Shown piece after piece: positions 1 through 64,000 of a stretch of DNA of 64,000 bases. The notes under the pieces are model-generated. The model saw nothing but the letters and a program-made list of their open reading frames with translations, had not been told where the DNA came from and ran no database searches. How positions within the stretch are numbered: position 1 is the stretch's first letter; each line of letters starts with the position of its first letter. Position numbers and translations under genes: made by a program. The DNA comes from a virus, in IMG/VR virus record IMGVR_UViG_3300006028_000002, positions 24,064 to 88,063 of that record, one strand, 5' to 3'.

Positions 1-176
1 CGTACTGGTTTATTGGGATCTAATTTGCGGTTTGGTACACCATGTTGCTGGATAAATGATAGTAGTCTTTCGTCGGTAGGCTCGGTATAGTCTGCCTTAT
101 ACCGCATCCACTCGGATGCCCATACCGAGGCAATGATGCCACGTGCGTTTTCCTCGTTTGCCTCGTGTGCAATCAT
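1..176 (-). CDS. Unknown protein, 3' part cut by window edge
   Basis: Reverse-strand frame open at the left edge. It starts at ATG 176, four bases past the helicase stop; GGAAGG in the helicase 3' end may serve as ribosome binding site. The visible 58 residues are polar and include ASVWASEWMRY. I do not recognise the family. Position implies it is the last visible gene of the leftward operon that begins near 2290. Confidence 0.6.
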   Translation of the reverse strand, partial: MIAHEANEENARGIIASVWASEWMRYKADYTEPTDERLLSFIQQHGVPNRKLDPNKPV

Positions 177-180
177 GTCC

Positions 181-1374
181 TTATCGCCTTCCTGTCAATG
201 ACTCCCAGAGACTCCGAATCCGGCTGCGCTGGCCGCCATGGATTCGCCGGGGGTCGATGTCAATCAATGTGCTCAAATCAAAGTCATCGGTGACGCCCGT
301 GGTATCCAATATCCGGCAATCGGTTTTCGCCCGACCGGTGCGGGGATCGATCCAAGGCTTTCCCGTCCGCGGGTCGATGCAGGGTCGCAGGCCGCGCCCG
401 ATCATCTGGGTGAGGAATCCGGGGGATTCCGTGTAACGATCCAGCAGAATGCAGCTCACCTGCGGGCAGTCGAATCCCTCCGTGGCAACACCCACATTGA
501 CCATGACGCGGATCTCGCCGGCCGCCAGTTTCTTATAGATTACCTGCCGGTCCTCATAGGGCGTGGATCCGATGACCAATGCCACCGGTACTCCGGCATC
601 CTGGAATGCAGCCGTGCGCATGTGAGCTAGTTTGATGCTGGAGGTGTAGACGATTGTGATGCGGTTTTCCGCTTTGCGTAGCCATTCCTGGGCGATGCGC
701 TGGGAATCACGCTCATCGAGGCCCCGTGAGGTCAATGGCCGGAAAAACTGCCGAAACCGATCCCCGCGCCGTTCCAGTTTGATGCGCTTGGTGCTGTATT
801 TCACCAGGAGTTGCTGACTGATCGCCCACTCCGGGGTCACCACATCCGCAACCGACTCAAACAGGTCATCGAATTGTTGCCCATCGCCGCGAGTGAGAGT
901 AGCGGTCACGCCCAGCAGTTTGGTGCGCCGCTGGTCGAAACAGCCAGCCCAGCGAGCAATCATCAGATACGATTTGGCCAACGCGTGGTGGACCTCATCG
1001 ATAACGACCAGTGTGGGCACCCAGCCGATAGCATCGAGAGCTGCCTGTCGTTTCGGCCGGCACATGGATTGCACCATGGCGATAATGAGGTCGTAGCCGA
1101 TGTCATTCTGTGCGGCCTGGATGCGACCCACCGGGATTTTTGAGTAGGCGGCGATGCGTTCGGTGAGTTGATCGAGCAGTTCCGAGCGGTGCGCCAGCAC
1201 CAATACCCGGCCACCTTTCGCAACCTCATCGATACAGGCGTCGGCAATATAATCGGTTTTTCCGATACCCGTAGGCCACACGATAGCAGTACGAGTAACC
1301 CCAGATTCCCACTCAGCATCAGTTCGATCGCGTGCGATTTGCTGATATTCGCGTAATTGGCGTGGCGTATTCAT
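181..1374 (-). CDS. Superfamily 2 DEAD/DEAH-box helicase
   Basis: 397 aa from ATG 1374, which overlaps the HNH stop as ATGA; a TTG five codons upstream is also possible. Motifs seen: Walker A PTGIGKT (residues 34-40), DEVH (126-129), VTATL motif III (156-160), motif V NVGVATEGFD (about 293-302) and motif VI QMIGRGLRP (323-331). This is the complete two-RecA-domain layout of the SSL2/Res-like helicases common in phages, so it should unwind or translocate on DNA or RNA using ATP, probably in phage replication or recombination. The last 50 residues are basic and low in motifs. Specific substrate is unknown. Confidence 0.9.
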   Translation of the reverse strand: MNTPRQLREYQQIARDRTDAEWESGVTRTAIVWPTGIGKTDYIADACIDEVAKGGRVLVLAHRSELLDQLTERIAAYSKIPVGRIQAAQNDIGYDLIIAMVQSMCRPKRQAALDAIGWVPTLVVIDEVHHALAKSYLMIARWAGCFDQRRTKLLGVTATLTRGDGQQFDDLFESVADVVTPEWAISQQLLVKYSTKRIKLERRGDRFRQFFRPLTSRGLDERDSQRIAQEWLRKAENRITIVYTSSIKLAHMRTAAFQDAGVPVALVIGSTPYEDRQVIYKKLAAGEIRVMVNVGVATEGFDCPQVSCILLDRYTESPGFLTQMIGRGLRPCIDPRTGKPWIDPRTGRAKTDCRILDTTGVTDDFDLSTLIDIDPRRIHGGQRSRIRSLWESLTGRR

Positions 1375-1907
1375 GATAGATGAGTCCAAGTCTGTCGCCT
1401 GACGATGAATCCGACATTTTGTCGCGTGATGCTAAACTGTCTAGCTATCGCTGGATAAGATTGCCCAGACGCCGCCAGTAGTCTAATCATTTCAACGTCG
1501 GCATCATTGAGTTTGCGATTGCCATTACGTTCCCCATGCTGCACTGTGTTGTGCTTAACTTTATCTAACATGTTGTCTCTATGTGTGGTCCATCTGAGGT
1601 TAGTCCACTCATTATTGTGCGTATTATTGTCCGCATGAGCAACTTCCATTCCCTCTGGTTTCGTGCCGATAAATGCGGTAGCTACAAGAACATGTATGCC
1701 GACTGAGTAGTTCGCGCCGCTTACTCTGTAAACTACAACGAGATATTTTCTATCCTTACAGGTGGGTGTGATAAGTTTTCCAGAGCGTCCGATGATAGAT
1801 CCGTAATTTCCGACTAGGAATCCGGGGTGCAGCGGGTCTGATGATCTAAATTGCTCGACATTGCCCATTTGACCTATACGAGCACAGTAGCTACATTTGC
1901 CAGTCAT
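1371..1907 (-). CDS. HNH homing-type endonuclease with C-terminal HTH
   Basis: 178 aa, ATG 1907. The N-terminal part carries a NUMOD4-like segment (NYGSIIGRSGK) and an HNH_3 core in which His (HVLVATAFIG), the EVAHADNNTHNN block and NLRWTTHRDNM are visible. Residues about 132-175 look like a helix-turn-helix (AIARQFSITRQNVGFI). Base composition is clearly more AT-rich than the neighbours, as expected of a mobile homing endonuclease. It sits between a membrane gene and the helicase without disrupting either, so it is probably a free-standing intruder that now shares their transcript. Confidence 0.88.
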   Translation of the reverse strand: MTGKCSYCARIGQMGNVEQFRSSDPLHPGFLVGNYGSIIGRSGKLITPTCKDRKYLVVVYRVSGANYSVGIHVLVATAFIGTKPEGMEVAHADNNTHNNEWTNLRWTTHRDNMLDKVKHNTVQHGERNGNRKLNDADVEMIRLLAASGQSYPAIARQFSITRQNVGFIVRRQTWTHLS

Positions 1908-1913
1908 TGGACT

Positions 1914-2186
1914 TCACGACGCCTTCCTGCGAGCCGGAGCCCTGCGCGTGCGGGTGCTGGCGGTGTGGATCCGTCGAATCGGTTTCCGAACGGGAACCCA
2001 TCCGAGCATGTACCAGGCCACCACGATGACTTCGATCAACGCGGCGATCAGCCGCATGTAATGGTTGCCAGTCCAGAGGGAAAACGGAACGGCCATGTTG
2101 GAAGCAATGGCGATATCGAACCAGATGGAAGGCATCGCCCGGCGCGTGGTGATCTTGCGGCGCAGCCTGTTGGCGATCTTGTTCAC
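1914..2186 (-). CDS. Small membrane protein
   Basis: 90 aa with a GTG start at 2186, chosen because AGGAG lies eight bases upstream and the leftward promoter lies just before it. A hydrophobic stretch around residues 46-66 (LIAALIEVIVVAWYMLGWV) predicts one or two membrane segments; both ends are strongly basic (RRAPARRKAS at the C-terminus). First gene of the leftward operon. Function unknown. Confidence 0.7.
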   Translation of the reverse strand: MNKIANRLRRKITTRRAMPSIWFDIAIASNMAVPFSLWTGNHYMRLIAALIEVIVVAWYMLGWVPVRKPIRRIHTASTRTRRAPARRKAS

Positions 2187-2288
2187 TGTCTTGCTCCTGA
2201 CTGAGCAGGTGCCGCCCACCGCATACCCCGGGAGAGTCTGGTTGGGGCCTTGCTGGTGGGGGGCGCTACGTTGTTGCCTGACATCATC

Positions 2289-2317
2289 AGTATGGCCTTG
2301 CGCACGCACGTTGTCAA
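2289..2317 (-). promoter_or_regulatory. Leftward promoter, TTGACA-N17-CATACT
   Basis: On the reverse strand -35 TTGACA (2317-2312) and -10 CATACT (2294-2289) are separated by 17 bases. The 23 bases ending just after the -35 (2333-2311 reversed) are identical to those at 6345-6367, and both start sites are followed by TGTCAGGCAA. This matched pair implies one regulator controls leftward and rightward transcription. It serves the membrane protein, HNH and helicase genes. Confidence 0.75.
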
Positions 2318-2337
2318 GAGGTACTGACGAGCTGGTC

Positions 2338-2664
2338 TCAGCCATCCCTGGACCTCATCTGATCGGGAAGGTTGCGGAGCAGATGCCCTCCGCCGAGGAT
2401 TCGGATCGCGAGCGCGGCTGGTCGTAGTTTCTTGCCGGTGGTGCCGCAGTACCCGCAGTGCTCACCGAAGTTCTGACGAGCCTTATCCCAGTTCCGCCCC
2501 TTGTCACAGTGCTTGCACGGGCGTAGCGGGCGCCACGTCACCTCCATAAACCAGATCATCACCACGGCCGGCACGAGCAGGATGAGATGCGCCGCCACGC
2601 CGATGCGTGCGCCCAGCGACAGCACCGCCATGAGCACCGCACCGCTCAGTATCAGGTACCTCAC
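2338..2664 (-). CDS. Membrane protein with zinc-ribbon tail
   Basis: 108 aa, GTG 2664 with a near-perfect AGGAGG five bases upstream. Two hydrophobic helices fill residues 3-42, followed by CKHCDKG and CGYCGTT, two CxxC knuckles spaced as in a zinc ribbon. The C-terminus is basic and probably cytoplasmic. It lies between the repeat array and the leftward promoter, so it is likely read from the translocase transcript. Family not recognised. Confidence 0.72.
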   Translation of the reverse strand: MRYLILSGAVLMAVLSLGARIGVAAHLILLVPAVVMIWFMEVTWRPLRPCKHCDKGRNWDKARQNFGEHCGYCGTTGKKLRPAALAIRILGGGHLLRNLPDQMRSRDG

Positions 2665-2703
2665 GAGGGCCTCCTGTTACCTTGCGCGGGCCTCGAACGC
2701 AGG

Positions 2704-2860
2704 GGCACTCCGGGGGCACTCCGGAGATCGTTAAACCCGCTCCGGCGTAGCGCCTCCGGAGTGCCTAGAGCGCGAGGGCACTCCGGCCCGTAGCGCCCGT
2801 GACCAGCAGGTTTGTCGAGGGCACTCCGGCCGGAGTGGGGTGCGGAGTGGGGTGCGGAGC
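2704..2860. repeat. Iteron-like array of GGCACTCCGG
   Basis: Five exact copies of a 10-mer in about 126 bp: GGCACTCCGG at 2704-2713, 2715-2724, 2777-2786 and 2820-2829, and its complement CCGGAGTGCC at 2756-2765. The copy at 2820 abuts an inverted half copy (CCGGAGTG), followed by GTGCGGAG-type degenerate copies to 2860. No reading frame fits well here. It follows the translocase stop directly. Candidate roles are a replication origin, a partition site or a DNA site for the adjacent FtsK/TraB-like motor. Confidence 0.8.
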
Positions 2861-2866
2861 GGGGCA

Positions 2867-4960
2867 TCACGCCTCACCTCTCAAGATCGTCATGGCTTTT
2901 TCTACGTCTTCCCGGTAATAGCAGCGGCACCGTTGTTGCGGTGTGCAACTTACTCGGCAGCGACCATTGCGGGGTTTGATGATATCCCCGTCGTCATTAC
3001 CCGGAATCGCCTTTCGCAGGGCCGTGGCCAGGCTTTCCGCACTCCAGTTCTCGCCATCACTGTTGGCGAACTCCAGAACCAATCCGCTGGCCAATACATC
3101 CACCTGATAATGATTGAGCGCCGCCTCTACCGTGTATAGCGCGCCCGAGGGGGTAGGTGTGGGACCGGCGGCATCGATGACCGTGACCGGTTCCGGTGTG
3201 AGGTCGTCCTCGCGCGTGAACTCCAGTGCCGGCAGCAGCTTGTGCGGGCAGTTACCCTGGGCTTCCCATTCTTTGAGCCGGCGGAGTGCGCGTGCCTTGA
3301 TGGCGAACGGTGCGTATCCGCGCACGTAATCAGAGCCGAATCCAGGTCCGTCCACCACGGCCTTGCCGGCGTCATTCGGGTTGCGTTCGTCCGCGGGTTG
3401 CAGCAAATGCGGTGCGTAGCCCTGGTCGCGGCGGTCTTTCCCCAGCAGGTCGACGGTATCCCGCTCGCTGCACGGGCCGATGATTTTAACCCCTACCTGT
3501 TTGTAGACAACCGAGGATCCCCAGTCCTCATTACCGCTGGCCTGGCAGGCGCCGATGATGGAGACCCCCAACTCCAGCCCGAGCCGCATGATGGTTTTCA
3601 CCATCTCCAGCAGGTTGGGTTTCCGGCCGCGGTGGACTTTCGTGCCGTCGTAGGAGACGATTTCCGGCAGTTCATCGAGCACCAGGACGATGGCCGGTCC
3701 CAGGTCGGGATTCCACTTGTCGACGTCATTGTCGGGATCATCATCCGAGTTGATCTCTTTGAGGATCCGGTTGCGGTGATGGATCTGGGCAATGGCCCAC
3801 CGCAACAGATCCTCGATCTCCTCAACGGTCTCCGCTTTGTTGTCCAGCACCGCCCGGTTATAGAGCACATCCCGCCAAGCGTCGAACCGGGCGGATTTGA
3901 CGAGTGCACCCGCGCACACCACAACATCGCGCGTCGCCGAGAGCCGGTCGATGATATTGCTGAGGTGGACGGTTTTTCCACCTCGGGTTTTTGCCACCAG
4001 CAGGATGTGCCGCATTACCAGGATGAGTTCGAACAGAACCTCCCGATTGGCGGAGGCACCCAGATCCAGCGGTTGCCAGCCGGACACCGACCCCGCCGGC
4101 AGCCACGGCGCCTCCGGCACGGTTTTCAGCGGATCGAGCAGCGGGATGAGGATCGTCTTGTCGGCGGCATTGGTGGGGCTGGTGATCAGTTGGCAGACCC
4201 CGTGCGGGGCCCGGATCCACTTTTCCAGCTCACGCAGCAGTTTGGCATCGATCTCCATGGTGGTGTGCACGTCCACCTGGAAAGCCCCTCGCCACGCATC
4301 CGGACGGATATCGTGCACCCGGATGGCGTGCTCTAGCGGGGGTTTGTGCTCGGCCAGGAATGTATCGATCTGACCCCAGAGGATCGAGGTGGGCATGCCC
4401 AGTTGCAGTGCCTCCGGCCGGCGCGGTGGTTTTTGTCGGGGTGCTCGGCCCCGGCGTCCGATCGCATCGAGCGCTGCCCACAACCCGAGCCCGGCAAGTG
4501 CCCCGGTGTAGGGGTGTTTGAGCCCGAGCCACAATCCGAGTATTGCGAGCGCGCCCAGCGCGGCGGCGAGCAGTATTCCGCGGGCCCGGCGGGCGTTGAT
4601 GTGCCGTTCCTTGGCCCGGTACTGGTGTGGGCTGCCCAGGGCCAGGCGCACCCCTTCCTCATGGTGCAGCGCAGCGCCGAACGCATAGGCCCGATCAATG
4701 ATCCGCAGGACACCCTCGATGGTGTACCCGCACTCGTACCAACACCCCCGCACGCCCCGGCCGAGCAGGATGGCCAGTGCTTTCGGCACCCGGTACCAGG
4801 GATGCACGGCGTAATACGCCATCGCGCGCAACCGCCGCGGACTCACCGGCAGGGTGTGATGATCCGCAGCCCGTAACCAGGCCGGCATGCCCGCGGTCTC
4901 ATCCGGCCACGAAATGAGGGCAGGGGGTACCCCGTGGCGGTGCTGGTTGCGCAGGGTCAT
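2867..4960 (-). CDS. FtsK/SpoIIIE/TraB-like DNA translocase
   Basis: 697 aa, ATG 4960. Two membrane helices lie at about residues 129-164, as in FtsK and actinomycete TraB/TraSA motors. The RecA-like core has Walker A AKTRGGKT (323-330) and Walker B IVLVLDE (424-430). A Cys cluster (CRVSCTPQQRCRC) sits near residue 670, at the position of a DNA-recognising C-terminal domain. Known relatives pump double-stranded DNA, either at division or during conjugative transfer of Streptomyces elements, where the motor recognises short repeats near its own gene. A repeat array follows this gene, consistent with the second role, but transfer is inference. Confidence 0.87.
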   Translation of the reverse strand: MTLRNQHRHGVPPALISWPDETAGMPAWLRAADHHTLPVSPRRLRAMAYYAVHPWYRVPKALAILLGRGVRGCWYECGYTIEGVLRIIDRAYAFGAALHHEEGVRLALGSPHQYRAKERHINARRARGILLAAALGALAILGLWLGLKHPYTGALAGLGLWAALDAIGRRGRAPRQKPPRRPEALQLGMPTSILWGQIDTFLAEHKPPLEHAIRVHDIRPDAWRGAFQVDVHTTMEIDAKLLRELEKWIRAPHGVCQLITSPTNAADKTILIPLLDPLKTVPEAPWLPAGSVSGWQPLDLGASANREVLFELILVMRHILLVAKTRGGKTVHLSNIIDRLSATRDVVVCAGALVKSARFDAWRDVLYNRAVLDNKAETVEEIEDLLRWAIAQIHHRNRILKEINSDDDPDNDVDKWNPDLGPAIVLVLDELPEIVSYDGTKVHRGRKPNLLEMVKTIMRLGLELGVSIIGACQASGNEDWGSSVVYKQVGVKIIGPCSERDTVDLLGKDRRDQGYAPHLLQPADERNPNDAGKAVVDGPGFGSDYVRGYAPFAIKARALRRLKEWEAQGNCPHKLLPALEFTREDDLTPEPVTVIDAAGPTPTPSGALYTVEAALNHYQVDVLASGLVLEFANSDGENWSAESLATALRKAIPGNDDGDIIKPRNGRCRVSCTPQQRCRCYYREDVEKAMTILRGEA

Positions 4961-4981
4961 GGCATATCCGGTGTAGTGATC

Positions 4982-5006
4982 GGGTTTAGCCGTGTAGTCT
5001 AAACCC
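4982..5006. promoter_or_regulatory. Inverted repeat operator in divergent region
   Basis: GGGTTTAG (4982-4989) and CTAAACCC (4999-5006) form a perfect 8-bp inverted repeat with a 9-base spacer, in the 105-bp gap between the translocase and the rightward gene at 5066. Position suggests an operator controlling one or both divergent genes. The integrase control region has a similar N9-spaced repeat with different arms. Confidence 0.6.
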
Positions 5007-5065
5007 CGGATCTATGACCGTGAATCCGGATCAGCACTCAACTACTGGTTTTCTAGGAGGATTCC

Positions 5066-5542
5066 ATGCCAGGCAACCCGAGACGGCCCGGCTCACCCCC
5101 GGCGCGAGCACTACCCCCGCCACCGCAACCACCGCCCCGGACCGATCCGCCGGCACCCAGCAACGGAGGAAACGGGACCAATGGTGAGCCGCTCGGCAAC
5201 ACGATCCAGCCTGAGTGGATCTACACGGAGGGAATGACCGCAGCCGAGGCCCTACAGTTCGTGCTGGGTGACGCGGTAACGGGCAACAACCTGGCAGACG
5301 GCGCGGCTGCGATGGCCAGAATCGCCGAGTGGCTGCGGTTGATTCCGGCGCTCCGGTCAGTGATCTTGCACCTGATGTTCAATGATTATGTACGCCGGGG
5401 GGATCGCCGGCCCGAGCACCAGCGCAACAACTGGGCGGAGGTAGCCCGCATGGCTAGGCTGCCCTATGCCACCGCCTATAAGTACGCCCACCGGGTGGAA
5501 TGCTACGACACCATCCCCGGGGACGACGATGACCAGCAATAG
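5066..5542 (+). CDS. Pro-rich early protein, unknown
   Basis: 158 aa, ATG 5066 with AGGAGG upstream. Residues 5-36 are Pro/Arg-rich and disordered. The remainder is helical, ending in a possible DNA-binding helix pair (WAEVARMARLPYATAYKYAHR, shown here as positions about 121-141) and an acidic GDDDDQQ tail. It is divergent from the translocase and shares its control region, so it may be a regulator of that operon, but this is inference. Confidence 0.7.
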   Translation: MPGNPRRPGSPPARALPPPPQPPPRTDPPAPSNGGNGTNGEPLGNTIQPEWIYTEGMTAAEALQFVLGDAVTGNNLADGAAAMARIAEWLRLIPALRSVILHLMFNDYVRRGDRRPEHQRNNWAEVARMARLPYATAYKYAHRVECYDTIPGDDDDQQ

Positions 5543-5545
5543 GAA

Positions 5546-5581
5546 GACGGGCCCCGAGGCTGCGCGCGCTCAGAGCCCGTC
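5546..5581 (+). terminator. Hairpin after gene 5066, possible terminator
   Basis: GACGGGC (5546-5552) pairs with GCCCGTC (5575-5581) directly after the stop codon. No T-run follows, so it may be a weak or factor-dependent terminator. The rest of the 258-bp gap to 5801 holds TGTCAGGCAA at 5640-5649 and the promoter at 5713. Confidence 0.4.
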
Positions 5582-5712
5582 CCGTCACGGTAGGCGGAGA
5601 TGAGGGGCTACCTACCGGGTGTCCCCAGACCGTCCAAGATGTCAGGCAAGGGAGGTTTCCAGGGACGGCCCTAGTCTAGCAGGCCCGTCAGCTCAGCGAT
5701 TCTCTATGGAAT

Positions 5713-5742
5713 TTGACAACGGCTAGGCCAGGGGTCCATTAT
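5713..5742 (+). promoter_or_regulatory. Promoter TTGACA-N18-CATTAT for lsr2
   Basis: -35 TTGACA at 5713-5718 and -10 CATTAT at 5737-5742 with an 18-base spacer. The predicted start lies about 50 bases before the Lsr2 gene, whose ribosome binding site is GGGAGG. Upstream at 5640 is TGTCAGGCAA, the same decamer that follows the two paired promoters at 2289 and 6361. Confidence 0.6.
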
Positions 5743-5800
5743 CGCGGGCGACATAGACCCGCGACATTAAATCATTTGACTCAAGGGAGGAACTACCTCG

Positions 5801-6277
5801 ATGGCAACCAAGACCTACACCATCATGCACGATGACCTGGACGGCACGGCGGAAAGCGACACCAACCCGGTGAGCACCGTGGAATTTGCGCTGGACGGGC
5901 AGGACTACGAGATCGACCTGGGTGGCGGGAATGCAGCCAACCTGCGCTCGATGCTGGCCCCCTTTGTCGCTGCCGCGCGCAAGGCCACCGCTAAGACAGC
6001 CACTACCGCCGCGAAGGCCACCCGGGGGACGGCTACCGCCAAGCCCGACCGGGAGCAAAATGCCGCGATCCGCACCTGGGCGCGCAGCCGGGGTGCCACG
6101 ATTAGCGAGCGCGGCCGGATCCCGGCTGAAGTCACTGAGGCATATCACAAGGGTGGGGAGGCAGCCGAGCAGGCATTGCAGGTTTACATTGCCGGCCAAC
6201 AGGCTCGCCTCAATGCCCAGCTGACGCAGGGGGCCAATGGCCAGACCGCCCAGGTACCAGTGGCGGCCGGCGTGTGA
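5801..6277 (+). CDS. lsr2: Lsr2-like nucleoid-associated protein
   Basis: 158 aa, ATG 5801. The N-terminal oligomerisation domain is recognisable ([15 protein letters not shown], then [13 protein letters not shown], residues about 26-60). After an Ala/Thr/Lys linker comes the AT-hook-like DNA-binding domain [15 protein letters not shown] ... [10 protein letters not shown] (about 87-113). Lsr2 binds AT-rich DNA and silences foreign genes in actinobacteria; phage copies can act on host or prophage genes. The extra 36-residue Gln/Ala-rich tail is longer than in host Lsr2. It has its own promoter and terminator. Confidence 0.93.
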
Positions 6278-6299
6278 TCTTTTAACCAGGATCAGGGAG

Positions 6300-6335
6300 C
6301 CGGCCGTGGCCAGTGCGCTGCGGCCGGTTTCTTTT
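6300..6335 (+). terminator. Intrinsic terminator after lsr2
   Basis: CCGGCCG (6300-6306) pairs with CGGCCGG (6321-6327), followed at once by TTTCTTTTT (6328-6336). This is a textbook rho-independent terminator that isolates lsr2 from the next promoter only 26 bases on. Confidence 0.85.
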
Positions 6336-6360
6336 TGCTCCGGTAGCTCGTCAGTACCTC

Positions 6361-6389
6361 TTGACAAGGTGCGGGGAGGTGCGTAACGT
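6361..6389 (+). promoter_or_regulatory. Rightward promoter TTGACA-N17-TAACGT
   Basis: -35 TTGACA (6361-6366), 17-base spacer, -10 TAACGT (6384-6389). The sequence 6345-6367 is repeated exactly, inverted, at 2333-2311, and TGTCAGGCAA follows both. It should drive the long rightward early operon beginning at 6433. Confidence 0.78.
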
Positions 6390-6432
6390 CAGCAGTGTCA
6401 GGCAAGCAAGAACCGCCCAGGAGATGATTTCA

Positions 6433-6744
6433 ATGATCACCACTAAGGTAAAGCAACTGACCGCCATGAACATCAAAGCCCTGCGCGCAATTTCTCACGA
6501 CGCCGGCATGCACATCACGTTCGGCAAGACCTACGTCATCTTCGAGGCAGCTCCCTTAGGCGCCCTCATAGCCGTCGAATCCGCCATGACCGTTGTCGCT
6601 CAAACCGAGGGCATCAACTCCACCTACAACTCGCTGCGTGCTGTGCAGCGTAAACTGGTCAGCGCCGCACCCTACCGGATCGAGGAGTTTGCCGGCGTCC
6701 GAGGCGTTACGAAGCTCACTGATTACGTCCAGATCGCCCGTTGA
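6433..6744 (+). CDS. Early protein of unknown function
   Basis: 103 aa. ATG 6433 is preferred because AGGAG lies nine bases upstream; an in-frame ATG at 6424 touches the same site. Mixed alpha/beta composition, no membrane segment or motif recognised. First gene after the strong promoter at 6361, so it should be abundantly expressed early. Confidence 0.7.
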   Translation: MITTKVKQLTAMNIKALRAISHDAGMHITFGKTYVIFEAAPLGALIAVESAMTVVAQTEGINSTYNSLRAVQRKLVSAAPYRIEEFAGVRGVTKLTDYVQIAR

Positions 6745-6769
6745 TCAATTGCAGAGGGAGTGATCTGAG

Positions 6770-7288
6770 ATGGCATTTAACTGGTACACCGTGCGCACGC
6801 CGGAGCAGTGGGCGATCGAGGCCGACAACTTCCGCACCCTCGCTAAAGAATGTGCCCAGCGTTCCCGTGAATCGTTCGAGCGCTGCGATACCGATGGCTA
6901 TCTATCCCAGTGGGCTGCCGACTCAATGGCCCGGCATTACCACACCTGCGCCGAGCTCTGCGATGCCCAGGGGATGCAGGAGCGTATCGCGCTGTTTGAT
7001 CTGGACGGCAAGCTGGCTGCCACGCGCATGGTTACTACTCAGTACGGCACGGCATGGCTCACCCGGGATGGAAAATTTGTCAACCCGAGTCGCGCCAAGA
7101 AAGGCGTCACACGCTATCGCAACCTGAAGGCTAAGGGCTACACGGAGGGTACGATCCGGATTCGCTGTGGCGTGTTCTCGCGCTCGGATGGGCCTTACCA
7201 GGTGGTCGACGTTATCGAGCCGCTGCGTGACACCACCGACGTCGAGATCATCACTACGGACAACGGGATCGGGGAAAACTGGACGTGA
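6770..7288 (+). CDS. Conserved actinophage-type hypothetical protein
   Basis: 172 aa, ATG 6770 with GGGAGTG upstream. The opening YTVRTPEQWAIEADNF and the CDTDGYLSQWAAD block resemble a family of hypothetical proteins common in actinophage genomes. No catalytic motif seen. It carries one CGTGCGCACG palindrome at 6790-6799 inside the coding region. Confidence 0.75.
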   Translation: MAFNWYTVRTPEQWAIEADNFRTLAKECAQRSRESFERCDTDGYLSQWAADSMARHYHTCAELCDAQGMQERIALFDLDGKLAATRMVTTQYGTAWLTRDGKFVNPSRAKKGVTRYRNLKAKGYTEGTIRIRCGVFSRSDGPYQVVDVIEPLRDTTDVEIITTDNGIGENWT

Positions 7289-7407
7289 GCACAGAGCCTT
7301 TTCAGACGGACCCCTACCAGATCGAGACGCCTGTACAGGATTTGATCATCGATGTCGAGTGGCAGGGCATGGTCGACGCCGGCAATAGTGGAGAGGTTGG
7401 GAAATGA
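7285..7407 (+). CDS. 40-aa acidic protein
   Basis: GTG 7285 overlaps the previous stop (GTGA) and the frame ends at TGA 7407, overlapping the next ATG. The 40 residues are acidic (STEPFQTDPYQIETPVQDL at the start) with no motif. Support is from gapless ATGA-type coupling on both sides; function unknown. Confidence 0.55.
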   Translation: MSTEPFQTDPYQIETPVQDLIIDVEWQGMVDAGNSGEVGK

Positions 7408-7568
7408 GTAACCGGGTCAACGCACCGCGAAACCTCACACCCGCCGAGCGCAACGAGTTGAATAAGAAACTCTCTGACCTTAATGCGATGTTGTCAGAGC
7501 CGGAGGACGGTCCCCAGCTGGTGGAGGCGGTAAGACACCTGCTCAAGCAATATGGCCAGCTTCGCTAA
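7404..7568 (+). CDS. 54-aa charged helical protein
   Basis: ATG 7404 overlaps the preceding stop. The product MSNRVNAPRNLTPAERNEL continues into charged helix with heptad-like Leu spacing. TAA at 7566-7568. No family recognised. Confidence 0.6.
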   Translation: MSNRVNAPRNLTPAERNELNKKLSDLNAMLSEPEDGPQLVEAVRHLLKQYGQLR

Positions 7569-7688
7569 AAACAACTACATAGCTCGGGACTCGGGTGGGG
7601 CGCACGTGAGGCATGTGTCCGAGCGGGAGGCCGGCGCGGCGGCCGGGTTAGATTCCACCCATCACAATCAACTGGAGATGAGGACACC

Positions 7689-7886
7689 ATGTGTGAGAAT
7701 ACTGAGCTTGACCCAGAGGCCGAGATCTGGCTCGCCGTTTATTGCAATGCCACCGGGCATGACCGGCGAACCGCCATCGCTCGATTGACGCAAATCGGTT
7801 TGCGCAGCTGGTTGACAGAGGATCATTATCGAGGTGAGCGAACATGCGGTCGAGTGATGGCCAGTTTTCATGCAGGGACGGGGTAG
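7689..7886 (+). CDS. 65-aa early protein
   Basis: ATG 7689 follows GGAGATGAGGAC, a good ribosome binding site. The N-terminus (ENTELDPEAEIWLAVYC) and an Arg/Trp-containing middle show a folded small protein. A longer frame from 7552 overlaps it but has shadow-like composition and no binding site. The 120 bp before it are non-coding. Confidence 0.62.
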   Translation: MCENTELDPEAEIWLAVYCNATGHDRRTAIARLTQIGLRSWLTEDHYRGERTCGRVMASFHAGTG

Positions 7887-7901
7887 GACAGGAGACGCAT
7901 C

Positions 7902-8378
7902 ATGAAGATGCCTATTATCGATCTCAGCTCACGTGAGGGGATCGACTGGAGTCAGCCGCAACCGTTTGGTACGTGGCGCTGTGACCGAGGTTATGAGACT
8001 GACGGTTACCAATGCCTCTGCCTGCAACGGGCCACCACCGAGGTTAATGGTGAGAACTTGTGCACCGAGCACGCGCTGATCGAGACGCTTGATCGAATCC
8101 GATGTGAACTTGCGGAATCTCGTGAAGCTGCTCAAGAGACGGCTGAGCGACTGGGTGATATCGATGCTTCGCTGGCTACGGTGTCCGACGCGCTGTGGGA
8201 TATCGGGCGCACTTTGCTGCCTTTCTGGCGACGCTGGTACCGGAGTCTGCGCGCTCGACGCTGGGCGAAACGGCAAACAGATAAAACGCAGCGACGACCC
8301 TGGGGTAAGGAGATGCCGGATAGCAGCCCTGCACCGGAGATGATGCCTGAGAGTGAATTGCGAGGACTGGATCAATGA
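7902..8378 (+). CDS. Coiled-coil early protein
   Basis: 158 aa, ATG 7902 after AGGAGACG. Residues 20-50 contain Cys/His residues (CDRGY, CLCLQ, CTEH) that could bind zinc, followed by a long charged coiled coil (about 54-95) and a basic stretch RRWYRSLRARRW (about 108-120). Overlaps the next gene by ATGA. Function not recognised. Confidence 0.7.
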   Translation: MKMPIIDLSSREGIDWSQPQPFGTWRCDRGYETDGYQCLCLQRATTEVNGENLCTEHALIETLDRIRCELAESREAAQETAERLGDIDASLATVSDALWDIGRTLLPFWRRWYRSLRARRWAKRQTDKTQRRPWGKEMPDSSPAPEMMPESELRGLDQ

Positions 8379-8560
8379 CTGTAGCTGAGCTGATCCAGCA
8401 ACTTCAGGCGCTACCTGCCGAGCTGCCGGTGTATTTCCGGGACACTGACGGGGACTGGCTACCATGCCAATCAACGGACGTGCAGCCGCAACATTTTTAT
8501 GAGATGGGGCGGTACCTTATACGGCCTGGCACTAAGTGGTTTATTACAGTCGGCGATTAA
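8375..8560 (+). CDS. 61-aa early protein
   Basis: ATG 8375 overlaps the previous stop. Starts MTVAELIQQLQALPAELPVY, a form common in small phage proteins of about 60-80 residues with a following DGDWLP loop. Function unknown. Confidence 0.68.
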   Translation: MTVAELIQQLQALPAELPVYFRDTDGDWLPCQSTDVQPQHFYEMGRYLIRPGTKWFITVGD

Positions 8561-8612
8561 TCTGATCCGCCCAACGGGGTAGGCATCGGATGAGCAGAAG
8601 GGAGGTGCCGAC

Positions 8613-8876
8613 ATGGCAGACTGGCGTGATCGTGCCGCGTGCCGCGACGAGGATCCGGAGCTTTTCTTTGCAGTCGGCACCTCCGGTCCGGCGTTGCTCC
8701 AGATTACTGAGGCCAAGGCTGTTTGCCGTCGCTGCCCTGTCAGTGCTGAGTGCTTGTCTTACGCGCTGCGCATGGGCTGCGATGACGGAGTGTTCGGCGG
8801 CATGTCTGCCGATGAAAGGCGGGCGCTCAAGCGGCGCAATGCTCGCACGGGTGCCCGCACTGGCACCAACGGATAG
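8613..8876 (+). CDS. whiB: WhiB-family Fe-S transcription factor
   Basis: 87 aa, ATG 8613 after GGGAGGTG. The four iron-sulfur ligands are Cys10, Cys38, Cys41 and Cys47 in the CxxC-x5-C layout of Wbl proteins, followed by GVFGG (59-63), the turn usually GVWGG, and a basic RRALKRRN tail (69-76). Wbl proteins bind the host principal sigma factor and redirect transcription; phage copies can mimic or block host WhiB proteins. Confidence 0.93.
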   Translation: MADWRDRAACRDEDPELFFAVGTSGPALLQITEAKAVCRRCPVSAECLSYALRMGCDDGVFGGMSADERRALKRRNARTGARTGTNG

Positions 8877-8886
8877 GAGGTGATGC

Positions 8887-8973
8887 ATGTCAGATCCCAC
8901 GGGAGACCAGATAGGTGATCTCATCGATGAGGAGACCGCGCAAGCTGAGCACGATACGTTGAGCGGAGGCTAG
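8887..8973 (+). CDS. 28-aa acidic peptide
   Basis: A strong AGGAGGTG site precedes ATG 8887 and the short frame ends at TAG 8973, five bases before the next ATG. The product is acidic (MSDPTGDQIGDLIDEETAQ). It could be a true micro-protein or a leader that couples translation of the membrane gene. Confidence 0.5.
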   Translation: MSDPTGDQIGDLIDEETAQAEHDTLSGG

Positions 8974-8977
8974 ATCG

Positions 8978-9232
8978 ATGATCGCGTTGCGCGAGCAGGC
9001 CAAAGAACTGGCGCCGCAGTTGCCTGACCCCGGTGCCTTGGTATTACGTGCCAAGCTGGCCGGGGGAACGTCGTGGCTATTGTGGCTGATTACCGCGGCG
9101 GCCTGCGGGATGATTGCTTGGCAGACCGGTCAAATCCTGGCCACCCAGCGCAGGGTGCGCGAGATCCTGGAAAGAATGGAGGATAACCAGGTGCTCTCCG
9201 GTGGTCGCTCAGTGAGAGAGTACAGCCGGTAA
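8978..9232 (+). CDS. Single-pass membrane protein
   Basis: 84 aa, ATG 8978 after GGAGG. A membrane helix at about residues 32-48 (WLLWLITAAACGMIAW) is followed by a charged helix rich in Arg and Glu. Resembles small phage inner-membrane proteins with a cytoplasmic coiled coil. Function unknown. Confidence 0.7.
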   Translation: MIALREQAKELAPQLPDPGALVLRAKLAGGTSWLLWLITAAACGMIAWQTGQILATQRRVREILERMEDNQVLSGGRSVREYSR

Positions 9233-9239
9233 CACCATC

Positions 9240-9276
9240 CCCCCGGTCACGGGATACTGATTCCCATGACCGGGGG
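9240..9276 (+). terminator. Strong GC hairpin, terminator-like
   Basis: CCCCCGGTCA (9240-9249) pairs perfectly with TGACCGGGGG (9267-9276); the loop itself can form GGGA/TCCC. No T-run follows. The same CCCCCGGTC/GACCGGGGG stem recurs at 18248-18291 at the end of the rightward genes, so it is a re-used element. Confidence 0.6.
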
Positions 9277-9293
9277 TACCCAGTGGAGGAGAC

Positions 9294-9596
9294 ATGAATT
9301 TTAAGGATGCAGCGAAGATTGCTATTGAGGCCGCATGGGATGGCTATCGAACGCACCCGGCGGGAACCACCGTCACCCGTACCGTAGGGCCGTTGCATAT
9401 GGGACTCGTGACCGAGCCCACGATGGCTGACGTTGACCGGTGCTATTCGGTGCACGGAGTAGCGAGCGCGCGGGATCCCATGGTGCTGGTGCAATGGGGG
9501 GTCGGGCAGCGCAGCTGGGAATACACCCAGGATCTCCGGATCATCCCGGCCAACAACAACCCGCAACCCCGTGACATTCAGGCCGAGAAACCATGA
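9294..9596 (+). CDS. Early protein of unknown function
   Basis: 100 aa, ATG 9294 after GGAGGAG. Begins MNFKDAAKIAIEAAWDGY. Mixed alpha/beta with a VLVQWGVGQRSWEY strand region that may be an SH3-like beta barrel; not recognised further. Follows the hairpin at 9240. Confidence 0.7.
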   Translation: MNFKDAAKIAIEAAWDGYRTHPAGTTVTRTVGPLHMGLVTEPTMADVDRCYSVHGVASARDPMVLVQWGVGQRSWEYTQDLRIIPANNNPQPRDIQAEKP

Positions 9597-9931
9597 CATC
9601 CGTGATGGATCCGCACCGACCGGGGCGACTACCGCCGGGTGGGAAAACACACCGCCCGAATGAATGGCCACGCTGTCTCTCGCCTGCGCACGGCAATCCC
9701 GGACCCCGGGTACCACCCTCAGCTATTCACCCGTTTTGCGAACGCGCGGGCGAATACGGCGCGTTCTACGCCGCGGCGCACACCCATGGCCCACCGTGCT
9801 GCCCCGGCGAATGTGGCGGGTGCGGGGTGTGTCTCGATCGGGTCGCCAGCATGTGTGATCGCTGCGCCGTGTGCGAAGGCTGCTGCCCGGGTCATGGCAA
9901 AGACGGCAAAGATGAGACCGGTGGACAATGA
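9593..9931 (+). CDS. Cys-rich zinc-binding protein, copy 1
   Basis: 112 aa, ATGA overlap with the previous gene. The N-terminal half is Pro/Arg-rich. The C-terminal half holds ten Cys in CCPGECGGCGVCLD and CDRCAVCEGCCPGH, a pattern that could chelate two or more zinc ions. The next gene encodes the same pattern, so the two are tandem paralogues. Confidence 0.7.
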   Translation: MTSVMDPHRPGRLPPGGKTHRPNEWPRCLSPAHGNPGPRVPPSAIHPFCERAGEYGAFYAAAHTHGPPCCPGECGGCGVCLDRVASMCDRCAVCEGCCPGHGKDGKDETGGQ

Positions 9932-10251
9932 TGGGCCGGCACTCGCGCAACGGCACAACGGATCGCTCGGAATGGGTACCGTGCCGTGCGCACGATTGCT
10001 GGGTACGCGTGCCGGTGGCAGCCATTCACCGTAGCCCCGGGTGTTTCCGGGCAATGGCCGGAGCAGCGCTGCTGGAGGCGGTCCGCAGACATCCGGTGCC
10101 ATGCTGCCCGGGTAGCTGCCTCGGTTGCGATCGGTGCCTCGATCGGTTGGGATATCCGCAGCACTGGTGCATACGCTGTGACCGCTGCATCAATTGTTGC
10201 CCGGGACATGAGAAAGGTATGGCCAATGGAGGGACCGCAGGTAATGAATAA
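9928..10251 (+). CDS. Cys-rich zinc-binding protein, copy 2
   Basis: 107 aa, overlaps the previous stop. Carries CCPGSCLGCDRCLDR then CIRCDRCINCCPGHEK, matching copy 1 almost position for position, plus an extra N-terminal PCRAHDCWVRV unit. The repeated CCPGH motif defines a small family. It includes a CGTGCGCACG palindrome at 9985. Role unknown; DNA or protein binding via zinc is plausible. Confidence 0.7.
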   Translation: MMGRHSRNGTTDRSEWVPCRAHDCWVRVPVAAIHRSPGCFRAMAGAALLEAVRRHPVPCCPGSCLGCDRCLDRLGYPQHWCIRCDRCINCCPGHEKGMANGGTAGNE

Positions 10252-10627
10252 TACCGAGCTTCATTTGCTGCGGCAGACATTCCACTCCTATGTGGACGTC
10301 GCGCCAGTGGAGAAACTGATGGAGCTGGTGCGCTACCTCGCGGGTGCCCATCCCCGTTACCGGAATCAATTCGAGTGGCTGCACGTTGTGTGCCAGGCGG
10401 AGGGTGATGCGGCACCTATTCCGGCGCCCCTGGTGCTCTGTGAGGAGATCTATGACGAGCTGGAGGCCCTGGATCACATCCTGCGCTGGGTGTTGACGCA
10501 GACGGACAATAGGGCGTACCGCGCGGACATCCGCAAGCACCGCCGTGTCCTGGAACGCCTGCACAAACAGTTAGGCTTACGGCACGTGGCACCCCGACCG
10601 GTACCGGAAAGCGAGAAGATTAAATGA
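10244..10627 (+). CDS. Helical early protein, unknown
   Basis: 127 aa, ATG 10244 overlapping the previous stop. Starts MNNTELHLLRQTFHSYVDVA, acidic in the middle, basic near the end (ADIRKHRRVLERLHKQL). Predicted all-helical. Not recognised. Confidence 0.68.
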   Translation: MNNTELHLLRQTFHSYVDVAPVEKLMELVRYLAGAHPRYRNQFEWLHVVCQAEGDAAPIPAPLVLCEEIYDELEALDHILRWVLTQTDNRAYRADIRKHRRVLERLHKQLGLRHVAPRPVPESEKIK

Positions 10628-10962
10628 CCGTGGCCAGCCTGACCACTCCCCAACAGCGGCCCCGCGAACTGCTGGGATTCATCTCGATTGCGGCGATGTT
10701 CGGCGTCACCCCCAACACGGTGTACGTATGGATCAGCCGGGGCAACGATCCCGACTGGCCGGGGGTGCCGCCGTTTCCCGAGCCCGACTACGTGACGCGT
10801 ACAGGGAGCGGACTGGTGCTGAGCTGGGAACCCGAGCGGGAACCGGAGATCCGGGCCTGGAGAAAGAGGCTACCCGGGCGGGGCTGGCGGAAAGGCAAGC
10901 GGGGGGATCCGCGCGTTATCCAGAGGAAAGGCACAAGCCATGACCGAATCGAAACCACCTAA
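10624..10962 (+). CDS. MerR/excisionase-like HTH DNA-binding protein
   Basis: 112 aa, ATGA overlap. Residues 15-40 (LGFISIAAMFGVTPNTVYVW) form the winged-helix start typical of phage MerR/Xis-type proteins, followed by a Pro-rich wing and a very basic C-terminus. It may regulate the early operon or act in replication. No dimerisation domain seen. Confidence 0.75.
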   Translation: MTVASLTTPQQRPRELLGFISIAAMFGVTPNTVYVWISRGNDPDWPGVPPFPEPDYVTRTGSGLVLSWEPEREPEIRAWRKRLPGRGWRKGKRGDPRVIQRKGTSHDRIETT

Positions 10963-11161
10963 AGCCGCAGTAGAACGGCATCACGAGCCCTACATCATCA
11001 CGGGCGCTAGCGGCGATTTCCACCAGGCACGCTGCGACACCCCCGGATGCACATGGGAGAGCCCCGAATTCGATGGCCGCCGATACCTCGCCGAGAATGC
11101 CGCAGAGGAACACATCAGAGCATGTGCCTACTGGCCCGGGACGGCACCGCATGTCGACTGA
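10940..11161 (+). CDS. Small zinc-finger-like protein
   Basis: 73 aa, ATG 10940. CDTPGCTWES (CxxxxC) with later His and Cys (EEHIRACAYW) gives a C4-H-C pattern like small nucleic-acid-binding zinc fingers of actinophages. Overlaps neighbours on both sides. Confidence 0.68.
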   Translation: MTESKPPKAAVERHHEPYIITGASGDFHQARCDTPGCTWESPEFDGRRYLAENAAEEHIRACAYWPGTAPHVD

Positions 11162-11411
11162 TCCTATGACCCGTAGGCAGGAGCGTCTCATCGAGGGATA
11201 CGGACGCTATGATCCGCCGCACCAGGATCACATCGGCTGCCCTCGCGCCAAAACAGATATGACGCCCTGCGTCGCCCGGGACGGCATCGCCGCGTGCGGG
11301 GATAATCACCGTTGCATCGGTTGCCAACGGCACCCAGCTGAGTTGCTCACTGAACTGGTGCGCACCGTCACGTCACTGGTGCTACTGGCCAACGAAACGG
11401 ATTTGCTGTGA
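11151..11411 (+). CDS. Cys/His-rich small protein
   Basis: 86 aa, ATG 11151 inside the previous 3' end. HIGCPRAK, PCVARDG, CGDNHRCIGCQRHP give at least five Cys and several His in zinc-ribbon spacing, followed by a hydrophobic helix (LLTELVRTVTSLVLLA). Function unknown. Confidence 0.65.
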   Translation: MSTDPMTRRQERLIEGYGRYDPPHQDHIGCPRAKTDMTPCVARDGIAACGDNHRCIGCQRHPAELLTELVRTVTSLVLLANETDLL

Positions 11412-11572
11412 TGACATCGCGCGTATGGGTAATCCCTCTTTTTGCGGCGGTGTGCGGTAGTTGCTTAGCGATGCTCACCTACGCGTTGGGCGCACCGTTT
11501 GTGGTGGCTCTGATCATGTCTATTTCTGTGACGTTGTTCGTGGGATTCATGATGTTGCTGATCATAAGCTGA
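11411..11572 (+). CDS. 53-aa two-helix membrane protein
   Basis: ATG 11411 overlaps the previous stop; TGA 11570-11572. Two hydrophobic segments, VWVIPLFAAVCGSCLAML and VVALIMSISVTLFVGF onward, predict a hairpin membrane protein. Last gene of this rightward run; it converges on the FAD monooxygenase, 19 bp away. Confidence 0.6.
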   Translation: MTSRVWVIPLFAAVCGSCLAMLTYALGAPFVVALIMSISVTLFVGFMMLLIIS

Positions 11573-11591
11573 AATGGAGTTGCTGTGAATG

Positions 11592-12758
11592 CTAGGGCTG
11601 GTACATCCGGCCGCTGTTGATCCAACCCCGGGCCCGTGGCCAGCGCGTCGCCAGATGCAGCACGGTGCGCTGCCGCGCTCGATCCACCCGATTCTGCGGG
11701 GTCATGAAACGCATGGTGGCGGTCACGTCGCGCTGGTCACGCAGCAATGCCGGGATCCGTTGGGTGGTGTAGCTGCGCAGAATCTCGGGCGACATATCAC
11801 CGGTGATCACCCGGGCCAGTCGCGGTGCCAGGCACGCTACGTCGGCAATACCTGAGTTGAGCCCGCGTGCCCCGAAAGGCGCTACCAGGTGCGCGGCGTC
11901 CCCGGCGAAAAACACACGCGGTCGGGTAGTGGGGTAGTGCAGTTGCGGGAGGAGCCGCTGGTGGAATCGGTAGACGGAGGACCACACGAGTCGGTACGGG
12001 ATCGAGCCGAACAACTGATCCAGCTTGACGCGCGCCAAGGTGTCGATGACTTCCGGGTCGATACCGCGTCCCAGCTGCCAGTCAACTCGCCAGATGTTGC
12101 TGGGTTGGGGATGGATGAGCACGGTGGACCCCGGATGGCATGGGTGGTCGAAATGGAATCGCGGTTCAGCTGGCCAGTCGACTGCGGCACGCACGTCGGT
12201 GATGAGGAACTGATCGGGGTAGGAGGCCCCTGGAAACGGCAGGCGCATTGCCTCGCGCATCGTGGAACGGCACCCATCGGCGGCCACCACGTAGCGGAAG
12301 TTACAGGTACGCAGTGAAGGATCGCCGGTATCGACGGCCAGCGTCACCGAGGCATCATCCACGCCGAGCCCGACCACCCGGCATCTCCAGCACAGCTCAA
12401 TGAGTTCGGATGCCTCTGCCGCATCGAGCAGCAACGTCTCCAGCGCACTCTGCGGGTAGTTGGTCCACAGTGGCAGCTCACCCGGCGCCGGCTCGGGCAG
12501 GATCAGGGTGTGCACCTCGGCCTCGCGGTAGAAGGTGCGCCGTACCCGCCACGCAACGCCGCCCCCCACGATGAATGACGTCACCCCCAACGGTTCCCAC
12601 GTCGTCAGGGCCGAGCGGTGCAGCGCGATGGCTCGGGAACCCACGCACCCCCGCTCGCCGGCATCCAGCACGGTGCTGGGCACCCCGCGGCGGGCCAGCT
12701 CCAGCGCCAGCGTCAACCCGACCGGACCTGCGCCGACAATGCCCACGGGTGCGCTCAC
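11592..12758 (-). CDS. FAD-dependent aromatic-ring-type monooxygenase
   Basis: 388 aa, GTG 12758. Group A flavoprotein hydroxylase features in order: dinucleotide-binding GAGPVG (residues 9-14), the DG motif VVAADG (157-162), and the second FAD motif AGDAAH (285-290) followed by PFGARGLNSGIADV. Family members hydroxylate phenols or polyketides with NAD(P)H and oxygen. It lacks the C-terminal thioredoxin-like domain of pentachlorophenol-hydroxylase types, and PLP-free composition matches the 370-400-residue subgroup. It is divergent from the haloperoxidase-like gene. Its presence in a phage suggests a lysogen trait; substrate unknown. Confidence 0.9.
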   Translation of the reverse strand: MSAPVGIVGAGPVGLTLALELARRGVPSTVLDAGERGCVGSRAIALHRSALTTWEPLGVTSFIVGGGVAWRVRRTFYREAEVHTLILPEPAPGELPLWTNYPQSALETLLLDAAEASELIELCWRCRVVGLGVDDASVTLAVDTGDPSLRTCNFRYVVAADGCRSTMREAMRLPFPGASYPDQFLITDVRAAVDWPAEPRFHFDHPCHPGSTVLIHPQPSNIWRVDWQLGRGIDPEVIDTLARVKLDQLFGSIPYRLVWSSVYRFHQRLLPQLHYPTTRPRVFFAGDAAHLVAPFGARGLNSGIADVACLAPRLARVITGDMSPEILRSYTTQRIPALLRDQRDVTATMRFMTPQNRVDRARQRTVLHLATRWPRARGWINSGRMYQP

Positions 12759-12804
12759 GGCGCGGGAGCATAGCGGTGCGTTTATCAGCCACTACCCGGT
12801 GTGG

Positions 12805-12872
12805 CGTGCGCACGTCTTAAAGTCCGGTTAGGGGGATCTTAGTGCTGACTTAGTCCTGACCGCGTGCGCACG
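12805..12872. promoter_or_regulatory. Twin CGTGCGCACG palindromes in divergent promoter
   Basis: Two exact copies of the 10-bp palindrome at 12805-12814 and 12863-12872, 58 bp centre to centre, in the 187-bp gap between the FAD monooxygenase and haloperoxidase-like genes. The spacing is close to 5.5 helical turns. Likely a shared operator for the divergent pair; the same palindrome occurs 11 more times in the window. Confidence 0.6.
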
Positions 12873-12945
12873 GCTAAGCCTCGGTTTCGTCACTTTTCCA
12901 CAACCTCATCGTTAGTCGGGCACCCGGTGCTCGGGAGGGGGATTC

Positions 12946-14277
12946 ATGGCTTACCGTCGCAGCTTTCGCATCGCCGCAGCCCTGCTGGCGTGTCTGGGAC
13001 TACTGTCTTGCACCCCGGCGAACGTGCGCAGCTACCGACCGGCCGCCGCAGCGGCCCCCACATTCGATCACGTTCTGTACTGGGATTCGGTGCTGCTCGA
13101 TGCCTTCCGCCGAGCCGGCGGTCCCCCCACCACGCTCACCCGAGCCGCCGCGATCATGCATGTGGCCATGTACGATGCCGCCAATTCGATCACTCCGATC
13201 GGCACCCCGTACCTGGCCCGTTATCCGGGTGGGGGCAGTCTGGACGCCGAGATGGACCGGGCGGCCTACGACAGTTTGCGCGGCGTGTTCCCCGACCAGG
13301 ACATGCTCACCCCCTATCTGCTCGCCCAGCCGGCCAACTCGACAACCCTGCTGGCCAGTGACAGCCCGGGTGCGCGCTCGGCTGCCGCGGTGCTTGCCAA
13401 CCGATTCGATGACGGCGGCAACGCGCCCATGACCTATGCCGCGGTGCAGTCCCCCGGGCATTGGCGACCCACCGGATCCGGCGAGGCAGCCAGTCCCGAG
13501 TGGGGCAGCGTCAAACCGTGGACCATGACCGCTGCCGACCAGTTCCGGCCACCCGATCCGCTCGGGTACAGCGATGGTGCGGCGATGCTGCGCAGCAAGG
13601 CGTACGCCGATCAGGTACGCGAGGTATCAAGTCTAGGTCGGTGGAACTCAACTACTCGAACGGCTGACCAGACCAACATCGCGCGGTTTTGGGCGGAGGA
13701 TGTCGACGGCACCGAGAAGCCCCCCGGCCAGCTGTTGGCTTTTACCCAGATCATCGCGCGTAATCACGGCTTGACCGAGGCACAGAACGCCCGGCTGTTC
13801 GCGCTGACATCAATGGGCCTGGCCGATGCGGCGATCACCGCCTGGCAGCGCAAGTACTACTCGCCGCTCAACGTATGGCGGCCCGAGACGGCGATCCAGC
13901 AGGCCGACCTTGACGACAATCCGGCCACCGTCGCCGACCGGGACTGGCACCCGCTATCGAGCGATGCCAATGGCGTGCCGTTCACCCCACCTTTCCCCAG
14001 CTACACGTCCGGGCATTCCACCATGGGCGGTGCCTGGTCAGCGGTGATGGACGGTTTCTTTGGTACCGACCGGGATAGTTTCATCGGCACCAGCGATGAC
14101 ATCCACTGCATTGGCTGCACCCGGGTGTACGGAAGCTACACGCAGGCCGGATTCGAGGACGCCATCAGCCGGGTCTTCAACGGCGTTCATTACAAAATGG
14201 ATTGTATCGAGGGTTACAATTCTGGGCGCAAGGTGGGGGCGTGGACGGTCAATCGCTACCTGCTGCCAGCTCGTTAG
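12946..14277 (+). CDS. Exported vanadium-haloperoxidase-like PAP2 lipoprotein
   Basis: 443 aa, ATG 12946 with GGGAGGGGG upstream. An N-terminal signal with lipobox LLSC predicts lipidation at Cys22. The vanadate/phosphate pocket is visible: Lys303 with Arg312-Pro313 (NVWRPETAI), SGH at 355-357 (PSYTSGHST), and SRxxxGxHxxxD with Arg409, His415 and Asp419. The Lys-to-Arg spacing is eight residues rather than the classic six, so ligand geometry may differ. The family includes vanadium chloro/bromoperoxidases and acid phosphatases; activity on the cell surface is inferred. Divergent from the FAD enzyme. Confidence 0.88.
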   Translation: MAYRRSFRIAAALLACLGLLSCTPANVRSYRPAAAAAPTFDHVLYWDSVLLDAFRRAGGPPTTLTRAAAIMHVAMYDAANSITPIGTPYLARYPGGGSLDAEMDRAAYDSLRGVFPDQDMLTPYLLAQPANSTTLLASDSPGARSAAAVLANRFDDGGNAPMTYAAVQSPGHWRPTGSGEAASPEWGSVKPWTMTAADQFRPPDPLGYSDGAAMLRSKAYADQVREVSSLGRWNSTTRTADQTNIARFWAEDVDGTEKPPGQLLAFTQIIARNHGLTEAQNARLFALTSMGLADAAITAWQRKYYSPLNVWRPETAIQQADLDDNPATVADRDWHPLSSDANGVPFTPPFPSYTSGHSTMGGAWSAVMDGFFGTDRDSFIGTSDDIHCIGCTRVYGSYTQAGFEDAISRVFNGVHYKMDCIEGYNSGRKVGAWTVNRYLLPAR

Positions 14278-14866
14278 TGCTCCCCATGATGGCCTGATAG
14301 TACCGATCTGAGATGGCTTGACGATCGTACGGGTTACCACGTTTCTTAGCCCAGTGCACTGTGTAGCGTGTCTTCTCACATGCTAGACACTCCCGATGAT
14401 TATTTTTCAGTGCTTGAGGCGATAGATTGGGCGCGCGTAATGCATGACCGTATGGGCAGTGTGTGCGCTTCTGCATATGATGCTTGCCATTACGGGACCG
14501 GTCGCGCATGTTGTCGGCACGAGTGCCCCAGTACAGGTTTGTGTCCACGTTGTTTTCTGGATCGTCGTCTCGATGGCAACTTTCGTGGTTATCGGGGCAT
14601 GGGCCCACGAAGGCTGTCAACACGAGAACATGAACTAGGCAGCATGTACGTTCTCCAGCGACACACAAAGATACTCGTTGGTGTGCGGTTTGTTTGTTTG
14701 CGTACGCCTTGAGTACTCGGCCTGGGCGTAGTGATGTCTGGTCACAGTGCGGGTTGTAAACCATCCGATCCAAGCTGCGGACACGGCCGAGGTTTGATAC
14801 CTCATAGAATCCCTCGAAACCGACAACAGGTAGCCAGCGCTCGATCACACTGCTAAGATCTTCCAC
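14249..14866 (-). CDS. NUMOD4/HNH homing-type endonuclease
   Basis: 205 aa, GTG 14866 with GGGAG seven bases upstream. NUMOD4 start WLPVVGFEGFYEVSNLGRVRS (positions about 11-31), HNH core HVLVLTAFVGP ... SCHRDDDPENN ... NLYWGTRADN, and a Cys-rich tail (CPYGH, CLACEK). Its 3' end overlaps the haloperoxidase-like gene by 29 bases on the opposite strand, as expected of insertion at a gene border. AT content is higher than the neighbours. Confidence 0.88.
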   Translation of the reverse strand: MEDLSSVIERWLPVVGFEGFYEVSNLGRVRSLDRMVYNPHCDQTSLRPGRVLKAYANKQTAHQRVSLCVAGERTCCLVHVLVLTAFVGPCPDNHESCHRDDDPENNVDTNLYWGTRADNMRDRSRNGKHHMQKRTHCPYGHALRAPNLSPQALKNNHRECLACEKTRYTVHWAKKRGNPYDRQAISDRYYQAIMGSTNELAAGSD

Positions 14867-14901
14867 GTTCGACTCCCAGAAGTCGGATCACTGCCCTGGG
14901 C

Positions 14902-15135
14902 TTGTTAGCGCAAGCGCCGGGGCACCTAACTCTGACCGTAGCAGAGGTCGGTGGTTTAGTGCTCGACTGGGATGACGCCGAGTTGGCCCGCAAGATTCGG
15001 GAGTGGGCGATGCGTGCCCGTCCCAACGCTGCCGCACTACGCCGGGTCTGCGCCGAGTTCGAGCTGACCGAGCTGGCCGATGAGCTGCTCGCCGAGCGCG
15101 CTGCCGAGCAACCCGAGCTGGAGACCTCCGCCTGA
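14902..15135 (+). pseudogene. Truncated acidic ORF, possible gene remnant
   Basis: A GC3-rich frame encoding an acidic helical protein (AELARKIREWAMRARPN, then ELADELLAERAAEQ). The only starts are TTG 14902 or GTG 14959; the latter has AGAGGT upstream. No ATG exists before the in-frame stop at 14854. It lies just outside the HNH gene, so it may be the 3' remnant of a gene interrupted by that insertion, or a genuine small protein of 58-77 aa. Confidence 0.45.
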
Positions 15136-15543
15136 TTGGCGCCTTTCCTCCCGCTATATGCCCGTGGCTGAAGGCTGCGCTGCCACCAGCGCTGCTCCAT
15201 TAGCGTGAATCTTGCAACGCGTAGCCCGTACCTGGTCAGAGGGCTTGTAAAACGTAACCAGTCGCAGTACAGTAAAGGTACAACAGAAAATGAGAAAAGC
15301 CGAAAGGCCCCCAGTCCCTTAACAACTCAAAAGGTTCCCGATCACCGGAAGCATCGGGGGTGTGCGGGTAGCTAACGTGAACTGGACCCGCCCAGCACAC
15401 CAGCTGAGATCCCGCTCCGGCTAGCCCCCCTGAACCACACCCGCTCGAAACGCGCAACTATTAGCCCGGACAAACACGGGAAGCATCTAGACGCAGCCGA
15501 GAGCGGGTCCACCTAAACATTCAACGCTTAGAATCGAGACATC
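15136..15543. other. 408-bp non-coding region
   Basis: No convincing frame. A reverse-strand frame at 15236-15457 has shadow-like composition and no binding site. A GCC-GAAA-GGC mini-hairpin occurs near 15300. The 3' end carries the repeated leader sequence that precedes gene 15544. It probably contains the promoter for the rightward genes 15544-18213, but no clear -35/-10 pair is visible. Confidence 0.5.
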
Positions 15544-15717
15544 ATGACTACCGCCTATCGGGTGATAGCTAAAGCTAGGCGCGGATATGATATCCCTGAC
15601 TGGTACAGCAGTAAGTCTTGTACTTGGGATCAAGCACAGCAGCTAGTGGAAAAACTACACCAATGGTGCGATGACCCGGCAATCCTCACGATCAATATCA
15701 AAGAATGCACCGAATAG
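15544..15717 (+). CDS. 57-aa protein, paralogue pair member 1
   Basis: ATG 15544. The 18 bases 15530-15547, covering leader and start codon, recur exactly at 15723-15740 before the next gene. Product begins MTTAYRVIAKARRGYD and ends PAILTINIKECTE, similar in shape to the end of the next protein (GTISSLSINQ). The two look like a diverged duplication that kept its translation start. Relatively AT-rich. Function unknown. Confidence 0.6.
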   Translation: MTTAYRVIAKARRGYDIPDWYSSKSCTWDQAQQLVEKLHQWCDDPAILTINIKECTE

Positions 15718-15736
15718 TACTAAGAATCGAGACATC

Positions 15737-15943
15737 ATGAGGTCTACACAGATATATCGAATCCGCATCGATCAAATAGAACCTAGCCTAGTTCGCACCC
15801 AGGTGGAAGCCTGGCGAGTGGCTGCAAATTCTCAAGATGAGGCATTTGCTATCGGCCAACGCTACTGGACTGAGTGGATGCATCAGCATCCGGGTACGAT
15901 CAGCTCATTGAGTATCAATCAGCCAAGTCACAGTGAGATGTAA
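15737..15943 (+). CDS. 68-aa protein, paralogue pair member 2
   Basis: ATG 15737 inside the second copy of the 18-base leader repeat. MRSTQIYRIRIDQIEPSL then a helical EAFAIGQRYWTEW segment. Shares start region and C-terminal strand pattern with the 15544 protein. Confidence 0.6.
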   Translation: MRSTQIYRIRIDQIEPSLVRTQVEAWRVAANSQDEAFAIGQRYWTEWMHQHPGTISSLSINQPSHSEM

Positions 15944-15971
15944 GATTGCTCGATAGGGAGATAGATCATAC

Positions 15972-16169
15972 ATGGCACATCTCGTTTTCATGGCCCTGCG
16001 ATCGGAACAACACATTGATATGGGTGGTTCCTGCGGCCACACTTCACCGGACGGTTTCTTTGATGATTGTCTGTGCCGAGATGGTTGGTACATTCCGGCC
16101 GGCATCGAAGACGGGTACACCGCAGGTTACTGCGACCGTAACCACACATATGATAATGCTCCGTTTTAA
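15972..16169 (+). CDS. Small Cys/His protein
   Basis: 65 aa, ATG 15972 with GGGAG about 12 bases upstream. CGHTSPDG, DDCLCRDGWY and YCDRNH suggest a zinc site. An overlapping frame from 15946 is rejected because it lacks these features and is basic in a shadow-like way. Confidence 0.55.
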   Translation: MAHLVFMALRSEQHIDMGGSCGHTSPDGFFDDCLCRDGWYIPAGIEDGYTAGYCDRNHTYDNAPF

Positions 16170-16193
16170 TAAGAAACCAAGAACGGAGTAATC

Positions 16194-16367
16194 ATGAGCA
16201 CGATGCCGACCGGCCAGCCCAATCCCCATCCGTCCGGGCTGGCCTGGTATCGGCTGCGCTCCGGTGAGTGGGTGCAAGCCGCTGCTGACGATCCGCGCTG
16301 GATGAAAGGCGCCACCCGCAACCATAGACGCAAGTCCCCCCGCAAAGCAAAGCGAGATGATCGATGA
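16194..16367 (+). CDS. 57-aa basic protein
   Basis: ATG 16194 after CGGAGTAATC; stop overlaps the next ATG. The product has WYRLRSGEWVQAAADDPRW then a Lys/Arg-rich tail (RNHRRKSPRKAKRDDR) that could contact nucleic acid. Confidence 0.6.
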   Translation: MSTMPTGQPNPHPSGLAWYRLRSGEWVQAAADDPRWMKGATRNHRRKSPRKAKRDDR

Positions 16368-16558
16368 CTGATCCCACCCTGCCCCGCGTGTTCGTCAAAA
16401 GTACGGGCCGCTGGGAATACCAGAAGATCTGCGCTAACCCGGACTGCCCGGTGCGGACGTTCACCTCATTCCGCCGGGACACCAAATACCACCACGTGAA
16501 CTGCCGTATGGCCGCATCCCGGCGACGGCGCGCGGAGAATCACCCGAACAGCACGTAA
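16364..16558 (+). CDS. Small zinc-finger-like basic protein
   Basis: 64 aa. CANPDCPVRTFTSFRRDTKY then HHVNCRMAASRRRR: a CxxxxC ... HH ... C pattern with a strongly basic C-terminus, typical of small phage nucleic-acid-binding zinc proteins. Confidence 0.65.
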   Translation: MTDPTLPRVFVKSTGRWEYQKICANPDCPVRTFTSFRRDTKYHHVNCRMAASRRRRAENHPNST

Positions 16559-16609
16559 CACCCAGACCTCGCCATCCGATAAGGATCCTCCTGCGCCCCC
16601 TGGTATCGG

Positions 16610-16619
16610 CGTGCGCACG
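16610..16619. promoter_or_regulatory. CGTGCGCACG palindrome, intergenic
   Basis: Exact 10-bp palindrome in the 127-bp gap before the metalloprotease gene, about 67 bp from its start. One of the few intergenic copies, so a candidate operator for that gene. Confidence 0.5.
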
Positions 16620-16685
16620 GCTACATAGTCTTGTCGGTGGCAGCGCTCGTCAGGCAGCGCCCCCAACCCCCTCGGAGATGACCCC

Positions 16686-17351
16686 ATGACCAGCACCGAC
16701 ACCCTCACCCGCGAGCGTTGGCTAGAGCTCGCGATCGACACCTACTGGCGCCCCCGGTTCGCCGAGCTCGGCTACCCCCTGCCCGAGCGCTTTCACGTCT
16801 CGGTGGGTTTCGGCCACGGCGCCAAGCGGGAATCCGCGAACATCGAGGCGCAGTGCTGGTCCCGCACGGCCAGCGCCGATGCCGTCAACCACATTTTCAT
16901 CTGCCCCACCGTGGCCAGCACCACACACGTACTCGCCCTGCTGGGCCATGAGCTGGCGCACGCCGCGCTCGATTCGGATGCCGGGATCCAGGACGGCCAC
17001 GTAAAGCGGTTCGCCGCGATCATGACGCAGCTCGGTTTCGAGGGTCCGATGACCTCAACGCAGACCACCGCGGAGCTGGAGGTAGACCTGGTGATCGTGG
17101 CCACCGAGCTGGGCGACTACCCGCACGGCGCGCTTGATGTCACCCGGGCCCGCACCCGCACCGAGGTACCGGTGCCCCGCGGTGGTGGCGGTGGCGGTCC
17201 CAAAATCCGCACCGGTCCCCCGCCGCAGCGCTCGCGCCGCATCAAGTGCGAATGCCCGTGCTGCGGGTACGCGGTCGACACGACGCGAAAGTGGATCGCC
17301 CTCGGTGCGCCGCGCTGCCCAGGTGGCACCGAAATGTTGATCCTCAGCTGA
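16686..17351 (+). CDS. SprT-like zinc metalloprotease
   Basis: 221 aa, ATG 16686 after CGGAG. HELAHA at residues 88-93 with a third His in GHVKRF (105) gives the gluzincin-like SprT active site. After a Gly/Pro-rich linker comes a C-terminal zinc ribbon (CECPCCGY ... RCPGG). SprT-like proteins act on DNA-bound or DNA-crosslinked proteins, so roles in phage DNA clearance or replication are plausible. Preceded by an intergenic palindrome. Confidence 0.85.
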   Translation: MTSTDTLTRERWLELAIDTYWRPRFAELGYPLPERFHVSVGFGHGAKRESANIEAQCWSRTASADAVNHIFICPTVASTTHVLALLGHELAHAALDSDAGIQDGHVKRFAAIMTQLGFEGPMTSTQTTAELEVDLVIVATELGDYPHGALDVTRARTRTEVPVPRGGGGGGPKIRTGPPPQRSRRIKCECPCCGYAVDTTRKWIALGAPRCPGGTEMLILS

Positions 17352-17378
17352 ATCAACCTCCTAAGAGATGAGAAACGC

Positions 17379-17486
17379 ATGATCCATATCATCATCCCCC
17401 CTGTCCTTGTCCTCATCGTGGCCTACCTACTGCTCGTGCATTTTGCGCCCGGGATTCCCTGGGCCACCTTCCTTTTTAGTCACTAA
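17379..17486 (+). CDS. 35-aa membrane peptide
   Basis: ATG 17379, TAA 17486. Nearly all hydrophobic (IIIPPVLVLIVAYLLLVHF), one membrane helix. Sits between the protease and gene 17500 with only 13 bp following. Confidence 0.5.
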   Translation: MIHIIIPPVLVLIVAYLLLVHFAPGIPWATFLFSH

Positions 17487-17499
17487 GAAACCAGGAGTT

Positions 17500-17688
17500 A
17501 TGGAAGACGACAAACCCACCACTAAGCGCTACACCGCCGGATTTGTACCAGACGATTATGTGAGACCGGAAATGGGTGTCTGGGAAACCCCCGACTGGGT
17601 ACAGCAGGCCACTTTTCAGCCCGATGGCGTGCGCACCGGCTCAGACGGTCGGCTGCTCACCGAGGGTTGCACCGGATTTGGAGGATGA
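17500..17688 (+). CDS. 62-aa acidic protein
   Basis: ATG 17500 just after CCAGGAG, a close but strong binding site. MEDDKPTTKRYTAGFVPDDY, then Trp-rich WETPDWVQQATF. Longer upstream starts would run through the membrane peptide. Unknown. Confidence 0.62.
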   Translation: MEDDKPTTKRYTAGFVPDDYVRPEMGVWETPDWVQQATFQPDGVRTGSDGRLLTEGCTGFGG

Positions 17689-17692
17689 GTGA

Positions 17693-17884
17693 ATGAGTAA
17701 ACCCAACAGCAACGATGAGACCGCAGTTGTGCAAGAGCGGTTTGTGATCCATGTCTGCGTCCCCCTGCCCGCGTCGGATCAGGTCATGCACGTACGCGGG
17801 AAGTTGAAAGAATTGATCGGTGACGCCGTAGCGGCTGCGGTATGGAACTCCTACGGCGAAAGGTCAGAGGTGATAGTCCGATGA
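17693..17884 (+). CDS. 63-aa protein
   Basis: ATG 17693, overlapped at its stop by the next ATG. Alpha/beta pattern with VIHVCVPLPASD and GKLKELIGDAVAAAVW. Not recognised. Confidence 0.65.
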   Translation: MSKPNSNDETAVVQERFVIHVCVPLPASDQVMHVRGKLKELIGDAVAAAVWNSYGERSEVIVR

Positions 17885-18213
17885 GTAATCTGATTGACGT
17901 CGATATCGAGATCGGGGAACAGTCCGTCTATGACGAGCGCCGGGTAGCACTGCGAATCAGCGGCACCGAGTCAATGCCCGCGCAGCCTAGTGGCCGTTTT
18001 CAGCCGCACGGCATCATCATCGTGTACGGCAAGCCGCGCGGTGAGCAGTGGCGCTGCATCCGGGTGGAAGTGTACGGACCCAAATTAAAGACCGGTGGTG
18101 GTTATTCTGCCACGATCGCAAAAACCGTCTGGTGCGGCCATGACGACATGCCGAACTGGGTACACGGTTTCGTGGGCAAATACTGGCCGCTGCAAGATCA
18201 CGGAGGAAGATGA
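17881..18213 (+). CDS. 110-aa beta-rich protein
   Basis: ATG 17881 (ATGA overlap). Beta-rich (RRVALRISGTES, GIIIVYGKPRG) ending with DMPNWVHGFVGKYWP. The WVHGFV segment resembles WIHGYV in the opposite-strand gene at 31165, which may reflect distant relationship. Last gene of the rightward run. Confidence 0.66.
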   Translation: MSNLIDVDIEIGEQSVYDERRVALRISGTESMPAQPSGRFQPHGIIIVYGKPRGEQWRCIRVEVYGPKLKTGGGYSATIAKTVWCGHDDMPNWVHGFVGKYWPLQDHGGR

Positions 18214-18247
18214 CGCGCCATGCAAACCGTCCAGGATGCGAAGACGT

Positions 18248-18291
18248 CCCCCGGTCAGGTTTCGGACCGACTGCTCTGACCCGACCGGGGG
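18248..18291. terminator. Hairpin between convergent genes
   Basis: CCCCCGGTC (18248-18256) pairs with GACCGGGGG (18283-18291), with extra CAG/CTG pairing inside. It lies between the rightward gene ending 18213 and the P450 gene ending 18319, so it can stop transcription from both sides. Same stem as the hairpin at 9240-9276. Confidence 0.65.
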
Positions 18292-18318
18292 TCTCCCATC
18301 CACAGAGAGGCACCCATG

Positions 18319-19617
18319 CTACCCGGTGGGGGCCTTCACCCGGGGTCGCAGTACCAGCAGGGCATCATCCCGCGGGCCCCGGGTCATGATGTAGCGGCCA
18401 GGGGGGATGGCCGGGGCCCCTGGTGGGCGAGCCCAGTCCTCAAACCGCTGGAGGGTTTGCGCCAGCACCAGCGTGCCGATCATCAACGCCATGTCTTTGC
18501 CGATGCAGGACCGCTTACCCGAGCCGAACGGCTGCCACGTGGCCCGCTGGCCAGCGCTGAGCGAAGCGCGGAACCGGGTCGGGTCAAACGTCTCCGGATC
18601 CTGCCACGCCCGTGGATTGCGCCCGAGCGCGTGCGGCACCAGGAAAATCTGATCCCCGGGCCGCAGCTCGAATTCACCGAGCTGGGTGGCTGCGGCGACG
18701 TTGCGGAAAAACGCCGGGAATGACGGGTGCAGTCGCAGGGTCTCAGTCAGCACCGCCGCGGTGAACTCCAGCCGGGGCAACTGCTCGACGCGCGGTGGTT
18801 CGGTGCCGCAGACCTCGGCCACCTCCCAGTACAGGTCGTTGCGCAGCCCGGGGTCGGCTGCCAGGTACAGGCACGCCCAGGCCATCGCGGACGAACTCGA
18901 CTCGTACCCGCCGAGCAGCAGGATCACCACCTGGTCGTGGATCTGCTCGGCGCTCAGAGGGGGCTCGGCGGTGTACATCCGCCACAACAGATCCTCGCCC
19001 GGACCCTGCTCCCAGCGCTCGGCCAGCAGTCGCGCCACCTCGGCATGCAGCGCAGCCGTAGCGCGTCGGTATTCCCGGGCCGCCGGCAGCCACAGGGGCA
19101 GAAACACTCGATCGGCCATGGTGCCGAACACCGGTTGCGTCAGCTCAATGAGCCGGTGCAGCCGGGCGCCGGAGCCGAACAGGTGCCGCAGCAACACCTC
19201 CAGATTGAGCGCCCGCAGCTCGGTGGCCAGCGGGATGGGTAGTGCGGTGTTCCAGGTGTCCATCCGGGCGCCCCAGAGCTCTACAGAGGACTCGACGGCG
19301 CCGCGCAGCCCCTCCCGGGTAAACGAGGGATTCATCAACCCCCGGATGCGTCGCCATTCGCCCGGGTCGTTGGTGGTGAAGATCGCGTGTGCGCCCACCG
19401 GCTGGCGAATCGTGGCGTAGATGGGGCCGCCTTTGTCGAACGCCTCCGCGGAATACCCGGTGAGCACTTGGCGGTACAGGCCCGGGTCGGAGACCACCCA
19501 CCAGGACCGCCGGCCCGGAATCGGCAGCCGGGCGATGCCGCCCCCGACGATGGCCGCCGCGGTGAGGTACTCGGTGGGATCCCGGTACCGCAGGCTTTTG
19601 GCCAGCTCGCGCAGCAT
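18319..19617 (-). CDS. Cytochrome P450 monooxygenase
   Basis: 432 aa, ATG 19617. I-helix LLLGGYESSSS (233-243; Gly-Tyr-Glu-Ser in place of the usual AGxET), ExxR Glu292-Arg295, PERF-like region DPTRF (345-349) and heme loop FGSGKRSCIG with ligand Cys371. Soluble bacterial type, no membrane anchor, no fused reductase, so it needs host ferredoxin. Substrate unknown; Thr to Ser at the oxygen-activating position is conservative. It lies only 24 bases past a T-rich intrinsic terminator, which implies attenuation or read-through control. P450 genes are rare in phages. Confidence 0.93.
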   Translation of the reverse strand: MLRELAKSLRYRDPTEYLTAAAIVGGGIARLPIPGRRSWWVVSDPGLYRQVLTGYSAEAFDKGGPIYATIRQPVGAHAIFTTNDPGEWRRIRGLMNPSFTREGLRGAVESSVELWGARMDTWNTALPIPLATELRALNLEVLLRHLFGSGARLHRLIELTQPVFGTMADRVFLPLWLPAAREYRRATAALHAEVARLLAERWEQGPGEDLLWRMYTAEPPLSAEQIHDQVVILLLGGYESSSSAMAWACLYLAADPGLRNDLYWEVAEVCGTEPPRVEQLPRLEFTAAVLTETLRLHPSFPAFFRNVAAATQLGEFELRPGDQIFLVPHALGRNPRAWQDPETFDPTRFRASLSAGQRATWQPFGSGKRSCIGKDMALMIGTLVLAQTLQRFEDWARPPGAPAIPPGRYIMTRGPRDDALLVLRPRVKAPTG

Positions 19618-19641
19618 GAGCGTGAACCCTACCGGAGACGC

Positions 19642-19679
19642 AAAAAGACCCCCATCTCCCGTGCGCAGGGAAATGGGGG
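19642..19679 (-). terminator. Intrinsic terminator just before the P450 gene
   Basis: On the reverse strand CCCCCAT (19679-19673) pairs with ATGGGGG (19655-19649), with inner TCCC/GGGA pairing, followed by TCTTTTTG. It points leftward into the P450 gene, whose ATG is 25 bases after the T-run. No promoter fits between them, so it acts either as an attenuator of P450 or as the end of the upstream transcript with the P450 started from within. Confidence 0.75.
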
Positions 19680-19781
19680 CCTCGGTGGGGGTGTCTTCAG
19701 TTGTGGGAGGAGAACATTCTCGGAACCGTCGTGCTCAGCGATGGTGGCCGGCCCTGGAAGCCTGACCGGCCGAGGCAAAGC

Positions 19782-20021
19782 CTACACCAGCGCCAGCACC
19801 AGCCGGATAGCGATCGCGGTCAGTGCCGCTGCGGTCAGGCAGGCCAGGCACATCCGGGGGGCCGGCGTGCGCACGCGGTGCCGGGCGGTCTCCGGTGAGC
19901 GGGTCAGCGCCAGCGTGTAGGCCGAGCGCAACCCGGGGTCGGAGAGCATTGCCCAGGTGATGACGGTTGCGGCGGATGGGCCGGTGCCAGCACGGCGTTT
20001 GCGCGGGGTCCGGGCGCTCAC
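19782..20021 (-). CDS. Small membrane protein upstream of P450
   Basis: 79 aa, GTG 20021, no clear binding site. N-terminal half basic; C-terminal helix CLACLTAAALTAIAIRLVLALV (positions 58-79) spans the membrane. Contains CGTGCGCACG at 19866. Support is positional: it continues the leftward run toward the P450. Moderate confidence. Confidence 0.5.
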   Translation of the reverse strand: MSARTPRKRRAGTGPSAATVITWAMLSDPGLRSAYTLALTRSPETARHRVRTPAPRMCLACLTAAALTAIAIRLVLALV

Positions 20022-20117
20022 GTTCAGCAGAGGTTAGTGGCCAGGTAAGTTTTCGGTAATAAGCGCAGCGTAGTGCACCCGTTAGCTGCGTGATGCACGT
20101 GCCGATGTGCTGTGCGG

Positions 20118-20624
20118 TTACTTGCGGTGCCGGCCCCCGGTGCTGGCGGGTGTCCGGGTGCGGATGCCCACGGTTGCGGTAACTCTGCCGGGTCGCTGCC
20201 CGTTCGGCCTAGTCACGGAGAGCACCAGCGCGCCCAGCAGCGCCACCAGCCCGGCGGTGCGGGCCGGGTCCAGGTATTCGCGCATCGAGGTGTGCGAGCC
20301 CACCACCACCGCGCCGAGCACCACCACTGCGGCGACCAGCCAGATTTTGGCGACCAGCCAGCGGGGGCAGCCGCGCGCCTGGTACGGCCGGGCCAACACC
20401 GCGCCCGAGCCCACGGTGGCCGCCGCGCAGGGGATCAGCACCGCCCACTGCACGGTGTGCATCAGGTTGTTGAGCGCGCCCAGCGCGGGGGCATCCACCG
20501 GCCAGGTAGCCAGTCCCAGATCGAGCGCGAGCGCGGCGGCCAACACGCCCATCCAGCCCACCATGCCGATCAGATGCACGGTGAGCCAGATGGCGCGCCG
20601 CCCCCTCCCCAGCGGACGTGTCAT
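20118..20624 (-). CDS. Four-helix membrane protein (DUF2269/CopD-like)
   Basis: 168 aa, ATG 20624. Four hydrophobic helices with His in the first (WLTVHLIGMVGWMG) and second (NNLMHTVQW) and Lys/Trp before the third (PRWLVAKIWLVAAVVV), the layout of DUF2269-like integral membrane proteins of actinobacteria. The His residues could bind heme or metal. Lies in the leftward run feeding the P450; a partnership in electron transfer would be speculation. Confidence 0.72.
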   Translation of the reverse strand: MTRPLGRGRRAIWLTVHLIGMVGWMGVLAAALALDLGLATWPVDAPALGALNNLMHTVQWAVLIPCAAATVGSGAVLARPYQARGCPRWLVAKIWLVAAVVVLGAVVVGSHTSMREYLDPARTAGLVALLGALVLSVTRPNGQRPGRVTATVGIRTRTPASTGGRHRK

Positions 20625-20672
20625 GTCGAGCTAACGAAAAAACTGTCCTGGGGTTACGAGCAAGCGAGGCCA

Positions 20673-20996
20673 TCAGCGCAATCCAGCCAGCACGATAAGC
20701 GGTAACGCTGCCCATTCTTGTGCAATCGTATACTCTCTTTGCTCGGGAGAGTATTCATGCGGAGGCGAGCAACTTGACCGAACCAAACTACCGTCATTGA
20801 TGTGCTTGCCAACTACGCAGATAGTTGGATACATACTGATCTTGACACCAACCCGGCCAAAAGCCATGACATACAACGGATCTACATAATCAAGCTGTTT
20901 CCACACCGAGAGCGTTACTTGCCGAGATCCAACCATGAGCACGCGTACTTCCGCAGTGAGCACCTCAACGGTGGCCGTGTTCGTCTGTGTAGGCAT
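20673..20996 (-). CDS. Conserved actinophage-type hypothetical protein
   Basis: 107 aa, ATG 20996. Residues 9-32 (VEVLTAEVRVLMVGSRQVT then LSVWKQLDYV) match a family of hypothetical proteins I know from actinophage and actinobacterial genomes. More AT-rich than its neighbours. Nine bases follow the stop of the secreted protein gene, so the two are co-transcribed. Confidence 0.7.
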   Translation of the reverse strand: MPTQTNTATVEVLTAEVRVLMVGSRQVTLSVWKQLDYVDPLYVMAFGRVGVKISMYPTICVVGKHINDGSLVRSSCSPPHEYSPEQREYTIAQEWAALPLIVLAGLR

Positions 20997-21005
20997 GCTG
21001 TGAGG

Positions 21006-21668
21006 CTAGTGCGTCACCGGCACATTCGGCCCGAACACGATTTGACTACCTGCGCTCGGCGGCTGGCCTGGCACCACGGGCCCGGGATTGATCGGAATCA
21101 GCGGGATGATGTTGGGATTGGTGCTGCATTGGAACAGCACGTAGGCCAGCGGCGGGATGTCGAGCTGCTGATTGTCGATCTGGAGCAGGTGGGCATCGGC
21201 CACGTAGAGATCCACACAGGTGTGCAGCCACACGGTGCGCTCGGAAGGCAACGGCAGCGGGGTGCCCGGCGGGGGCAGAATTTCCAGCGGCACGATCGGC
21301 GGCTGCTCGCGCTGCGCCGGAGCGGTGGTGGGTGGCGGGTTGTACACCGGGCCCGGTGCGGGTGCTGCGGGTGCGGGTGCTGCGGGTGCGGGTGCTGCGG
21401 GTCCAGGTGCCGGGGTCACGGGTGCCGGCCGGTTGCGCCCCAGCAGCCGATCCAGCAGGCTGCGATGCGGTGCGGGGGCAACCGGATCAGCCGGCGCGGG
21501 AGCTACCGCAGCGGCCGGGTCAGGGGTGCACAGGATGCTGCTGGGCAGCAGCTCGAACCCGGGTGCACACGGGTTGACCGGGGCCGCGTCGGCCATCCCG
21601 GGCATGGCCAGCAGCAATCCGGTAGCGGTGGCGATCGCGGCCAGTGGGGGCAATAGTCGTTTCCACAT
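21006..21668 (-). CDS. Secreted Pro/Ala-rich protein
   Basis: 220 aa, ATG 21668 with AGGAG seven bases upstream. A Sec signal peptide (LLPPLAAIATATGLLLAMPG, residues 4-23) with cleavage near ADA-AP. A Pro/Ala repeat linker (APAPAAPAPAAPAPG) matches a DNA tandem repeat near 21356-21410. The C-terminal 80 residues are more globular with two Cys. First gene after the late-operon terminator; likely expressed in the lysogen and displayed or secreted. Confidence 0.78.
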   Translation of the reverse strand: MWKRLLPPLAAIATATGLLLAMPGMADAAPVNPCAPGFELLPSSILCTPDPAAAVAPAPADPVAPAPHRSLLDRLLGRNRPAPVTPAPGPAAPAPAAPAPAAPAPGPVYNPPPTTAPAQREQPPIVPLEILPPPGTPLPLPSERTVWLHTCVDLYVADAHLLQIDNQQLDIPPLAYVLFQCSTNPNIIPLIPINPGPVVPGQPPSAGSQIVFGPNVPVTH

Positions 21669-21820
21669 GCGCACTCCTGGTTGCTCGATCAGGGACTCCC
21701 TGCCCGGGATCAACGATCGAGCACCCGTCAGGATGCGCGCCAGTCTTACGGGTTGCTACAGTGTGCGGCGCCTGCGATTTCCTTGTCCCCCCTTGGCGCA
21801 GGTGATGGGTTCCCCTCAAA

Positions 21821-21871
21821 GAGTTGACCCGGCCGAGCGCACAAGACTCCACACCACGGCCGGGTCAACTC
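21821..21871. terminator. Strong hairpin ending the virion/lysis operon
   Basis: GAGTTGACCCGGCCG (21821-21835) and CGGCCGGGTCAACTC (21857-21871) form a perfect 15-bp stem with a 21-base loop. It lies 32 bp past the last lysis gene on the reverse strand and before the secreted-protein gene. No long T-run, but stem strength supports termination of late leftward transcription. Confidence 0.75.
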
Positions 21872-21902
21872 CTGTTTCTCTACCTACCCCGGATTACATC
21901 TT

Positions 21903-22187
21903 TTAGAGCAGCCCGCCGACCAGCTTGCTGATCAGGTCGCTGGCCACCACTTGCGGAGCATTCCGCACTGGCGATACCAGTGGTGTGGCGTGGGTCGCCA
22001 CTGCCTTGGCAGCGAATAGAGCAAACACCCCACCCAGTACCGGGCTGAGAATCTTGGAGATAGTCGGAGGTACCAGGCCGGAGGTCAGCACTGCCGTGGA
22101 CAGCGCCGAGGCGATACCCACCACCGGGCCGATGATGTTTGCCACGTCATGGACAACCTGGGGAACGGGCGCAATGGGACTAGCCAT
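21903..22187 (-). CDS. Holin-like small membrane protein
   Basis: 94 aa, ATG 22187 after AAGGTGG. Two hydrophobic segments, IIGPVVGIASALSTAVLTSG and LSPVLGGVFALFAAKAVA, with a short charged tail. Directly follows the lysin gene, where phage holins often sit. A second two-helix candidate is at 23931. Confidence 0.6.
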   Translation of the reverse strand: MASPIAPVPQVVHDVANIIGPVVGIASALSTAVLTSGLVPPTISKILSPVLGGVFALFAAKAVATHATPLVSPVRNAPQVVASDLISKLVGGLL

Positions 22188-22239
22188 GGAGAAAACCACC
22201 TTATGTGGATAATTGAGAATTGCGATATACGGGAAACGC

Positions 22240-23193
22240 TTAAACGGTGGGCCGGGTCTCTAGACACAGGGTCGCGCCATCGGGGCACGCCGTGACATCC
22301 CAGGTCACCACCAGGTGAATCGTGCCATCGCGCAACTCCTCGAAATTGTGCGGCACCAGATTGTTAGTGTTGGGGGTCAGTGCGGTTTGATCCCACGTCC
22401 AATCGTTGATGCCTCCGGCGGCACCCTGGGCGAACACCCGGATATAGCCGGGACCGGTCATTGAACTCGTGGCGGCTGAGAACCATGCCATGCGCTTATC
22501 TGCCGAGGCGGCTCCGGTGGGGCATTCGATGACACGGCGCCCCTTACCGGTGATGAACCATTGCTGCATATTGTCATCCTCCTGATGGCGGGCGCGGGTG
22601 TAGGGATGCTGGCCGAAATCCGGCCGTATCATTGCTTCGTTGACGTCGCAGTCAACCCCGTCCACGGTCACGGTCTTGATGTGCTGATAAATGTGCGCCT
22701 GCGGATGGATCTGGCCACCCGACCAGGCTCCAGCCTGCCACGCCCAGGTCGCGGTGCCATTGGCGAGCGCGCGTTTTACCGGGTAGAAGCCGCCATAGAT
22801 GCCGACCCGCTCCACGCCAATCACACTGGCCGCGCCGCGCAGATAATCATCGATGACACCCTGCTGAGCTTCGCTGGCATCCCAGTCCGCGGAGAAATAC
22901 ACGGGTCGCTCGGCCGCCGGATACCCTATCTGATCCAATTGATTCTGCGCCGAATGCGCGTCCATCACACCCGCGTTGTACCCGCCGAGCATTCTATCGG
23001 CGGTAGTTTCCCAGTTGACGATAACGGCGATTCCCGCCGCGGTGAGTGCCTGGTACTCATTTTTTGTGAGCAGCTTGCCGGGTAGTCCCGGGCCGCCGGG
23101 GGTCAGGTACCGGCAAACAAAACCGAAGCCTGCGTCTTTGATGGCGGCAGCACTCGGCACACCGCCCGCGAAATCGATGCCGTAAAGAGCCAT
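22240..23193 (-). CDS. Endolysin: DUF1906 glycoside-hydrolase-like domain plus C-terminal domain
   Basis: 317 aa, ATG 23193 overlapping the upstream stop (TAATG). Residues 1-200 are a DUF1906/Rv2525c-like TIM barrel: YGIDFAG with Asp7, VIVNWET with Glu62, and VYFSADWDAS with Asp103/Asp105 as likely catalytic acids. From residue 209 a separate beta-rich domain follows, beginning at an internal ATG with its own strong binding site. The family cleaves or binds mycobacterial-type peptidoglycan. It is the only recognisable lysin; no LysB esterase is seen. Confidence 0.85.
   Translation of the reverse strand: MALYGIDFAGGVPSAAAIKDAGFGFVCRYLTPGGPGLPGKLLTKNEYQALTAAGIAVIVNWETTADRMLGGYNAGVMDAHSAQNQLDQIGYPAAERPVYFSADWDASEAQQGVIDDYLRGAASVIGVERVGIYGGFYPVKRALANGTATWAWQAGAWSGGQIHPQAHIYQHIKTVTVDGVDCDVNEAMIRPDFGQHPYTRARHQEDDNMQQWFITGKGRRVIECPTGAASADKRMAWFSAATSSMTGPGYIRVFAQGAAGGINDWTWDQTALTPNTNNLVPHNFEELRDGTIHLVVTWDVTACPDGATLCLETRPTV
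22567..22583 (-). promoter_or_regulatory. Internal ribosome binding site in lysin gene
   Basis: On the reverse strand AGGAGG (22583-22578) lies eight bases before an in-frame ATG (22569-22567) in the lysin gene. It would yield a separate 109-aa protein containing only the C-terminal domain, as known for several two-product endolysins. Confidence 0.6.
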
Positions 23194-23546
23194 TAGTCCC
23201 CCGGCCGGATGATGATTTTGTCCCGGCCTGCGGGGTTGTCCCCGTTGATGCCGGCGGTGAGCAGTTTGGAGCGCTGGGCTCTGAGCTCTGCCATGTTTTT
23301 GGTCACGGCATCCTCGTATACCGCGGGTGGGAGGTGGATGGGCATCATGAAACTCTGTTGCAATACCTGACCGAGCACGTGCAGCGCCGCGGTGTGCAGA
23401 TAGCACAGCAGCACCGGAGCCGGGCCTTGCGGGGTCGGCATGATCGCCAGCGTCACCTCGAACGCCCAGTCCTCACCCAGGGCCAGCTTCTCCACGGTCT
23501 CCCGGATGATGGGGCGCACCGATTCGAGAACTTCGGTTACAGCCAC
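23193..23546 (-). CDS. Late protein upstream of lysin
   Basis: 117 aa from GTG 23546, with AGGAGG ten bases upstream. Helical start VLESVRPIIRETVEKLALG, hydrophobic centre, basic end (AGRDKIIIRPGD). Overlaps the lysin start. Probably virion or lysis-related; not recognised. Confidence 0.65.
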   Translation of the reverse strand: MAVTEVLESVRPIIRETVEKLALGEDWAFEVTLAIMPTPQGPAPVLLCYLHTAALHVLGQVLQQSFMMPIHLPPAVYEDAVTKNMAELRAQRSKLLTAGINGDNPAGRDKIIIRPGD

Positions 23547-23565
23547 AGTGACGCGTCCTCCTGCC

Positions 23566-23934
23566 CTATGCGGTGGGTGCCGGGGGTGCTGGTGCGGGCA
23601 CCGGGTTGGCCGGATCGGCACCCAGGCCGCGCAGCGTCGTTTCGGTCGCCTGGAGCTTTGAAATATCGGGGGCCAGGGTGTCCATCGCGGCGGTCACCGC
23701 AGCCTGGTTACCGGAGCTGATGGCGGCCTGAAGTGCCTCCAGCTTGGTGCGGATCGAGGCGGCGTCATCGGCGAGCGCGTTGGTCACGGCATCGAGTGCG
23801 GCAAGCGTGTTTTCGGCGGTGGCCATTCTTAACTCCAATTGTTTCAATCGGGATTCATGATCGGTGAGTTCAGTGATGATCGTGGGCAGCGCATTGACGT
23901 TGTTCAGAACCACCACCCAATCGGACAGGTTCAT
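23566..23934 (-). CDS. Coiled-coil late protein with Pro-rich tail
   Basis: 122 aa, ATG 23934 overlapping the upstream stop. MNLSDWVVVLNNVNALPTI, then a heptad-rich coiled coil (residues 28-70) and a C-terminal PAPAPPAP. Position between holin and lysin genes suggests a lysis accessory or tail-tip protein. Confidence 0.66.
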   Translation of the reverse strand: MNLSDWVVVLNNVNALPTIITELTDHESRLKQLELRMATAENTLAALDAVTNALADDAASIRTKLEALQAAISSGNQAAVTAAMDTLAPDISKLQATETTLRGLGADPANPVPAPAPPAPTA

Positions 23935-24167
23935 TGGATGCTCGACGCAGGGGGTTGCCACGGAGTACTCGGCGCGGGAGGTGGGGCAGGGGGCGCAGCA
24001 GCCGGATGCGAATTGGGAATCTGGTGCACCAGAATACTGCCGATCACCGCGGTAACAATCGCTGAAATGCCGGCGGGTGTGGTGAATCCTTTCGCGGCGA
24101 CCACGGCCTGCGCGGCGGTAGCGGCCAAAGAAACGGCAGCCCAGATAAATTTGTTGTATTTGCTCAA
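23931..24167 (-). CDS. Holin-type protein with Pro-rich tail
   Basis: 78 aa, TTG 24167 with AGGAG eight bases upstream. Two membrane helices (FIWAAVSLAATAAQAVVAAK and GISAIVTAVIGSILVHQI) followed by PAAAPPAPPPAP. This is the common actinophage holin layout, a helix hairpin with a soluble tail. Confidence 0.68.
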   Translation of the reverse strand: MSKYNKFIWAAVSLAATAAQAVVAAKGFTTPAGISAIVTAVIGSILVHQIPNSHPAAAPPAPPPAPSTPWQPPASSIQ

Positions 24168-24179
24168 CGGGCCACACTC

Positions 24180-24815
24180 CTATTTATGGTAATTGATGTA
24201 CAGCGCGACAATCGCGATAAGAATGGTGATGACAGCCCCCGCGAACGCCCAGCTGGCGTGCATGCCGCTACGGTTTCCGCTGGACAATGTTTGCGCTTTG
24301 GCGATCTCATCGACTTTGGTCATCACGATGTTGTACTGCGCCATCACCGCATCCCGGTCGATGAACCTATCCATCCGTTTGATCAGTTCCTGGATTCGCT
24401 CGGCGTTGCGGTCGATGGCGCCCATCGCCTCATCCCGGGAGATGTGAAACGACACCCGGTCGGTGAGAACCCGCACCTGCTCGGCGTAGCGCAGTCCCGT
24501 GCTGTTGATCTCATCACGGGTCATAAACGTCGCGGTCTGATCGGAGAGCTGCTGGCGGAACTCGTTGACCGACTCGAACCGCAGTTCCATGGCCCGCTCG
24601 GCTTTGTTGCTGGCCAGGGTGACCGCGGTGAGGGCAGCATCGATGGCCTTGCCTTGCGCGCTGATCGCGGCCTCCAGTGCGCGTTGCTGGGAGTCGAACC
24701 GCTGCGCCATCTGGGCCTGCAAGTCGATGTGCCGGTCTTTGTAATACTCCATCAGCGTGGTGGTGGTCCACCCGGTGCTGATTTGCGGGGGCAGATCCCT
24801 GGGTTCCAGCGGCAC
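24180..24815 (-). CDS. Coiled-coil protein with C-terminal membrane helix
   Basis: 211 aa, GTG 24815 after AGGAG. Long coiled coil over about residues 20-180 and a single C-terminal helix (AGAVITILIAIVALYI). Starts PLEPRDLPPQISTGWTTTTL. Such tail-anchored coiled coils occur next to actinophage holins and may act as spanin-like or holin-partner proteins; inference. Confidence 0.7.
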   Translation of the reverse strand: MPLEPRDLPPQISTGWTTTTLMEYYKDRHIDLQAQMAQRFDSQQRALEAAISAQGKAIDAALTAVTLASNKAERAMELRFESVNEFRQQLSDQTATFMTRDEINSTGLRYAEQVRVLTDRVSFHISRDEAMGAIDRNAERIQELIKRMDRFIDRDAVMAQYNIVMTKVDEIAKAQTLSSGNRSGMHASWAFAGAVITILIAIVALYINYHK

Positions 24816-24819
24816 GTGA

Positions 24820-24984
24820 CTACTCCTGCCGTGTCATCCGGGGGACCGTGCACGTGGCGCGGGGCGGCTGGGCCTCCTGCAAGGCGCGCAGAATCGCGAG
24901 TGCCCCGAGTGCGTATCCGGCATTCAGCTGGTAAATGGCGTCATCGACCAATCGTTGCTCCGAGAGATTCATACATCGGGTCAT
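24820..24984 (-). CDS. 54-aa protein, paralogue A
   Basis: ATG 24984 only two bases after AGGAG, with ATG 24972 as alternative. Core EQRLVDDAIYQLNAGYALG then ILRALQEAQ resembles the adjacent gene product position by position. Function unknown. Confidence 0.55.
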   Translation of the reverse strand: MTRCMNLSEQRLVDDAIYQLNAGYALGALAILRALQEAQPPRATCTVPRMTRQE

Positions 24985-24989
24985 ATCTC

Positions 24990-25139
24990 CTATTCGGGAG
25001 GTGCAGTGGGTAGTGGCGTGGTGCGGTCGGCCTGTTGCTCGGCGGCCAGCGTGCGCAGCAGACGCAAACCGAAATCGGCGCACCCGTGGCTGATAAACCA
25101 CACCGCATCCGCCGCTACCCGACGTTCGTAAGAATCCAT
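24990..25139 (-). CDS. 49-aa protein, paralogue B
   Basis: ATG 25139, TAG 24990. ERRVAADAVWFISHGCADFG then LLRTLAAEQQ aligns with paralogue A, so this is a small tandem duplication between the repeat protein and the lysis genes. Function unknown. Confidence 0.55.
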   Translation of the reverse strand: MDSYERRVAADAVWFISHGCADFGLRLLRTLAAEQQADRTTPLPTAPPE

Positions 25140-25162
25140 GGCGCACCGATTCCTTTGGGTGG

Positions 25163-27676
25163 TTATTCGGTGAGGGTCAGCTCGCCCTGGGTGGCGTGGG
25201 TCAGCAGTGGACCGTGCGCATCGGCATCACTGCCGACATTCCGGGCGAGTGCGGCGGACGGGGCCCGCGCTGCGGCGGTGAGCTGGAACTCGTTTCGCTC
25301 GCGCAGCACCACGGACACCGAGTCGGGTACGTGCGCACGCACAACCCCGACCTCGGCACTGAACTCCATGGTGCCGGCGATCAGCGACGCCACCTGAGCA
25401 CCCGAGCCCGCCACGGTGGCGGTGAGAATCGCCGGAGCGTTGTCGTAGTGCAGCATCAGATCGCCGGCCGCGCCGGTAGCGCTAGACCCCAGCAGAGCCG
25501 CGTCGAGTGCTGCGGTTACCCCGGCTGCCGCGCCTGCCGCACTGGCTCCGGTCAGCGGGTAGGCGTCGTCGTGCGCCCCGGTCAGCGTGCTCGTGGTGCC
25601 GGTTGCGGTGGCCTCGATGAACACCGGGGCACCGTCGAACAGGGCCGACAGATCCCCCGCGCTGGCTACCCCGGATGCACTGACCTGGGGCGCGACGGTA
25701 GCCACCACGTCGGCAGTGACACCTGTAGCCGAGCCCGAACCAGCGGTGGCCAGCAGCGCGGACTCAATATCAGCGCTCAGATCAGCTGCGGTGCCGCTAC
25801 CGGTGGCCTCAATCAGCGTGGGGGAGGCGTCGTAGGCGGTGGTGGCGTCATCGGATTCGCCTGTGCCGGTGGCCTCGGACAGCGGGGATTCAACTTCACT
25901 GAAGACGCTGAAAATCAGCCCAAACGGGTTGCCGGTGCCGGTGGCCTCGATGATCGGCTGATCGGTGTCGGTGGCGTAGCCCACGTCAGCCGCGTCGCCC
26001 TGGACCTCGGCATCGGCCAGGATGACGGTGGTGTCGAACAGGGCACTGTGATCCTGTGCGATGCCCGAGCCGACCGCCGCGGTGGGAGCGGCCTCAATAT
26101 CAGCGCTGTTATCGGCTGCGGTACCGGAACCGGTGGCTTCGCTGATCGGGCATTCGAGATCGCTGGACAGGTCGCTGGCCGAACCGGTGCCGGTGGCCTC
26201 GGTGAGTGCGGCAGTCTCGTCGTAGGCGGTGGTCAGATCATTGGCGGTACTGGTTGCGGTGGCCGTGGTGAGGGAGGGGGCCGTGCCGGTGGCGTAGGTG
26301 ACGTCGGTGGCGCTGCCCGAGCCATCGGCGTCGATGAGTGCCGAGGTGACGTCGGTGGTCAGATCGTTGGCCGTGCCGGTGCCGGTGGCCTCGATGAGCG
26401 AAAACGCCAGCTCAAACGTGAGATCGGACGCCGTGCCGGTGGCATCCGCATCGGTCAGCGTGGCGCTGGTGCCGGTGGTGCTGGTGGCGCTCAGATCATT
26501 GGCGGTGCCGGTGCCATCGGCCTCGGTGAGATAGACATCGGCCTGGAATGCGACCACACCCGCGTTGCCGGTGCCATCGGCGTCGATGAGTGCCGAGTCG
26601 CTGGAACCGCTGACGCCTTGCCCGGCGCCCGAGCCGCTGGCTGAGCTGTAACTGGAGTCGCTGGACCCGGCTAGATCCGCAGCGGTGCCGGTGCCGGCGG
26701 CTGCCGAGGGGAAGACGCTGGCCGTGATGGTGTTATCGCCGGCCACCCCGGTACCGGCAGCATTGCCGAGCCCGGAATCGCTGGAGCCGGCCAAATCCTG
26801 CCCAGCACCGGTTGCGCTGGCGGTGGTGAGGGTGACCGCGTAGTCGTAGTTAGCGGTCAGGTCATTGGCTGCACCACTCGCGCTGGCTGAGCTGAAACTC
26901 GAGTCGCTGGAGCCGCTGACGCCTTGCGCGGTGCCAGTGGCGTCCGCATCGGTGGGGAAGACGCTGGCGGTGATGGTGAGATCGGACGCTGCGCCGGCAG
27001 CACTCGCGGTGCTGACACTCGAATCACTGGAGCCGGTCAAGTCATTCGCAGCACCACTACTGGCGGCGTTGGTAACGCCCGAATCCGAACTGCCGCCCGG
27101 GGCATTCGCGGTACCCGTACCATCGGCATCAGTCGGAAAAACGCTGGCCGTGATGGTCAGGTCATTGGCGGCTGAGGTGGCACTGGCGGAGCTGTAACTC
27201 GAATCGCTGGACCCGGCCAGGTCGCTGGCGGCACCGGTTGCGCTGGCCGAAGTAAACGACGCAGAGGTGTCATAAGTAGCGGTCAGATCGGATGCCGCGC
27301 CGATACCGTCCGCGTCGGTGAGGTTGCCAATAACATCAACAGATCCGGTCAGATCATTGGCGGTGCCCGCTGCGGTGGCCTCGCGCAGGTATCCTTCGAC
27401 ATAGCCGAAAGGACTGCCCGCCAGCGCGGTCTGGATCTCAAATCCACCGCCGGCATCTTGCGCGGCAGCCGTGGCATCGGCATCGATGAGGGCAGGGCTG
27501 GCGTCGCTGGTTGCGGTGAAATCATTGGCGGTACCCGTGGCGGTGGCCTCGGTGATGGCTGCCGAGACATCGGGACTAACACTGGGGAGAGTCCAGCAGG
27601 TTGGATAAAACCAGGGCCGCAGAGGATGACCTTGTTTGCGGGGGGCGCCACGGCCGGCGCGGTTTAGACTGCCCAC
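25163..27676 (-). CDS. 837-aa Ala/Gly/Thr/Asp repeat protein, probable tail adhesin
   Basis: GTG 27676. After a basic, Pro-rich start of about 40 residues, the protein consists of roughly 35 degenerate units of 18-22 residues built on ATGTANDLT ... D ... LTDADG. A larger period is visible where the ASVFP unit recurs four times at about 60-residue spacing. The last 75 residues are non-repetitive. No catalytic motif. Regular Gly/Asp/Thr turns suggest a beta-solenoid or fibrous fold. The same unit occurs in the 31496-33454 and 29701-29889 proteins. It is the last large gene before lysis, the usual site of receptor-binding proteins. Confidence 0.82.
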   Translation of the reverse strand: MGSLNRAGRGAPRKQGHPLRPWFYPTCWTLPSVSPDVSAAITEATATGTANDFTATSDASPALIDADATAAAQDAGGGFEIQTALAGSPFGYVEGYLREATAAGTANDLTGSVDVIGNLTDADGIGAASDLTATYDTSASFTSASATGAASDLAGSSDSSYSSASATSAANDLTITASVFPTDADGTGTANAPGGSSDSGVTNAASSGAANDLTGSSDSSVSTASAAGAASDLTITASVFPTDADATGTAQGVSGSSDSSFSSASASGAANDLTANYDYAVTLTTASATGAGQDLAGSSDSGLGNAAGTGVAGDNTITASVFPSAAAGTGTAADLAGSSDSSYSSASGSGAGQGVSGSSDSALIDADGTGNAGVVAFQADVYLTEADGTGTANDLSATSTTGTSATLTDADATGTASDLTFELAFSLIEATGTGTANDLTTDVTSALIDADGSGSATDVTYATGTAPSLTTATATSTANDLTTAYDETAALTEATGTGSASDLSSDLECPISEATGSGTAADNSADIEAAPTAAVGSGIAQDHSALFDTTVILADAEVQGDAADVGYATDTDQPIIEATGTGNPFGLIFSVFSEVESPLSEATGTGESDDATTAYDASPTLIEATGSGTAADLSADIESALLATAGSGSATGVTADVVATVAPQVSASGVASAGDLSALFDGAPVFIEATATGTTSTLTGAHDDAYPLTGASAAGAAAGVTAALDAALLGSSATGAAGDLMLHYDNAPAILTATVAGSGAQVASLIAGTMEFSAEVGVVRAHVPDSVSVVLRERNEFQLTAAARAPSAALARNVGSDADAHGPLLTHATQGELTLTE

Positions 27677-27694
27677 GGCTGCACCCCGTCAGTC

Positions 27695-28468
27695 TCAGCA
27701 GATAGCGTCGTGTGGTGCCACCGCGTTTGTCAGAATCCCCGGCGATCCCTTGAACCGCCACGGCGCCGGGCCCGGATTACCTGTGTTGTTCAGCTGCCAA
27801 TTGCCGTAGTACATGGTGGGCACATTCGCCACAGAGCTGTTCTGGAAACCGCAGTACCACCAGCTGGCAGTGGATGCGCCATAGTTCTGCCCCGTGACGC
27901 TGATCGTATCGGTGACCGTGGTGGTGTCGACATCGGTACCCGCAAAAAAGTTGGCGGACGCGCTACCCACGGATCCACTGGCGGTAAAGGCGAGCTCAAT
28001 TCGCGTCCATTGTCCGGTGAGTACGGTGATCGCACCCAACGATTGCGTACCGGCATTAAAGTTTTTCAGCACCCACAACACGGGTGCGCTGGAGGTGCGC
28101 AGATTGATCTGGAGCTGATCGTTGATGAGACTATTACTGCCGATACCGAATACCGTTTGATCGGCGACCAGTCCGGTAAATGATGTCACATAGATGTAGA
28201 ACCGCACATAGGTGGTCGTCTGAGTGCCCATCGAGGCATCCCATTGGACGTAAGGATTGTCCGCCGTAGCACCCGAGGACTGCCCGTAGACAAAGGTACT
28301 GGTGGGCCGATTGAGCCCAGCTCGGTTTGCGTCAATAAATTGTTGCACCGTACTGGCTGCCGGGTTACCGGTCACATCGAAAGCGTTATCCCCGAACTGC
28401 CCGCTATTCGAGGTGGTCAGCGTCGTGGTATCCGGGCCACCGTTGAAATTATTATTAAGGACGGTCAT
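27695..28468 (-). CDS. Jelly-roll tail protein (LamG/lectin-like)
   Basis: 257 aa, ATGA overlap with the upstream gene. Pattern NNFNGGPDTTTLT, then VQWDASMGTQTTTYVRFYIY and SWWYCGFQNSS is that of concanavalin/LamG jelly rolls found in phage tail and appendage proteins. Likely carbohydrate binding on the virion; inference. Confidence 0.65.
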   Translation of the reverse strand: MTVLNNNFNGGPDTTTLTTSNSGQFGDNAFDVTGNPAASTVQQFIDANRAGLNRPTSTFVYGQSSGATADNPYVQWDASMGTQTTTYVRFYIYVTSFTGLVADQTVFGIGSNSLINDQLQINLRTSSAPVLWVLKNFNAGTQSLGAITVLTGQWTRIELAFTASGSVGSASANFFAGTDVDTTTVTDTISVTGQNYGASTASWWYCGFQNSSVANVPTMYYGNWQLNNTGNPGPAPWRFKGSPGILTNAVAPHDAIC

Positions 28469-28914
28469 TGCTCAATGTAAAGATTGATGGCCGCGGTGGT
28501 GGTGATCGTCGAGGTGCCCCGCAACGCCCGCAACACCGAAATCGGTTGGTAAATCTCCCGCCCAAACGGGTACAAAATGCTGTACATGCCGGGTAGTGGC
28601 AGCAGATAGATAGGCAGCTGACCGGCCGCGAAACTCGTAGGCTCAACAGTATCCGCCACTTTGACAGTACCCAGGGTCGCCGCGAGCGATTGATCCGGCC
28701 CAATCTTCTGTGGGGTAATCGTCGTGCCGGTTCCGGTCACAGTATAGGTACCCCATTGGATCGTCAGCGCACCAGCCGACGTCGCACCGCTGGTGACTTC
28801 CATGCAATAGACGACAAACGGCAGCGAGGCCCCGGTGGGAATCTCGATCATTGTTTTCGCGGTGGCTGCGGTCAGCGACACTGAGCCCGTACTAATACAG
28901 TATTGCAGCGCCAT
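28465..28914 (-). CDS. Beta-rich virion protein
   Basis: 149 aa, ATG 28914. Starts MALQYCISTGSVSLTAATAK; alternating strands with GALTIQWGTYTVTGTG. Looks like a small tail or head-fibre protein. Not recognised. Confidence 0.6.
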   Translation of the reverse strand: MALQYCISTGSVSLTAATAKTMIEIPTGASLPFVVYCMEVTSGATSAGALTIQWGTYTVTGTGTTITPQKIGPDQSLAATLGTVKVADTVEPTSFAAGQLPIYLLPLPGMYSILYPFGREIYQPISVLRALRGTSTITTTAAINLYIEQ

Positions 28915-29145
28915 CTATTCGCTCTTTTCACTACCGCAGACATGGACGGGGGGCGCCTCTGGGCTGGCTCGTACACACAGACCGATGACCATGCCATTCT
29001 CATCAACAGTCGGATAGAGCTGCATGCCGTGCCAGTCGCCCACCGCACCGCATCCCGTGCATTTGTAATTCGCTCCGGCGTGCTGGAGCAGCGGCAAATC
29101 ATCAATTGGATGTGCCGGATTCTTGAACGGCGTGAACTCACCCAT
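28915..29145 (-). CDS. Zinc-ribbon late protein
   Basis: 76 aa, ATG 29145 after AGGAG. CTGCGAVGDWHGM followed by LCVRASPEAPPVHVCG gives four Cys for one zinc site. Similar small zinc proteins lie elsewhere in the tail operon (33979). Confidence 0.65.
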   Translation of the reverse strand: MGEFTPFKNPAHPIDDLPLLQHAGANYKCTGCGAVGDWHGMQLYPTVDENGMVIGLCVRASPEAPPVHVCGSEKSE

Positions 29146-29147
29146 GA

Positions 29148-29687
29148 TCAGTCTCCTGGCATGATTCCGGCGACGGCGCTGAACACGCTGTTGACGGTGA
29201 ACATTAAATTGCTGTCCGTCTCCATCTTCTGCACAGTCCCGGTCGCCCCACCGACACCATCACCGGGCTGCGGGATCGAGAAGGTAGTGGTACTGATGAC
29301 CGTGATCACCCAGCTACCATTAGCGGCAGTGTTGACGGTGTGCCCGAGAATCTCCACCACGTCGCCGCTGGTGTAGCCGTGTGCCGCTGCGGTGGTGATG
29401 ACAATCGGATTCGCGTTAGTCGATGAAGTGATGGCAATAGGGTTAAACCAACTCAACGCCGAGCCAGGATCGGAAGCCACCGCATTGGTGAATGCCGCGA
29501 GTGTCGCGGTGGGTGAAGTCAGTACACGGATCGCGAGCAAGCGCCGTTTCGACCACACGGTCGCAGTCATAGCAGCCTGCGCCTCACTGCTGACCTGGAC
29601 AGCGGCCTTGACCATAGCGAGTTGGATGCGCTGCTGGAATGAGGCATCGGCAATGAGTTGCGCGCCCTGGCCCAACGTGAGTGCCAT
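29148..29687 (-). CDS. Tail protein with NPIVIT...HGYTSGD beta module
   Basis: 179 aa, ATG 29687 after GGGAG. Residues about 90-140 carry the HGYTSGDVVEILGH ... NGSWVITVISTTTF module repeated in many phage tail and adhesin proteins. The N-terminal 80 residues are helical. Virion location inferred from operon position. Confidence 0.68.
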   Translation of the reverse strand: MALTLGQGAQLIADASFQQRIQLAMVKAAVQVSSEAQAAMTATVWSKRRLLAIRVLTSPTATLAAFTNAVASDPGSALSWFNPIAITSSTNANPIVITTAAAHGYTSGDVVEILGHTVNTAANGSWVITVISTTTFSIPQPGDGVGGATGTVQKMETDSNLMFTVNSVFSAVAGIMPGD

Positions 29688-29700
29688 TCAGTCTCCCCCT

Positions 29701-29889
29701 TTAGGCGACGATGATTCCGGCGTCCACGGTGCCGCCCAAGTCTTGAGCAAAACCCGTGCTATCAGCATCGGTTACCGTTGCGCTTGTATCTGCGGCGCCA
29801 CGAGCCCGGGGCAGCGCTGGACCGGGAATAAGAACGGGGGACGGCGAGGGTGCCAGCCATCTCAAGCCCCCGGCACGGCGACGAGACAT
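29701..29889 (-). CDS. 62-aa single-repeat relative of the large repeat protein
   Basis: ATG 29889 with GAGGTG upstream. A basic/Pro-rich start as in the 27676 protein, then one repeat unit (TVTDADSTGFAQDLGG). Either a decayed copy or a capping subunit of the repeat fibre. Confidence 0.65.
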   Translation of the reverse strand: MSRRRAGGLRWLAPSPSPVLIPGPALPRARGAADTSATVTDADSTGFAQDLGGTVDAGIIVA

Positions 29890-29923
29890 CGCGTCACCTC
29901 ACCACGCAATGTGCCAACACGAG

Positions 29924-30409
29924 CTATTCAGTCCACACGAGATAACTGGTGACCGCGACAATGGCCGGCGCTACGCACTGAACGCCCAGCCCCGCGCCTG
30001 CTGTGGCCGGAAAAGCGGGCTCCTGCCCTAGTGGTAATTGCACGACAATCCCGGACGTGGGCGGCACATACCACGTCCGCAAAATAACGCCCACGGTGGG
30101 CGCAGTAGTGGCATAAACACCAGGTGATGCGGTGGTCGGCATATACGCGGTGCACAGACTGCCCGGCGCGGAGGAGTCCAGCGGGGTCGCCGCCTGAGTA
30201 ATCGTGCCGCCGCCCACCGGGGCGACTGTGGTACGGACCAGACGCACAATCACGGGCACCGCTGTAGCTGTGACGCCGTTAAACGTCACGGACAACTCAT
30301 TAGCGACCATGCGCCGGGTGGTGCCCGTTGAGGCAACATCCAGCACGACGAGTGCGGCTCCTGCACCCAGGTTGATGGCCTCGGATGCCGCCACATAAAG
30401 ATCAGCCAC
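29924..30409 (-). CDS. Beta-sandwich virion protein
   Basis: 161 aa, GTG 30409 with AAGGAG eight bases upstream. Beta-rich, no Cys pairs, ends VTSYLVWTE. Typical of small actinophage tail or decoration proteins; exact role unknown. Confidence 0.62.
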   Translation of the reverse strand: MADLYVAASEAINLGAGAALVVLDVASTGTTRRMVANELSVTFNGVTATAVPVIVRLVRTTVAPVGGGTITQAATPLDSSAPGSLCTAYMPTTASPGVYATTAPTVGVILRTWYVPPTSGIVVQLPLGQEPAFPATAGAGLGVQCVAPAIVAVTSYLVWTE

Positions 30410-30427
30410 GGGACGGCTCCTTTTTGA

Positions 30428-31129
30428 TCACCAGAATACGGCGCGTTTTACGGCCTGACTGATAACGCGCGGGCGGATCGGCGTAACCGCTGACAAGGGT
30501 GTGAGCTCCAGAGCGATGCCCAACCAAGACAAGCTCGTATTGGTAGCACCTATCGTTTTGGTTCCCACCGCACCCGCGTTGAGGTAGTACCCGCCATAAA
30601 ATGTGCCGAAGAATGTATCGTTTTGTAGCGTGGCCTGGGTGTAAGAGCCCGCAGTGGCCGTACTGTATGTCAAGACAGTGTTAGCGCCATTGGCATCGGT
30701 CATCAGCATGACGATCGCGCTATTAGCCACGGTGGTGGCGATGGTAAACGTCGCTGCGGCGACTGCGCTAGAACTGGCGCTAGCGGTAGCCCCGATACCC
30801 GCCACTCCAGTAAAACTATAAGCGGTGTATGACCATTTTGTACTGCCGGTAGACAACGCTTGTGACAGCGTGAATGTCTGGCCAGAGCCGATGGGGGCCG
30901 ACCACATCTCAGCCGCGAGGATAGCGTTGGAGTCTACTATGGATATCCGCGGAGTATAGGTGTAGCTCCCACCAGAGGGGGTAGCGAAATTCAGGGCGCC
31001 GGTCTCAATCCACGAAATGACGAGCAGCATATCGCTGGCATTGACGGTCACTGATTCTGTTTTAGGCGTGGTGGTGCTGATAGCGATAGGCCCGGTCTGC
31101 ACACCGAAGGCGATAGCCACAGACCACAC
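30428..31129 (-). CDS. Tail protein, paralogue of N-terminal domain of 33454
   Basis: 233 aa, GTG 31129. Shares blocks with residues 1-215 of the next upstream tail gene: VTV.A.D.LLVI, QTFTL, TIA...ANSAI, YLNAGA..TK.IG and ALEL. It ends with a basic tail instead of repeats. A jelly-roll-like fold is likely. Gene duplication and fusion with the repeat region explains the pair. Confidence 0.7.
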   Translation of the reverse strand: MWSVAIAFGVQTGPIAISTTTPKTESVTVNASDMLLVISWIETGALNFATPSGGSYTYTPRISIVDSNAILAAEMWSAPIGSGQTFTLSQALSTGSTKWSYTAYSFTGVAGIGATASASSSAVAAATFTIATTVANSAIVMLMTDANGANTVLTYSTATAGSYTQATLQNDTFFGTFYGGYYLNAGAVGTKTIGATNTSLSWLGIALELTPLSAVTPIRPRVISQAVKRAVFW

Positions 31130-31164
31130 CCCCGGCCGTCATTGCTCTTGCTAGACTGACCGGC

Positions 31165-31506
31165 ATGCCCGATACGGAATTGCACTATCAACTCTACGAG
31201 CTGCGGCATGAAGTACCCTATGGGGTGACGATCAGACTCCCCGACACCGCCATAGCCATCACCCAGTCAGGCCCCGGTCGTGGCTGGCGCGTCGACCACT
31301 ATCGGGATGACGGCGTGATGCTGGAAAGCTGGATCATTCATCCCGACTGGATACACGGCTACGTCGTCAACTTTAACGAGCACAAAAACTCCTGGCTGTA
31401 TGCCTCTGTTTGGCTGGAATGGCCGAATAGCGATGCGGCGGAACCAATGGCCATTGCGGTGTACACGTCGGGTGTGCCCTATCTGCCGCCAAGCACTAAT
31501 CGGTGA
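31165..31506 (+). CDS. Opposite-strand insertion gene (moron) in tail operon
   Basis: 113 aa, ATG 31165, reading against the surrounding virion genes and overlapping the 3' end of 31496 by 11 bases. TAGACT seven bases before the ATG could be a -10 box giving a leaderless mRNA. Acidic, Trp-rich (WRVDHYRDDGVMLESW, HPDWIHGYVVNF). Independent orientation suggests expression from the lysogen. Function unknown. Confidence 0.65.
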   Translation: MPDTELHYQLYELRHEVPYGVTIRLPDTAIAITQSGPGRGWRVDHYRDDGVMLESWIIHPDWIHGYVVNFNEHKNSWLYASVWLEWPNSDAAEPMAIAVYTSGVPYLPPSTNR

Positions 31507-33454
31507 GCTGCACGTCCACCACGTAGCGCCGGGTCATGATGCCGGGGGTATCGGGGATGTCCGCGTAGCGCAGCTGAATCACACCAGCGCGCACCGGCCA
31601 CGGCCGATAGGGAATAATGCTGTAGCTCAAATCGGATGCCTGCGCGCTAGCCTGCGCTCCGGTGGTGGACGGGCTCGTGTCCAGCTGCACCAGCAAATCC
31701 AGCGCGCTGGCGTTGACCGTGGCCAGCTGCCCGGAAACATCGGATCCGAATCCCACGCCGGCCGCGGTGGCTGTGGTTAACGCCCCCCCGAGCGCTCCCT
31801 CCGGCCAGCCGCCCAGATCAGCTGCCGTGGCGACCGCATTGCTGGCGCTGTACGCCACGTCCACGCTGGCGGTCAAGGTTTGGGCTGCCCCGGTAGCGCT
31901 TGCCCCGGTGAGGGTGCCAGCGTCGTCGTGGATGGCGGTGAGGTCACTGGCAGCGCCGCTGGCGTCCGCGTCGATGAGTAGGGGGCTGCCAGGGGTGTTG
32001 CTGTTGAGGGTCTGCGCTACCCCGGTGCCGGTGGCGTTGCCCAGTGAGTAGGCATCGTCGTGAGCAGCGCTGACGTCCTGCGCAGCACCTGTAACGCTCG
32101 CGGTAGTGAAAGACGGGCCGGCATCGAGGTTGACGCTCAATCCCTGCGCGGCGCCCGAGCCATCGGCATCGGTACAAGTGGCTACGACGTCGAAATTGGC
32201 CGCCATGTCGCTGGCAGCACCCGTGGCCGTGGCCGTGGTAAGGGAAGGCCCGGCGTCCAGTTTGACGCTCAGATCATTAGCCGTGCCGGTAGCTGACGCA
32301 GCGGTATCTGTAGGCGCGCCGTCATAGTTGGCCGTAAGATCACTCGACGCACCGGCTCCGGTAGCGCTACCGGGGCCGGAGTCCACCTGGCCACCCACGC
32401 CGGCTGCCGTGCCCGAGCCATCAGCATCGATGGTGCCGGCATCAATCTGGGTGGTAAGGCTTTGTGCCGCACCCGAGCCGGCCGCCTCAGCAGTTAGCGG
32501 CGAGTCACTGGATCCACCGAGGCTCTGTGCGGCCCCGGTGCCGGCCGCCTCCGCAGACAGGAACACGCTGGCCGCGAGGGTGACATCCCAGGCTGTTGAG
32601 CTCGTGCTGGCTGTACCAATACCGGCGTCAGCGCCGCCGCCCTGGTCCTGTGCGACACCAATGCCGGTGGCACTGCCAGGCGTGGCCGCGAAATCGTAGT
32701 TAGCACTCAGATCGTTGGCAGTACCGGTGCCGCTGGCCGCGGTGTAGCTCGAATCGCTGGATCCGGTGACGTCTTGCGCTGCCCCGGTGGCGGTTGCGGC
32801 GGTGAGGGTGCCGCTGGCATCCGCTGAGGCGGTGTGAATCTCCAGGGCGCTGATATTGGAGCTGAATGATCCGGAGGGGGAGGAAACCCCGATGCTCTTG
32901 GTAGCGATCGCTCCGGCGTTCAGATAGATGCCCGGGTAATTGGAAATCGTGCCGTTGGTGGTGCCCTCGGCCGTAAACGAGCCCGCATCCGAGGTGATCC
33001 AGGTGACCGGGCCACCGCTGTCCGCGTCTTTCAAAATGATGGCAATAGCCGAGTTGGCTGCGCCCGCCGCAATCGTGGTGTTTTCGGTACCGGTGGCAGC
33101 ATCCGCATAGGCTGCGGTACCGCCGAAAGTGCCATCCGCCCCAGTGAGCCGCAACACGATGCAGCCCCAGACAACCCCGGCGGTGGATGAAACGGTGAGC
33201 GTAAACGTTTGCGTCCCCGAGCTGGGCGCCGTGATGATGGCACTGGAGCCATAGGTGGTGTTTTTGTTGACCCGGTTCGTATAGGTCAGCGCTGGGCTGC
33301 CCCCGGAGGCGGAGAATGTATTACTTAATCCACCAGAGCAGCACAAGATGACCAGCACGTCGTTTGCGGCGACCGTGACACTGCCCGTTTTGTTTCCGGT
33401 GCCGGTCCACGTATCGATGTAGGTTGCCGCAACTGCAATGGCCACGCAGCCCAC
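31496..33454 (-). CDS. 652-aa tail protein: jelly-roll-like domain plus repeats
   Basis: GTG 33454. Residues 1-215 match the 30428-31129 protein. Residues about 216-600 are some 17-18 copies of the ATGAAQDLT...D.G...TTA unit seen in the 25163-27676 protein, including the ASVF-type unit (LAASVFLSAEAAGTG). The C-terminal 40 residues are non-repetitive (YIDs absent, ending VVDVQLTD). Probably a fibre whose tip domain is tethered by the repeat rod. Confidence 0.75.
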   Translation of the reverse strand: MGCVAIAVAATYIDTWTGTGNKTGSVTVAANDVLVILCCSGGLSNTFSASGGSPALTYTNRVNKNTTYGSSAIITAPSSGTQTFTLTVSSTAGVVWGCIVLRLTGADGTFGGTAAYADAATGTENTTIAAGAANSAIAIILKDADSGGPVTWITSDAGSFTAEGTTNGTISNYPGIYLNAGAIATKSIGVSSPSGSFSSNISALEIHTASADASGTLTAATATGAAQDVTGSSDSSYTAASGTGTANDLSANYDFAATPGSATGIGVAQDQGGGADAGIGTASTSSTAWDVTLAASVFLSAEAAGTGAAQSLGGSSDSPLTAEAAGSGAAQSLTTQIDAGTIDADGSGTAAGVGGQVDSGPGSATGAGASSDLTANYDGAPTDTAASATGTANDLSVKLDAGPSLTTATATGAASDMAANFDVVATCTDADGSGAAQGLSVNLDAGPSFTTASVTGAAQDVSAAHDDAYSLGNATGTGVAQTLNSNTPGSPLLIDADASGAASDLTAIHDDAGTLTGASATGAAQTLTASVDVAYSASNAVATAADLGGWPEGALGGALTTATAAGVGFGSDVSGQLATVNASALDLLVQLDTSPSTTGAQASAQASDLSYSIIPYRPWPVRAGVIQLRYADIPDTPGIMTRRYVVDVQLTD

Positions 33455-33506
33455 CTACCCTGTCAGATCCGGCCCCATCCCCGCATTGTGGGACACCACA
33501 AAAAAT

Positions 33507-33998
33507 TCACAGGGTAAACAGCATCATCCCGTTCGCCGGGATCACCACGGTGAGCTTACCGCTGGAAACCGCCACCGCTGACCCGAACTGGTTAAAACAG
33601 ATTCCCTGTTTGGCGACCGGCGTTGCGATGGTGAAATCGTAAATGAACACTCCCTGAATATTGCTCATTGTCGCGGCGGTGCCGCTCACCGGGTTGGTGG
33701 CCGTCGTGAATTTCACCTGGGCGGACACCGAGACATCGATGGTGGGCGTCGTGATGTTGACGCCGCCCTGCGCCCACTGGCCCGTTTGGTACACCTGGGG
33801 AGTCCCGGTCGCACCGCCGGTCGCCGACCACACTCCGGCGCTGTAGGCGAAGTTAGCGGCGGTCACATTCTGGTCAGGGGTGATGGTGTTGTCATACAAC
33901 GCCATCGTAATAGTGTGCGTGTCAAGGTCAAAGGCAGCGGTCTGAGTGAAAAGATCCGCGAGAAACTGCCGGGAAACCTTACTTGCTGTCCAGGCCAT
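33507..33998 (-). CDS. Minor tail-type protein
   Basis: 163 aa, start 33998. Opening MAWTASKVSRQFLADLF and MALYDNTITPDQNVTAANFAY is a form common in actinophage minor tail or fibre proteins. Beta-rich end with a hydrophobic MMLFTL. Overlaps the upstream zinc gene by 20 bases. Confidence 0.66.
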   Translation of the reverse strand: MAWTASKVSRQFLADLFTQTAAFDLDTHTITMALYDNTITPDQNVTAANFAYSAGVWSATGGATGTPQVYQTGQWAQGGVNITTPTIDVSVSAQVKFTTATNPVSGTAATMSNIQGVFIYDFTIATPVAKQGICFNQFGSAVAVSSGKLTVVIPANGMMLFTL

Positions 33999-34299
33999 CG
34001 CGGGCCTCCTCTATATCGTCTGCGTCCGCCACTGCGGTATCCGGGTAAGCACAGGTATCAAAAGAACCATCAGGGCGTTCGGTGTAGACGGCGCTCACCG
34101 GTCGGCCATTGTCATCGGTGTTGACCCGATTGCGCCCCACATAATCCCCGCGTTCCATCACCACGTGGCGCGTTTTGCTACCCGGGGGTACGAGGGGAAC
34201 CATAAGCCCAGCCACCGAGGGACACGGATGCAGCGGCATCGAGGCATCAACAGTGCGCGCCGTCGCCGAGCACTTCTCGCATTCCCACATATGGATCAC
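33979..34299 (-). CDS. Zinc-ribbon actinophage protein
   Basis: 106 aa, GTG 34299 (ATG 34290 alternative). CEKCSATARTVDAS ... LHPCP forms a zinc site, followed by AGLMVPLVPPGSKTR and ERGDYVG, a conserved family in actinophage tail operons. Function unknown. Confidence 0.72.
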   Translation of the reverse strand: MIHMWECEKCSATARTVDASMPLHPCPSVAGLMVPLVPPGSKTRHVVMERGDYVGRNRVNTDDNGRPVSAVYTERPDGSFDTCAYPDTAVADADDIEEARDGLDSK

Positions 34300-34317
34300 A
34301 AGAATCTCTCCCTCAAC

Positions 34318-34758
34318 TCACGCCGATGGCCGGGCCGCCTCAAAATCCACCTCGTACACTTGGTTGACGATGCGCGATTTGTAACCGGTAATCGGGTCCG
34401 TCATCTCAGCTTGCACAATGACTAGCGGGCACCGCCAAGCATTTGTCTGGGTGGGGGCCACGTGAATAGACACCCGGTTGGGGAAGTCCTGACCCCCGGC
34501 GGTGATCGTGCCCCAGCTAGGATCGGTGGGCGTGGTGTCCCACTCGGACACGATCGGCATGGTCATCCGGTAGCGCCACGTCAGATACAGCGGGCGCCCC
34601 AACACGAAACGCTGGTACAACGCGCGCGCCACCGCATGCACGGTAAACCCGGTGACGTTGACCAGGCTGCCCGTGCGCACGTCGCGGATATTGTCGGCCT
34701 CGATCCAACAGTCGGTGCCCTGGAGAATAACCCCCTGATTACCGGGAACGGTGGGCAT
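34318..34758 (-). CDS. Virion protein, unknown
   Basis: 146 aa, ATG 34758, one base overlap with the upstream stop. GTDCWIEADNIRDVRTG then ALYQRFVLGRPLYLTWRYR. Alpha/beta, ends acidic. Tail location inferred from operon. Confidence 0.62.
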   Translation of the reverse strand: MPTVPGNQGVILQGTDCWIEADNIRDVRTGSLVNVTGFTVHAVARALYQRFVLGRPLYLTWRYRMTMPIVSEWDTTPTDPSWGTITAGGQDFPNRVSIHVAPTQTNAWRCPLVIVQAEMTDPITGYKSRIVNQVYEVDFEAARPSA

Positions 34759-35270
34759 CAGTAATCCCCGATGATCGTAGAAGGCCCGAGTGCAGTGACA
34801 ATCAAAGAAGTGGGGGAGACCGCGGTCAACGTGCCGGTACCAGAGCCAATCCGCACGATGCTACCTGCGAAATAATCAAGCTCAGCCGCAGTGGTTTTAT
34901 AGATAACACGCAGGGTGCCGCGATTCTGTTCGGGAGTGATATAGGTACCGATAGCCGCGCACTCGCCCAAAATAGTGCCGCTCACCGAGGTCAACCTTAT
35001 TTTCATGGACACATCATTACCGGCGGCTGAGGCCACAAAATACAAATTAAAATCCAACTGAAAAACGCTATTGGCGGTCAGCGCCAAAGTCTGAGTATCG
35101 ATGACAATAGTCTCGATAGTTGCCACTGCGGCACCGGCTGAGGTCTGGCGTTTACCACCAATCACCCCGAGCGCATCCACTGCGGTAGCGAGCGACTGAA
35201 TGTCAGCGGGAACGTTGGGCGAGGCGGACAACGCCGGATAGGGAAGCCCATACTTGGAGGTGGTAGGCAC
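34758..35270 (-). CDS. Virion protein starting with KYGLPYP module
   Basis: 170 aa, GTG 35270 after GGAGG. The N-terminus TSKYGLPYPALSASPNVPAD is the short anchor seen on many actinophage tail-fibre or appendage proteins; the rest is a jelly-roll-like strand pattern. Probably a small receptor-binding or fibre subunit. Confidence 0.7.
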   Translation of the reverse strand: MPTTSKYGLPYPALSASPNVPADIQSLATAVDALGVIGGKRQTSAGAAVATIETIVIDTQTLALTANSVFQLDFNLYFVASAAGNDVSMKIRLTSVSGTILGECAAIGTYITPEQNRGTLRVIYKTTAAELDYFAGSIVRIGSGTGTLTAVSPTSLIVTALGPSTIIGDY

Positions 35271-35285
35271 TCCGTTACCTCCAAT

Positions 35286-36539
35286 TTAGACAGCAAAGGT
35301 TACTTGGATGTACGGGGCATAGCCGGTGGTGCCGAAACCGCGCATACCGGTTGACGAGTCGGTGAAATTAAAACTTCCGCCCAGCACCGAGTTAGCATTA
35401 CTGTTCAGAATGTTGGACATCTGGCTGGTAATATCAAATCCATTCCAACCAGGCACCACCCACAGATTTTTGACATCGAGCCCGCCAAAACCGTTGTTGG
35501 GGAATGTTGTGGCAATCGTTGAGTTGGTGCTCCATTTCCAGTTCCAGTCCGCCGGGCTGGATGATGACGCGAAACAGTAGTAGAACATCGCGGCGCTCAG
35601 TACCGTGGCGCTCGCCAAATCCGTGCGCATGGTGGCCGCATCGAACGTCCACATATTCGACTCATCGCCAAATGAGCGCCCAGACAGGGACCACGAGTAG
35701 ATGTTGTTGTCGCCGTCCGGTGAGCCGATGAAATTACCGTTGTGGTCGTACGAGCGGGAACCGGTGGCCCGGTAGATCTTGACGTGAGTCTGGGCACCAC
35801 TGGCCGGCCCCAACTCGGCGATGCGCAGCCATGACCCGGATTGCAGGATGGCCGGGGTTGCATTCGCGGTGGCCTGTGAGAAACGTAATTGCAGCAACCC
35901 GCCCGTGTCCGAGGTGGAAAACCAAGCGGAGGGACGGGCGACCGCGCTGGCGCCGAAACCGAAAATAGTCTGAGTGGTGGCGTCTCCGTACGCGGTAGCC
36001 GTATTGAAAATCGGGTAGTCATCGGTGCCGGTGCTCACATCGCCGAATGTGTTCCATTTGCAGGCCATGTTGGGCGGACCGGTCCAACCGAATTTGATAT
36101 TTGAGCTGCTGGTCGCGTTGTAAAACAGCGTGCCATCGATGCCATACTGGGTATTGTCGTTGAGCAGGAAATTTAGCAGCCCGGCATCGGCCATCGTGGT
36201 GGTGTTGGTGACCGGCACATCGCTGCGTAGAGAGCGATACCGGATCGGATCAATAAAGGTCACAGATCTGGAGGAACCCAGGTTACCCATGATGATGTAG
36301 CCGCCGGGCACCTTGGCCAGTAGTACCTCGCCCACGGTGAGCCCGTTGGGGGAGCACACCGGTACATTGATGAGCAGTACCGCACCACCCAGCAGTACGG
36401 TATTGGCAAAGCTGGTGGCGTCCCAGGTCAGTAGCTCCGCCGCACTCCAGTCCTGGGTGGAGGACGGCAGGCCCGGGATGTTGGTGGGCGCGATGAACTG
36501 CCGCGACATCGTAAATGCATCGGTGCCCGGATTGGTCAT
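35286..36539 (-). CDS. Large minor tail protein
   Basis: 417 aa, ATG 36539. Rich in Asn, Ser, Thr and aromatic residues; contains SYDHNGNFIGSPDGDNNIYS and many WSL/WTF strands, as in virion surface proteins. No enzymatic motif seen. Confidence 0.66.
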   Translation of the reverse strand: MTNPGTDAFTMSRQFIAPTNIPGLPSSTQDWSAAELLTWDATSFANTVLLGGAVLLINVPVCSPNGLTVGEVLLAKVPGGYIIMGNLGSSRSVTFIDPIRYRSLRSDVPVTNTTTMADAGLLNFLLNDNTQYGIDGTLFYNATSSSNIKFGWTGPPNMACKWNTFGDVSTGTDDYPIFNTATAYGDATTQTIFGFGASAVARPSAWFSTSDTGGLLQLRFSQATANATPAILQSGSWLRIAELGPASGAQTHVKIYRATGSRSYDHNGNFIGSPDGDNNIYSWSLSGRSFGDESNMWTFDAATMRTDLASATVLSAAMFYYCFASSSSPADWNWKWSTNSTIATTFPNNGFGGLDVKNLWVVPGWNGFDITSQMSNILNSNANSVLGGSFNFTDSSTGMRGFGTTGYAPYIQVTFAV

Positions 36540-36925
36540 GGCAGATCCGCCGTGAACAGTACCGCCAGCGCCCGGAAAGACATGGTGTCGCTCGCGCCGC
36601 CGGTTATTCTGCCGGCGAAACGCAGGGATTGTCCGGCGCCCACGCCGCCTACATTGGCGAGCGCGTTACCGGCCGCTGAGATCGTACTGGAGGTGCCGGG
36701 AATGTTTGTCCAGCTCGCTCCCCCATCGGCACTGGATTGCACCGTCCACGTGAGCGTGGGGGCGCCGCTGATAGCTCCCACGTAGAGCAGCAGCTCCAGA
36801 TCGGCGATCAGCCAACGGGGATACCGGGTGGCGTATGCGGGGGATGCGTAGTTGCCGACCCCTCGGACAGCGTAGGGCATCGCGACCACCCAGACCACCG
36901 AATGCACCCCCGCCGGTAGCGGCAT
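36536..36925 (-). CDS. Beta-sandwich virion protein
   Basis: 129 aa, ATG 36925. TWTVQSSADGGASWTNIPG is typical of Ig-like/F5-type virion decoration modules. Overlaps the next gene by ATGA. Confidence 0.65.
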   Translation of the reverse strand: MPLPAGVHSVVWVVAMPYAVRGVGNYASPAYATRYPRWLIADLELLLYVGAISGAPTLTWTVQSSADGGASWTNIPGTSSTISAAGNALANVGGVGAGQSLRFAGRITGGASDTMSFRALAVLFTADLP

Positions 36926-36937
36926 AACACCCCCTCA

Positions 36938-37105
36938 TCAATCCCGGCGTGCCCAGCCGTACTCCACACAATGGTGTAGGGCCATGCTCACCTGAGTCTC
37001 GGTGGGTCGGCGCACGTACGGGACGCCGTAGGCCAGTTCCATCAGAAAACGTCCCTCCGAGGCGTAGCGCCCCAACGACGTCGGCGGTGTCTGGAGTAAC
37101 GGCAT
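36938..37105 (-). CDS. 55-aa late protein
   Basis: ATG 37105 after AGGGGGTT, TGA 36938. MPLLQTPPTSLGRYASEG then ELAYGVPYVRRPTETQ; ends WARRD. Good coding pattern and binding site; probably a tail assembly or baseplate peptide. Confidence 0.6.
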   Translation of the reverse strand: MPLLQTPPTSLGRYASEGRFLMELAYGVPYVRRPTETQVSMALHHCVEYGWARRD

Positions 37106-37117
37106 TACAACCCCCTA

Positions 37118-38347
37118 TCAGGCCAACACGCCGAGACCCAGCTGGAGACCTTCAGTAGCCAGCGGAATCCGGGTAATAACCTGCGCCGGTTTGTTCACGT
37201 TAAGAGGCAGCGTCATCGAGTCCACAATCGCACGTACCGGGTTGGTGTTGGGCCACACGATCACATCGATCGGATCGAACGGCTGGAGCGCCGGGTTAGG
37301 GATGGTTTGCAGGGTGAACGTCAGCGGCAACGATCGATAACGCCGCAGCAACGCCTCACCAGCCAGCACGACATCGCCGTCTGTCTGGAGTAGTGGGCTG
37401 GAATAGTAGGTGGTAGCCGGGCCGAACACGTGCGGATAGGTGGTGGAGTTCCAGGCCAGCGGACTGGCCGAGTCGGCATTATACGAAATGATGAAATCAG
37501 TGATCGAGTTCGGGTCTGTGCCGTACGCGGTCACTATGTTGACGACGTTTGTCCGCTTTGTTGACCGGGTGGCTGAGATGACGTTGCCACCCTTGCCGGC
37601 CGCCAGTGTGGCTTTCGGTGTGGAGTAGTCCACCAGCAGGGAGAACACTTCCATGCCGCCATCATTGTTAAATTTGATGGCCGAGTTGTAGATATGGATC
37701 AGATCAGCGAGATAGGAATACGTGCTATCCTGCACCAGCTGATCGCCCACGATGACCGTCTTATCCGGATCGTATCCGGTCCACGTGATCGGCACCCGTA
37801 CGTTGTAATAAGCACCCGGACCTGCCGGCGACACCCCCGGGTATGTCTGCTGCTGCGGAATAGCAATGCCGTTGACCAGGCGCTCAAACACGTCCCGGTG
37901 CGTGTTTCTATCATTGATCGGAATTGGCATCTGGACGGAGTTCTGCTGGATCTGCGCGATCCGATCCAGCGCAATGATCTCGATGGGCCCATAGGGTGCG
38001 TTATTCTGAGTGACCTGCTCAATCCTATGATAACCGAGCGGCACCAATTCTTTGTCCCCGTTGGCGTATTCCACACCAAGTTTGACGTACAGTTCCGCGC
38101 CGTACGGCTGAAAGGCAGTCCAGGGGTCTATAAATCCAGGCACCGCGAGATTGCCGGGCACCGTGACGGTCAATGTGGATTTGACGTCGGTCAAAGAACT
38201 GATCGTTAAAGTGCCATCGACCACCGGGATATTGATACCGGTCGGGTTGGTGCCGAATTGTGGCACTGGGTTGCACAAGGTGATCTGGTACGCGGCCCGG
38301 TAGCTTCCCTGTACGGCATTAAGGAAACGCTGGCTTACGGGATGCAC
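37118..38347 (-). CDS. DUF5047-like baseplate/tail hub protein
   Basis: 409 aa from GTG 38347 (HPVSQRFLNAVQGSYRAAY), preceded by AGGGGGTG. The start and the WPNTNPVRAIVDSMTLPL C-terminus match DUF5047-type phage proteins usually located after the distal tail protein. Likely central baseplate. The longer frame to 38395 is not needed. Confidence 0.72.
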   Translation of the reverse strand: MHPVSQRFLNAVQGSYRAAYQITLCNPVPQFGTNPTGINIPVVDGTLTISSLTDVKSTLTVTVPGNLAVPGFIDPWTAFQPYGAELYVKLGVEYANGDKELVPLGYHRIEQVTQNNAPYGPIEIIALDRIAQIQQNSVQMPIPINDRNTHRDVFERLVNGIAIPQQQTYPGVSPAGPGAYYNVRVPITWTGYDPDKTVIVGDQLVQDSTYSYLADLIHIYNSAIKFNNDGGMEVFSLLVDYSTPKATLAAGKGGNVISATRSTKRTNVVNIVTAYGTDPNSITDFIISYNADSASPLAWNSTTYPHVFGPATTYYSSPLLQTDGDVVLAGEALLRRYRSLPLTFTLQTIPNPALQPFDPIDVIVWPNTNPVRAIVDSMTLPLNVNKPAQVITRIPLATEGLQLGLGVLA

Positions 38348-38360
38348 CCGGGGGCACCCC

Positions 38361-39782
38361 CTACATCGTCCAGAGCGCGTCAATCGGCTGGCCACGCAGA
38401 TTCAGGATCGCCTGATAGGTGGCATTCGCGGCCAGTGTCGCAGCGTAGTCCGCATAGTTGGTGAGCAACGCTGCATAGGTGACCAGGTTGCCGACAATCG
38501 AGATGTCTGGCATGACCACTTCAGTCAATGGGACTTTGATCAATGCCCGGACGCTGCGGTGCGAGGGCCGCGCGTAGCTGTAGTTGCCCACTGCGCCGTA
38601 CATGGGTTGAAACGCCACATTCGGCGGCGTGTGCACGAACACCACATTGCCGACCGTGAGCACCAGCTCGATGGCTTGTAGCTCGGCGACGCTATCCGCC
38701 CAGACATGCAAGGTGACGGTGCGAGGGGAAGCTACATCCTGGTAGGCGGTGGCGTCGCGCTGGGCGTGGATCGCATAGGTGGCGGTGCGCGCAGTACGGG
38801 CGTTGTCCGACCAGTCCACCATGGTGATCGAGCGATTCAGGTAGGGGACTTCGGGCACCTTGAGCCACACCGCGACCATATAAGGCGTAATGGCGGCCAC
38901 GGTGCGAGTGACATAGGCCGAGGATTGCAAGGCCACCATGACGCCGTAGGAAATCCCTACGCTGCCGCCGGTCACCACGAACGCGCCGGAAGCCACCGGA
39001 GCAGCGGTGGGGGTCAGCAGGTAGTCCCAGACCAGCCCCGCGCCGGATCCGAGGCTCGATGAGATGTCACCCAGCTCGATAGCGCCGGCCAGGGTAGCGA
39101 CTGAGGTCCAGCTGGATTGCCGCCAGCCCAGGTACAGGATCGCATCCCACGCCGCGGTGAAAGCGAACAGGCCCGGATAGGTGATGTTGGCCGCGCTCGG
39201 ATTCTTTTGGTAGGCACTCGCTGCGGGCACCAGATCCAGATTCCGGAAACACGCGGTCTGCGCAATCACATCAGCGCCGGTCGCACCCGCCGTAATCGTC
39301 ACAGTCGGCGCGGATTCGGAGGCACTGGCGCGTTTGCCGAACAATCCCCAGTTGTCCTGCTGCGCAATCACTGAGTAACCGGTGGGCACATTGACAGAGC
39401 CGGTGCCCGCGTTGCGGATCGCCCCCCACACGAGTAGGAGATCACCCTCGCCCCACGTGCTGCCCTGTCCTGCTGGCAGTGCGGGGGTTACCGAGGCATT
39501 GTTGGCAGTGGCTGACGTACCTGCCGCCAGAAAACTGGGTGCACTGATGTCCACCGCAGTGGCGCGATAGTAGTTGGGAACGCCAGCCGAGAACTCATAG
39601 TCTGTGACGCTGGCTGCATTCGATACTGCGGCAACCGATGCACCGCCCCGGACCGGTGACCAGTGGACCTGATCAATGCTGCGCTCGAACGTAACGGTAT
39701 CAACCGATGCTGCTAATGAGGAGACGGTAACGGTAACTGCGGAAAACGTGTCTGAGTAGGTAAGTGTGAGAACTGGAGACAA
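38361..39782 (-). CDS. Distal tail / minor tail protein
   Basis: 473 aa, TTG 39782 with AGGAGG five bases upstream. First gene after the tape measure, the usual site of the distal tail protein. N-terminal Ig-like strands (VDTVTFERSIDQVHW), a middle jelly-roll-like part and a C-terminal region (VTLHVWADSVAELQAIEL). Virion role by position. Confidence 0.72.
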   Translation of the reverse strand: MSPVLTLTYSDTFSAVTVTVSSLAASVDTVTFERSIDQVHWSPVRGGASVAAVSNAASVTDYEFSAGVPNYYRATAVDISAPSFLAAGTSATANNASVTPALPAGQGSTWGEGDLLLVWGAIRNAGTGSVNVPTGYSVIAQQDNWGLFGKRASASESAPTVTITAGATGADVIAQTACFRNLDLVPAASAYQKNPSAANITYPGLFAFTAAWDAILYLGWRQSSWTSVATLAGAIELGDISSSLGSGAGLVWDYLLTPTAAPVASGAFVVTGGSVGISYGVMVALQSSAYVTRTVAAITPYMVAVWLKVPEVPYLNRSITMVDWSDNARTARTATYAIHAQRDATAYQDVASPRTVTLHVWADSVAELQAIELVLTVGNVVFVHTPPNVAFQPMYGAVGNYSYARPSHRSVRALIKVPLTEVVMPDISIVGNLVTYAALLTNYADYAATLAANATYQAILNLRGQPIDALWTM

Positions 39783-39791
39783 GACTGCCTC

Positions 39792-40955
39792 CTAGTTAAT
39801 GAGCCCGCGGCCCATGCGTGCGAGTACCGCCGTGGCCTGATCGCTGCGCCGAATTTCATGGCTGATGATGTCCCGCAACTCCGACTCGCCGATTTTGACC
39901 GTGACAAAGGTGTGGCCCGTGTTGATATTGGGGGTGATGCTGCCCATTCCGGAGCCCATATGCAGCATTTCCGGCCCGTTCTCACCCACCAGATAAGACC
40001 GACCACCGAACACCGGACCACCTGCGGCGCGGCCACCGCCGAACAGGTTAGAAAAGAATCCGGTGATGCCGTGCCACAGATTACTAAAGAATCCTCCCCC
40101 GCTGCTGGTCGTGGTACCCCCGCTACCGCCGCTGGTGCCACCTGCCCCACCCAGTATGCCGCCCGCCGCGCTACCCACTCCGGTGATCCCAGACAGGACG
40201 GGTGCTATGAAACTGAGTAGCTTGGCAAACCAGCCGATGAGTGTAGTCACAATCGGCAGCAGGTCCATGAGGATGGCGGCCATCGACTGGAACAGGGAGA
40301 GCAGCGTGGGCAGCATCTTTTCGACCAGCGGGCCGAGCGATGCAAGCCATTTATCAAATGTGGTGATCCACTGCTGAATCGTTGCCACCACAGCGGGTTG
40401 TAGCAGGAAATGCACAAGCTGTTCCCGCAAGTTCCCCAGTGTGGTGCCGATGCTGCCGAGCCCGGTATCCAGAATCGGGAAGTACGTGGCGGCCAGCTGG
40501 CTGATATCTTTCGAGAACCCGGACCAGAATCCCTGTTCTATAATACCGTAGAGGTTTTTCAACTCCGGTTCGAGAAAACGTATCGCAGCTACCGCGTCTT
40601 TCATGGCTGGCGCCATATTACGGGTAGCGCCCACATAGGTGGCCGGATCGGTAGCTGTCAACGCTTGATTAAAACCGGTGAACGCCATCGAGGCCACCGA
40701 CATCGGATTAACGAGTGCCAGCAGAAACGCCGGCATGATAAACAACACCTTGGCAAATGCGGTAATGCCACCCACCACAGTTTTCAGCAGCGGTTTGAAA
40801 TTGCCGCCGAGCGCCGAGACAAACGATTTGCCGATGTTGGTAACCATGCTGCCGAGCCGGTCGATCATCCCGAGTGCCTGTTTAGTGCCAGACACCAACC
40901 CGGACGCCGAGCCCGCGAAGTTGACCATAATGGTTCGGGTGGTGGAATAGGCCAC
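39792..40955 (-). CDS. Tape measure protein (short)
   Basis: 387 aa. Hydrophobic helices at about 58-100 and 225-262, Gly/Ser-rich linker (GGILGGAGGTSGGSGG), then AAGGPVFGGRSYLVGENGPE, the C-terminal signature of siphovirus tape measures. At roughly 1.5 angstrom per residue this predicts a tail under 60 nm, short for an actinophage. Preceded by frameshifted chaperones as expected. Confidence 0.88.
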   Translation of the reverse strand: MAYSTTRTIMVNFAGSASGLVSGTKQALGMIDRLGSMVTNIGKSFVSALGGNFKPLLKTVVGGITAFAKVLFIMPAFLLALVNPMSVASMAFTGFNQALTATDPATYVGATRNMAPAMKDAVAAIRFLEPELKNLYGIIEQGFWSGFSKDISQLAATYFPILDTGLGSIGTTLGNLREQLVHFLLQPAVVATIQQWITTFDKWLASLGPLVEKMLPTLLSLFQSMAAILMDLLPIVTTLIGWFAKLLSFIAPVLSGITGVGSAAGGILGGAGGTSGGSGGTTTSSGGGFFSNLWHGITGFFSNLFGGGRAAGGPVFGGRSYLVGENGPEMLHMGSGMGSITPNINTGHTFVTVKIGESELRDIISHEIRRSDQATAVLARMGRGLIN

Positions 40956-40970
40956 TGCTGACCCCCGAAC

Positions 40971-41132
40971 TCACGTGTTATGTACGTAGGTATAATGCAC
41001 GACTATTCGATGCTCGATCATCGGAACAGTAGGATCCTGCTGTTCCAGCTCCCCCGGACGCTGAAAAAACGGATGCGCATGTTTGAAATCCCCCGGGCGT
41101 TTCCCGATGTCCATGATCCACGGCTCGAACAT
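40971..41132 (-). CDS. 53-aa protein before tape measure
   Basis: ATG 41132 overlaps the upstream stop (TGATG); TGA 40971. MFEPWIMDIGKRPGDFKHAH then polar residues. Clear coding and coupling; function unknown, possibly tail assembly. Confidence 0.6.
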   Translation of the reverse strand: MFEPWIMDIGKRPGDFKHAHPFFQRPGELEQQDPTVPMIEHRIVVHYTYVHNT

Positions 41133-42082
41133 CAGATCAGCAGGTCCGCTGCGCCCTCGGTGATAGCTTCCACGTCTTTGGCGATACCCCCGGCCAGATC
41201 TGAGGACACCGATCGCGCGGCACTCTGCTGCGCCTCGAACTGGCTGCCCGGCTCAATCGAGTCCCCGCCCTCCAGCTCACCGCCCCCCGATTCCGCCGCC
41301 TGCGGGCCCTGTGCGGACGTAGGGGGAGGATTGTCAGCCGCCCAGGCAGCCACGGCCGGAAAAAACCAGGGACCGCTGTGAAACTGTTGCGACGTGTTGT
41401 ACTCGCTGCCGTAGGCCAGCGCGCTCGCCGGGGTGTCACGGGAACCCACGGGTGCATTGCCGCCCGCGCTCACGGTGTTGGCCGCCTGATCCACGGCCAC
41501 GGTCTGAGCCACCAGGGCAGCCTGACCACCCGCGCCGATGCCGGCGGCAGCCACCGCGGCCAGCAGGCTGTAATCCGCGTACACGAGATGCGCCGAGAGC
41601 GTGCCGGGTGAACTGGTGTCCGTCCAGGAGTTGACTGGCGGCTGCTGCTCGCCGCCCCCTGATCCCCATGGGCTGGCGGTGCCACCGAACGGGCTGGCCG
41701 AGGGTGCACCAGGCGTGGGGGCCGGCTCGGCGCTGGCTTGGCTCACCCGATCCGCTTGCGCGCTTGCGGCGTGCGCGAGGGACGGTAGTGCCGCCGAACC
41801 GGGATCGCCCAGGCTGCGGGCTGCCGAGGCGGCATCCATCGAGGAACTGTACTGATCATCACCGAGGTTGGGGCCTGGCTGAATACCCTGCAAATGGCTA
41901 TCCGGCACGTTGGCCTGATTGGTCTGCTGCATCGGGGATCCCAGCGAGTAATCCGGCAGGGTGGCCAGGTCGCTGGCACCTTCCGCGCTGACGTCGCTAA
42001 ACGACTCACCCTGGCTGCCGTCTGAGCTCCATGCCCCGGCGGTCTGCTGGTCGGTGTAGTCACCGTCGATAGGGTCGGACAT
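41132..42082 (-). CDS. Low-complexity late protein between chaperones and tape measure
   Basis: 316 aa, ATG 42082. Long disordered Ser/Ala/Gln/Gly/Pro segments surround an Ala-rich central region (AAVAAAGIGAGGQAALVAQT). Unusual position: tape measures normally follow the chaperones directly. May be an auxiliary tail or tape-measure partner; unknown. Confidence 0.65.
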   Translation of the reverse strand: MSDPIDGDYTDQQTAGAWSSDGSQGESFSDVSAEGASDLATLPDYSLGSPMQQTNQANVPDSHLQGIQPGPNLGDDQYSSSMDAASAARSLGDPGSAALPSLAHAASAQADRVSQASAEPAPTPGAPSASPFGGTASPWGSGGGEQQPPVNSWTDTSSPGTLSAHLVYADYSLLAAVAAAGIGAGGQAALVAQTVAVDQAANTVSAGGNAPVGSRDTPASALAYGSEYNTSQQFHSGPWFFPAVAAWAADNPPPTSAQGPQAAESGGGELEGGDSIEPGSQFEAQQSAARSVSSDLAGGIAKDVEAITEGAADLLI

Positions 42083-42094
42083 CAGCTCACCGTC

Positions 42095-42660
42095 CTAGCC
42101 TGACATCAGCCTGCCCTCGGCATCGGTGTTGGTGCTGGAGCGGAGCATCTCGGCCGCGGTGGTGAGCGTCCGGTAGTCCTGGCGCCACCACGCCTCCGGA
42201 TCGGTGTTGGTGGCCAGCGCCAGGGAGATCACGAGCCGCGTCAACGACCCGTCCGGGTAGGGTCCGCGCCGCGCCCCGGCAACGATTCCAGCAAGTCCAT
42301 CACCGCGTCGGCGATACTTTCCGGGGTGACCGTCACACCCATCAAAGCCTTTTCAATAACCGCAGCCAGCTCGATCCGATCGAGTGCGGCAACTGTATTG
42401 CTTGCCTTTGGCTGCACAGTGTGGGTATCGGCCCATTCATCCACGGTGGGGGGCAGGGTGCGGAGTCGCTGGCGTTTGATGGCGACATAGACAAGACTGA
42501 ACAGATCATCGGCTTTGGTGTTCTCGATCAGATTGCGCATGGTGTTGCGGAACCCTTGACGCTCCCAGGCCCGGATGTCCCGCAGATCCACGCTCACCTC
42601 ATAGGATTCCCCCTCATCGGGAACTACCACAAACACATCATTACCGGTATTACCCAGCAT
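42095..42660 (-). CDS. Tail assembly chaperone GT product by -1 frameshift
   Basis: The 42660 frame ends at 42241, but the -1 frame continues from about 42282 to TAG 42095 and encodes DGSLTRLVISLALATNTDP ... RTLTTAAEMLRSS, a typical gpT-like extension. A shift in the overlap would give a fusion of about 188 aa. The best slip point is G-GGG within GCCGGGGCGC near 42270, though no classical X-XXY-YYZ heptamer is seen. Confidence 0.7.
42241..42660 (-). CDS. Tail assembly chaperone G-like
   Basis: 139 aa, ATG 42660 overlapping the upstream gene by one base. VDLRDIRAWERQGFRNTM then DDLFSLVYVAIKRQ and PPTVDEWADTH are characteristic of actinophage tail chaperones upstream of the tape measure. Terminates normally or shifts -1 into the 42095 extension. 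Confidence 0.8.
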   Translation of the reverse strand: MLGNTGNDVFVVVPDEGESYEVSVDLRDIRAWERQGFRNTMRNLIENTKADDLFSLVYVAIKRQRLRTLPPTVDEWADTHTVQPKASNTVAALDRIELAAVIEKALMGVTVTPESIADAVMDLLESLPGRGADPTRTGR

Positions 42661-43178
42661 TACGTGGACACCCCCAAAACGGCGATAGTGTAGATCACCG
42701 AAGTGGTGCCAGCCGCATTCGCGATCTGCAACAGATCACCCGTGCCGGCGGTTACTACGTAGCCAACCGAATCTGCGGTAGCGGTCATCCACAATGCCGC
42801 GCCGCCCGGTCGCAGGGTCGTGGTGTGGGTGGTCGCCCCCATCAGTCCGGTCCACGTGGTGGCGCCACCGCCGATGGTGAGGTTGTTGGTGTTGCCGCCA
42901 TCAGCAGCGATCATCAGCACCTTGATGCGGGCCAACGTGACAGTGACGCCGAACGGATCTTTCAATGTGCCGGCGAAATCAATGGTCTCATTCGCGCTGG
43001 CACCCAGTGTTCTCTTGTCCCACCAGCCCACATCCGCCAAACCAGCACCGGCAGTCAGCGCAGCTCCCACCGCCGTGCTAACACTGCTGGACAGATTCGC
43101 GGTGGACGTGCCGGTATTGAGCACGCCCGCCAAGGCCGCCGAAAGCGACACACCCACCTGAGCGGTAGTCAATGACAT
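42660..43178 (-). CDS. Tail-associated virion protein
   Basis: 172 aa, ATG 43178. Ala/Thr/Gly-rich beta protein with SANETIDFAGTLKDPFGV and ADSVGYVVTAGTGDLLQIAN, a strand pattern common in small capsid or tail decoration proteins. Located between the tail tube and chaperones. Confidence 0.65.
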   Translation of the reverse strand: MSLTTAQVGVSLSAALAGVLNTGTSTANLSSSVSTAVGAALTAGAGLADVGWWDKRTLGASANETIDFAGTLKDPFGVTVTLARIKVLMIAADGGNTNNLTIGGGATTWTGLMGATTHTTTLRPGGAALWMTATADSVGYVVTAGTGDLLQIANAAGTTSVIYTIAVLGVST

Positions 43179-43187
43179 ATCAGATCC

Positions 43188-43655
43188 TTACCGAGGTGGT
43201 GTATAGGTCGGGATACCGAGAATGAGCAGATTGACTGACGTCTCCTCAATCGTGCGGACGTCGCCACCCACCGAGGGGGCCTTGAGCACGCAGTTACCCG
43301 CCCACGTCACATGCTGGCCGGCGATATCCGGGTGATGCTCAAGACTAAAAGCGGCCACCGCGCGAGTATTCTGCATGAGGTAATCGCTTAGTCCGCCGCT
43401 CCGCCAATCGCTGTAGAATTTGAGCGATAACTGCCAGTCATCATCCGTCTCGGTGCGAAACTCACTCGCCGCACCGCCGTAAGTAAATGTCTTGGTACCG
43501 TCCACCGTGTTGTTGTTCAGCATCCAGGATGAGATCTGGAAACCGTACGAAACAGCCGCCAAGGTAAACGTAATGACCTTGAGCCTGTTGCGTAAAACCT
43601 GATATCCGGTCGGTGGTGGAATAGTAGAGGTATTCGGCACAGGCGGTGCGGTCAT
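43188..43655 (-). CDS. Major tail (tube) protein
   Basis: 155 aa. TETDDDWQLSLKFYSDWRSG then LSDYLMQNTRAVAAFSLEHH and VTWAGNCVLKAPSVGGDVR are the recognisable strands of siphovirus tail tube proteins. Position before the chaperones agrees. Start 43655. Confidence 0.82.
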   Translation of the reverse strand: MTAPPVPNTSTIPPPTGYQVLRNRLKVITFTLAAVSYGFQISSWMLNNNTVDGTKTFTYGGAASEFRTETDDDWQLSLKFYSDWRSGGLSDYLMQNTRAVAAFSLEHHPDIAGQHVTWAGNCVLKAPSVGGDVRTIEETSVNLLILGIPTYTPPR

Positions 43656-43712
43656 AAGGGCCCCCTAACAATGGACTGGAGGCCCTGGCCCCCGACTATG
43701 AGAATGCTCTAA

Positions 43713-44096
43713 TTAGGAGTGCAGCTCAATTTGTACAGTAGTCGTGTAACAGGGGAGCCCACCTTGCGGACTCGGGTAGATGCCAGGCCCGGATGACAGG
43801 ATCACGCCGGGGGTGCCCACCTCGATAGCGCTACACAACTGCGGCATCATGGCCAACAACGTGTCCTGCGCATATTGATTCATGCTGACCACCAGGTACA
43901 CATTCCACTGCCCGGTGGTGGGCTGGCCGCCCGCGTTGTAGGTACGCCAAAACAACCGGGGGGGACCGATCACCACGGCCGGCGGAGCAATCGAGACCAC
44001 CACGTTGGTCAATACCGGCAGGGTGGGCAACGCCAGCGATACCGCATCGGCGATCATCTGAGCGCCCAGTTGGATGGAGGTGAGGGGAGCAGTCAC
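43713..44096 (-). CDS. Tail terminator / completion protein
   Basis: 127 aa, ATG 44096 overlapping the connector stop. Order connector-then-terminator-then-tube and the WNVYLVVSMNQYAQDTLLAM core fit the tail terminator fold. Family assigned by order and pattern. Confidence 0.68.
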   Translation of the reverse strand: MTAPLTSIQLGAQMIADAVSLALPTLPVLTNVVVSIAPPAVVIGPPRLFWRTYNAGGQPTTGQWNVYLVVSMNQYAQDTLLAMMPQLCSAIEVGTPGVILSSGPGIYPSPQGGLPCYTTTVQIELHS

Positions 44097-44425
44097 GAGA
44101 AACCGCCCGTGATGCCCAACTGAATCAGAATGTCAGGATCAGAGGCCATCACCGTGGCGGTGCCCATGCCGCCCATGTTGACCGTGCCATCCGGGCTGAC
44201 CCGGCGCACAAACCATCGAGCGGCCAATCGCAGCGCGCCCAGCTGTACGTCCAGTGGGACCGTCCAGGCGCCGTGGTAATCGAGGTCCGGGCGGTGTGCT
44301 TCCACCCAGGCTTGTGCGGCGTCCAGCACCCGTTGCATGGCCTCATCGTCGCGTGTGGACAGCGCACTGCGATCTAATGTCTGATCATTTTTAAGTGCTT
44401 CCAACGTCAGCCAGCCGGGCATCAT
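44093..44425 (-). CDS. Head-tail connector (gp15-like)
   Basis: 110 aa, ATG 44425. Helical, RVLDAAQAWVEAHRPDL then LGALRLAARWFVRRVSPDG is the actinophage head-tail adaptor signature. Confidence 0.75.
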   Translation of the reverse strand: MMPGWLTLEALKNDQTLDRSALSTRDDEAMQRVLDAAQAWVEAHRPDLDYHGAWTVPLDVQLGALRLAARWFVRRVSPDGTVNMGGMGTATVMASDPDILIQLGITGGFS

Positions 44426-44446
44426 TCACCGCCTACACTGAAGCCC

Positions 44447-44584
44447 ATGGACGATCTTTACGTACATTGCTCAGTGCCGTGGCACCAAGAATTACGCGAC
44501 GGTCACGGCACCTTGGAGATAATCATGCTGCTGATTACTTCGCTGCCGGTTTCGGCGGAGAATCCGGGGCCGGCTTTGACGTGA
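44447..44584 (+). CDS. Possible 45-aa opposite-strand ORF
   Basis: ATG 44447 in the 110-bp gap between two leftward genes, with TACACT eight bases upstream as possible -10, like gene 31165. MDDLYVHCSVPWHQELRDG. Its 3' half overlaps the disordered gene by 50 bases. Weak support. Confidence 0.3.
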   Translation: MDDLYVHCSVPWHQELRDGHGTLEIIMLLITSLPVSAENPGPALT

Positions 44585-45080
44585 CATCCGTGGTGGTAGT
44601 CACCGTAGTACTGCCCCCAGCGGGTGAGGTCGTAGTCTGGCCTGCTGGTTTCGCACTAGTGGCAGGCGGAATGGACACTCCCGGCGCCAGTGGCTCCGCT
44701 GCGGGTGGCGGAGGTGGGGAGGGTGCGTCGGTGCGCACCTGGCCGGGCGGCGTGGCACTGCGGCCCTCTGGTGGCCGCTTGCGGGCATCCACAGACTTAT
44801 CCCCCGGTGTGGAACGCTTCTGCCGAGCCTCCCACGCATCCAGATCGAATCCCTGTGCCTCCAGCACCTTGGTAGCGGCCTTGACACGCTCGTCGTTACC
44901 GTGCGCACGGGCATTGCGTAGCTCGGCGAGTGCCTGACGAACCTGGCCCGCACTCTGATAAGCCACGCCCAGCTCCTTATTCTGGGCAACCGCCGTAACC
45001 TGAGTTCCGCCTGCATCCAGCTGCCCTGGCCCGGTCTGTGGCTCACGGGTGGGAGTGGCGGGAGTCTTGTCGTCTGCCAT
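44535..45080 (-). CDS. Disordered Pro/Thr-rich late protein
   Basis: 181 aa, ATG 45080 right after the upstream stop. Residues 25-80 are helical (AYQSAGQVRQALAELRNARA); the last 90 are Pro/Ala/Thr-rich and disordered. Between head decoration and connector genes; contains CGTGCGCACG at 44900. May be a head-associated or assembly protein. Confidence 0.65.
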   Translation of the reverse strand: MADDKTPATPTREPQTGPGQLDAGGTQVTAVAQNKELGVAYQSAGQVRQALAELRNARAHGNDERVKAATKVLEAQGFDLDAWEARQKRSTPGDKSVDARKRPPEGRSATPPGQVRTDAPSPPPPPAAEPLAPGVSIPPATSAKPAGQTTTSPAGGSTTVTTTTDVTSKPAPDSPPKPAAK

Positions 45081-45082
45081 TG

Positions 45083-45436
45083 TCACCACACCTTAGCCCC
45101 GAGTACGAAAGTCGCCGTAGGCGTCCCTGTTCCACCGACTGTGACCAATATCTGCGCATATAAAGCGGCACCAACAAAAGCAAAACCAGATGCCTGACCT
45201 GTCGCGGTCAACTGGGAGATACCGCTGGCTGTGATCGAGGTCCAGGTCGTGTTGTCCGGTGAGGTCTGCACCACCGCATCGATAGTCTGCGTTGAGCCAC
45301 CCACTGCGGAAACCACGATAAAGAACTGCACAAAGTTGGCCTGGCCCGGGTTAGACACTTCGCCAGTACCGTACGTACCCGCTCCGCGCGATGCGGAAGG
45401 CAGAAGAATATCGCCAAAAACCGGATGCAAAGACAT
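45083..45436 (-). CDS. Small beta-sandwich head protein
   Basis: 117 aa, ATG 45436 overlapping the upstream stop by one base. TIDAVVQTSPDNTTWTSITA is an Ig-like strand pattern; similar to the 36536 protein. Probably a capsid decoration or stabilising protein. Confidence 0.65.
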   Translation of the reverse strand: MSLHPVFGDILLPSASRGAGTYGTGEVSNPGQANFVQFFIVVSAVGGSTQTIDAVVQTSPDNTTWTSITASGISQLTATGQASGFAFVGAALYAQILVTVGGTGTPTATFVLGAKVW

Positions 45437-45642
45437 TAGGGTGTCACCTCCCTCTCTGGGAGTCTGAGTGTGCCGTTGGGATTCCAGTCAGCCGGCAACC
45501 GGTGACCATAACCCGCGTAAACCGCGCGCATATAGATGGCGAGGCGTTGCTCCTGGGTGCGGGCCACTGAGATCGCGTACATAAGGTCAGACAACGTACG
45601 GATCACCGGTACCTCGGCCAACTCGTCATCATCGTCAAACAA
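45436..45642 (-). CDS. 68-aa acidic head-region protein
   Basis: TTG 45642 with AAGGGGTG six bases upstream. FDDDDELAEVPVIRTLSDL then basic helices. First gene after the hairpin following the capsid gene. Confidence 0.65.
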   Translation of the reverse strand: MFDDDDELAEVPVIRTLSDLMYAISVARTQEQRLAIYMRAVYAGYGHRLPADWNPNGTLRLPEREVTP

Positions 45643-45665
45643 CGCGCACCCCTTTGCGGATGGGC

Positions 45666-45711
45666 ATCGGGAAGGCGCGCCGGAGGTCGGGGTCCGGCGC
45701 GCCTTCCCGAT
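45666..45711. terminator. Perfect 19-bp hairpin after the capsid region
   Basis: ATCGGGAAGGCGCGCCGGA (45666-45684) is exactly complementary to 45693-45711, with an 8-base loop. No T-run. It is downstream of the capsid gene on the reverse strand and could be an attenuator that lets the capsid be made in excess over later genes, or an RNase-protecting 3' end. Confidence 0.72.
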
Positions 45712-45714
45712 CGA

Positions 45715-45792
45715 TCATGCCGGTAGGGAACCTACAGCGGCCACGATAACTATTAAGATCACGCTAGCAGTAACACCATGATCAGTGATCAT
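45715..45792 (-). CDS. 25-aa membrane peptide after capsid
   Basis: ATG 45792, TGA 45715-45717. MITDHGVTASVILIVIVAAV gives one short membrane helix. It starts 12 bases past the capsid stop and ends just before the hairpin. AGG-containing leader only; may be real or chance. Confidence 0.4.
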   Translation of the reverse strand: MITDHGVTASVILIVIVAAVGSLPA

Positions 45793-45793
45793 G
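45777..45793. repeat. 17-bp palindrome after capsid stop
   Basis: CATGATCA (45777-45784), central G, TGATCATG (45786-45793): perfect. Overlaps the start of the 25-aa frame. Could be a protein site or mRNA structure. Confidence 0.6.
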
Positions 45794-45804
45794 TCTCTGA
45801 CCTG

Positions 45805-47226
45805 TCAGAACGTCGGCGTTGTGAGTCCGGTGCCGCCGATCTTTGACATAGCGTTACTGTACCGCGACATGGTATAAGCGAAGTAACCATAGAGCACCAA
45901 CAGAATGCCGAGATTAGCCGCAGCTGGCTGTTCACACCTGAGAAAAACGGGCGCAGAAGGATCTTCCCATAGGTGACACTCATCCGTGGCTACAATATAC
46001 ATTTCATCCTGATTAGAGTTCGTCGTCGTCAGAATGTTATTGTCCACGACTGCCGCCATGCCATTAGGCATCATTCCGCGATATCCACGGCCATAGATGA
46101 CGCCATAGTTCTCGCCACCATGATTCTCGCCGATGCCAGGCTGGCCGAATAGCGGCCACTGCGCGGAGAGCTGACTCTGCAACCAATACCAACGCCGCGA
46201 GTGCATCAGCACCACATCTGGCCGGGCAAAGCCCAGCAATGCGGCTTCCGAGTTGGCCGCACCCTGCAAAACTTTGGGCCATACCTCAGTACCACTCGGT
46301 GAGGCATCGGTGTAGGTAATGGCCTGCGCCACCGCTGACAACCCGGTCACAGACTGCGTGATGAGCGTCGAGTCCAACACACTGGCATAACGGCGGAAAA
46401 GGTCGTCCATCACGACTTCCTCAATACCGGTGCCACGTTCCGCTGCCTGCCGGCTGATGGTCTGCTGACCCGCTGCTGTCTGAATGTTGATAGTCAACAG
46501 CGTGTCGTCCATGTCCGTATTGGACACTGCGTCAGCCTCATTGGCTTGCAACGCTGCCGAGGATGCGGTGGTAATCCGGGAAATGTTGACCGTCATTCCC
46601 GACTCGGGTAGGTCGTGCTTATTACACACATCCGCGAATGGCCTCATGCCCGCGATGGCCGGTGCATAAAGATCAGTCAAATACTGTGGCACGACTAGTC
46701 CGGTGAATGCGCCAGTCCCTACCGCGCGTTGCAACTGCGCGCCGGATCGCTCTACCTGCTCCTCATGCATGTGCTGGGAGAGACGCATGCTGGCCTGGTT
46801 GTCGTTAAACAAATGCTGGCGGATGACATCCTGGAGGAAAAATGCGCCCTTACGGTCCCAGCCCTTGTGATAAGTTCTCTCCTCGCGGCCTACCCGGGCG
46901 ACCTCATCGTATTTGGGTTTGGGTGCCCCGGTCGGCGTTACCTGACGAGTGACCTCATCGTTAGCGATCTCCTCGGCCCGCAGCTTTTTCACATTGGCAA
47001 GTCGCTGGTTAATGCCATCGATATCAGTCAGTGCCGCATCCCGGGCCAGGAACAACTCATCGACCCGGCTCTGCTCATCAGCAGTCAGATTCGGGCGGCC
47101 CTCAGAGCGAGCCTGATTGAGGATTCCCTGGATCTCCAGCTTCATCTTGGTGCGGCGCTTTTTGGCGCTCTCCAGCTCCAGCTCGGTGCCGGCTTCCAAT
47201 TCATCTATGGTGACAGTCCGCGTCAT
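45805..47226 (-). CDS. Major capsid protein, HK97 fold
   Basis: 473 aa, ATG 47226 after AAAGGAT. Residues 1-115 form a charged coiled-coil delta domain; after a cleavage-prone region the HK97 core follows (TGAFTGLVVPQYL, EADAVSNTDMDDTLL, QTISRQAAERG, RPDVVLMHSRRWYWL). Made after the protease in the same operon. The longer frame to 47325 has no binding site. Confidence 0.92.
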   Translation of the reverse strand: MTRTVTIDELEAGTELELESAKKRRTKMKLEIQGILNQARSEGRPNLTADEQSRVDELFLARDAALTDIDGINQRLANVKKLRAEEIANDEVTRQVTPTGAPKPKYDEVARVGREERTYHKGWDRKGAFFLQDVIRQHLFNDNQASMRLSQHMHEEQVERSGAQLQRAVGTGAFTGLVVPQYLTDLYAPAIAGMRPFADVCNKHDLPESGMTVNISRITTASSAALQANEADAVSNTDMDDTLLTINIQTAAGQQTISRQAAERGTGIEEVVMDDLFRRYASVLDSTLITQSVTGLSAVAQAITYTDASPSGTEVWPKVLQGAANSEAALLGFARPDVVLMHSRRWYWLQSQLSAQWPLFGQPGIGENHGGENYGVIYGRGYRGMMPNGMAAVVDNNILTTTNSNQDEMYIVATDECHLWEDPSAPVFLRCEQPAAANLGILLVLYGYFAYTMSRYSNAMSKIGGTGLTTPTF

Positions 47227-47354
47227 ACCGGCGGCCATCCTTTCGCTTACTCGGTGGACCGCCGGAGATGGCGGATTGAGGATCGCAATACAGCGGCAGC
47301 CGCTGCGGGCAAGAAAGGGCCACACACTGTGGCCGATAAATCAAAAGCGTCTAG

Positions 47355-48269
47355 TTAGTCTTCGGCAGCCAGCAGCGCAGCATGCACCAGGCCGATCGAG
47401 CGACCCATCCGCACCGGCTCGACGTCCACCGGGGCCCCGTTGCTGCGTACCGCGTTGGTCTGCTCCAACGGCCGGAAACGCCGGTCCAGAGCGCGCCACG
47501 CGGATCGAGCGGCGGCCTCCGGCCAGTCATCAACCTGATCGATCATCCGGCGGGCGCGCTCCCCGATGTGCGTCCGCGGGTTGGCCCCGAAATTGACCGC
47601 CGAAACGTCGCCGGCATGCAGGTCCAGCTCCATCAAGGTGAACTCGCTGAAATCAGCCGACCATTGGCCGTCCACCAGCATGGCGGCGAAAGACATCTGA
47701 TCTACGCACCCGTCACGGATACCGGTGATCAGGTTTCGGACGTCGGTGCGCTCCGGGTTGAGCCACGCCTCGGCCGTCAAGCCCTCCGGGCCACTGGACA
47801 GCGACAGGGAGCCGGCCCTGGTCCTCGCCATCGTCAAACCTTCATGATTGACCAAAAACGCTACATCAGGTTGACGCTGAAGGGACGCGCTGAAAGCGTC
47901 GCGAGAAACCCGCTCCGTGTAGGGACCGTAAAAATCCCACATCTCATAGGGCGTTTCGGTGACACTCGCCACGCCGGACAGATGAATCCATTCAGCGTTA
48001 AGATCTGGAGAATCCCCCGCTGCGGCACGCTCCCAGAATTGTTTGCCCCCGCAGGCGCAGATCACCGAATCCTCGCTGCACGAGCACGCGCGCTTGGCGA
48101 GAAACTCTTTTTTGGCGGTCATCGCACTGCGGAATGTGAGAACCCGCGGTGTGTCCACGTCCACCGGCATGCGGCGCCGAGCCCGGCTGATGTCCGCACT
48201 ACCGGTCCCGTTCATCAGAGCGTCCCGGCGGGCCAGTGCTGCGCTCTCCCGGGAAATCGTCGTATCCAT
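47355..48269 (-). CDS. Prohead protease (S78/U35-like) with Cys cluster
   Basis: 304 aa, ATG 48269 after GGGAG. His142 in FLVNHEG and Ser193 in QMSFAA with SSGPEGLTAEAWL between them mark the caudovirus prohead protease. Residues 62-75 contain CxC ... CxCGG (four Cys), an unusual putative zinc site. It presumably cuts the capsid delta domain and perhaps other head proteins. Confidence 0.9.
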   Translation of the reverse strand: MDTTISRESAALARRDALMNGTGSADISRARRRMPVDVDTPRVLTFRSAMTAKKEFLAKRACSCSEDSVICACGGKQFWERAAAGDSPDLNAEWIHLSGVASVTETPYEMWDFYGPYTERVSRDAFSASLQRQPDVAFLVNHEGLTMARTRAGSLSLSSGPEGLTAEAWLNPERTDVRNLITGIRDGCVDQMSFAAMLVDGQWSADFSEFTLMELDLHAGDVSAVNFGANPRTHIGERARRMIDQVDDWPEAAARSAWRALDRRFRPLEQTNAVRSNGAPVDVEPVRMGRSIGLVHAALLAAED

Positions 48270-48321
48270 AAAAGCTCCCTTTCGAGCGCACGCCAGCCAC
48301 GGTGCCGATAGCAACGATTAA

Positions 48322-48573
48322 CTATGAGCTTGCTGATCCGCTGGACGCGGCAGACGGTGTGGATGGCGCGTCATCATCGTCACCATCGGGCTCAGTGTCA
48401 TTGTCCGGTGGATTAAGAAACCCGGGGGCACCGAAAAACCCTTTTTCTTTTTCCTTGTCTTTCGCCGCGCATTCAGCGCAACAACCGCACCCCCGGCACA
48501 CGTGCGCACGCCCGGCCGCAGTCATACCTCGCCGGGTCACGCTGCGCATCATCGGTCTACTGGCGCGGCGCAT
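48322..48573 (-). CDS. Arg-N/acidic-C small protein D
   Basis: 83 aa, ATG 48573, two bases after the stop of 48576. MRRASRPMMRSVTRRGMTA start, a CRGCGCCAEC cluster, then acidic DNDTEPDGDDDD and APSTPS. Member of the repeated family described in findings. An overlapping frame at 48318 is a shadow. Confidence 0.7.
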   Translation of the reverse strand: MRRASRPMMRSVTRRGMTAAGRAHVCRGCGCCAECAAKDKEKEKGFFGAPGFLNPPDNDTEPDGDDDDAPSTPSAASSGSASS

Positions 48574-48575
48574 GG

Positions 48576-48938
48576 CTATGAGCCCAGCTCATCGAACCAA
48601 TTCATCACGGCGCCCTGGTGCTCCTCCTCGCCGGGCATCTTCTCAGCCTCGCGACCCGCTTCTTTGGCCTCTTTTTCCTCAGTACCGATCAGCTCGGCGG
48701 GTGATTCCGGACCGTCCCCGCCGCCGTCCGGGCCTTTTTCGCTCGGTGTGGTGGGTGCGCCCGAGTCATTCGGTGCGGACGTCTCGGCGTCCTGTACATC
48801 GGCCAACGTGGCGCGGGACACCACACCCGGCGGGAGAACCACCGTATACCGGTGCACCGGGGCCGCTGCCACTCGCGCAGCCTTGGCGGGGGTAAGGCGT
48901 TGCACCGGGACAGTGCCGGCGCGCTGGTGCTTATCCAT
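48576..48938 (-). CDS. Arg-N/acidic-C small protein C
   Basis: 120 aa, ATG 48938 with AGGAG nine bases upstream. Shares the string LADxQDAxxxAPNxxGxPxTP with protein B, then becomes strongly acidic (EKEAKEAGREAEKMPGEEE). Between B and D in the head operon. Confidence 0.72.
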   Translation of the reverse strand: MDKHQRAGTVPVQRLTPAKAARVAAAPVHRYTVVLPPGVVSRATLADVQDAETSAPNDSGAPTTPSEKGPDGGGDGPESPAELIGTEEKEAKEAGREAEKMPGEEEHQGAVMNWFDELGS

Positions 48939-48963
48939 GGTCTCTAACTCCTGGGGGTTGTCT

Positions 48964-49194
48964 TTACTCGTCCGGGATTTCTGCCTCATCGAGGCACGGT
49001 GCGCCGCCCTGCATCTGATTGAGGTCCACCCAGGCCGCGCCGGGGGCATGTCGGGTAGGGGTCATCGGGATACCTGTGCTGTTGGGTGCTGCGTGCGTGG
49101 CATCCTGGAAATCGGCCAACTCGCGATGGACCCGGGAACCGGATACAGCTCTGCGCGCCGGGGCCCCGGTGCTGCGCTGGGTGGGTCGTTTCAT
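48964..49194 (-). CDS. Arg-N/acidic-C small protein B
   Basis: 76 aa, ATG 49194 (ATGA overlap). MKRPTQRSTGAPARRAV start, then ELADFQDATHAAPNSTG as in protein C, ending acidic (CLDEAEIPDE). Confidence 0.72.
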   Translation of the reverse strand: MKRPTQRSTGAPARRAVSGSRVHRELADFQDATHAAPNSTGIPMTPTRHAPGAAWVDLNQMQGGAPCLDEAEIPDE

Positions 49195-49724
49195 GACGGA
49201 TTGCCTTTCTTGTCGGGGAAATCCACACCCGGGACGGGTGCCGCATCCGGTGGGAATTTGTGCGGTTCGCCCTCGGTGAGATCGCCCGCGCTCGGGGCCG
49301 CCTCCGGGGGGTGTGTCAACTCGGGTGTCTGCACCTGGGAAGGGGGAACAGGCGCCGCGTCCGGTGGTTCCATGCCCGGAATCCGATAATCCGGTTTCTG
49401 ATCATCTGATTCTTTTTCCACGTATCCGCTGGTGGGATCATCGGGATCCGGTTTCGATCCCTCCGGTATATGCAACGGTGCCGGATTGTCCGCGTCGGTC
49501 CGTTCCTCATCCGCCGAGCTGTCCTCAGTTTTCGGGTGGGTCGACTGGAGAAAAGGATCATCATCAGAGGGTGTGGTGGGCACGTCGTCACTGTTGGCCA
49601 GCGGGGGCGCTTCCACGCCTTGTGCCGCGCGATGCACCGGGGCACCCGGTATAGCTCGAACCACCGGCACCCCGCGCCGGGTCACCCGCCGGGGTACGCG
49701 GCTACGCGTAGTGTGTGGCGCCAT
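49191..49724 (-). CDS. Arg-N/acidic-C protein A
   Basis: 177 aa, ATG 49724 after GGGGGG, overlapping the portal 3' end by 23 bases. SRVPRRVTRRGVPVVR start, then a long acidic, Pro-rich, disordered region with DDVPTTPSDDD. Largest member of the family; repeated DAAPVP near its end. Confidence 0.72.
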   Translation of the reverse strand: MAPHTTRSRVPRRVTRRGVPVVRAIPGAPVHRAAQGVEAPPLANSDDVPTTPSDDDPFLQSTHPKTEDSSADEERTDADNPAPLHIPEGSKPDPDDPTSGYVEKESDDQKPDYRIPGMEPPDAAPVPPSQVQTPELTHPPEAAPSAGDLTEGEPHKFPPDAAPVPGVDFPDKKGNPS

Positions 49725-50991
49725 TAGTCGCCCCCCGATCTCCCACCGCTGGATGGGTCGGCTTAAACGGTTCGGGCTTATCAGGCGACATATCAGGGGG
49801 TTTCCCCATCGGCATCGGGCCACGGGTCGGCCAGAACCGCTCGAACTCGGCGATCTGCGCATCCGTCATCGGCGGCAGATCTTCCATCAACCGGGCCTCG
49901 GACGGGGCCAGCACCCGGGATTGGATGCGGTGCGCCACCACTTCCGCGCGAGTCGCCGGGTCCATGCGCAACAGCGAGTCGGTGTCGAGACGCACAAACT
50001 GCCTGTTAGGCAACAGTTTGTTGAGCGAGTTCTCTCGGCGCCGGATCGCCGGGCCTAGGCTCATAATAAGTAGTTGCAGGTTGCGTTGCACCACATTGGC
50101 GTACGTCACGCTACTGCCAGAAATAGCCGCGTCAATCAGATCGGCCGGGCAGTCCAAGAATCGGGCGATCTCGGCCAGCCCGATGCTGCGCGCCTCCAGC
50201 CATTCCATGCCGGTCTGTTCGGCCTGGATGAGTTTGTATTCCCAGTCTTTACCGGTGACCAGCACATCGCCGGAGCGAATGCTTTCCTTAGCGCGGGCCT
50301 TGATTTCCTCGGCCTGTAAATTGGTCAGAGTCGGCAGCACCGTATTCTGCATATGGCCCCGCGGAATGCCACCACTCGTAAACCAGGAAATGGCGAAATC
50401 CTGTATAGAGAGGTGTTCCCCGATGCACCATGCCGCGTACATCAAGGGGGACAGACCTAAATGAAAACCGGGCACCGTGTATTGCTTCTCATGCCAGATC
50501 TGATCCGGTCGGTATGATTTACCACGGATCATGTATTCCACAAGTACGTTATCGATGACGTTGACGCTCACCCAGGCCAGAGGCACCAGCTCAATCTCAG
50601 CAGGCAGGCCATAACCATTGCGCTGGGTGATGATCCCTATCGTGTTCCCCGCGCGGTCCAGGTCGAATTGCGTTCCCCACATAAACTCCAGATAGTCGAC
50701 CTCCTGGCCGCCCGGGTTGAGGATCACCGGGGGTGTCTCCACCTTGACGTGGGGCAAACCGTATTGCGCGCGGCGGAACACATCCACCGGCATCGTACTG
50801 ATCAGGTTAGCGCGCAGCCGCAAACACGCCCACACCGCCGAATGCCGTAGCGCGGATTCTGAGTTAATCATGTGGCCGGGGGCGATCTGCATACCCAGCC
50901 GATGCGGTATCACGTCACTGGCAGAAGCACCAGGAAACTCGCCCCAGTACGGTCCCTCGATGTTCGCGGTGCGTTTGAAAAACAGGCCCAC
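49702..50991 (-). CDS. Portal protein, HK97 type
   Basis: 429 aa, GTG 50991. LRHSAVWACLRLRANLISTM, LNPGGQEVDYLEFMWG and LIDAAISGSSVTYANVVQ are typical of HK97-like portals. Position between terminase and protease confirms. The Pro-rich C-terminus may be disordered. Confidence 0.92.
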   Translation of the reverse strand: MGLFFKRTANIEGPYWGEFPGASASDVIPHRLGMQIAPGHMINSESALRHSAVWACLRLRANLISTMPVDVFRRAQYGLPHVKVETPPVILNPGGQEVDYLEFMWGTQFDLDRAGNTIGIITQRNGYGLPAEIELVPLAWVSVNVIDNVLVEYMIRGKSYRPDQIWHEKQYTVPGFHLGLSPLMYAAWCIGEHLSIQDFAISWFTSGGIPRGHMQNTVLPTLTNLQAEEIKARAKESIRSGDVLVTGKDWEYKLIQAEQTGMEWLEARSIGLAEIARFLDCPADLIDAAISGSSVTYANVVQRNLQLLIMSLGPAIRRRENSLNKLLPNRQFVRLDTDSLLRMDPATRAEVVAHRIQSRVLAPSEARLMEDLPPMTDAQIAEFERFWPTRGPMPMGKPPDMSPDKPEPFKPTHPAVGDRGATNGATHYA

Positions 50992-51016
50992 AATTCCCGC
51001 CTGCCTTTCCAGTTAG

Positions 51017-51373
51017 CTACTCTTTGGCCAGCCAGGCGAATCGCCACCACGTGCGCACGATCACCGAGGGCACCTGCGGGATGTCTTTCGATCGAGTAAC
51101 CGGTGGTCGGCCCGGTGGCGCGGGTTGTGTCGCGCCAGCGCGTCCACCGAGCCAGTCCCCGAGCCAGCCGGCGGCCAGCAGCACCGCCCCGGCCATCACC
51201 AGAAACCCGGGCCAGCGCACCAGCTCAAATGCGGCGATCCCGAGCCCGGCGGCGATCGCCACCACCGCGGCCAGCTCCAGACACAGGATCACGATCTCGT
51301 GCACCAGGGGGGACAGCGTTGGCCGACCCTGGGTGGTGCGGCCCGGATGCAGGTCAGTGACAGCCGTGGTCAA
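51017..51373 (-). CDS. Membrane protein between terminase and portal
   Basis: 118 aa, TTG 51373 overlapping the terminase stop, GGAGAG upstream. Two helices (EIVILCLELAAVVAIAAGLG, FLVMAGAVLLAAGWLG) then a basic tail. Unusual inside a head operon; contains CGTGCGCACG at 51050. Function unknown. Confidence 0.68.
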   Translation of the reverse strand: MTTAVTDLHPGRTTQGRPTLSPLVHEIVILCLELAAVVAIAAGLGIAAFELVRWPGFLVMAGAVLLAAGWLGDWLGGRAGATQPAPPGRPPVTRSKDIPQVPSVIVRTWWRFAWLAKE

Positions 51374-52863
51374 TGCACACTCTCCAGCACGTTGTAAGTG
51401 GGTGCGGCGTAACGCACCAGGCCGTACAGCGCCTCAGCAACTACCGTGACCGGGGTGATGTCCGCTGCGCTGACCATGCGACCGAACGCCCAGCCACCGT
51501 CGCCCACATTGCGCTTACGCGCCGCCCTGATTGCCGAGGTGACGCATTCCTGGCCGAGGTGGCGTAGTTGATCCCGGGTCGACACCGCTTTGAGCAGATG
51601 CCCGCACGCCTGGCTCAACTCAGCGCCTTTGATCGGGGTGATGCCGGGATCCCCGGTGGGGGTGACCCCGATGCCGGCTTTGATCAGTGCGGGCAGTAGC
51701 GCGCCGGCCGGTCCGGAGGTGTCCACCATCCAGAGGGTGGGGCCCCACACCGCGTCCAGTTCTTTCGCGCGGGACACCATCCAGTCGATGCCCCGGCGGT
51801 GATCCAGCTGCCCGTCTTTGTTGGTGATCTCCACATGAGGGATCCGGTCGGCGCGATAGCCGGCGACCCCGATGGCCCCGCTGGTCAGTCCCTCGGCCAC
51901 GTCCAACGCGAACACGAGCCCGCCGCGGGGTTGGCTGTCCGGATCCACCAGGGACAGCCAGGCGCCCAGGTGGATGATCGCCATGCCGCCCGGGTCATCC
52001 CAGGCGCAGAGCACCTCGCGGTCAAACTCGGCGGCATCCATGCTGCGCAGTGCGCGGCGCATCGTGTTGAAAGTGACTCGATCGCCCAATGCGGGGTTGG
52101 CCTGCGCCCAGGCTATGGGCATCTGCCGCACGTAATCGGGTGCGTCGTGGAAAGCGTCATCTACTGACCACTCATAGTAGGCCAGTTCCGGCTCTTGATT
52201 GATGCCGCGCATCCGAACCTGACGCAGTGCGGTGGAATTCGCCATGCCCGCCATCGACACGTACCATATCTGCCAATTACTGCGGGCAAACATAATAGGC
52301 ATCATGGCGCCGACCATTTCATTGGTAAGCGCGAAAGCCTCATCGAAAAATATGATGTCATATCCGGCCCAACCACGGGCCGCAGAGGATGTGCGAGCAA
52401 CAAAATCTATTCGAGCGCCGTTTTTGAGGCTGATGCTCTGTTCCTCATTGCTCATGCGGATCTGTTTAACCTCTTGATCGAGGCCCGGCACCGACTCGAT
52501 GCGCCACTGGATGCGCTCGCGGATCTTGCGGCTGGTGGCCATGAGGTGCGAGGTGTAGACCATTTTGTACTGCCGTAGAAACAGCCCGTTGAGGGTGGCG
52601 ATCTCCACACAGGCGCCTTTGCCGCTCTGTCTGCCCACCACCAGACCGACCTCGGGGGCCGTCCAGTTGCCTTGCTCATCCATACCCAGTGCACCGTCCA
52701 GCACCCGGCGCTGCCACGGGTCGGCAATCAATCCGGAGAGCTCGGCCAGCTCACAGGCTTCCGGGCCGGATGTCTTGAGGTAGGGGGGCACCAGTTCAAT
52801 TCGCGGTGCCTGGTCACCCCGCAGATTCGCCCATCTGTCGGCGCCTGCGCTCGCGGAGTTCAT
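51370..52863 (-). CDS. Terminase large subunit
   Basis: 497 aa, ATG 52863 (a TTG precedes it). ATPase: Walker A-like GRQSGKG (77-83), Walker B IIFFDEA (169-175). RNase-H-like nuclease acidic residues include Asp320 (FALDVAEG) and Asp380 (WMVDTSGP). It translocates and cuts DNA during packaging into the HK97 head. Confidence 0.93.
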   Translation of the reverse strand: MNSASAGADRWANLRGDQAPRIELVPPYLKTSGPEACELAELSGLIADPWQRRVLDGALGMDEQGNWTAPEVGLVVGRQSGKGACVEIATLNGLFLRQYKMVYTSHLMATSRKIRERIQWRIESVPGLDQEVKQIRMSNEEQSISLKNGARIDFVARTSSAARGWAGYDIIFFDEAFALTNEMVGAMMPIMFARSNWQIWYVSMAGMANSTALRQVRMRGINQEPELAYYEWSVDDAFHDAPDYVRQMPIAWAQANPALGDRVTFNTMRRALRSMDAAEFDREVLCAWDDPGGMAIIHLGAWLSLVDPDSQPRGGLVFALDVAEGLTSGAIGVAGYRADRIPHVEITNKDGQLDHRRGIDWMVSRAKELDAVWGPTLWMVDTSGPAGALLPALIKAGIGVTPTGDPGITPIKGAELSQACGHLLKAVSTRDQLRHLGQECVTSAIRAARKRNVGDGGWAFGRMVSAADITPVTVVAEALYGLVRYAAPTYNVLESVH

Positions 52864-53107
52864 CAAGTGGACTCCGTTCCGGCATGACGTCCGGTGCCGG
52901 CGGCATCCTCAGCCGTTCCCAGCGGTCGGTGAGCTTGCGCAGATCGGCCAGCGCAAGGCGTACCTGGGACGCGGCCGGGTTATGACCCTCATCGAACCGC
53001 TGGGCGCAGCGCCGGCCCATCTCGATGAGACCGCACGCACTGTTGCGCACATCCGGGGGGAGCTGGGCTACCTCGCGCTCGAAAGCATCTGCCAGACTAT
53101 CGTCCAT
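52814..53107 (-). CDS. Terminase small subunit-like protein
   Basis: 97 aa, ATG 53107 with AGGAG ten bases upstream; overlaps the large subunit start by 50 bases. Short helical protein (ALADLRKLTDRWERLRM) with basic C-terminus, at the terS position. Assignment is mainly positional. Confidence 0.62.
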   Translation of the reverse strand: MDDSLADAFEREVAQLPPDVRNSACGLIEMGRRCAQRFDEGHNPAASQVRLALADLRKLTDRWERLRMPPAPDVMPERSPLDELRERRRRQMGESAG

Positions 53108-53356
53108 GATCCCGTCACTCCTGTTGCATATTCCCGGCCTCACCGCCATGCAACGCCCGCCGCAACACGTCTGCCACCCGCCCGAGAAAGGTAGCGAGGG
53201 GGAACTGTGGCGATGTTTCTGCGGATATCGCTGGCGTTGCGCGCGACCCAATTCATGGACCACCAACCGCGGCGCTGTTGTGTTTCCCGCAGAATGGCGC
53301 AGGTATCGTTGGCCTTGGCCTAGACTTCCCTGACTTTATAAACGGTTTACCCTAGT

Positions 53357-53788
53357 TTACGTATCTTTTGCCAACTTGGCGATCAGTTCATCCTGCGCAA
53401 ACAAATGTGCCTGAAGTTGCAAAGACTCGTGCAACAATGCTTCTGCATCATTAAACGTATCTAAAGCTCGCTTATCCGCTGCCGATGCCTGAACGGACTG
53501 ACCCACCAAAATGATTGACAGCAGGACCAATTGCAGGAAAGTCTGAGCGATCCACTGCACGATACCGAGCACACCCTGATGAATAGCCCCCGGTAAACCC
53601 ACCAACGCAATGGCACCGAACAGATACGCGCAGGTCATGGAGCCCACGAAACCTGTAATCTTCACCGCCAACCGAGCATTACACCTCGCATAAGCGGTAG
53701 AGGTGTCGTACTGGTCATTTACCCGCGCCGGGTCTCGGTGCCGGCGTCGAGCGCGCTGCGGGTGCGGCGTGTAGGTAAAGAGACTCAT
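53357..53788 (-). CDS. Two-helix membrane protein with amphipathic tail
   Basis: 143 aa, start 53788. Basic N-terminus with RRRHRD, two membrane helices (residues about 45-70 and 76-98), then an acidic helix HESLQLQAHLFAQDELIAKL. Resembles a DUF1003-like pattern only loosely. Divergent from the PLP enzyme gene with 35 bp between starts. Confidence 0.65.
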   Translation of the reverse strand: MSLFTYTPHPQRARRRHRDPARVNDQYDTSTAYARCNARLAVKITGFVGSMTCAYLFGAIALVGLPGAIHQGVLGIVQWIAQTFLQLVLLSIILVGQSVQASAADKRALDTFNDAEALLHESLQLQAHLFAQDELIAKLAKDT

Positions 53789-53823
53789 CCGTATCCTGTC
53801 CCCCGGGCGCTCGTTAACGCTCC

Positions 53824-55218
53824 ATGAGATTCCCCCGCGAGCACGCTGATTATCACCCCGACATCATTGGACCGCTGCGCGTCATCGAGTTTTCCCGGCT
53901 CGGTGATGAAGTCTATCTCGACTACACGGGCGCCGCACTCTATCCGGAGTCACTGGTCATGGATCACTTGTGGGATCTGCGCGGTAACGTATATGGCAAT
54001 CCGCATTCCGACTCACCGGCCAGCCAACGCGCTACCGAGATAATGTCCACGGCACGCGCTGCGGTACTGCGATTCTTTAACGCCGACCCCGATGAATACA
54101 CCGTGGTATTCACCGCGAATGCCACAGCGGCCATGCAACTGGTGGGCTTATCATATCCGTTCCAGCCAGACAGTCTGTTTCTCTACACCGCCGATGTACA
54201 CAATTCGGCGCTCGGGTTGCGGGAACTAGCTCGGGACATCAAATGCACGGTAGGTTACCTGCCGCTGCAATCGGATCTGCGGGTCTCCGATACCGAGGCG
54301 ATGCTGACCCTCAACTCCCATGCGGGTGGGCTGTTCACATACCCGGCGCAATGCAATTTCAGCGGAGTACACCATCCCCTGTCGTGGATCAACGCGGCAC
54401 ACAATCTGGGCTGGCGGGTGCTGCTGGACGCTGCTGCGTTCGTGCCCACCAACCCGCTGGATCTGCGCAGGTTCCCGGCTGATTACGTCGCGGTCAGCTT
54501 TTATAAGATCTTCGGTTATCCCAGCGGCATCGGGGCTCTGATCGCTCGTCGCGAGGCGCTGGAGGAGTTGCAGCAACCCTGGCACGCCGGGGGCAGCACC
54601 CGGGCCGCCTCGGTGGCCGGCGACTGGTACCACCTGGCCGCTGGAGCGGACGCGTTCGAGCACGGCACCGTCAACTATCTGGCCGCCGCCGCCGTCACGC
54701 GAGGGCTGGAGTACATCAGCGCACTCGGGCTGGCCCAGATCCATGACCGGGTGCAGCTGTTGACCGGCTGGACGCTGGCTGAGCTGGCGAACCTGCATCA
54801 CAAGGGGGGCGAGCCCCTCATCCGGCTCTACGGTCCGCTCGGGATCGAGCAACGCGGGGCTGCCATCACTTTTAATCTGCTCGATCCCTCCGGCGCACCG
54901 GTTGACGAGCGGATCGTGGCAGCCCGGGCGCGCGAGCAGCACATCTCGCTGCGCACTGGATGCTTCTGTGCGCCCGGTGCCGCCGAGACGGCGTTTGCGC
55001 TCGATCCGGCCGATCTGGTGGCCGCGGGGGAGCTGCCGGCGGACGCGCCCATGGACGCCTATCTGGACACCCTGGGCATGCCCACCGGGGGCGCCATCCG
55101 GATCAGCTACGGGCTGGCCAGCAACGCCGCAGACGCCGAGCGTTTTCTGGAGTTCGCAGCCACGTTCGCCGATGCGCGGCCAAGCGAGGACAACCTACCG
55201 GCCCGAGTACATTGCTAA
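53824..55218 (+). CDS. Class V aminotransferase, molybdenum-cofactor-sulfurase-like
   Basis: 464 aa, ATG 53824. YLDYTGAALYPESLV (31-45), NVYGNPHSDS (55-64), PLP-contacting Asp202 (LLDAAAF), Schiff-base Lys228 (SFYKIFGYPSGIG) and the persulfide Cys380 in LRTGCFCAPG (377-384). These match the N-terminal desulfurase domain of MOCOS/Mo-cofactor sulfurases more than IscS/SufS. No C-terminal MOSC domain. It should take sulfur from cysteine; the acceptor is unknown. It reads against the virion operon, just outside terS. Confidence 0.87.
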   Translation: MRFPREHADYHPDIIGPLRVIEFSRLGDEVYLDYTGAALYPESLVMDHLWDLRGNVYGNPHSDSPASQRATEIMSTARAAVLRFFNADPDEYTVVFTANATAAMQLVGLSYPFQPDSLFLYTADVHNSALGLRELARDIKCTVGYLPLQSDLRVSDTEAMLTLNSHAGGLFTYPAQCNFSGVHHPLSWINAAHNLGWRVLLDAAAFVPTNPLDLRRFPADYVAVSFYKIFGYPSGIGALIARREALEELQQPWHAGGSTRAASVAGDWYHLAAGADAFEHGTVNYLAAAAVTRGLEYISALGLAQIHDRVQLLTGWTLAELANLHHKGGEPLIRLYGPLGIEQRGAAITFNLLDPSGAPVDERIVAARAREQHISLRTGCFCAPGAAETAFALDPADLVAAGELPADAPMDAYLDTLGMPTGGAIRISYGLASNAADAERFLEFAATFADARPSEDNLPARVHC

Positions 55219-55221
55219 GTC

Positions 55222-55293
55222 GTGTCGCTCGGGTGGGGCTTCCTGGTGGCCGGTGGCCTGACCACGCTGGTGCTCGTGCTGCGGTGCTGGTGA
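55222..55293 (+). CDS. Possible 23-aa membrane peptide
   Basis: GTG 55222, three bases after the PLP-enzyme stop, ending TGA 55293. VSLGWGFLVAGGLTTLVLVL is one membrane helix. No separate binding site; coupling to the enzyme is possible but chance cannot be excluded. Confidence 0.3.
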   Translation: MSLGWGFLVAGGLTTLVLVLRCW

Positions 55294-55296
55294 GAT

Positions 55297-55449
55297 CTAG
55301 CGGGTGCACACCACCGTGTAGCCGGCATCGTTGAGCACCCGCAACACATGCCAGGCCAGATCCGCGCTGATGCCATGTGTCAACGTATTTTTGCTAACGC
55401 CCTCGGTCAGCGCGCGAACCACGTCATCTGAGTCGGCGGCTTTCGTCAT
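55297..55449 (-). CDS. 50-aa late-type protein
   Basis: ATG 55449 overlapping the upstream stop; TAG 55297. MTKAADSDDVVRALTEGVS then LAWHVLRVLNDAGY, a helical pattern frequent in small actinophage proteins. Unknown. Confidence 0.62.
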   Translation of the reverse strand: MTKAADSDDVVRALTEGVSKNTLTHGISADLAWHVLRVLNDAGYTVVCTR

Positions 55450-55682
55450 CCCGTCCACCGTTCCCTCCCATCGGCGTGCCGGATACGCAGGCCGAATCCA
55501 GTATGCGTGACTGGCGCGCTCACCCGCTCCGTGATCGGTCCCGGGGTCTCACCCTCTGGCTGAGGTTTAGGCTTGCCCTCCGGTTTGGGCTCGAGGGCAA
55601 CCGGTACCGGAGGTGGCGCCGAGTTACCCAGCACCTCCAGCGACACCGGGACAAGCCCGAACAATGACAGGGTGATTTTCAT
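55446..55682 (-). CDS. Small protein with hydrophobic start and Lys/Pro/Glu linker
   Basis: 78 aa, ATG 55682 (coupled). MKITLSLFGLVPVSLEVLG is a common opening of small actinophage proteins; then KPEGKPKPQPEGETPG linker and GFGLRIRHADGRE. Possibly membrane-associated. Confidence 0.68.
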   Translation of the reverse strand: MKITLSLFGLVPVSLEVLGNSAPPPVPVALEPKPEGKPKPQPEGETPGPITERVSAPVTHTGFGLRIRHADGRERWTG

Positions 55683-55837
55683 CAGACCACCAGCACGGCA
55701 AAACAGAATGCCAGGATAAAGAGCACCACGGCCAAGATAATCGATATCATGGATGGTGTCGGACCCGGCAACAAATGTGCTGCGGCGAAAAACACCAACC
55801 CCAGCGCGATAAGCGCCGGATAAAGCGCAGCGTGCAT
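55682..55837 (-). CDS. 51-aa two-helix membrane protein
   Basis: ATG 55837 with AGGAGG seven bases upstream; TGA overlaps the next ATG. Two helices: LIALGLVFFAAAHLL and ISIILAVVLFILAFCFAVLV. Unknown. Confidence 0.65.
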   Translation of the reverse strand: MHAALYPALIALGLVFFAAAHLLPGPTPSMISIILAVVLFILAFCFAVLVV

Positions 55838-55849
55838 GCTCACCGCCTC

Positions 55850-55966
55850 CTAACCGAATATCCCGTGCAGAATGCCCAGCATAGCTGCGGTGAATAGCAC
55901 GAAAACAAGAATCAAGAGCATCGCCTGGCACAACTCACGGCACCAGTCAAACCAGCGCGACTCCAT
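55850..55966 (-). CDS. 38-aa single-helix membrane protein
   Basis: ATG 55966 overlaps the upstream stop (TGATG); TAG 55850. MESRWFDWCRELCQAM then LLILVFVLFTAAMLGIL. Real by coupling and composition. Confidence 0.6.
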   Translation of the reverse strand: MESRWFDWCRELCQAMLLILVFVLFTAAMLGILHGIFG

Positions 55967-56163
55967 CAGTCTTGATCAAACGGCGCAACGTTGGTGTCCG
56001 ACTCCGGATCATTGTCACCGCCGTCAAACTTCCCACGATCAACATCTGGCGCTGCGCCACTGTCATCCGCGTCGCGAACCACGCCGGGTCGCCGCACCGC
56101 CCGACCAAGCACCCCACGGCGCCCTGGGGGCACCGCACTACGCCTGCTAGCACCCGGACGCAT
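55966..56163 (-). CDS. Arg-N/acidic-C small protein E
   Basis: 65 aa, ATG 56163 with AGGAGGTG upstream. MRPGASRRSAVPPGRRGVLG start, then Asp-rich tail (FDGGDNDPESD). Same bipolar layout as the 48-49 kb proteins. Confidence 0.7.
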   Translation of the reverse strand: MRPGASRRSAVPPGRRGVLGRAVRRPGVVRDADDSGAAPDVDRGKFDGGDNDPESDTNVAPFDQD

Positions 56164-56332
56164 TCGCGCCACCTCCTGCTGCATCGTCGTCGCCGTCATC
56201 GTCGCGGGTCACCTGCGGAGTGGCATCGGCAGCCGCCTCATCCGCCCGAGTCGTCCACTGGCCACCGCGGATAGGCCGCCGGGTATGCAGCGGCACCGCA
56301 CTGCGCAGACTACGCACACCGGTCCGTTTCAT
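56147..56332 (-). CDS. Arg-N/acidic-C small protein F
   Basis: 61 aa, ATG 56332. MKRTGVRSLRSAVPLHTRRP start, RDDDGDDDAAGGG tail. Overlaps E by 17 bases. Confidence 0.68.
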   Translation of the reverse strand: MKRTGVRSLRSAVPLHTRRPIRGGQWTTRADEAAADATPQVTRDDDGDDDAAGGGANASGC

Positions 56333-56601
56333 CAGTCATCATCATCCTTTTTTGGAATGGTGTCGTTATCGTGGTCGGTGTCGTCGTCCTTTTTCTCGTC
56401 TTCGGCGCGAGCCTCCAGGGCCTCTTTACCGTCTTTGTGCTCGTCGCTCTGTTTCGGATCTTTATCTTTATCGTCACTGTCGTCATCGGCACGGCGGACC
56501 GGAATGCTCACCGGGGCACTACGGGTTGTCTGCACCGCTGGCGACTGGCGCGTCACAACGCGCGGAATCGCATTACGACTGACTGCTGTTGTTCGTTTCA
56601 T
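56332..56601 (-). CDS. Arg-N/acidic-C small protein G
   Basis: 89 aa, ATG 56601 with GGGGAC upstream; a coupled ATG at 56685 would add 28 residues. MKRTTAVSRNAIPRVVTRQS start and an extremely charged Asp/Lys tail. The family signature supports 56601. Confidence 0.68.
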   Translation of the reverse strand: MKRTTAVSRNAIPRVVTRQSPAVQTTRSAPVSIPVRRADDDSDDKDKDPKQSDEHKDGKEALEARAEDEKKDDDTDHDNDTIPKKDDDD

Positions 56602-56681
56602 GTCGTCCCCTAAAGCTAATCGTGACCACCGGGTGGACTTATAGCGCGTACTCGGCGGCATGGTCGGCATCCCGCGGATAG

Positions 56682-56855
56682 TCATGCACTACTCGCTGAG
56701 CTGGCCCGGCCGATGTTGACTTCCGCAGCGGGTGTCCCCAGTGGGTGTTCCGCCTTCTCCTGCATCAACAGGTGCGCCTGATGTGTATCCCCATGCGCAT
56801 CCGGGTAACGGGTGACGATGCTGCGGCGCTGCTGACGCCCGGTGGATCGCCTCAT
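56682..56855 (-). CDS. Arg-N small protein H
   Basis: 57 aa, ATG 56855 with AGGAGG nine bases upstream, ATGA overlap with the 56852 gene. MRRSTGRQQRRSIVTRYPDA start; tail only mildly acidic. Shares the Arg-rich start of the family. Confidence 0.66.
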   Translation of the reverse strand: MRRSTGRQQRRSIVTRYPDAHGDTHQAHLLMQEKAEHPLGTPAAEVNIGRASSASSA

Positions 56856-57364
56856 GCTGATGCCTCCTGCCAGTTATCGCCGATACCAAACATGACCGCC
56901 TGAGCCAAGCCCAACCAACCCGCGCTCGGCAACGTCATGTGCTCGCCGTTGATGACGAGTGCCTCCAGCTCAGCCCGGCTGATGTGCAGCTCGGTAACCA
57001 GCACGCCGGCCACGTAGTCGAGGGTCGCGGCGGACGGGGCCCGGGACAACCGATAGCGGTACAGCCGCCGGAGCAGCTCGATCGGCTCGCCCAGATAGGT
57101 CAGGCCAGCGTAATTGCGCTCCGGAGCGAACCCCCAGGGCACCAGCACGACCGCCCAGCGGCCGGAACTCTCCGCCGAACCGTAGAGGGCCTGGCACTGG
57201 CCGGCGTGGCGCGCATCCGGCTCATTGGCATACAGCGCGCGCATCTGGCTCTGGGCCGAGTCCTCTGAATCGTGGCACGCGATGATCTCACCAGAGCCAC
57301 TCTTGATGACGGCCCACGGTTTCGCTGGCGGACAGTCGTCGGACCGCTCCACTTTCCACGGCAT
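56852..57364 (-). CDS. Head-operon protein with WAVIKSGSGEI domain
   Basis: 170 aa, ATG 57364 after GGAGA. KPWAVIKSGSGEIIACHDS then AQSQMRALYANEPD is a small domain I have seen fused to or beside actinophage capsid proteases; the rest is alpha/beta. Likely head-associated; function unknown. Confidence 0.68.
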   Translation of the reverse strand: MPWKVERSDDCPPAKPWAVIKSGSGEIIACHDSEDSAQSQMRALYANEPDARHAGQCQALYGSAESSGRWAVVLVPWGFAPERNYAGLTYLGEPIELLRRLYRYRLSRAPSAATLDYVAGVLVTELHISRAELEALVINGEHMTLPSAGWLGLAQAVMFGIGDNWQEASA

Positions 57365-57368
57365 CGCT

Positions 57369-57617
57369 TTAGTCTCCGCCCACCGGGGCACCAGGGCCAG
57401 CGCACAAGCCAAAACAATCTTTAAGACCCATGGACCCTAAAATGGTGTCGTCCTGTTTAATCTCGCTTCCTTCGGCAAGCTCGCCCTCTTCTTTCCGACC
57501 TTTCGGCTCATCAAAACCGAATTTAGTAATCGAGGCGCCCGTGCTCGGTAACTGGCGTGCCATGCCACGTCGGGGCGCACCCAGTGATGCTCGAGAAGTA
57601 CTACGCCGCATGGACAT
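57369..57617 (-). CDS. Arg-N/acidic small protein J
   Basis: 82 aa, ATG 57617 in TGATG overlap with protein K (ATG 57611 alternative). MSMRRSTSRASLGAPRRGMA start, middle acidic (KEEGELAEGSEIKQDD), short Cys pair near the end. Confidence 0.68.
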   Translation of the reverse strand: MSMRRSTSRASLGAPRRGMARQLPSTGASITKFGFDEPKGRKEEGELAEGSEIKQDDTILGSMGLKDCFGLCAGPGAPVGGD

Positions 57618-58000
57618 CACCCACTACCATCAGGATTGTGATCGCCGTGGCCGATGTAATACGCGAGACTCGGATCGGATTCTTTCATCGCCTCCGGATC
57701 CTCCGCATATTTGGCGTCCAGCATGTCCGCGTTGGAATTAGGATCCGGCGGAGGTGACAAACCCATATCCTGAGCCGCATCACGGCACAACTGTCCCCGA
57801 GAGCCGGCCCGCTCCGGATCCTCACCATTGCCCCGGTCATCGTGGGCCTCACCGTTCGGTCCGGTAGAGGGCACCGATCCGGGGGGCGCGTCCGCGTCAT
57901 CGTCCACCCAGAACTTATCGCCCCGGCGCAGCGCGACACGCACAACAGGGCGCCCGGTAGAGGTTCGACGCATTCCGGGTATCGCGGTGGTCCGTCTCAT
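57617..58000 (-). CDS. Arg-N/acidic-C protein K
   Basis: 127 aa, ATG 58000 after GGGAG. MRRTTAIPGMRRTSTGRP start, WVDDDADAPPGS and long acidic disordered region with Cys at RGQLCRDAAQ. Confidence 0.72.
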   Translation of the reverse strand: MRRTTAIPGMRRTSTGRPVVRVALRRGDKFWVDDDADAPPGSVPSTGPNGEAHDDRGNGEDPERAGSRGQLCRDAAQDMGLSPPPDPNSNADMLDAKYAEDPEAMKESDPSLAYYIGHGDHNPDGSG

Positions 58001-58012
58001 GAGGGCTCCCTT

Positions 58013-58219
58013 TTAATACCAGCTGTTGAGTGGGTCATCGCCCTTGGACTCCTCGCCCGCAAGCTCGTCACCGCTGCCCATGGTGCCAGGGGACACATCC
58101 GACTCGAATGGCTCGTCTGATTCGCCAAAAGCGTTATATGTGCGCCGCACCCGGACATCCTGTACTCGCCGGCTGACCAAACCCAGCGCCCGGTTTCTGG
58201 CAACATTGTTTCGGCGCAT
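58013..58219 (-). CDS. Arg-N/acidic-C small protein L
   Basis: 68 aa, ATG 58219 after GAGGAC. MRRNNVARNRALGLVSRRVQ start, then ESDEPFESDVSPG acidic tail. Confidence 0.7.
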   Translation of the reverse strand: MRRNNVARNRALGLVSRRVQDVRVRRTYNAFGESDEPFESDVSPGTMGSGDELAGEESKGDDPLNSWY

Positions 58220-58411
58220 CTAGTCCTCGATCCTCACGACTCGGTAACGCTCCGCTGATTCGGCGAACACCCCGGACGCATTTGTATTACTCAAACTGAT
58301 GCACAGCACATCATCAGCTAAGCGTGCGTAGACCTGGCCCACAAACACACCGTTACGAAAATGCGCCTCACCAAACCCGTACTCATCCAACCATTCACTC
58401 AAGATGCTCAC
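58220..58411 (-). CDS. Small alpha/beta protein
   Basis: 63 aa from GTG 58411, adjoining the HNH stop. VSILSEWLDEYGFGEAHFRN with beta strands VFVGQVYARLADDVLCISL; ends RYRVVRIED. A TTG at 58480 would add 23 Pro-rich residues overlapping the HNH gene. Unknown. Confidence 0.6.
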   Translation of the reverse strand: MSILSEWLDEYGFGEAHFRNGVFVGQVYARLADDVLCISLSNTNASGVFAESAERYRVVRIED

Positions 58412-58413
58412 GG

Positions 58414-58764
58414 CTACCAGCTGCGGGACGCGAGGCCCCGGGTCTCCCAGATCGGGCGGACGCGCCGGGTCGGATGCCAACCCAGCCTGCGGCGCAGATC
58501 ATTCGACAGCCGCACATTGCAGCCGAAATGACAGGGGGTGTGATTCGCCGGGTCCATGGGGTCGCCGCCGATCCACAACTCGACAATGTGGTGCACGGTC
58601 GGGGCCATCGGATGCCGCGGGTTGATCTTACGCAGGCCGTAGTCGATGCGACCCCCGCAGCCATAACAGGGCGTGGCATTGAGCTCGCCGGCCTCCAGAC
58701 AGGCATTCTGCGCTTTGTACCAGCGGTGACCTTTGCGCCCGGCCGAGGGATACGCGGTAGCCAT
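58414..58764 (-). CDS. Terminase-associated HNH endonuclease
   Basis: 116 aa, ATG 58764. CYGCGGRIDYG, PTVHHIVELWIGGDPMDP and CHFGCNVRLSND form the HNH domain with structural zinc, the type that sits upstream of terminase genes and helps cos cleavage. Here it heads the leftward late region. Preceded by a 280-bp non-coding region that may contain cos or the late promoter. Confidence 0.87.
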   Translation of the reverse strand: MATAYPSAGRKGHRWYKAQNACLEAGELNATPCYGCGGRIDYGLRKINPRHPMAPTVHHIVELWIGGDPMDPANHTPCHFGCNVRLSNDLRRRLGWHPTRRVRPIWETRGLASRSW

Positions 58765-59045
58765 TGCGCACCCCCGGGTAAGTCCAAGATCATTTTGAAC
58801 CGCACAATTTTAGTCCAGAGATTTTAAGGCATAGGGATAGCACATCCTCGATCGCGAACTCTAAAAAAACGAAAACATTTAACGCCCGCGTCGCGATCAT
58901 GAAACAAAGTATTATCCCCACCGCGCTCATTACCCTATGTAATGTCACCCTGAGTAGCAGTGGAAAGAGTCACGAAACGTAACTACCCACGTTTGGTAAT
59001 TGGTTTTCCAGCCCAGCTTGCTAGCGCACCGCTGCTGCGGCCATG
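58765..59045. other. 281-bp AT-rich intergenic region
   Basis: No gene. AT-rich tracts (58855-58900) contrast with the surroundings. Two TAAAAT boxes on the reverse strand (58812-58807, 58826-58821) could be -10 elements for the late operon. It lies just before the HNH gene, where cos or pac sites often occur, but no ends can be seen from sequence alone. Confidence 0.55.
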
Positions 59046-59441
59046 TCACGTAGCGTCATCAGGGCCAGAGTCGTAGCTGGTGGTGCTCTCAGTATCCAGG
59101 TGGTTGTGATCTGCGGAGTTGCCCGAGTTGGACACACCAGGCACCTGTACCTGGTCGGCAGCGTCGTTGGTGAAGCTGTAGCTGAACTCGCGGCGCGCCA
59201 TGGGGCGCCCATCACCCAGCAGTAGCGCCGCAGCAGCGGCACCAGCACCCAGGCCGGCTGACTGCCAGTCCACCGACTCCTGCTCATGCGTACCAGGACG
59301 CGCCTCGCCGGTACGGCCCGCGGCGACTGCTGCTGACGCGCTCGGCAGCGTGGGATCGACGTCACTAGGTGTGGTCGGTGGGTGTCCGCCGCGCCGCATC
59401 GGCGTGCGCACGGTGGATCGGTTTGCCCGGGTGTATCGCAT
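59046..59441 (-). CDS. Arg-N/acidic-C protein O
   Basis: 131 aa, ATG 59441. MRYTRANRSTVRTPMRRGG start, PPTTPSDVD, then HEQESVDWQSAGLGAGAAAA and an acidic tail. The PTTPS and PGTHExES strings recur in protein P at 61330. Divergent from the integrase. Confidence 0.72.
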   Translation of the reverse strand: MRYTRANRSTVRTPMRRGGHPPTTPSDVDPTLPSASAAVAAGRTGEARPGTHEQESVDWQSAGLGAGAAAAALLLGDGRPMARREFSYSFTNDAADQVQVPGVSNSGNSADHNHLDTESTTSYDSGPDDAT

Positions 59442-59502
59442 TGCGATCACGCCTTTCCGCTGTATGACTATGCAGCGCGCAGTGCGCACCCCACCAGGAA
59501 TC

Positions 59503-59534
59503 CACGATACTGTAGACATATCGTGTGCTAGAAT
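59503..59534 (+). promoter_or_regulatory. Integrase promoter/operator inverted repeat
   Basis: CACGATA (59503-59509) and TATCGTG (59519-59525) flank a 9-base spacer, followed by TAGAAT (59529-59534), a -10-like box eight bases before the integrase ATG. A regulator bound here could block integrase expression. Confidence 0.55.
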
Positions 59535-59541
59535 TTGTCAC

Positions 59542-60528
59542 ATGGAGATCCTCCCGGCACCCATGCCGGACCACGAAACCACGCGCCTGTCCACCATTGA
59601 GACCGCGGCTAAAGCTCTACTCAATTCAGACCTAGCCGAGAACAGCCGCCGAGCGTTCGCCACCGACTGGCGCCACTGGCAACAATTTTGCGCAAACGAA
59701 AACATCGACCCGCTATGCGTATCCTCTGGCCTGCTGGTTGCGTTCGTAACCTGTCTTGCACACGACACGCCAGCCCGCAAAGCTCAATCGCCCGCCACTC
59801 TCCAGAGACGGCTAGCAGGAGTACTGCACGGATGGAAGCAAGCCGGGTGCACCATTCCACACGCAATTAGCGCCGACGCGCTCCGCATCATCCGCTCCTA
59901 CGAGCGAAACCTACGTCGAGAAAACCTCCCCACCGGACGCGGTAGCGCTCCGGCGATCACCATTGATGACCTACGCAAAATCTCTGCGACTTGTCCCAGC
60001 TCACTCGCGGGGATGCGCGACCGAGCATTAATTTTGCTTGGTTTCGCTATCGGAGCTCGCAGATCTGAGTTGGCCGCGCTGCTCGTCACCGATATCAAAG
60101 TCACAGACGAGGGATTAGTCGTAACCCTCCGAGACTCCAAAACCGGATATCGACAACCCCACGTACTGCCTGGCACCGATGGGCTGACCTGTCCCGTACG
60201 CGCCTGGCTAGCTTGGCGCTTCGCTGCGGAGCTTACTGAAGGGTCTGCATTTTGGATGGTGAACAAACACGGAGATCTTGTCCGACCACTGACCCCGCAG
60301 GCAGTCGGCAACATCGTCACTCAAGCGGGCAACCGGGCAGGATGCGCCGCGCGGTTCACTGGGCACTCGCTACGAGCTGGACTGGCCACCGAGGCGCGCA
60401 AGGCCGGGCACGACCGCTGGGCCATCGCAGACCAGGGCGGATGGCAACGCAACTCAGCCGTGCTCGACAGGTACATACAGATCGTAGATCGCTGGTCCGA
60501 CAACGCACTCAAGGGGATAGGTCTCTAA
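59542..60528 (+). CDS. int: Tyrosine recombinase (integrase)
   Basis: 328 aa; ATG 59542 chosen over upstream starts because the promoter-like box and SAM-like core domain begin here. N-terminal core-binding domain (residues 15-125). Catalytic set: Arg173 (GARRSEL), Lys200 (DSKTGYR), His275/Arg278 (HSLRAG), Trp301 in the second His position, and Tyr311 (VLDRYI). Expected to integrate the phage at a host att site; attP cannot be located by eye. Confidence 0.93.
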   Translation: MEILPAPMPDHETTRLSTIETAAKALLNSDLAENSRRAFATDWRHWQQFCANENIDPLCVSSGLLVAFVTCLAHDTPARKAQSPATLQRRLAGVLHGWKQAGCTIPHAISADALRIIRSYERNLRRENLPTGRGSAPAITIDDLRKISATCPSSLAGMRDRALILLGFAIGARRSELAALLVTDIKVTDEGLVVTLRDSKTGYRQPHVLPGTDGLTCPVRAWLAWRFAAELTEGSAFWMVNKHGDLVRPLTPQAVGNIVTQAGNRAGCAARFTGHSLRAGLATEARKAGHDRWAIADQGGWQRNSAVLDRYIQIVDRWSDNALKGIGL

Positions 60529-60769
60529 GTTCAGTCGCGCGGCGGCTGGTGCTAGCATGCCCGCCGAGCGGTAGGAGTCCGCTCGCAGTGAACAGCAGTG
60601 GAAGTGGTGACGGCCACCTCAGTGGCAGCAGGCCAGGGCTGTATGGATGCGCCCATGTCAACGGCGCTACCGGGAAGGCCCTGGCCTTTCCCATGGGCGT
60701 GCGCACGCGACCGAGAGAGAATCTACGGGGCGAAGCACTCACCCGCGCTGATCAGCAACGATGCACTGA
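60529..60769. other. 241-bp gap after integrase with hairpin and palindrome
   Basis: GGGAAGGCC (60672-60680) and GGCCTTTCCC (60683-60692) form a near-perfect hairpin, and CGTGCGCACG lies at 60698-60707. No supported gene. Could hold the integrase terminator and part of attP. Confidence 0.5.
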
Positions 60770-60952
60770 CTAAATGTCCAGCAGGTCCACGCAGTTGGCC
60801 AGGTTGACCAGGCCGGATCCCCCGCAGTTGGTGAACTCGTGATGGTGGCTGTTTTCGGTGATCGGGCCACTGTTGGTGGTGTCGGCAGCCGCGTACGCTG
60901 CACCGCCCAGCATGAGGCCAGCCACCAGGGCAGCACTCAGCAAAATCCTCAT
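60770..60952 (-). CDS. Small secreted protein
   Basis: 60 aa, ATG 60952 after AAGGGTG (GTG 60961 alternative). Signal peptide MRILLSAALVAGLMLGGAAY, cleavage near AYAAA. The mature part has HHH and two Cys (NCGGSGLVNLANCVD). Likely exported in the lysogen; unknown role. Confidence 0.68.
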   Translation of the reverse strand: MRILLSAALVAGLMLGGAAYAAADTTNSGPITENSHHHEFTNCGGSGLVNLANCVDLLDI

Positions 60953-61027
60953 CGGTGTCACCCTTCAGTCGCGGACCGTCGAATTGATCGGAACGGATAA
61001 GATCAGTACCCCGCGCCCAGTGCGGAA

Positions 61028-61333
61028 TCACGCAACCGGGGCAGAAGGCGCCGCGGAAACGGGCGGAGTGACCGGTATCGGCATCGTCGTCACTACCGGG
61101 GCCGGCATCGGGGTTGGGCTCGCGGTGGCTTTAATCGCCGCATGGCTGGCGGTAATGGTGGCCAGCTGTCCGGCGCCGCTCACATGCGCTTTGAATCCGC
61201 TCACCGTACCCGCGATCGTGGTCTGCGCCGGGTCCATGCCAAGACTGCGGCAGGCGGCGATGAAATTCTCCAGATCGGCCAGCGTGAGCGCGCCAGAATC
61301 GCTGCCCTCAGACAAGCTGCGCATCTGACTCAC
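61028..61333 (-). CDS. Small helical protein with Pro/Ala tail
   Basis: 101 aa, GTG 61333 overlapping protein P stop. LTLADLENFIAACRSLGMD then Ala/Thr/Pro-rich tail (PMPAPVVTTMPIPVTPP). Not recognised. Confidence 0.62.
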   Translation of the reverse strand: MSQMRSLSEGSDSGALTLADLENFIAACRSLGMDPAQTTIAGTVSGFKAHVSGAGQLATITASHAAIKATASPTPMPAPVVTTMPIPVTPPVSAAPSAPVA

Positions 61334-61536
61334 CGGCCGAAATGCACATTGATGCTCGGCATGACGTCACTGAGGAAACTTTCTTCCTCATGCGTACCGG
61401 GTGCAGCCTCATCCTCGCGCGCTTTGATTTTAAGCGCCTCGGTGGGCGTAGTGGGCGCATGCCCCGAGCTTCCGGCACTACCGCGAGCAGTCGATGACAC
61501 ACCGCGTCGCCCGGCAACACCCGATGATCTGCGCAT
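61330..61536 (-). CDS. Arg-N/acidic small protein P
   Basis: 68 aa, ATG 61536 after GGGGGGATC. MRRSSGVAGRRGVSSTARGS start, HAPTTPTEALK, APGTHEEESFLSD; the last string matches protein O. Outlying family member near the right end. Confidence 0.7.
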   Translation of the reverse strand: MRRSSGVAGRRGVSSTARGSAGSSGHAPTTPTEALKIKAREDEAAPGTHEEESFLSDVMPSINVHFGR

Positions 61537-61615
61537 AGGGAGATCCCCCCTGTTTCTCGATTGATGGGAGTTCAGAGGATGGATGTCGCCGGGCGCGGGC
61601 GCGCTCAGTGCTCGA

Positions 61616-61789
61616 TCAGTCGTCCCAGCACCAGCGATTCTCCCAGCAGAACCGGCGCCAGTTCCAGCAGCACTGGTAATGCCCGCGGTGGTGCTGCGGC
61701 CGGCGCCAGCGGTCATCACGGTCGTGGTCGTGATCGTTGCGCCCGCCGAGCGAGTTCAGGCCCATAGTGAAGGCGTCAGAAACCTGCAT
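61616..61789 (-). CDS. 57-aa His/Trp/Cys-rich protein
   Basis: ATG 61789 with GGGGAG eight bases upstream. NDHDHDRDDRWRRPQHHRGH then CCWNWRRFCWENRWCWDD. Dense His, Trp and Cys suggest metal binding. A longer start is possible. No family recognised. Confidence 0.55.
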   Translation of the reverse strand: MQVSDAFTMGLNSLGGRNDHDHDRDDRWRRPQHHRGHYQCCWNWRRFCWENRWCWDD

Positions 61790-61918
61790 CGTGCGACTCT
61801 CCCCGTCGTAGGTTGCGTGCCACGTCGAGTATCGCGCGAGCACCGCTGACAGTTACCTGCGTTCCAGCTCTATGTCAGCTGGTGGCGAACCACCCTCACG
61901 GCAAACGTGTGACCTGCG

Positions 61919-62038
61919 TCACAAAAGCACCTGGGCAGGTATCAACAGAGTGGACAACACCATCAACCACAACAGCAACTCAGCCGTGACCACCAGCAGA
62001 CCCAACGCAAGCACCCGGCACACCCACACGTCACACAC
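61919..62038 (-). CDS. 39-aa membrane peptide
   Basis: GTG 62038 after GGGGGT, TGA 61919. VLALGLLVVTAELLLWLMVL is one helix preceded by VCDVWVCR. Codon pattern is acceptable; conservation would decide. The plus strand opposite is low in coding signal. Confidence 0.42.
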   Translation of the reverse strand: MCDVWVCRVLALGLLVVTAELLLWLMVLSTLLIPAQVLL

Positions 62039-62164
62039 CCCCGCCGCTCGCTCGCTACAGGGGTTTGCGCCGCTGGTCAGGGACCACTACGCCGGCGAAA
62101 TCAAGATCAGATGAGGGATCGCTCAGCCAGTCAGAAGTGACAACACTTCGATCCTGGCTTCCCA

Positions 62165-63031
62165 TTAGGTCAACGCCTCGATATGAGCCAGCAAAGCTAG
62201 CCCCGGCCGGAACCACTCACAACGCGCACCTAAGAACTCAGCAAACTGATCATGACGCTGCGTCTCAAGTTCCTCGGTGCCAGGCTCGGTAGCCAGCAAC
62301 ACTGCATCGGGCGGATACGCCTTAAGTCGTTGATCTATCCGGCGAGTATGGCCAATCTTGATCAAATCACCTACACGCAGGTAGTAGACCACACCCGGAC
62401 AGGATGCACGTGCCACTTCTTGCAGTGCCAAAGTCGCTGAACGTAACTCCACACTACCCATGAACGCACTGACATTCTGATTAACAAACTCAACGACGTG
62501 CGCCAGATGCACAACACACAAGGGAACGGGGCATGAAGCAATCGGAGCCTTCCGGCACCGTGAACCAGCCGGGCCACGGTACGCACACGGGGGACAGGAC
62601 TCCTGAGTTAAGGCCATCCTCCGTTCGGTGCTGGTCAAAGTCAAGGACTGCGCGCCTTGCGTCTTCGGTCGTAGCTTGCTTGCACCTGCTCGAACTCCCA
62701 CCGCCGGAGGTGCAGCGGGCCGTGTTTCGTCCAGCCGTCTTCGTGCGCCCATCGCCGCAACGTCCCCTGGGGCACCCGAAACAGCTGGGAGGCTTCGGCC
62801 GTCGTCACCAACACTCTGTGTAAACAGACGCAGCTGACCGAGGGGACGTTGCTTGCCCAACTCAATCACTTCAGCAAGATCCACCAGCCAAGCTCTCCCC
62901 GGGCCATGAACCCGCCGCACGTGCGTAAGGCGATCTTGAGCGACCCACCGCCGGAGAGTGTCAAAAGGAACCCCAGTCACACGTGATGCCTCTTTTAGCG
63001 TGACGCGGCGTGACTGCGTAGACTCACTCAT
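62165..63031 (-). CDS. Excisionase-like wHTH joined to GIY-YIG domain (288-aa frame)
   Basis: ATG 63031. Residues 8-58 are a MerR/Xis-type winged helix (TLKEASRVTGVPFDTLRRWV ... GRAWLVD). The C-terminal 90 residues are a GIY-YIG/T5orf172-type nuclease domain (VVYYLRVGDLIKIGHTRR, then acidic end). The middle part (about 62620-62870) is probably not native in this frame because a paralogous wHTH is encoded there in another frame. The GIY-YIG part could start separately at ATG 62617. GIY-YIG T5orf172 proteins are linked to homing or Mug113-like nucleases. Confidence 0.68.
   Translation of the reverse strand: MSESTQSRRVTLKEASRVTGVPFDTLRRWVAQDRLTHVRRVHGPGRAWLVDLAEVIELGKQRPLGQLRLFTQSVGDDGRSLPAVSGAPGDVAAMGARRRLDETRPAAPPAVGVRAGASKLRPKTQGAQSLTLTSTERRMALTQESCPPCAYRGPAGSRCRKAPIASCPVPLCVVHLAHVVEFVNQNVSAFMGSVELRSATLALQEVARASCPGVVYYLRVGDLIKIGHTRRIDQRLKAYPPDAVLLATEPGTEELETQRHDQFAEFLGARCEWFRPGLALLAHIEALT
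62641..62865 (-). CDS. Second wHTH, out of frame within the 63031 ORF
   Basis: TTG 62865 or an internal GTG. TTAEASQLFRVPQGTLRRWA then LHLRRWEFEQVQASYDRR is a clear paralogue of the wHTH at 63031 and 63347, with strong GC3 bias in this frame. Ends 25 bases before the GIY-YIG start. So the true order is probably three wHTH genes then a nuclease. Confidence 0.6.
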   Translation of the reverse strand: MSWASNVPSVSCVCLHRVLVTTAEASQLFRVPQGTLRRWAHEDGWTKHGPLHLRRWEFEQVQASYDRRRKARSP

Positions 63032-63146
63032 GGTCTGGCCTGCTCTCTCAGGTCGGACTACGGCCCCGGCGGTGTTCCCAGGCACCACGGGGCCCTTCTC
63101 ATGATCAGTGTACACCGCAAAAGCGCAGCTCTGAATACACAAGGGG

Positions 63147-63347
63147 TTACGGGATCTTTTTATCGCTGCGAGGCAATCGTCCGCGGGCGCCGCGCAGCCC
63201 GGCCAGCTCACTCACCTGTTGCGGATCCACCAGCCACGCCCTCCCCCGGCGCCGCGCCGTCAACCGCTGATCCTCGATCCAACGGCGAATCGTACGTGCT
63301 GGGACGGCTGTCAACCGTGATGCCTCACGCACCGTCTCCAGCGACAT
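63147..63347 (-). CDS. Excisionase-like wHTH protein
   Basis: 66 aa, ATG 63347. ETVREASRLTAVPARTIRRW then RRRGRAWLVDPQQVSEL; matches the wHTH at 63031 in the GRAWLVD wing. Such small winged-helix proteins act as Xis or Cro-like regulators beside phage integrases. Directly follows the partial gene at the right edge. Confidence 0.78.
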   Translation of the reverse strand: MSLETVREASRLTAVPARTIRRWIEDQRLTARRRGRAWLVDPQQVSELAGLRGARGRLPRSDKKIP

Positions 63348-63377
63348 GCCCAGCGTAACGACACCCTGGCCCCCCGG

Positions 63378-64000
63378 TTACGCTGCACTATGCGGTGGTG
63401 GAATGGCACGTGATTTCAGCTGATCTTTAAGCCGCAGCATGCGCCGGCCCACCTCGTACCATGATTCTGTCAGCCACGGATCGGTGTGACGTCGGCATTC
63501 CACGTTGCGGCACCGCAGCACCGCCGGGTCAATCCCGATGCGAGTAGGTATCCACGCCCACACCTCACCAAGACAATGGCGATTATCGCGAATCTCCGGA
63601 CACGCGCCCACCAGGAATGATGTACGTGAGGCCGGGCGGTCAATCACCACCCGAGCACGGCACACCACCCGGTCAATCTGCTCATAGGCAGCGCCGGCAT
63701 CCTCCAGCGCCCGCAGCCAGTCGATCCGCATGGCCAACCAATGCGCCACCGCGGGCACCGTGTTGGGCACGCTCCACACCGAGGCGCGAGCCAGTGCCAC
63801 CTTGCCGGCCCACCGACCGAGCACCGCAACCATCTCGATACCGGCGCGGGTGGCCGTCTCCGCATAAGGCAACCCACACTCACCACCGCGAGCCAGCGCA
63901 ACACTCAAATCATCCCAGCGGGCCTGCGTCATCCCCAGCTCGTGATACAAATCACCCACCGCGGCCAGATGATCCGCCAATCGATCCCCGCAGCTGGGAC
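63378..64000 (-). CDS. Conserved actinophage-type protein, N-terminus cut by window edge
   Basis: Open at the right edge; at least 207 residues visible in frame, with TTG 63980 as an internal start candidate. LVGACPEIRDNRHCLGEVWAW and CRNVECRRHTDPW give Cys/His pairs. Proteins of this form commonly precede small HTH genes in actinophage lysogeny modules. Function unknown. Confidence 0.7.
   Translation of the reverse strand, partial: PSCGDRLADHLAAVGDLYHELGMTQARWDDLSVALARGGECGLPYAETATRAGIEMVAVLGRWAGKVALARASVWSVPNTVPAVAHWLAMRIDWLRALEDAGAAYEQIDRVVCRARVVIDRPASRTSFLVGACPEIRDNRHCLGEVWAWIPTRIGIDPAVLRCRNVECRRHTDPWLTESWYEVGRRMLRLKDQLKSRAIPPPHSAA

Follow-up and report, generated by a model that had tools for sequence, protein, structure and literature searches.

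A phage from a metagenome (88-kb contig) carries a set of small genes whose products begin with a basic, arginine-rich head and mostly end in an acidic tail, and we asked what these proteins are and whether they belong together.

Gene set and neighborhood

Thirteen small genes lie in two clusters. We analyzed a window of 64,000 nucleotides (positions 24,064 to 88,063 of IMG/VR record IMGVR_UViG_3300006028_000002). A first-pass annotation had described 13 leftward open reading frames there, and all 13 are present on the minus strand, at 48322-49724 (cluster 1) and 55966-61536 (cluster 2). Its description survives in part: the open reading frames and the signatures stand, and several details are corrected below. 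Gene calls came from a home-made codon model, which truncated several heads; we set the start sites of the 13 by hand, guided by the reading frame and in most cases also by a Shine-Dalgarno-like sequence. The 13 genes (A to K, O, and P) and their neighbors are as follows.

45805..47226, minus strand, major capsid protein of the HK97 type (phrog_2263, 2.5e-47) with an N-terminal delta-like domain (clade alignment) of ~100 residues
47355..48269, minus strand, prohead protease (Pfam Peptidase_S78, 1.1e-19), downstream neighbor of A
48322..48573, minus strand, A, 83 aa, MRRASRPMMRSVTRRG head with CRGCGCC cysteines, acidic tail with PSTPS
48576..48938, minus strand, B, 120 aa, basic head, ETSAPNDSGAPTTPS motif, acidic tail, end MNWFDELGS
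48964..49194, minus strand, C, 76 aa, MKRPTQRSTGAPARRA head, LADFQDATHAAPNSTGIPMTPT motif
49191..49724, minus strand, D, 177 aa, head PRRVTRRGVPVVR, PTTPSDDDP, long acidic tail
49702..50991, minus strand, portal protein (Pfam Phage_portal, 1.7e-40), upstream neighbor of D
51370..52863, minus strand, terminase large subunit (Pfam Terminase_6N, 7.8e-5; tblastn to actinophage terminases)
55966..56163, minus strand, E, 65 aa, Arg-rich head, acidic tail with end NVAPFDQD
56147..56332, minus strand, F, 61 aa, MKRTGVRSLRSAVP head, acidic tail, overlapping the start of E
56332..56601, minus strand, G, 89 aa, MKRTTAVSRNAIPRVVTR head, D+E making up 46% of the tail
56682..56855, minus strand, H, 57 aa, MRRSTGRQQRR head, tail not acidic
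56852..57364, minus strand, two-module protein within cluster 2
57369..57611, minus strand, I, 80 aa, MRRSTSRASLGAPRRGM head, acidic tail
57617..58000, minus strand, J, 127 aa, MRRTTAIPGMRRTSTGRPVVRVALRRG head, acidic tail
58013..58219, minus strand, K, 68 aa, MRRNNVARNR head, acidic tail
59046..59441, minus strand, O, 131 aa, MRYTRANRSTVRTPMRRGG head, PTTPSD, PGTHEQES
61330..61536, minus strand, P, 68 aa, MRRSSGVAGRRGV head, PTTPT, PGTHEEES

D, C, B, and A sit exactly between the portal and prohead protease genes, A starting 2 bases past the stop of B. Cluster 2 begins 3-4 kb upstream of the terminase genes, past an oppositely oriented aminotransferase gene. That most of the set lies beside portal, protease, and terminase genes, as had been stated, is right for cluster 1 and wrong for cluster 2. 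As a single-sequence query, the terminase large subunit gave no matches, and a fold search of the two-module protein returned only chance helix-turn-helix-like matches.

Shared features of heads and tails

The heads are more alike than their composition predicts. The full M[KR]R[ST] start, claimed for all 13 proteins, is found in 6, and M[KR]R in 9 of 13 versus 0 of 112 other called genes of the contig (Fisher p ~5e-11, a value inflated because the signature was the one on which the first-pass annotation had selected its genes). Even M[KR]R is absent from B (MDKHQ), D (MAPHTT), E (MRPGAS), and O (MRYTRA). Head residues 5-12, a test that omits the selected residues 2-4, were alike in register beyond shuffled sequences (z ~3.2; 1 of 500 shuffles), and RRG occurred in 7 heads compared with 1.2 expected (0 of 5000 shuffles). 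Pairwise head similarity was weak, with 62 of 78 pairs inside the shuffle range at p > 0.05, and homology of the cluster 1 heads with the cluster 2 heads is suggestive, not proven.

The heads hold 4-9 Arg per 35 residues and have a net charge of +4 to +8, and whole-protein charge is mostly net acidic (B, +5/-14; D, +8/-23). Acidic tails are found in most members, as described, and not in H (net -1). The proposed PTTPS-like string was borne out, in that P-x-TP-[ST] is in 6 proteins compared with 0.1 expected from shuffles, as were the strings common to B and C (LADxQDAxxxAPN) and to O and P (PGTHExES). Among 79 other small called genes, just 1 combines a basic head with an acidic tail.

The signature is a feature of the proteins, because the Arg codons vary from gene to gene (CGC CGC, AGG CGA, CGG CGT, AGA CGG, AAA CGA, and others). 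These differing codons rule out a DNA-level origin of MRR, such as a Shine-Dalgarno-like AGGAGG or a repeat. The heads are not twin-arginine signal peptides, as judged by eye from the lack of a hydrophobic stretch after RR. B is predicted to be unfolded (AlphaFold2 mean pLDDT of 56, pTM of 0.12, 13 aligned sequences), and the members of the set are probably unfolded proteins.

Relatives in other phages

Equivalents of these genes are present in related phages. The set thus passes both refutation tests of the first-pass annotation, one on head similarity beyond composition and one on equivalents in relatives. The nearest relative among metagenomic contigs, L156 (portal 82%), retains B, C, D, G, H, and K, and its portal-protease interval holds four genes, D', X, C', and B'. 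The heads of B' and C' are near-copies of one another (MTKYTHRTAGAPIRRG and MTKHMHRATGAPTRRA) and the tails differ. The orthologs of B are L156:14264-14611 and L096:1778-2128 (tblastn to L096, 2e-11; alignment), that of C is L156:14050-14262, and that of D is L156:13382-13873 (44%), with a probable second at L096:2130-2561 (27%). In a profile search of their own genome, B and C were recovered at 3e-8 and 5e-9 with models that include them. In cluster 2, the ortholog of G is L156:1181-1369; H has QAHLLxQEKAxHPxG and IGRA in common with L156:813-1157, and K has FGExDEPFxSDVxPGxMG in common with L156:1421-1660. E is weakly like L096:1257-1457 (NVEPFPQD there), no ortholog of I or J was recognized among the relatives, and P is missing from the syntenic place in L171 (the contig of L156).

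A single gene of 130-170 aa lies between portal and prohead protease in ~14 other contigs (portal 67-73%). Its product has a basic start, an acidic middle, and a C-terminal N-x-x-G-x-P-x-T-P-[ST], a motif also in B and C of the window. A profile built from these one-gene relatives only matched nothing but family members among 2280 six-frame ORFs: L096:1778-2128 (2e-4), ORF X of L156 (2e-4), and B' of L156 (0.005); window B, at 4.8, was not significant alone. Portal and protease are adjacent in nearly all more distant relatives and in Mycobacterium phage Optimus. The 900-nt portal-protease gaps of L115, L127, L153, and L025 are, judged from sequence, ClpP-like N-terminal extensions of the protease ORF and do not belong to the family. 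In a group without the gap gene (L159/L092 and L093), one gene for a protein with a basic head and an acidic tail lies upstream of terminase instead.

Values of dN/dS were 0.10-0.30 among the closest relatives (0.05-0.30 for the heads) and rule out non-coding or spurious open reading frames. The genes are real, protein-coding, and selectively maintained. Throughout a clade of related phages, one subfamily with a conserved linear motif occupies the interval from portal to prohead protease. In the lineage to which the window and L156 belong, this subfamily has multiplied within the interval to several copies, and more head-bearing genes lie upstream of terminase.

As the first-pass annotation had supposed, the set has no described family: there were no relatives in Pfam, PHROGs, NCBIfam, PDB, or GenBank phages. 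In PHROGs, charge-rich parts of G and K gave the only matches, all of them weak (E 0.04-0.5); B' of L156 and the gap gene of L086 matched nothing in GenBank phages at E up to 10; and no homology to any known head protein was detected. We considered RiPP-type leader/core precursors because L089 has an MbnB/TglH/ChrH enzyme, and rejected them: we saw no such enzyme near the clusters of the window, and the proteins are long acidic chains. A segment of the capsid protein just before its delta/mature boundary (PTGAPKP in the window) resembles the TGxPxTP motif, and is too short and not conserved as such.

A probable role in head assembly

The closest parallel is the prohead core of T4. The T4 gene order is 20-67-68-21-22-23 (NC_000866). 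Genes 67 and 68, for small prohead core proteins of high charge (PMC9026906), form a pair directly flanked by portal (20) and prohead protease (21), upstream of the capsid gene. That place is occupied by A-D in the window, D'-B' in L156, and the gap gene of the one-gene relatives, and not by cluster 2. The proteins themselves differ. Gp67 (PIP) is without an Arg-rich head, gp68 starts acidic and ends basic, the reverse of the order here, and we found no sequence homology of either to the window proteins; the one-gene-relative profile scored gp67 at 6.8 bits with a bias of 8.3, on an acidic run only, and gp68 at -2.8 bits. T4 also has a separate scaffold (gp22), two core genes only, and no HK97-type capsid delta domain.

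The heads resemble the capsid targeting sequence (CTS) of T4 in being a short element on otherwise divergent proteins. The T4 internal proteins (IPI-III, Alt) share an N-terminal targeting sequence and have divergent bodies (PMC9026906, PMC3012670), and here too the N-terminal element is common, as the similarity beyond composition and the L156 heads indicate. However, the CTS is 10-19 residues long and ends in an L/I-x-E cleavage site, whereas the heads here are 20-60 residues, Arg-rich, and without a known cleavage site; the bodies of the T4 proteins are folded and basic, whereas the tails here are acidic and predicted to be unfolded. An N-terminal stretch also directs P1 DarB into the head as protein cargo (PMC9024508), a likeness by description alone, and DarB is a 250-kDa anti-restriction protein. 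The rest of the head module resembles HK97 gp4/gp5, with portal, S78-type prohead protease, and delta-bearing capsid protein, but the HK97-type relatives L004, L005, and Optimus have nothing between portal and protease.

The gene set probably encodes a previously undescribed family of internal head-assembly proteins, because relatives keep such genes at the site of the T4 procapsid core genes. That they are internal (core) procapsid proteins we put at about an even chance. By analogy, the best reading is an expanded core set working like gp67 and gp68, in which the charged head is common and the tail specific to each gene. The proteins would be made together with portal, protease, and capsid protein and then enter the procapsid. 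The Arg-rich head, perhaps also the TP motif, may be a common docking signal for an internal partner, with the capsid delta domain, portal, and protease as candidates, and each acidic tail would fill or shape the interior or have its own job before or after maturation. Near-copy heads with differing tails in neighboring paralogs would fit a tag-plus-payload pattern like that of the T4 targeting sequence. A bolder proposal is that an HK97-type lineage evolved its own "address label plus payload" system independently of the CTS. One Arg-rich unfolded label, copied onto a dozen small proteins that each have an acidic tail of their own, would then bring a whole set of internal proteins into the procapsid; we regard this as considerably less likely than not.

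Several features count against a core. Homology to known head proteins and a recognizable shared protease site were not found, the delta-like domain makes a separate scaffold unneeded, and cluster 2 is apart from the head genes, its heads only weakly tied to those of cluster 1. A separate classical scaffold (helical, upstream of a delta-less capsid gene) is not what we find, given the delta-like region and the predicted unfolded state of B, nor is one required, because the capsid protein itself carries the scaffold-like domain. Of the four roles suggested earlier, gene position and the T4 parallel favor co-packaged head proteins or scaffold-like helpers. The suggested cleavage at RRG found no support: RRG is enriched in the heads, but there is none around the delta/mature boundary in 18 major capsid proteins of the clade, and no shared protease site is recognizable among the small proteins.

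Alternative explanations

The proteins might instead be protease or portal adaptors that stay outside or at the portal vertex, neither core nor cargo, and use the TP motif and charged head to recruit the prohead protease (or terminase) or hold it in check. Almost every clade member has the gene between portal and protease, a short invariant motif in an otherwise unfolded protein resembles a docking peptide, and in L089 and L087 the protease is fused to the N-terminal module (residues 1-53) of the two-module protein of cluster 2. However, the gap gene is missing from more distant relatives that have this protease type, and up to 13 copies with different tails are left unexplained; we consider adaptors rather unlikely.

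Another candidate is a set of co-injected internal proteins, cargo that would work on the host or shield DNA once infection has begun, the head serving as a tag for capsid targeting and DNA binding. Such cargo would account for the common heads, the divergent tails, and a gene number that varies by phage (from 0-1 to ~13), as for T4 internal proteins (PMC3012670). Fast host-interaction evolution is at odds with the conserved linear motifs and with the low dN/dS among close relatives, heads included; because of the latter, the variable host-interaction set proposed earlier fits poorly. The tails, moreover, are without a recognizable enzymatic or inhibitor domain, and we judge cargo to be unlikely.

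Condensing of the genome or nucleic-acid binding, in which the Arg-rich heads with their positive charge would neutralize packaged DNA, had also been proposed and is very unlikely, because the overall charge of most of the proteins is acidic, in contrast to the basic T4 internal proteins. Least probable is that these are unrelated small late genes of a GC-rich phage: weak pairwise similarity and the commonness of Arg, Ser, Thr, Pro, and Ala in this genome favor composition alone, but the in-register similarity outside the selected residues, the excess of RRG, P-x-TP, and M[KR]R, and the paralog near-copies of L156 speak against it. For B, C, D, and the one-gene relatives these results contradict it already; I, J, F, O, and P are less clear.

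Implications

Genes in the portal-prohead protease interval are usually annotated as hypothetical or missed, because short unfolded products escape linking by standard searches. The conserved N-x-x-G-x-P-x-T-P-[ST] peptide is a concrete handle on the binding partner. If the proteins are internal procapsid proteins, then a multi-protein core of the T4 style would not be confined to T4-like and giant phages and would have arisen on the HK97 plan as well; its portable N-terminal label would be a candidate for loading proteins into simple capsids.

Thirteen small leftward genes and their shared head

In the window (bases 24064-88063 of an 88,063-base IMG/VR virus contig), the head module runs leftward in the order terminase small and large subunits, holin-like protein, portal, the small genes D-C-B-A (cluster 1), prohead protease, and HK97-type capsid protein. 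Upstream of terminase come the cluster 2 genes (E to P), among which sit a two-module protein (56852), an HNH endonuclease (58414), and further small genes.

Head module, leftward: portal (Pfam 1.7e-40)
47355-48269 (-): prohead protease (Peptidase_S78 1.1e-19)
55966-61536: cluster 2
53824-55218 (+): class V aminotransferase (Pfam 1.4e-46), lying between the clusters on the other strand; counterpart at L156:6197-7594, likewise oppositely oriented

All 13 small ORFs listed in the first-pass annotation are present. A Shine-Dalgarno-like sequence precedes most of the starts, and in several cases neighbouring genes abut or overlap end to start. The M[KR]R start described there was found in nine of the 13 versus 0 of 112 other called genes, a count biased by the way the 13 were chosen, and is missing from the remaining four. 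The proposed likeness of the Arg-rich N-terminal heads does go beyond composition: outside the residues used for selection, positions 5-12 are more alike in register than in shuffles (z ~3.2, reached by 1 of 500 shuffles), and 16 of 78 head pairs had p <= 0.05 versus 3.9 expected, in a test that takes in residues 2-4. RRG occurs in seven heads (1.2 expected) and P-x-TP-[ST] in six proteins (0.1 expected). In every protein except H, the first 35 residues carry a charge of +4 to +8 and the remainder, the tail, -3 to -23; only one other small called gene of the contig has this front-basic, rear-acidic layout. Arg codons of the head signature vary from gene to gene, a point in favour of protein-level selection or of ancient duplications. 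The resemblance between cluster 1 and cluster 2 heads may be convergence in composition, and cluster 2 is less secure than cluster 1.

AlphaFold2 on B (13 sequences) gave no fold (mean pLDDT 56, pTM 0.12), in line with an unfolded protein; the shallow alignment also depresses confidence.

Equivalents in related phages

Scans with portal and protease alignments gave about 20 related metagenome contigs (portal identity 63-73%), mostly fragments. Equivalents were found in L156, L096, and about 14 contigs with a single gene between portal and protease. L156, added by a terminase scan, is the closest relative (portal 82%, capsid 82%, and terminase 68% identity). Between its portal and protease are counterparts of D, C, and B, and one further ORF:

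13382-13873: D'
within 13874-14053: ORF X, 58 residues, MRSRPVSRTSTPPTVSRRVG...PAKNYTGEPKTPT
14050-14262: C'
14264-14611: B'

B' and C' have almost the same head (MTKHMHRATGAPTRRA / MTKYTHRTAGAPIRRG) but different tails. Upstream, L156 has counterparts of G, H, K, and the two-module protein. Five basic-head, acidic-tail genes are upstream of the L096 terminase; one is orthologous to B (tblastn 2e-11) and ends in MNWLDELGS (MNWFDELGS in window B), and another is perhaps a counterpart of E. No counterparts of F, I, J, O, or P were recognised among the related contigs.

The single gene in the one-gene contigs encodes 130-170 residues with a basic front, an acidic middle, and a C-terminal NxTGxPxTP[ST]G, in which A, N, G, P, T, and P are invariant in 13 of 13 aligned sequences, window B and C included. 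A profile from the one-gene relatives only had four matches among 2280 six-frame ORFs, all family members, although one of them, window B, scored only E 4.8. The portal-protease gene is absent from the L092/L159, L093, L094, L095 group, and L159 and L093 have one basic-head, acidic-tail gene upstream of terminase. Portal-protease spacing is 0-190 bases in most more distant relatives, L004, L005, and Mycobacterium phage Optimus, indicating that the insertion between portal and protease characterises a single clade.

Among the closest one-gene relatives, dN/dS was 0.10-0.30 (whole gene) and 0.05-0.30 (first 40 codons), and about 0.5 in two more distant pairs; for the window versus L156 it is only indicative because synonymous sites are near saturation.

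Other genes

Near its start, the clade's protease carries a Cys-rich insertion (ACSCSEDSVICACGG; CECADGECTC in L092) that is missing from the L004 and L005 proteases; protein A (CRGCGCC) and L096:695-901 are likewise Cys-rich. An N-terminal module of ~50 residues, CPxxKPWAV...CHxSxxxAxxQxxALYANE (predicted beta-beta-beta-alpha, pLDDT near 88), recurs in several settings. Other features were:

56852-57364 (-): cluster 2 protein containing the module
L089:12003-12986, and L087: module fused to prohead protease
L173 (L092's contig), 2676-2981: module as a separate gene
L089:4319-5122 and 5315-7135 (-): MbnB/TglH/ChrH-family RiPP modification enzyme (Pfam 5e-95) beside a ferritin-like protein, directly upstream of the terminase genes
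61616-61789 (-): small His/Trp/Arg-rich ORF, ...CCWNWRRFCWENRWCWDD; counterpart in L171 (L156's contig), reverse strand 1443-1607, ...HWDRWHRWCWDD
11592-12746 (-) and 18319-19617 (-): large ORFs, FAD monooxygenase- and cytochrome P450-like by eye, possible auxiliary metabolic genes

Possible role

The capsid protein lends no support to the suggested cleavage at RRG: its delta/mature boundary (ARVGREERTYHKG) lacks RRG. Because a homology test of the family against T4 proteins failed, we do not claim T4 family membership. The T4 gene order 20 (portal)-67-68-21 (protease)-22-23 is the order here, genes 67 and 68 encode core proteins of the prohead that are small and highly charged, and T4 internal proteins join a common N-terminal capsid targeting sequence to divergent bodies, as a shared head precedes gene-specific tails here. 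Based on position and architecture, that is, the shared charged head, the gene-specific tails, and the place between portal and protease, we believe that the gene set is best read as encoding internal procapsid proteins.

Follow-up and report, generated by a model that had tools for sequence, protein, structure and literature searches.

A putative stand-alone cysteine desulfurase carried as cargo by an actinobacteriophage-type virus

Described desulfurases and the phage-borne gene

Cysteine desulfurases supply nearly all sulfur-containing cofactors. Those of group II usually act together with a partner protein, according to PMC8931425. The desulfurase module of CaMES, a metallopterin-dependent ergothioneine synthase, possesses besides its loop Cys a near-terminal one (Cys1135, the module ending at 1136), which is essential for sulfur transfer, as described in PMC9516567. 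With regard to ABA3, the PLP lysine is given as Lys271 (PMC8301430) and the loop Cys as Cys430 (PMC3916724). Viral cysteine desulfurases have already been described from metagenomes (PMC7863781), and the phage setting by itself is not new.

The window analysed here is a stretch of 64,000 nucleotides, namely, bases 24064-88063 of an IMG/VR virus record of 88,063 bases (IMGVR_UViG_3300006028_000002). At 53824-55218 on the + strand, it carries a gene for a class V PLP-dependent enzyme of 464 residues, putatively of the stand-alone cysteine desulfurase type, with an ATG start, a TAA stop and no interruption. Aminotran_5 is its sole Pfam match (residues 30-440, 1.4e-46, 159.6 bits versus a gathering threshold of 21.5). 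A preliminary description of the locus had reported an intact class V enzyme of this kind amid phage genes of the opposite strand, devoid of MOSC, and the Pfam scan of the 464-residue protein bears out both points. A PHROGs search returned one match, to a family lacking an assigned function. The genes on both sides lie on the - strand, and neither has a family match in Pfam or PHROGs: the divergent neighbour (53357-53788, 143 residues), whose start is separated from that of the enzyme gene by 35 bp, and the gene on the other side (55446-55931, 161 residues). No promoter-like site was found beside the enzyme gene in a consensus scan, some promoter types being outside its coverage, and two terminator-like sites were counted versus 1.7 in shuffled sequences.

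The phage backbone includes a portal (49702-50991, -), a terminase large subunit TerL (51370-52866, -; phrog_9, 1.3e-53), an S78-type protease, an FtsK-like protein, a primase-polymerase, helicases, an endolysin and a tyrosine integrase identified with Pfam/PHROGs (59200-60528, +), together with a match to an HK97-type capsid under the cut-off. An HNH gene is located at 58414-58764 (-). This backbone is of the actinobacteriophage type, and the best-ranked TerL matches among named phages, at 33-36% identity, are mostly from Rhodococcus, Mycobacterium and Arthrobacter phages. The gene at 5801-6277 (+) codes by eye for an Lsr2-like protein, and the Lsr2 dimerisation and DNA-binding domains occur once in the Pfam table of 70 phage ORFs, which does not give the member's name. 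This pair presumably indicates an actinobacterial host.

A sister viral contig of 27.6 kb (IMGVR_UViG_3300036856_000054; loci L086/L087) harbours a copy of the enzyme with 63% identity, in the same place and on the same strand. Around this copy, TerL (72%), portal, protease, capsid and further genes share 40-82% identity with those of the window, and both enzymes start with MRFPREH and end with RVHC. Between window and sister, the NG86 method gives for the enzyme a dN of 0.31 and a dS of 1.56, a ratio of about 0.20 that is rough, dS being near saturation, and similar to that of TerL (dN 0.22, dS 1.15), the portal having a dN of 0.16 and a dS of 1.25; by this estimate, the ratio is that of a selected protein. 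No equivalent of the integrase is present in the sister contig, where the flanking genes sit close together. A third relative (L139) shares 70% identity in the portal and 58% in TerL, and no enzyme copy was found by tblastn within the 2.5 kb visible upstream of its terL. The same search of L139 and of loci L120-L137, most of them short or distant, gave no copy either. The gene is a phage-resident cargo (moron) gene, present in some relatives, absent in others and placed on the opposite strand; as it occurs in the window and the sister contig and is missing beside the terL of L139, it represents optional cargo kept by two phages. Since a related virus retains it at the same position, the enzyme is probably useful to the virus. 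As for other viruses, a single-sequence scan of viral contigs gave no close relative of the enzyme, and alignment-based scans returned the sister contig only; class V matches in annotated phages numbered 19, at 24-31% identity. The capsid scan likewise yielded the sister only, the portal scan the sister and L139, and the TerL scan 19 loci of which the sister was the sole close one.

Family, predicted fold and conserved residues

Bacterial homologues with 45-52% identity over almost the full length were collected at 82 loci, including the best 80 of 552 relatives, a homology which by these alignments is far beyond chance. The resulting 84-sequence set comprises the best 80 of 552 relatives confirmed in a profile scan of genome contigs, two loci from plasmid records, the sister copy and the query. 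The family is present in at least six of the 246 Actinomycetes sampled, a lower bound, since no more than six candidates were scored per genome. A tree of 70 rows was built from 50 family members and 20 other class V proteins of five of the same genomes. For the latter, 30 paralogue loci were considered, from which five lacking a profile match were left out and five were already present as family members; two rows labelled SufS were tested directly and both scored above the SufS cut-off. The family is split from the 20 other proteins by a branch of support 100, and stands separate from SufS, NifS and VC1184-type paralogues. The two phage copies pair at support 100, and their position relative to the actinobacterial clade is weak (82), in a tree that comes from a quick search, with no bootstrap and several long outgroup branches.

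Twelve desulfurase-type models of NCBIfam matched the enzyme at E<=0.001, none of them reaching its cut-off. SufS came first with 132.8 bits versus 475.1, and the group I scores were 45 versus 643.2 for IscS and 38.8 versus 530.75 for NifS. The view that the enzyme is not an IscS is thus upheld by the score. The preliminary description had also given it a MOCOS-like character. In the 70-row tree, the family forms a clade separate from the SufS/NifS paralogues; the MOCOS label itself, which goes back to sequence motifs, is tentative. A DndA identity was set aside (36.2 versus a cut-off of 480, with no dnd family among 70 phage ORFs scanned with PADLOC), and so was EgtE, as TIGR04343 is missing from the 12 NCBIfam matches at E<=0.001. 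The enzyme belongs to a separate and apparently unstudied bacterial subfamily.

An AlphaFold2 model built from a 35-sequence alignment (pLDDT 90.3, pTM 0.91) predicts a SufS-like fold. All 50 Foldseek matches listed are cysteine desulfurases, at 18-25% identity, and the 50 VIA-align matches listed (cysteine desulfurases/SufS) have Z scores of 40.2-42.0 at 2.0-2.8 A over 375-406 residues. The NifS-like domain of MOCOS does not figure among the Foldseek and VIA-align matches listed, which says nothing about kinship.

Lys228 (codon 54505-54507, +) aligns with the Lys of the S-G-H-K motif in SufS paralogues and is, by this alignment, the candidate Schiff-base lysine for PLP. The loop motif G-C-F-C holds Cys380 (54961-54963, +) and Cys382 (54967-54969, +). 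In the 84 sequences, with the best 80 of 552 relatives, Lys228, Cys382 and the spacing of 154 between them are kept in 84/84, and Cys380 in 83/84, the exception (L017) having Thr in its place while keeping Cys382. Lys228 and Cys380 are the residues that the preliminary description had named, and their identities hold. Its choice of Cys380 as the key cysteine has to be revised: Cys380 sits on a His of the SufS G-H-H-C motif, and it is Cys382, two residues later, that aligns with the Cys of this motif and with the catalytic Cys of SufS/Nfs2, falling on residue 384 of Arabidopsis Nfs2, mutated in a structure entry titled Nfs2 C384S. The 80 contig loci of the set had been found via motifs containing Lys228 or the Cys residues, and the bias was therefore checked. 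Loci matching the Cys motif only have Lys228 in 12/12 cases, and those matching the Lys motif only have Cys382 in 19/19 and Cys380 in 18/19. Among four further members found with the profile, all keep Lys228 and three have it together with both loop cysteines.

The active site departs from that of a plain SufS: Ala takes the place of Gln in the D-x-x-Q motif (D-A-A-A) in 83 of the 84 sequences, and Tyr rather than His precedes the PLP Lys in all 84, again with the best 80 of 552 relatives. The alignments place His126 on the second His of E-H-H, the counterpart of the PLP-stacking His being uncertain by one residue. Position 177 (codon 54352-54354, +) is Cys in the two phage copies only and Ser in the other 82 of this set with the best 80 of 552 relatives.

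The changed D-A-A-A and Y-K residues would suit a class V lyase that acts on another substrate, in a small-molecule pathway with further phage cargo, a reading we regard as unlikely. The phage does possess candidate companions. The gene at 18319-19617 (-) codes for a cytochrome P450 (PF00067, 1.4e-50), with terpene-pathway P450s as the best NCBIfam matches, far under the cut-off. That at 11592-12758 (-) codes for an FAD_binding_3 monooxygenase of 388 residues (PF01494), for which the best NCBIfam model is a PRK08132-type FAD oxidoreductase (369.1 bits versus 416), and it adjoins a gene at 12946-14277 (+) for a protein of 443 residues with a C-terminal PAP2 domain (PF01569) and, by eye, a lipoprotein-like start. 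However, these genes lie 34-42 kb from that of the enzyme, and none of them is found in the sister contig, a weak point since the equivalent region is not reached there. In favour of this reading, one relative (L143, G181:C14), which retains Lys228, has G-D-F-H with Asp and His in place of both loop cysteines. Against it, Cys382 is present in 84/84 of the main set with its best 80 of 552 relatives, and in three of the four further members.

With regard to the desulfurase reading, a third cysteine deserves attention. Cys464 (codon 55213-55215, +) is the last residue of the protein, at the end of an R-x-x-Cys tail that abuts the stop codon in both phages and in all 16 actinobacterial sequences among the 84. 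Four more actinomycete members, found with the profile, served as an independent test: three of them end in the same way, the exception being L143, which brings the total to 19/20 actinobacterial members and 2/2 phages. As controls, a terminal Cys was found in 0/20 class V paralogues outside the family and in 3/82 called phage genes. Overall, Cys occupies the terminal column in 22/84 sequences, and the tail is missing from most non-actinobacterial members. Cys464 may thus represent a second persulfide station, and a relay from Cys382 to Cys464 is plausible because in CaMES a near-terminal Cys is needed for sulfur transfer. The joint loss of loop and terminal cysteines in L143, perhaps an enzyme of different activity, is as expected if these cysteines act together.

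Gene neighbourhoods, molybdenum and sulfur acceptors

The Pfam scan of phage ORFs (10 + 10 + 10 + 70 entries, a few appearing twice) recognised no protein of tRNA thiolation, no dnd or MOSC family and no sulfur acceptor, and PADLOC found no thiolation partner or dnd over 70 phage ORFs. In the 82 homologue loci, including the best 80 of 552 relatives, no neighbour recurs besides antisense shadows and generic ABC transporters. For the actinobacterial members, neighbours were scanned with Pfam at 13 of 15 loci, the other two having no gene call; 78 proteins were predicted, two very large ones were omitted, and among the remaining 76 (25 families listed), none beyond generic ABC/AAA occurs in more than 3/76.

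By the queries used, sulfur genes accompany the family gene at 2/82 loci and molybdenum genes at 2/82, again including the best 80 of 552 relatives. The former are L005 and L075. In both, a rhodanese-like gene lies upstream of the family gene, as do two membrane genes that look YeeE/YedE-like by eye. In Gemmatirosa (L005), these two membrane genes stand between a tandem rhodanese gene and the rhodanese-like gene, which overlaps the start of the family gene; the one YeeE/YedE-like protein tested from this locus had no PDB match. L075 has the pair, the rhodanese-like gene and, nearby, mobA. In L069 (5318-9020), a molybdenum-hydroxylase operon (Fer2_2, MoCoBD, FAD_binding_5) is directly downstream of the family gene. 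A similar operon guessed at L061 from gene sizes was ruled out, the gene being that of PEP carboxylase. As a side observation, locus L002 codes at 1344-6638 (-) for a protein of 1764 residues in which a Prim-Pol primase and a primase/helicase-like region are fused to a family A DNA polymerase.

Desulfurases generally feed nucleic-acid modification, and the phage enzyme could be the sulfur donor of such a pathway directed by the phage, either DNA phosphorothioation or tRNA thiolation. We consider this very improbable: the DndA score is 36.2 versus 480, and the search for DNA-sulfur or tRNA-thiolation partners, which the preliminary description had proposed, yielded no dnd, PP-loop, TusA-, ThiI- or MoaD-type family in the Pfam and PADLOC scans of phage ORFs. 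A partner supplied by the host is conceivable.

A link to molybdenum can be envisaged as a two-piece Moco sulfurase, in which the phage enzyme would charge a MOSC protein or a chaperone of the host and thereby mature the host's molybdenum enzymes. The G-C-F-C loop and S-F-Y-K motif of the phage enzyme appear to resemble those of MOCOS. The distance from Lys to loop Cys (154) is close to the 159 that follows from the residue numbers in the ABA3 papers. Furthermore, the molybdenum-hydroxylase operon of L069 (1/82 loci) and mobA of L075 accompany family genes, and PF02738 occurs in 13/15 hand-picked gene-bearing genomes. Against this, the enzyme is devoid of MOSC, and PF02738 is found in 3/6 gene-bearing Actinomycetes versus 173/240 others and is absent from Thermobifida fusca, which carries the family gene. 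PF00384, also tried as a molybdoenzyme marker, was dropped as uninformative at 245/246. By the PF02738 distribution, the family does not appear to depend on xanthine-oxidase-type enzymes, and a general role with them finds no support, host Mo enzymes having been one of the options named in the preliminary description; single lineages may use it so. The Moco reading of the phage enzyme is therefore weak, with no MOSC and half (3/6) of the gene-bearing Actinomycetes lacking xanthine-oxidase-family genes, and the two-piece sulfurase appears distinctly improbable. We found no report of a phage-borne molybdenum cofactor sulfurase in the open-access literature.

Proposed reaction and comparison with known systems

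We favour, with some confidence, the reading of the cargo gene as that of a PLP-dependent L-cysteine desulfurase with group-II (SufS) architecture and no fused MOSC, an activity suggested by sequence and model. In its favour are the family matches, the predicted fold, the conserved Lys228 and Cys382, the retention in two phages at a low dN/dS and the sulfur genes at L005 and L075; the altered active site, the mostly unrelated neighbourhoods and the lack of a recognised acceptor among the phage ORFs scanned weigh against it. The enzyme would presumably be dimeric, with Lys228 holding PLP. The Cys382 thiol would attack the cysteine-PLP adduct, yielding alanine and a persulfide on Cys382. In the actinobacterial/phage branch, the sulfane sulfur would then pass to a host sulfur acceptor, probably via the C-terminal Cys464, and could feed tRNA thiolation, Fe-S repair, reactive-sulfur pools or other general sulfur trafficking. 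A bolder proposal, which we put forward only tentatively, is that of an uncharacterised class of self-sufficient desulfurases in which the R-x-x-Cys tail would act as a built-in persulfide carrier and replace SufE/SufU-type partners; the actinobacteriophage version, with its additional Cys177, would set how much sulfane sulfur the infected cell is supplied with. A stand-alone subfamily with a conserved terminal Cys would offer a simple system for studying persulfide hand-over without SufE/SufU, and two diverged phages that keep the enzyme would provide a way to ask what phages gain by controlling host sulfur.

Compared with MOCOS/ABA3, whose NifS-like domain has a Lys-Cys spacing of 159 (ABA3, from the residue numbers in the papers) versus 154 here, the phage enzyme lacks the fused C-terminal MOSC, and its family shows no consistent molybdoenzyme link. 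The CaMES module, as described in PMC9516567, uses a near-terminal Cys for sulfur transfer, as the phage enzyme possibly does; however, it is likened there to NifS/IscS and is fused to a metallopterin domain, whereas the phage enzyme is stand-alone and group-II-like. The group-II enzymes SufS/CsdA (E. coli SufS, Arabidopsis Nfs2) have the fold, the PLP lysine and the position of the loop cysteine in common with it, but they share only about 18-25% identity in structural alignments and fall in another clade, the phage enzyme scoring far below the NCBIfam cut-offs. It differs from them further by its G-C-F-C loop, by Y-K in place of H-K and by Ala in place of the PLP Gln, and the actinobacterial and phage members by a longer C-terminus with a terminal Cys. 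The bacterial class V homologues, uncharacterised proteins of Allokutzneria, Thermobifida, Anaerolineae and others, share 45-52% identity and the invariant residues with the phage enzyme; they carry Ser177 and Asn383 in 82/82 cases, including the best 80 of 552 relatives, whereas both phages have Cys177 and Ala383.
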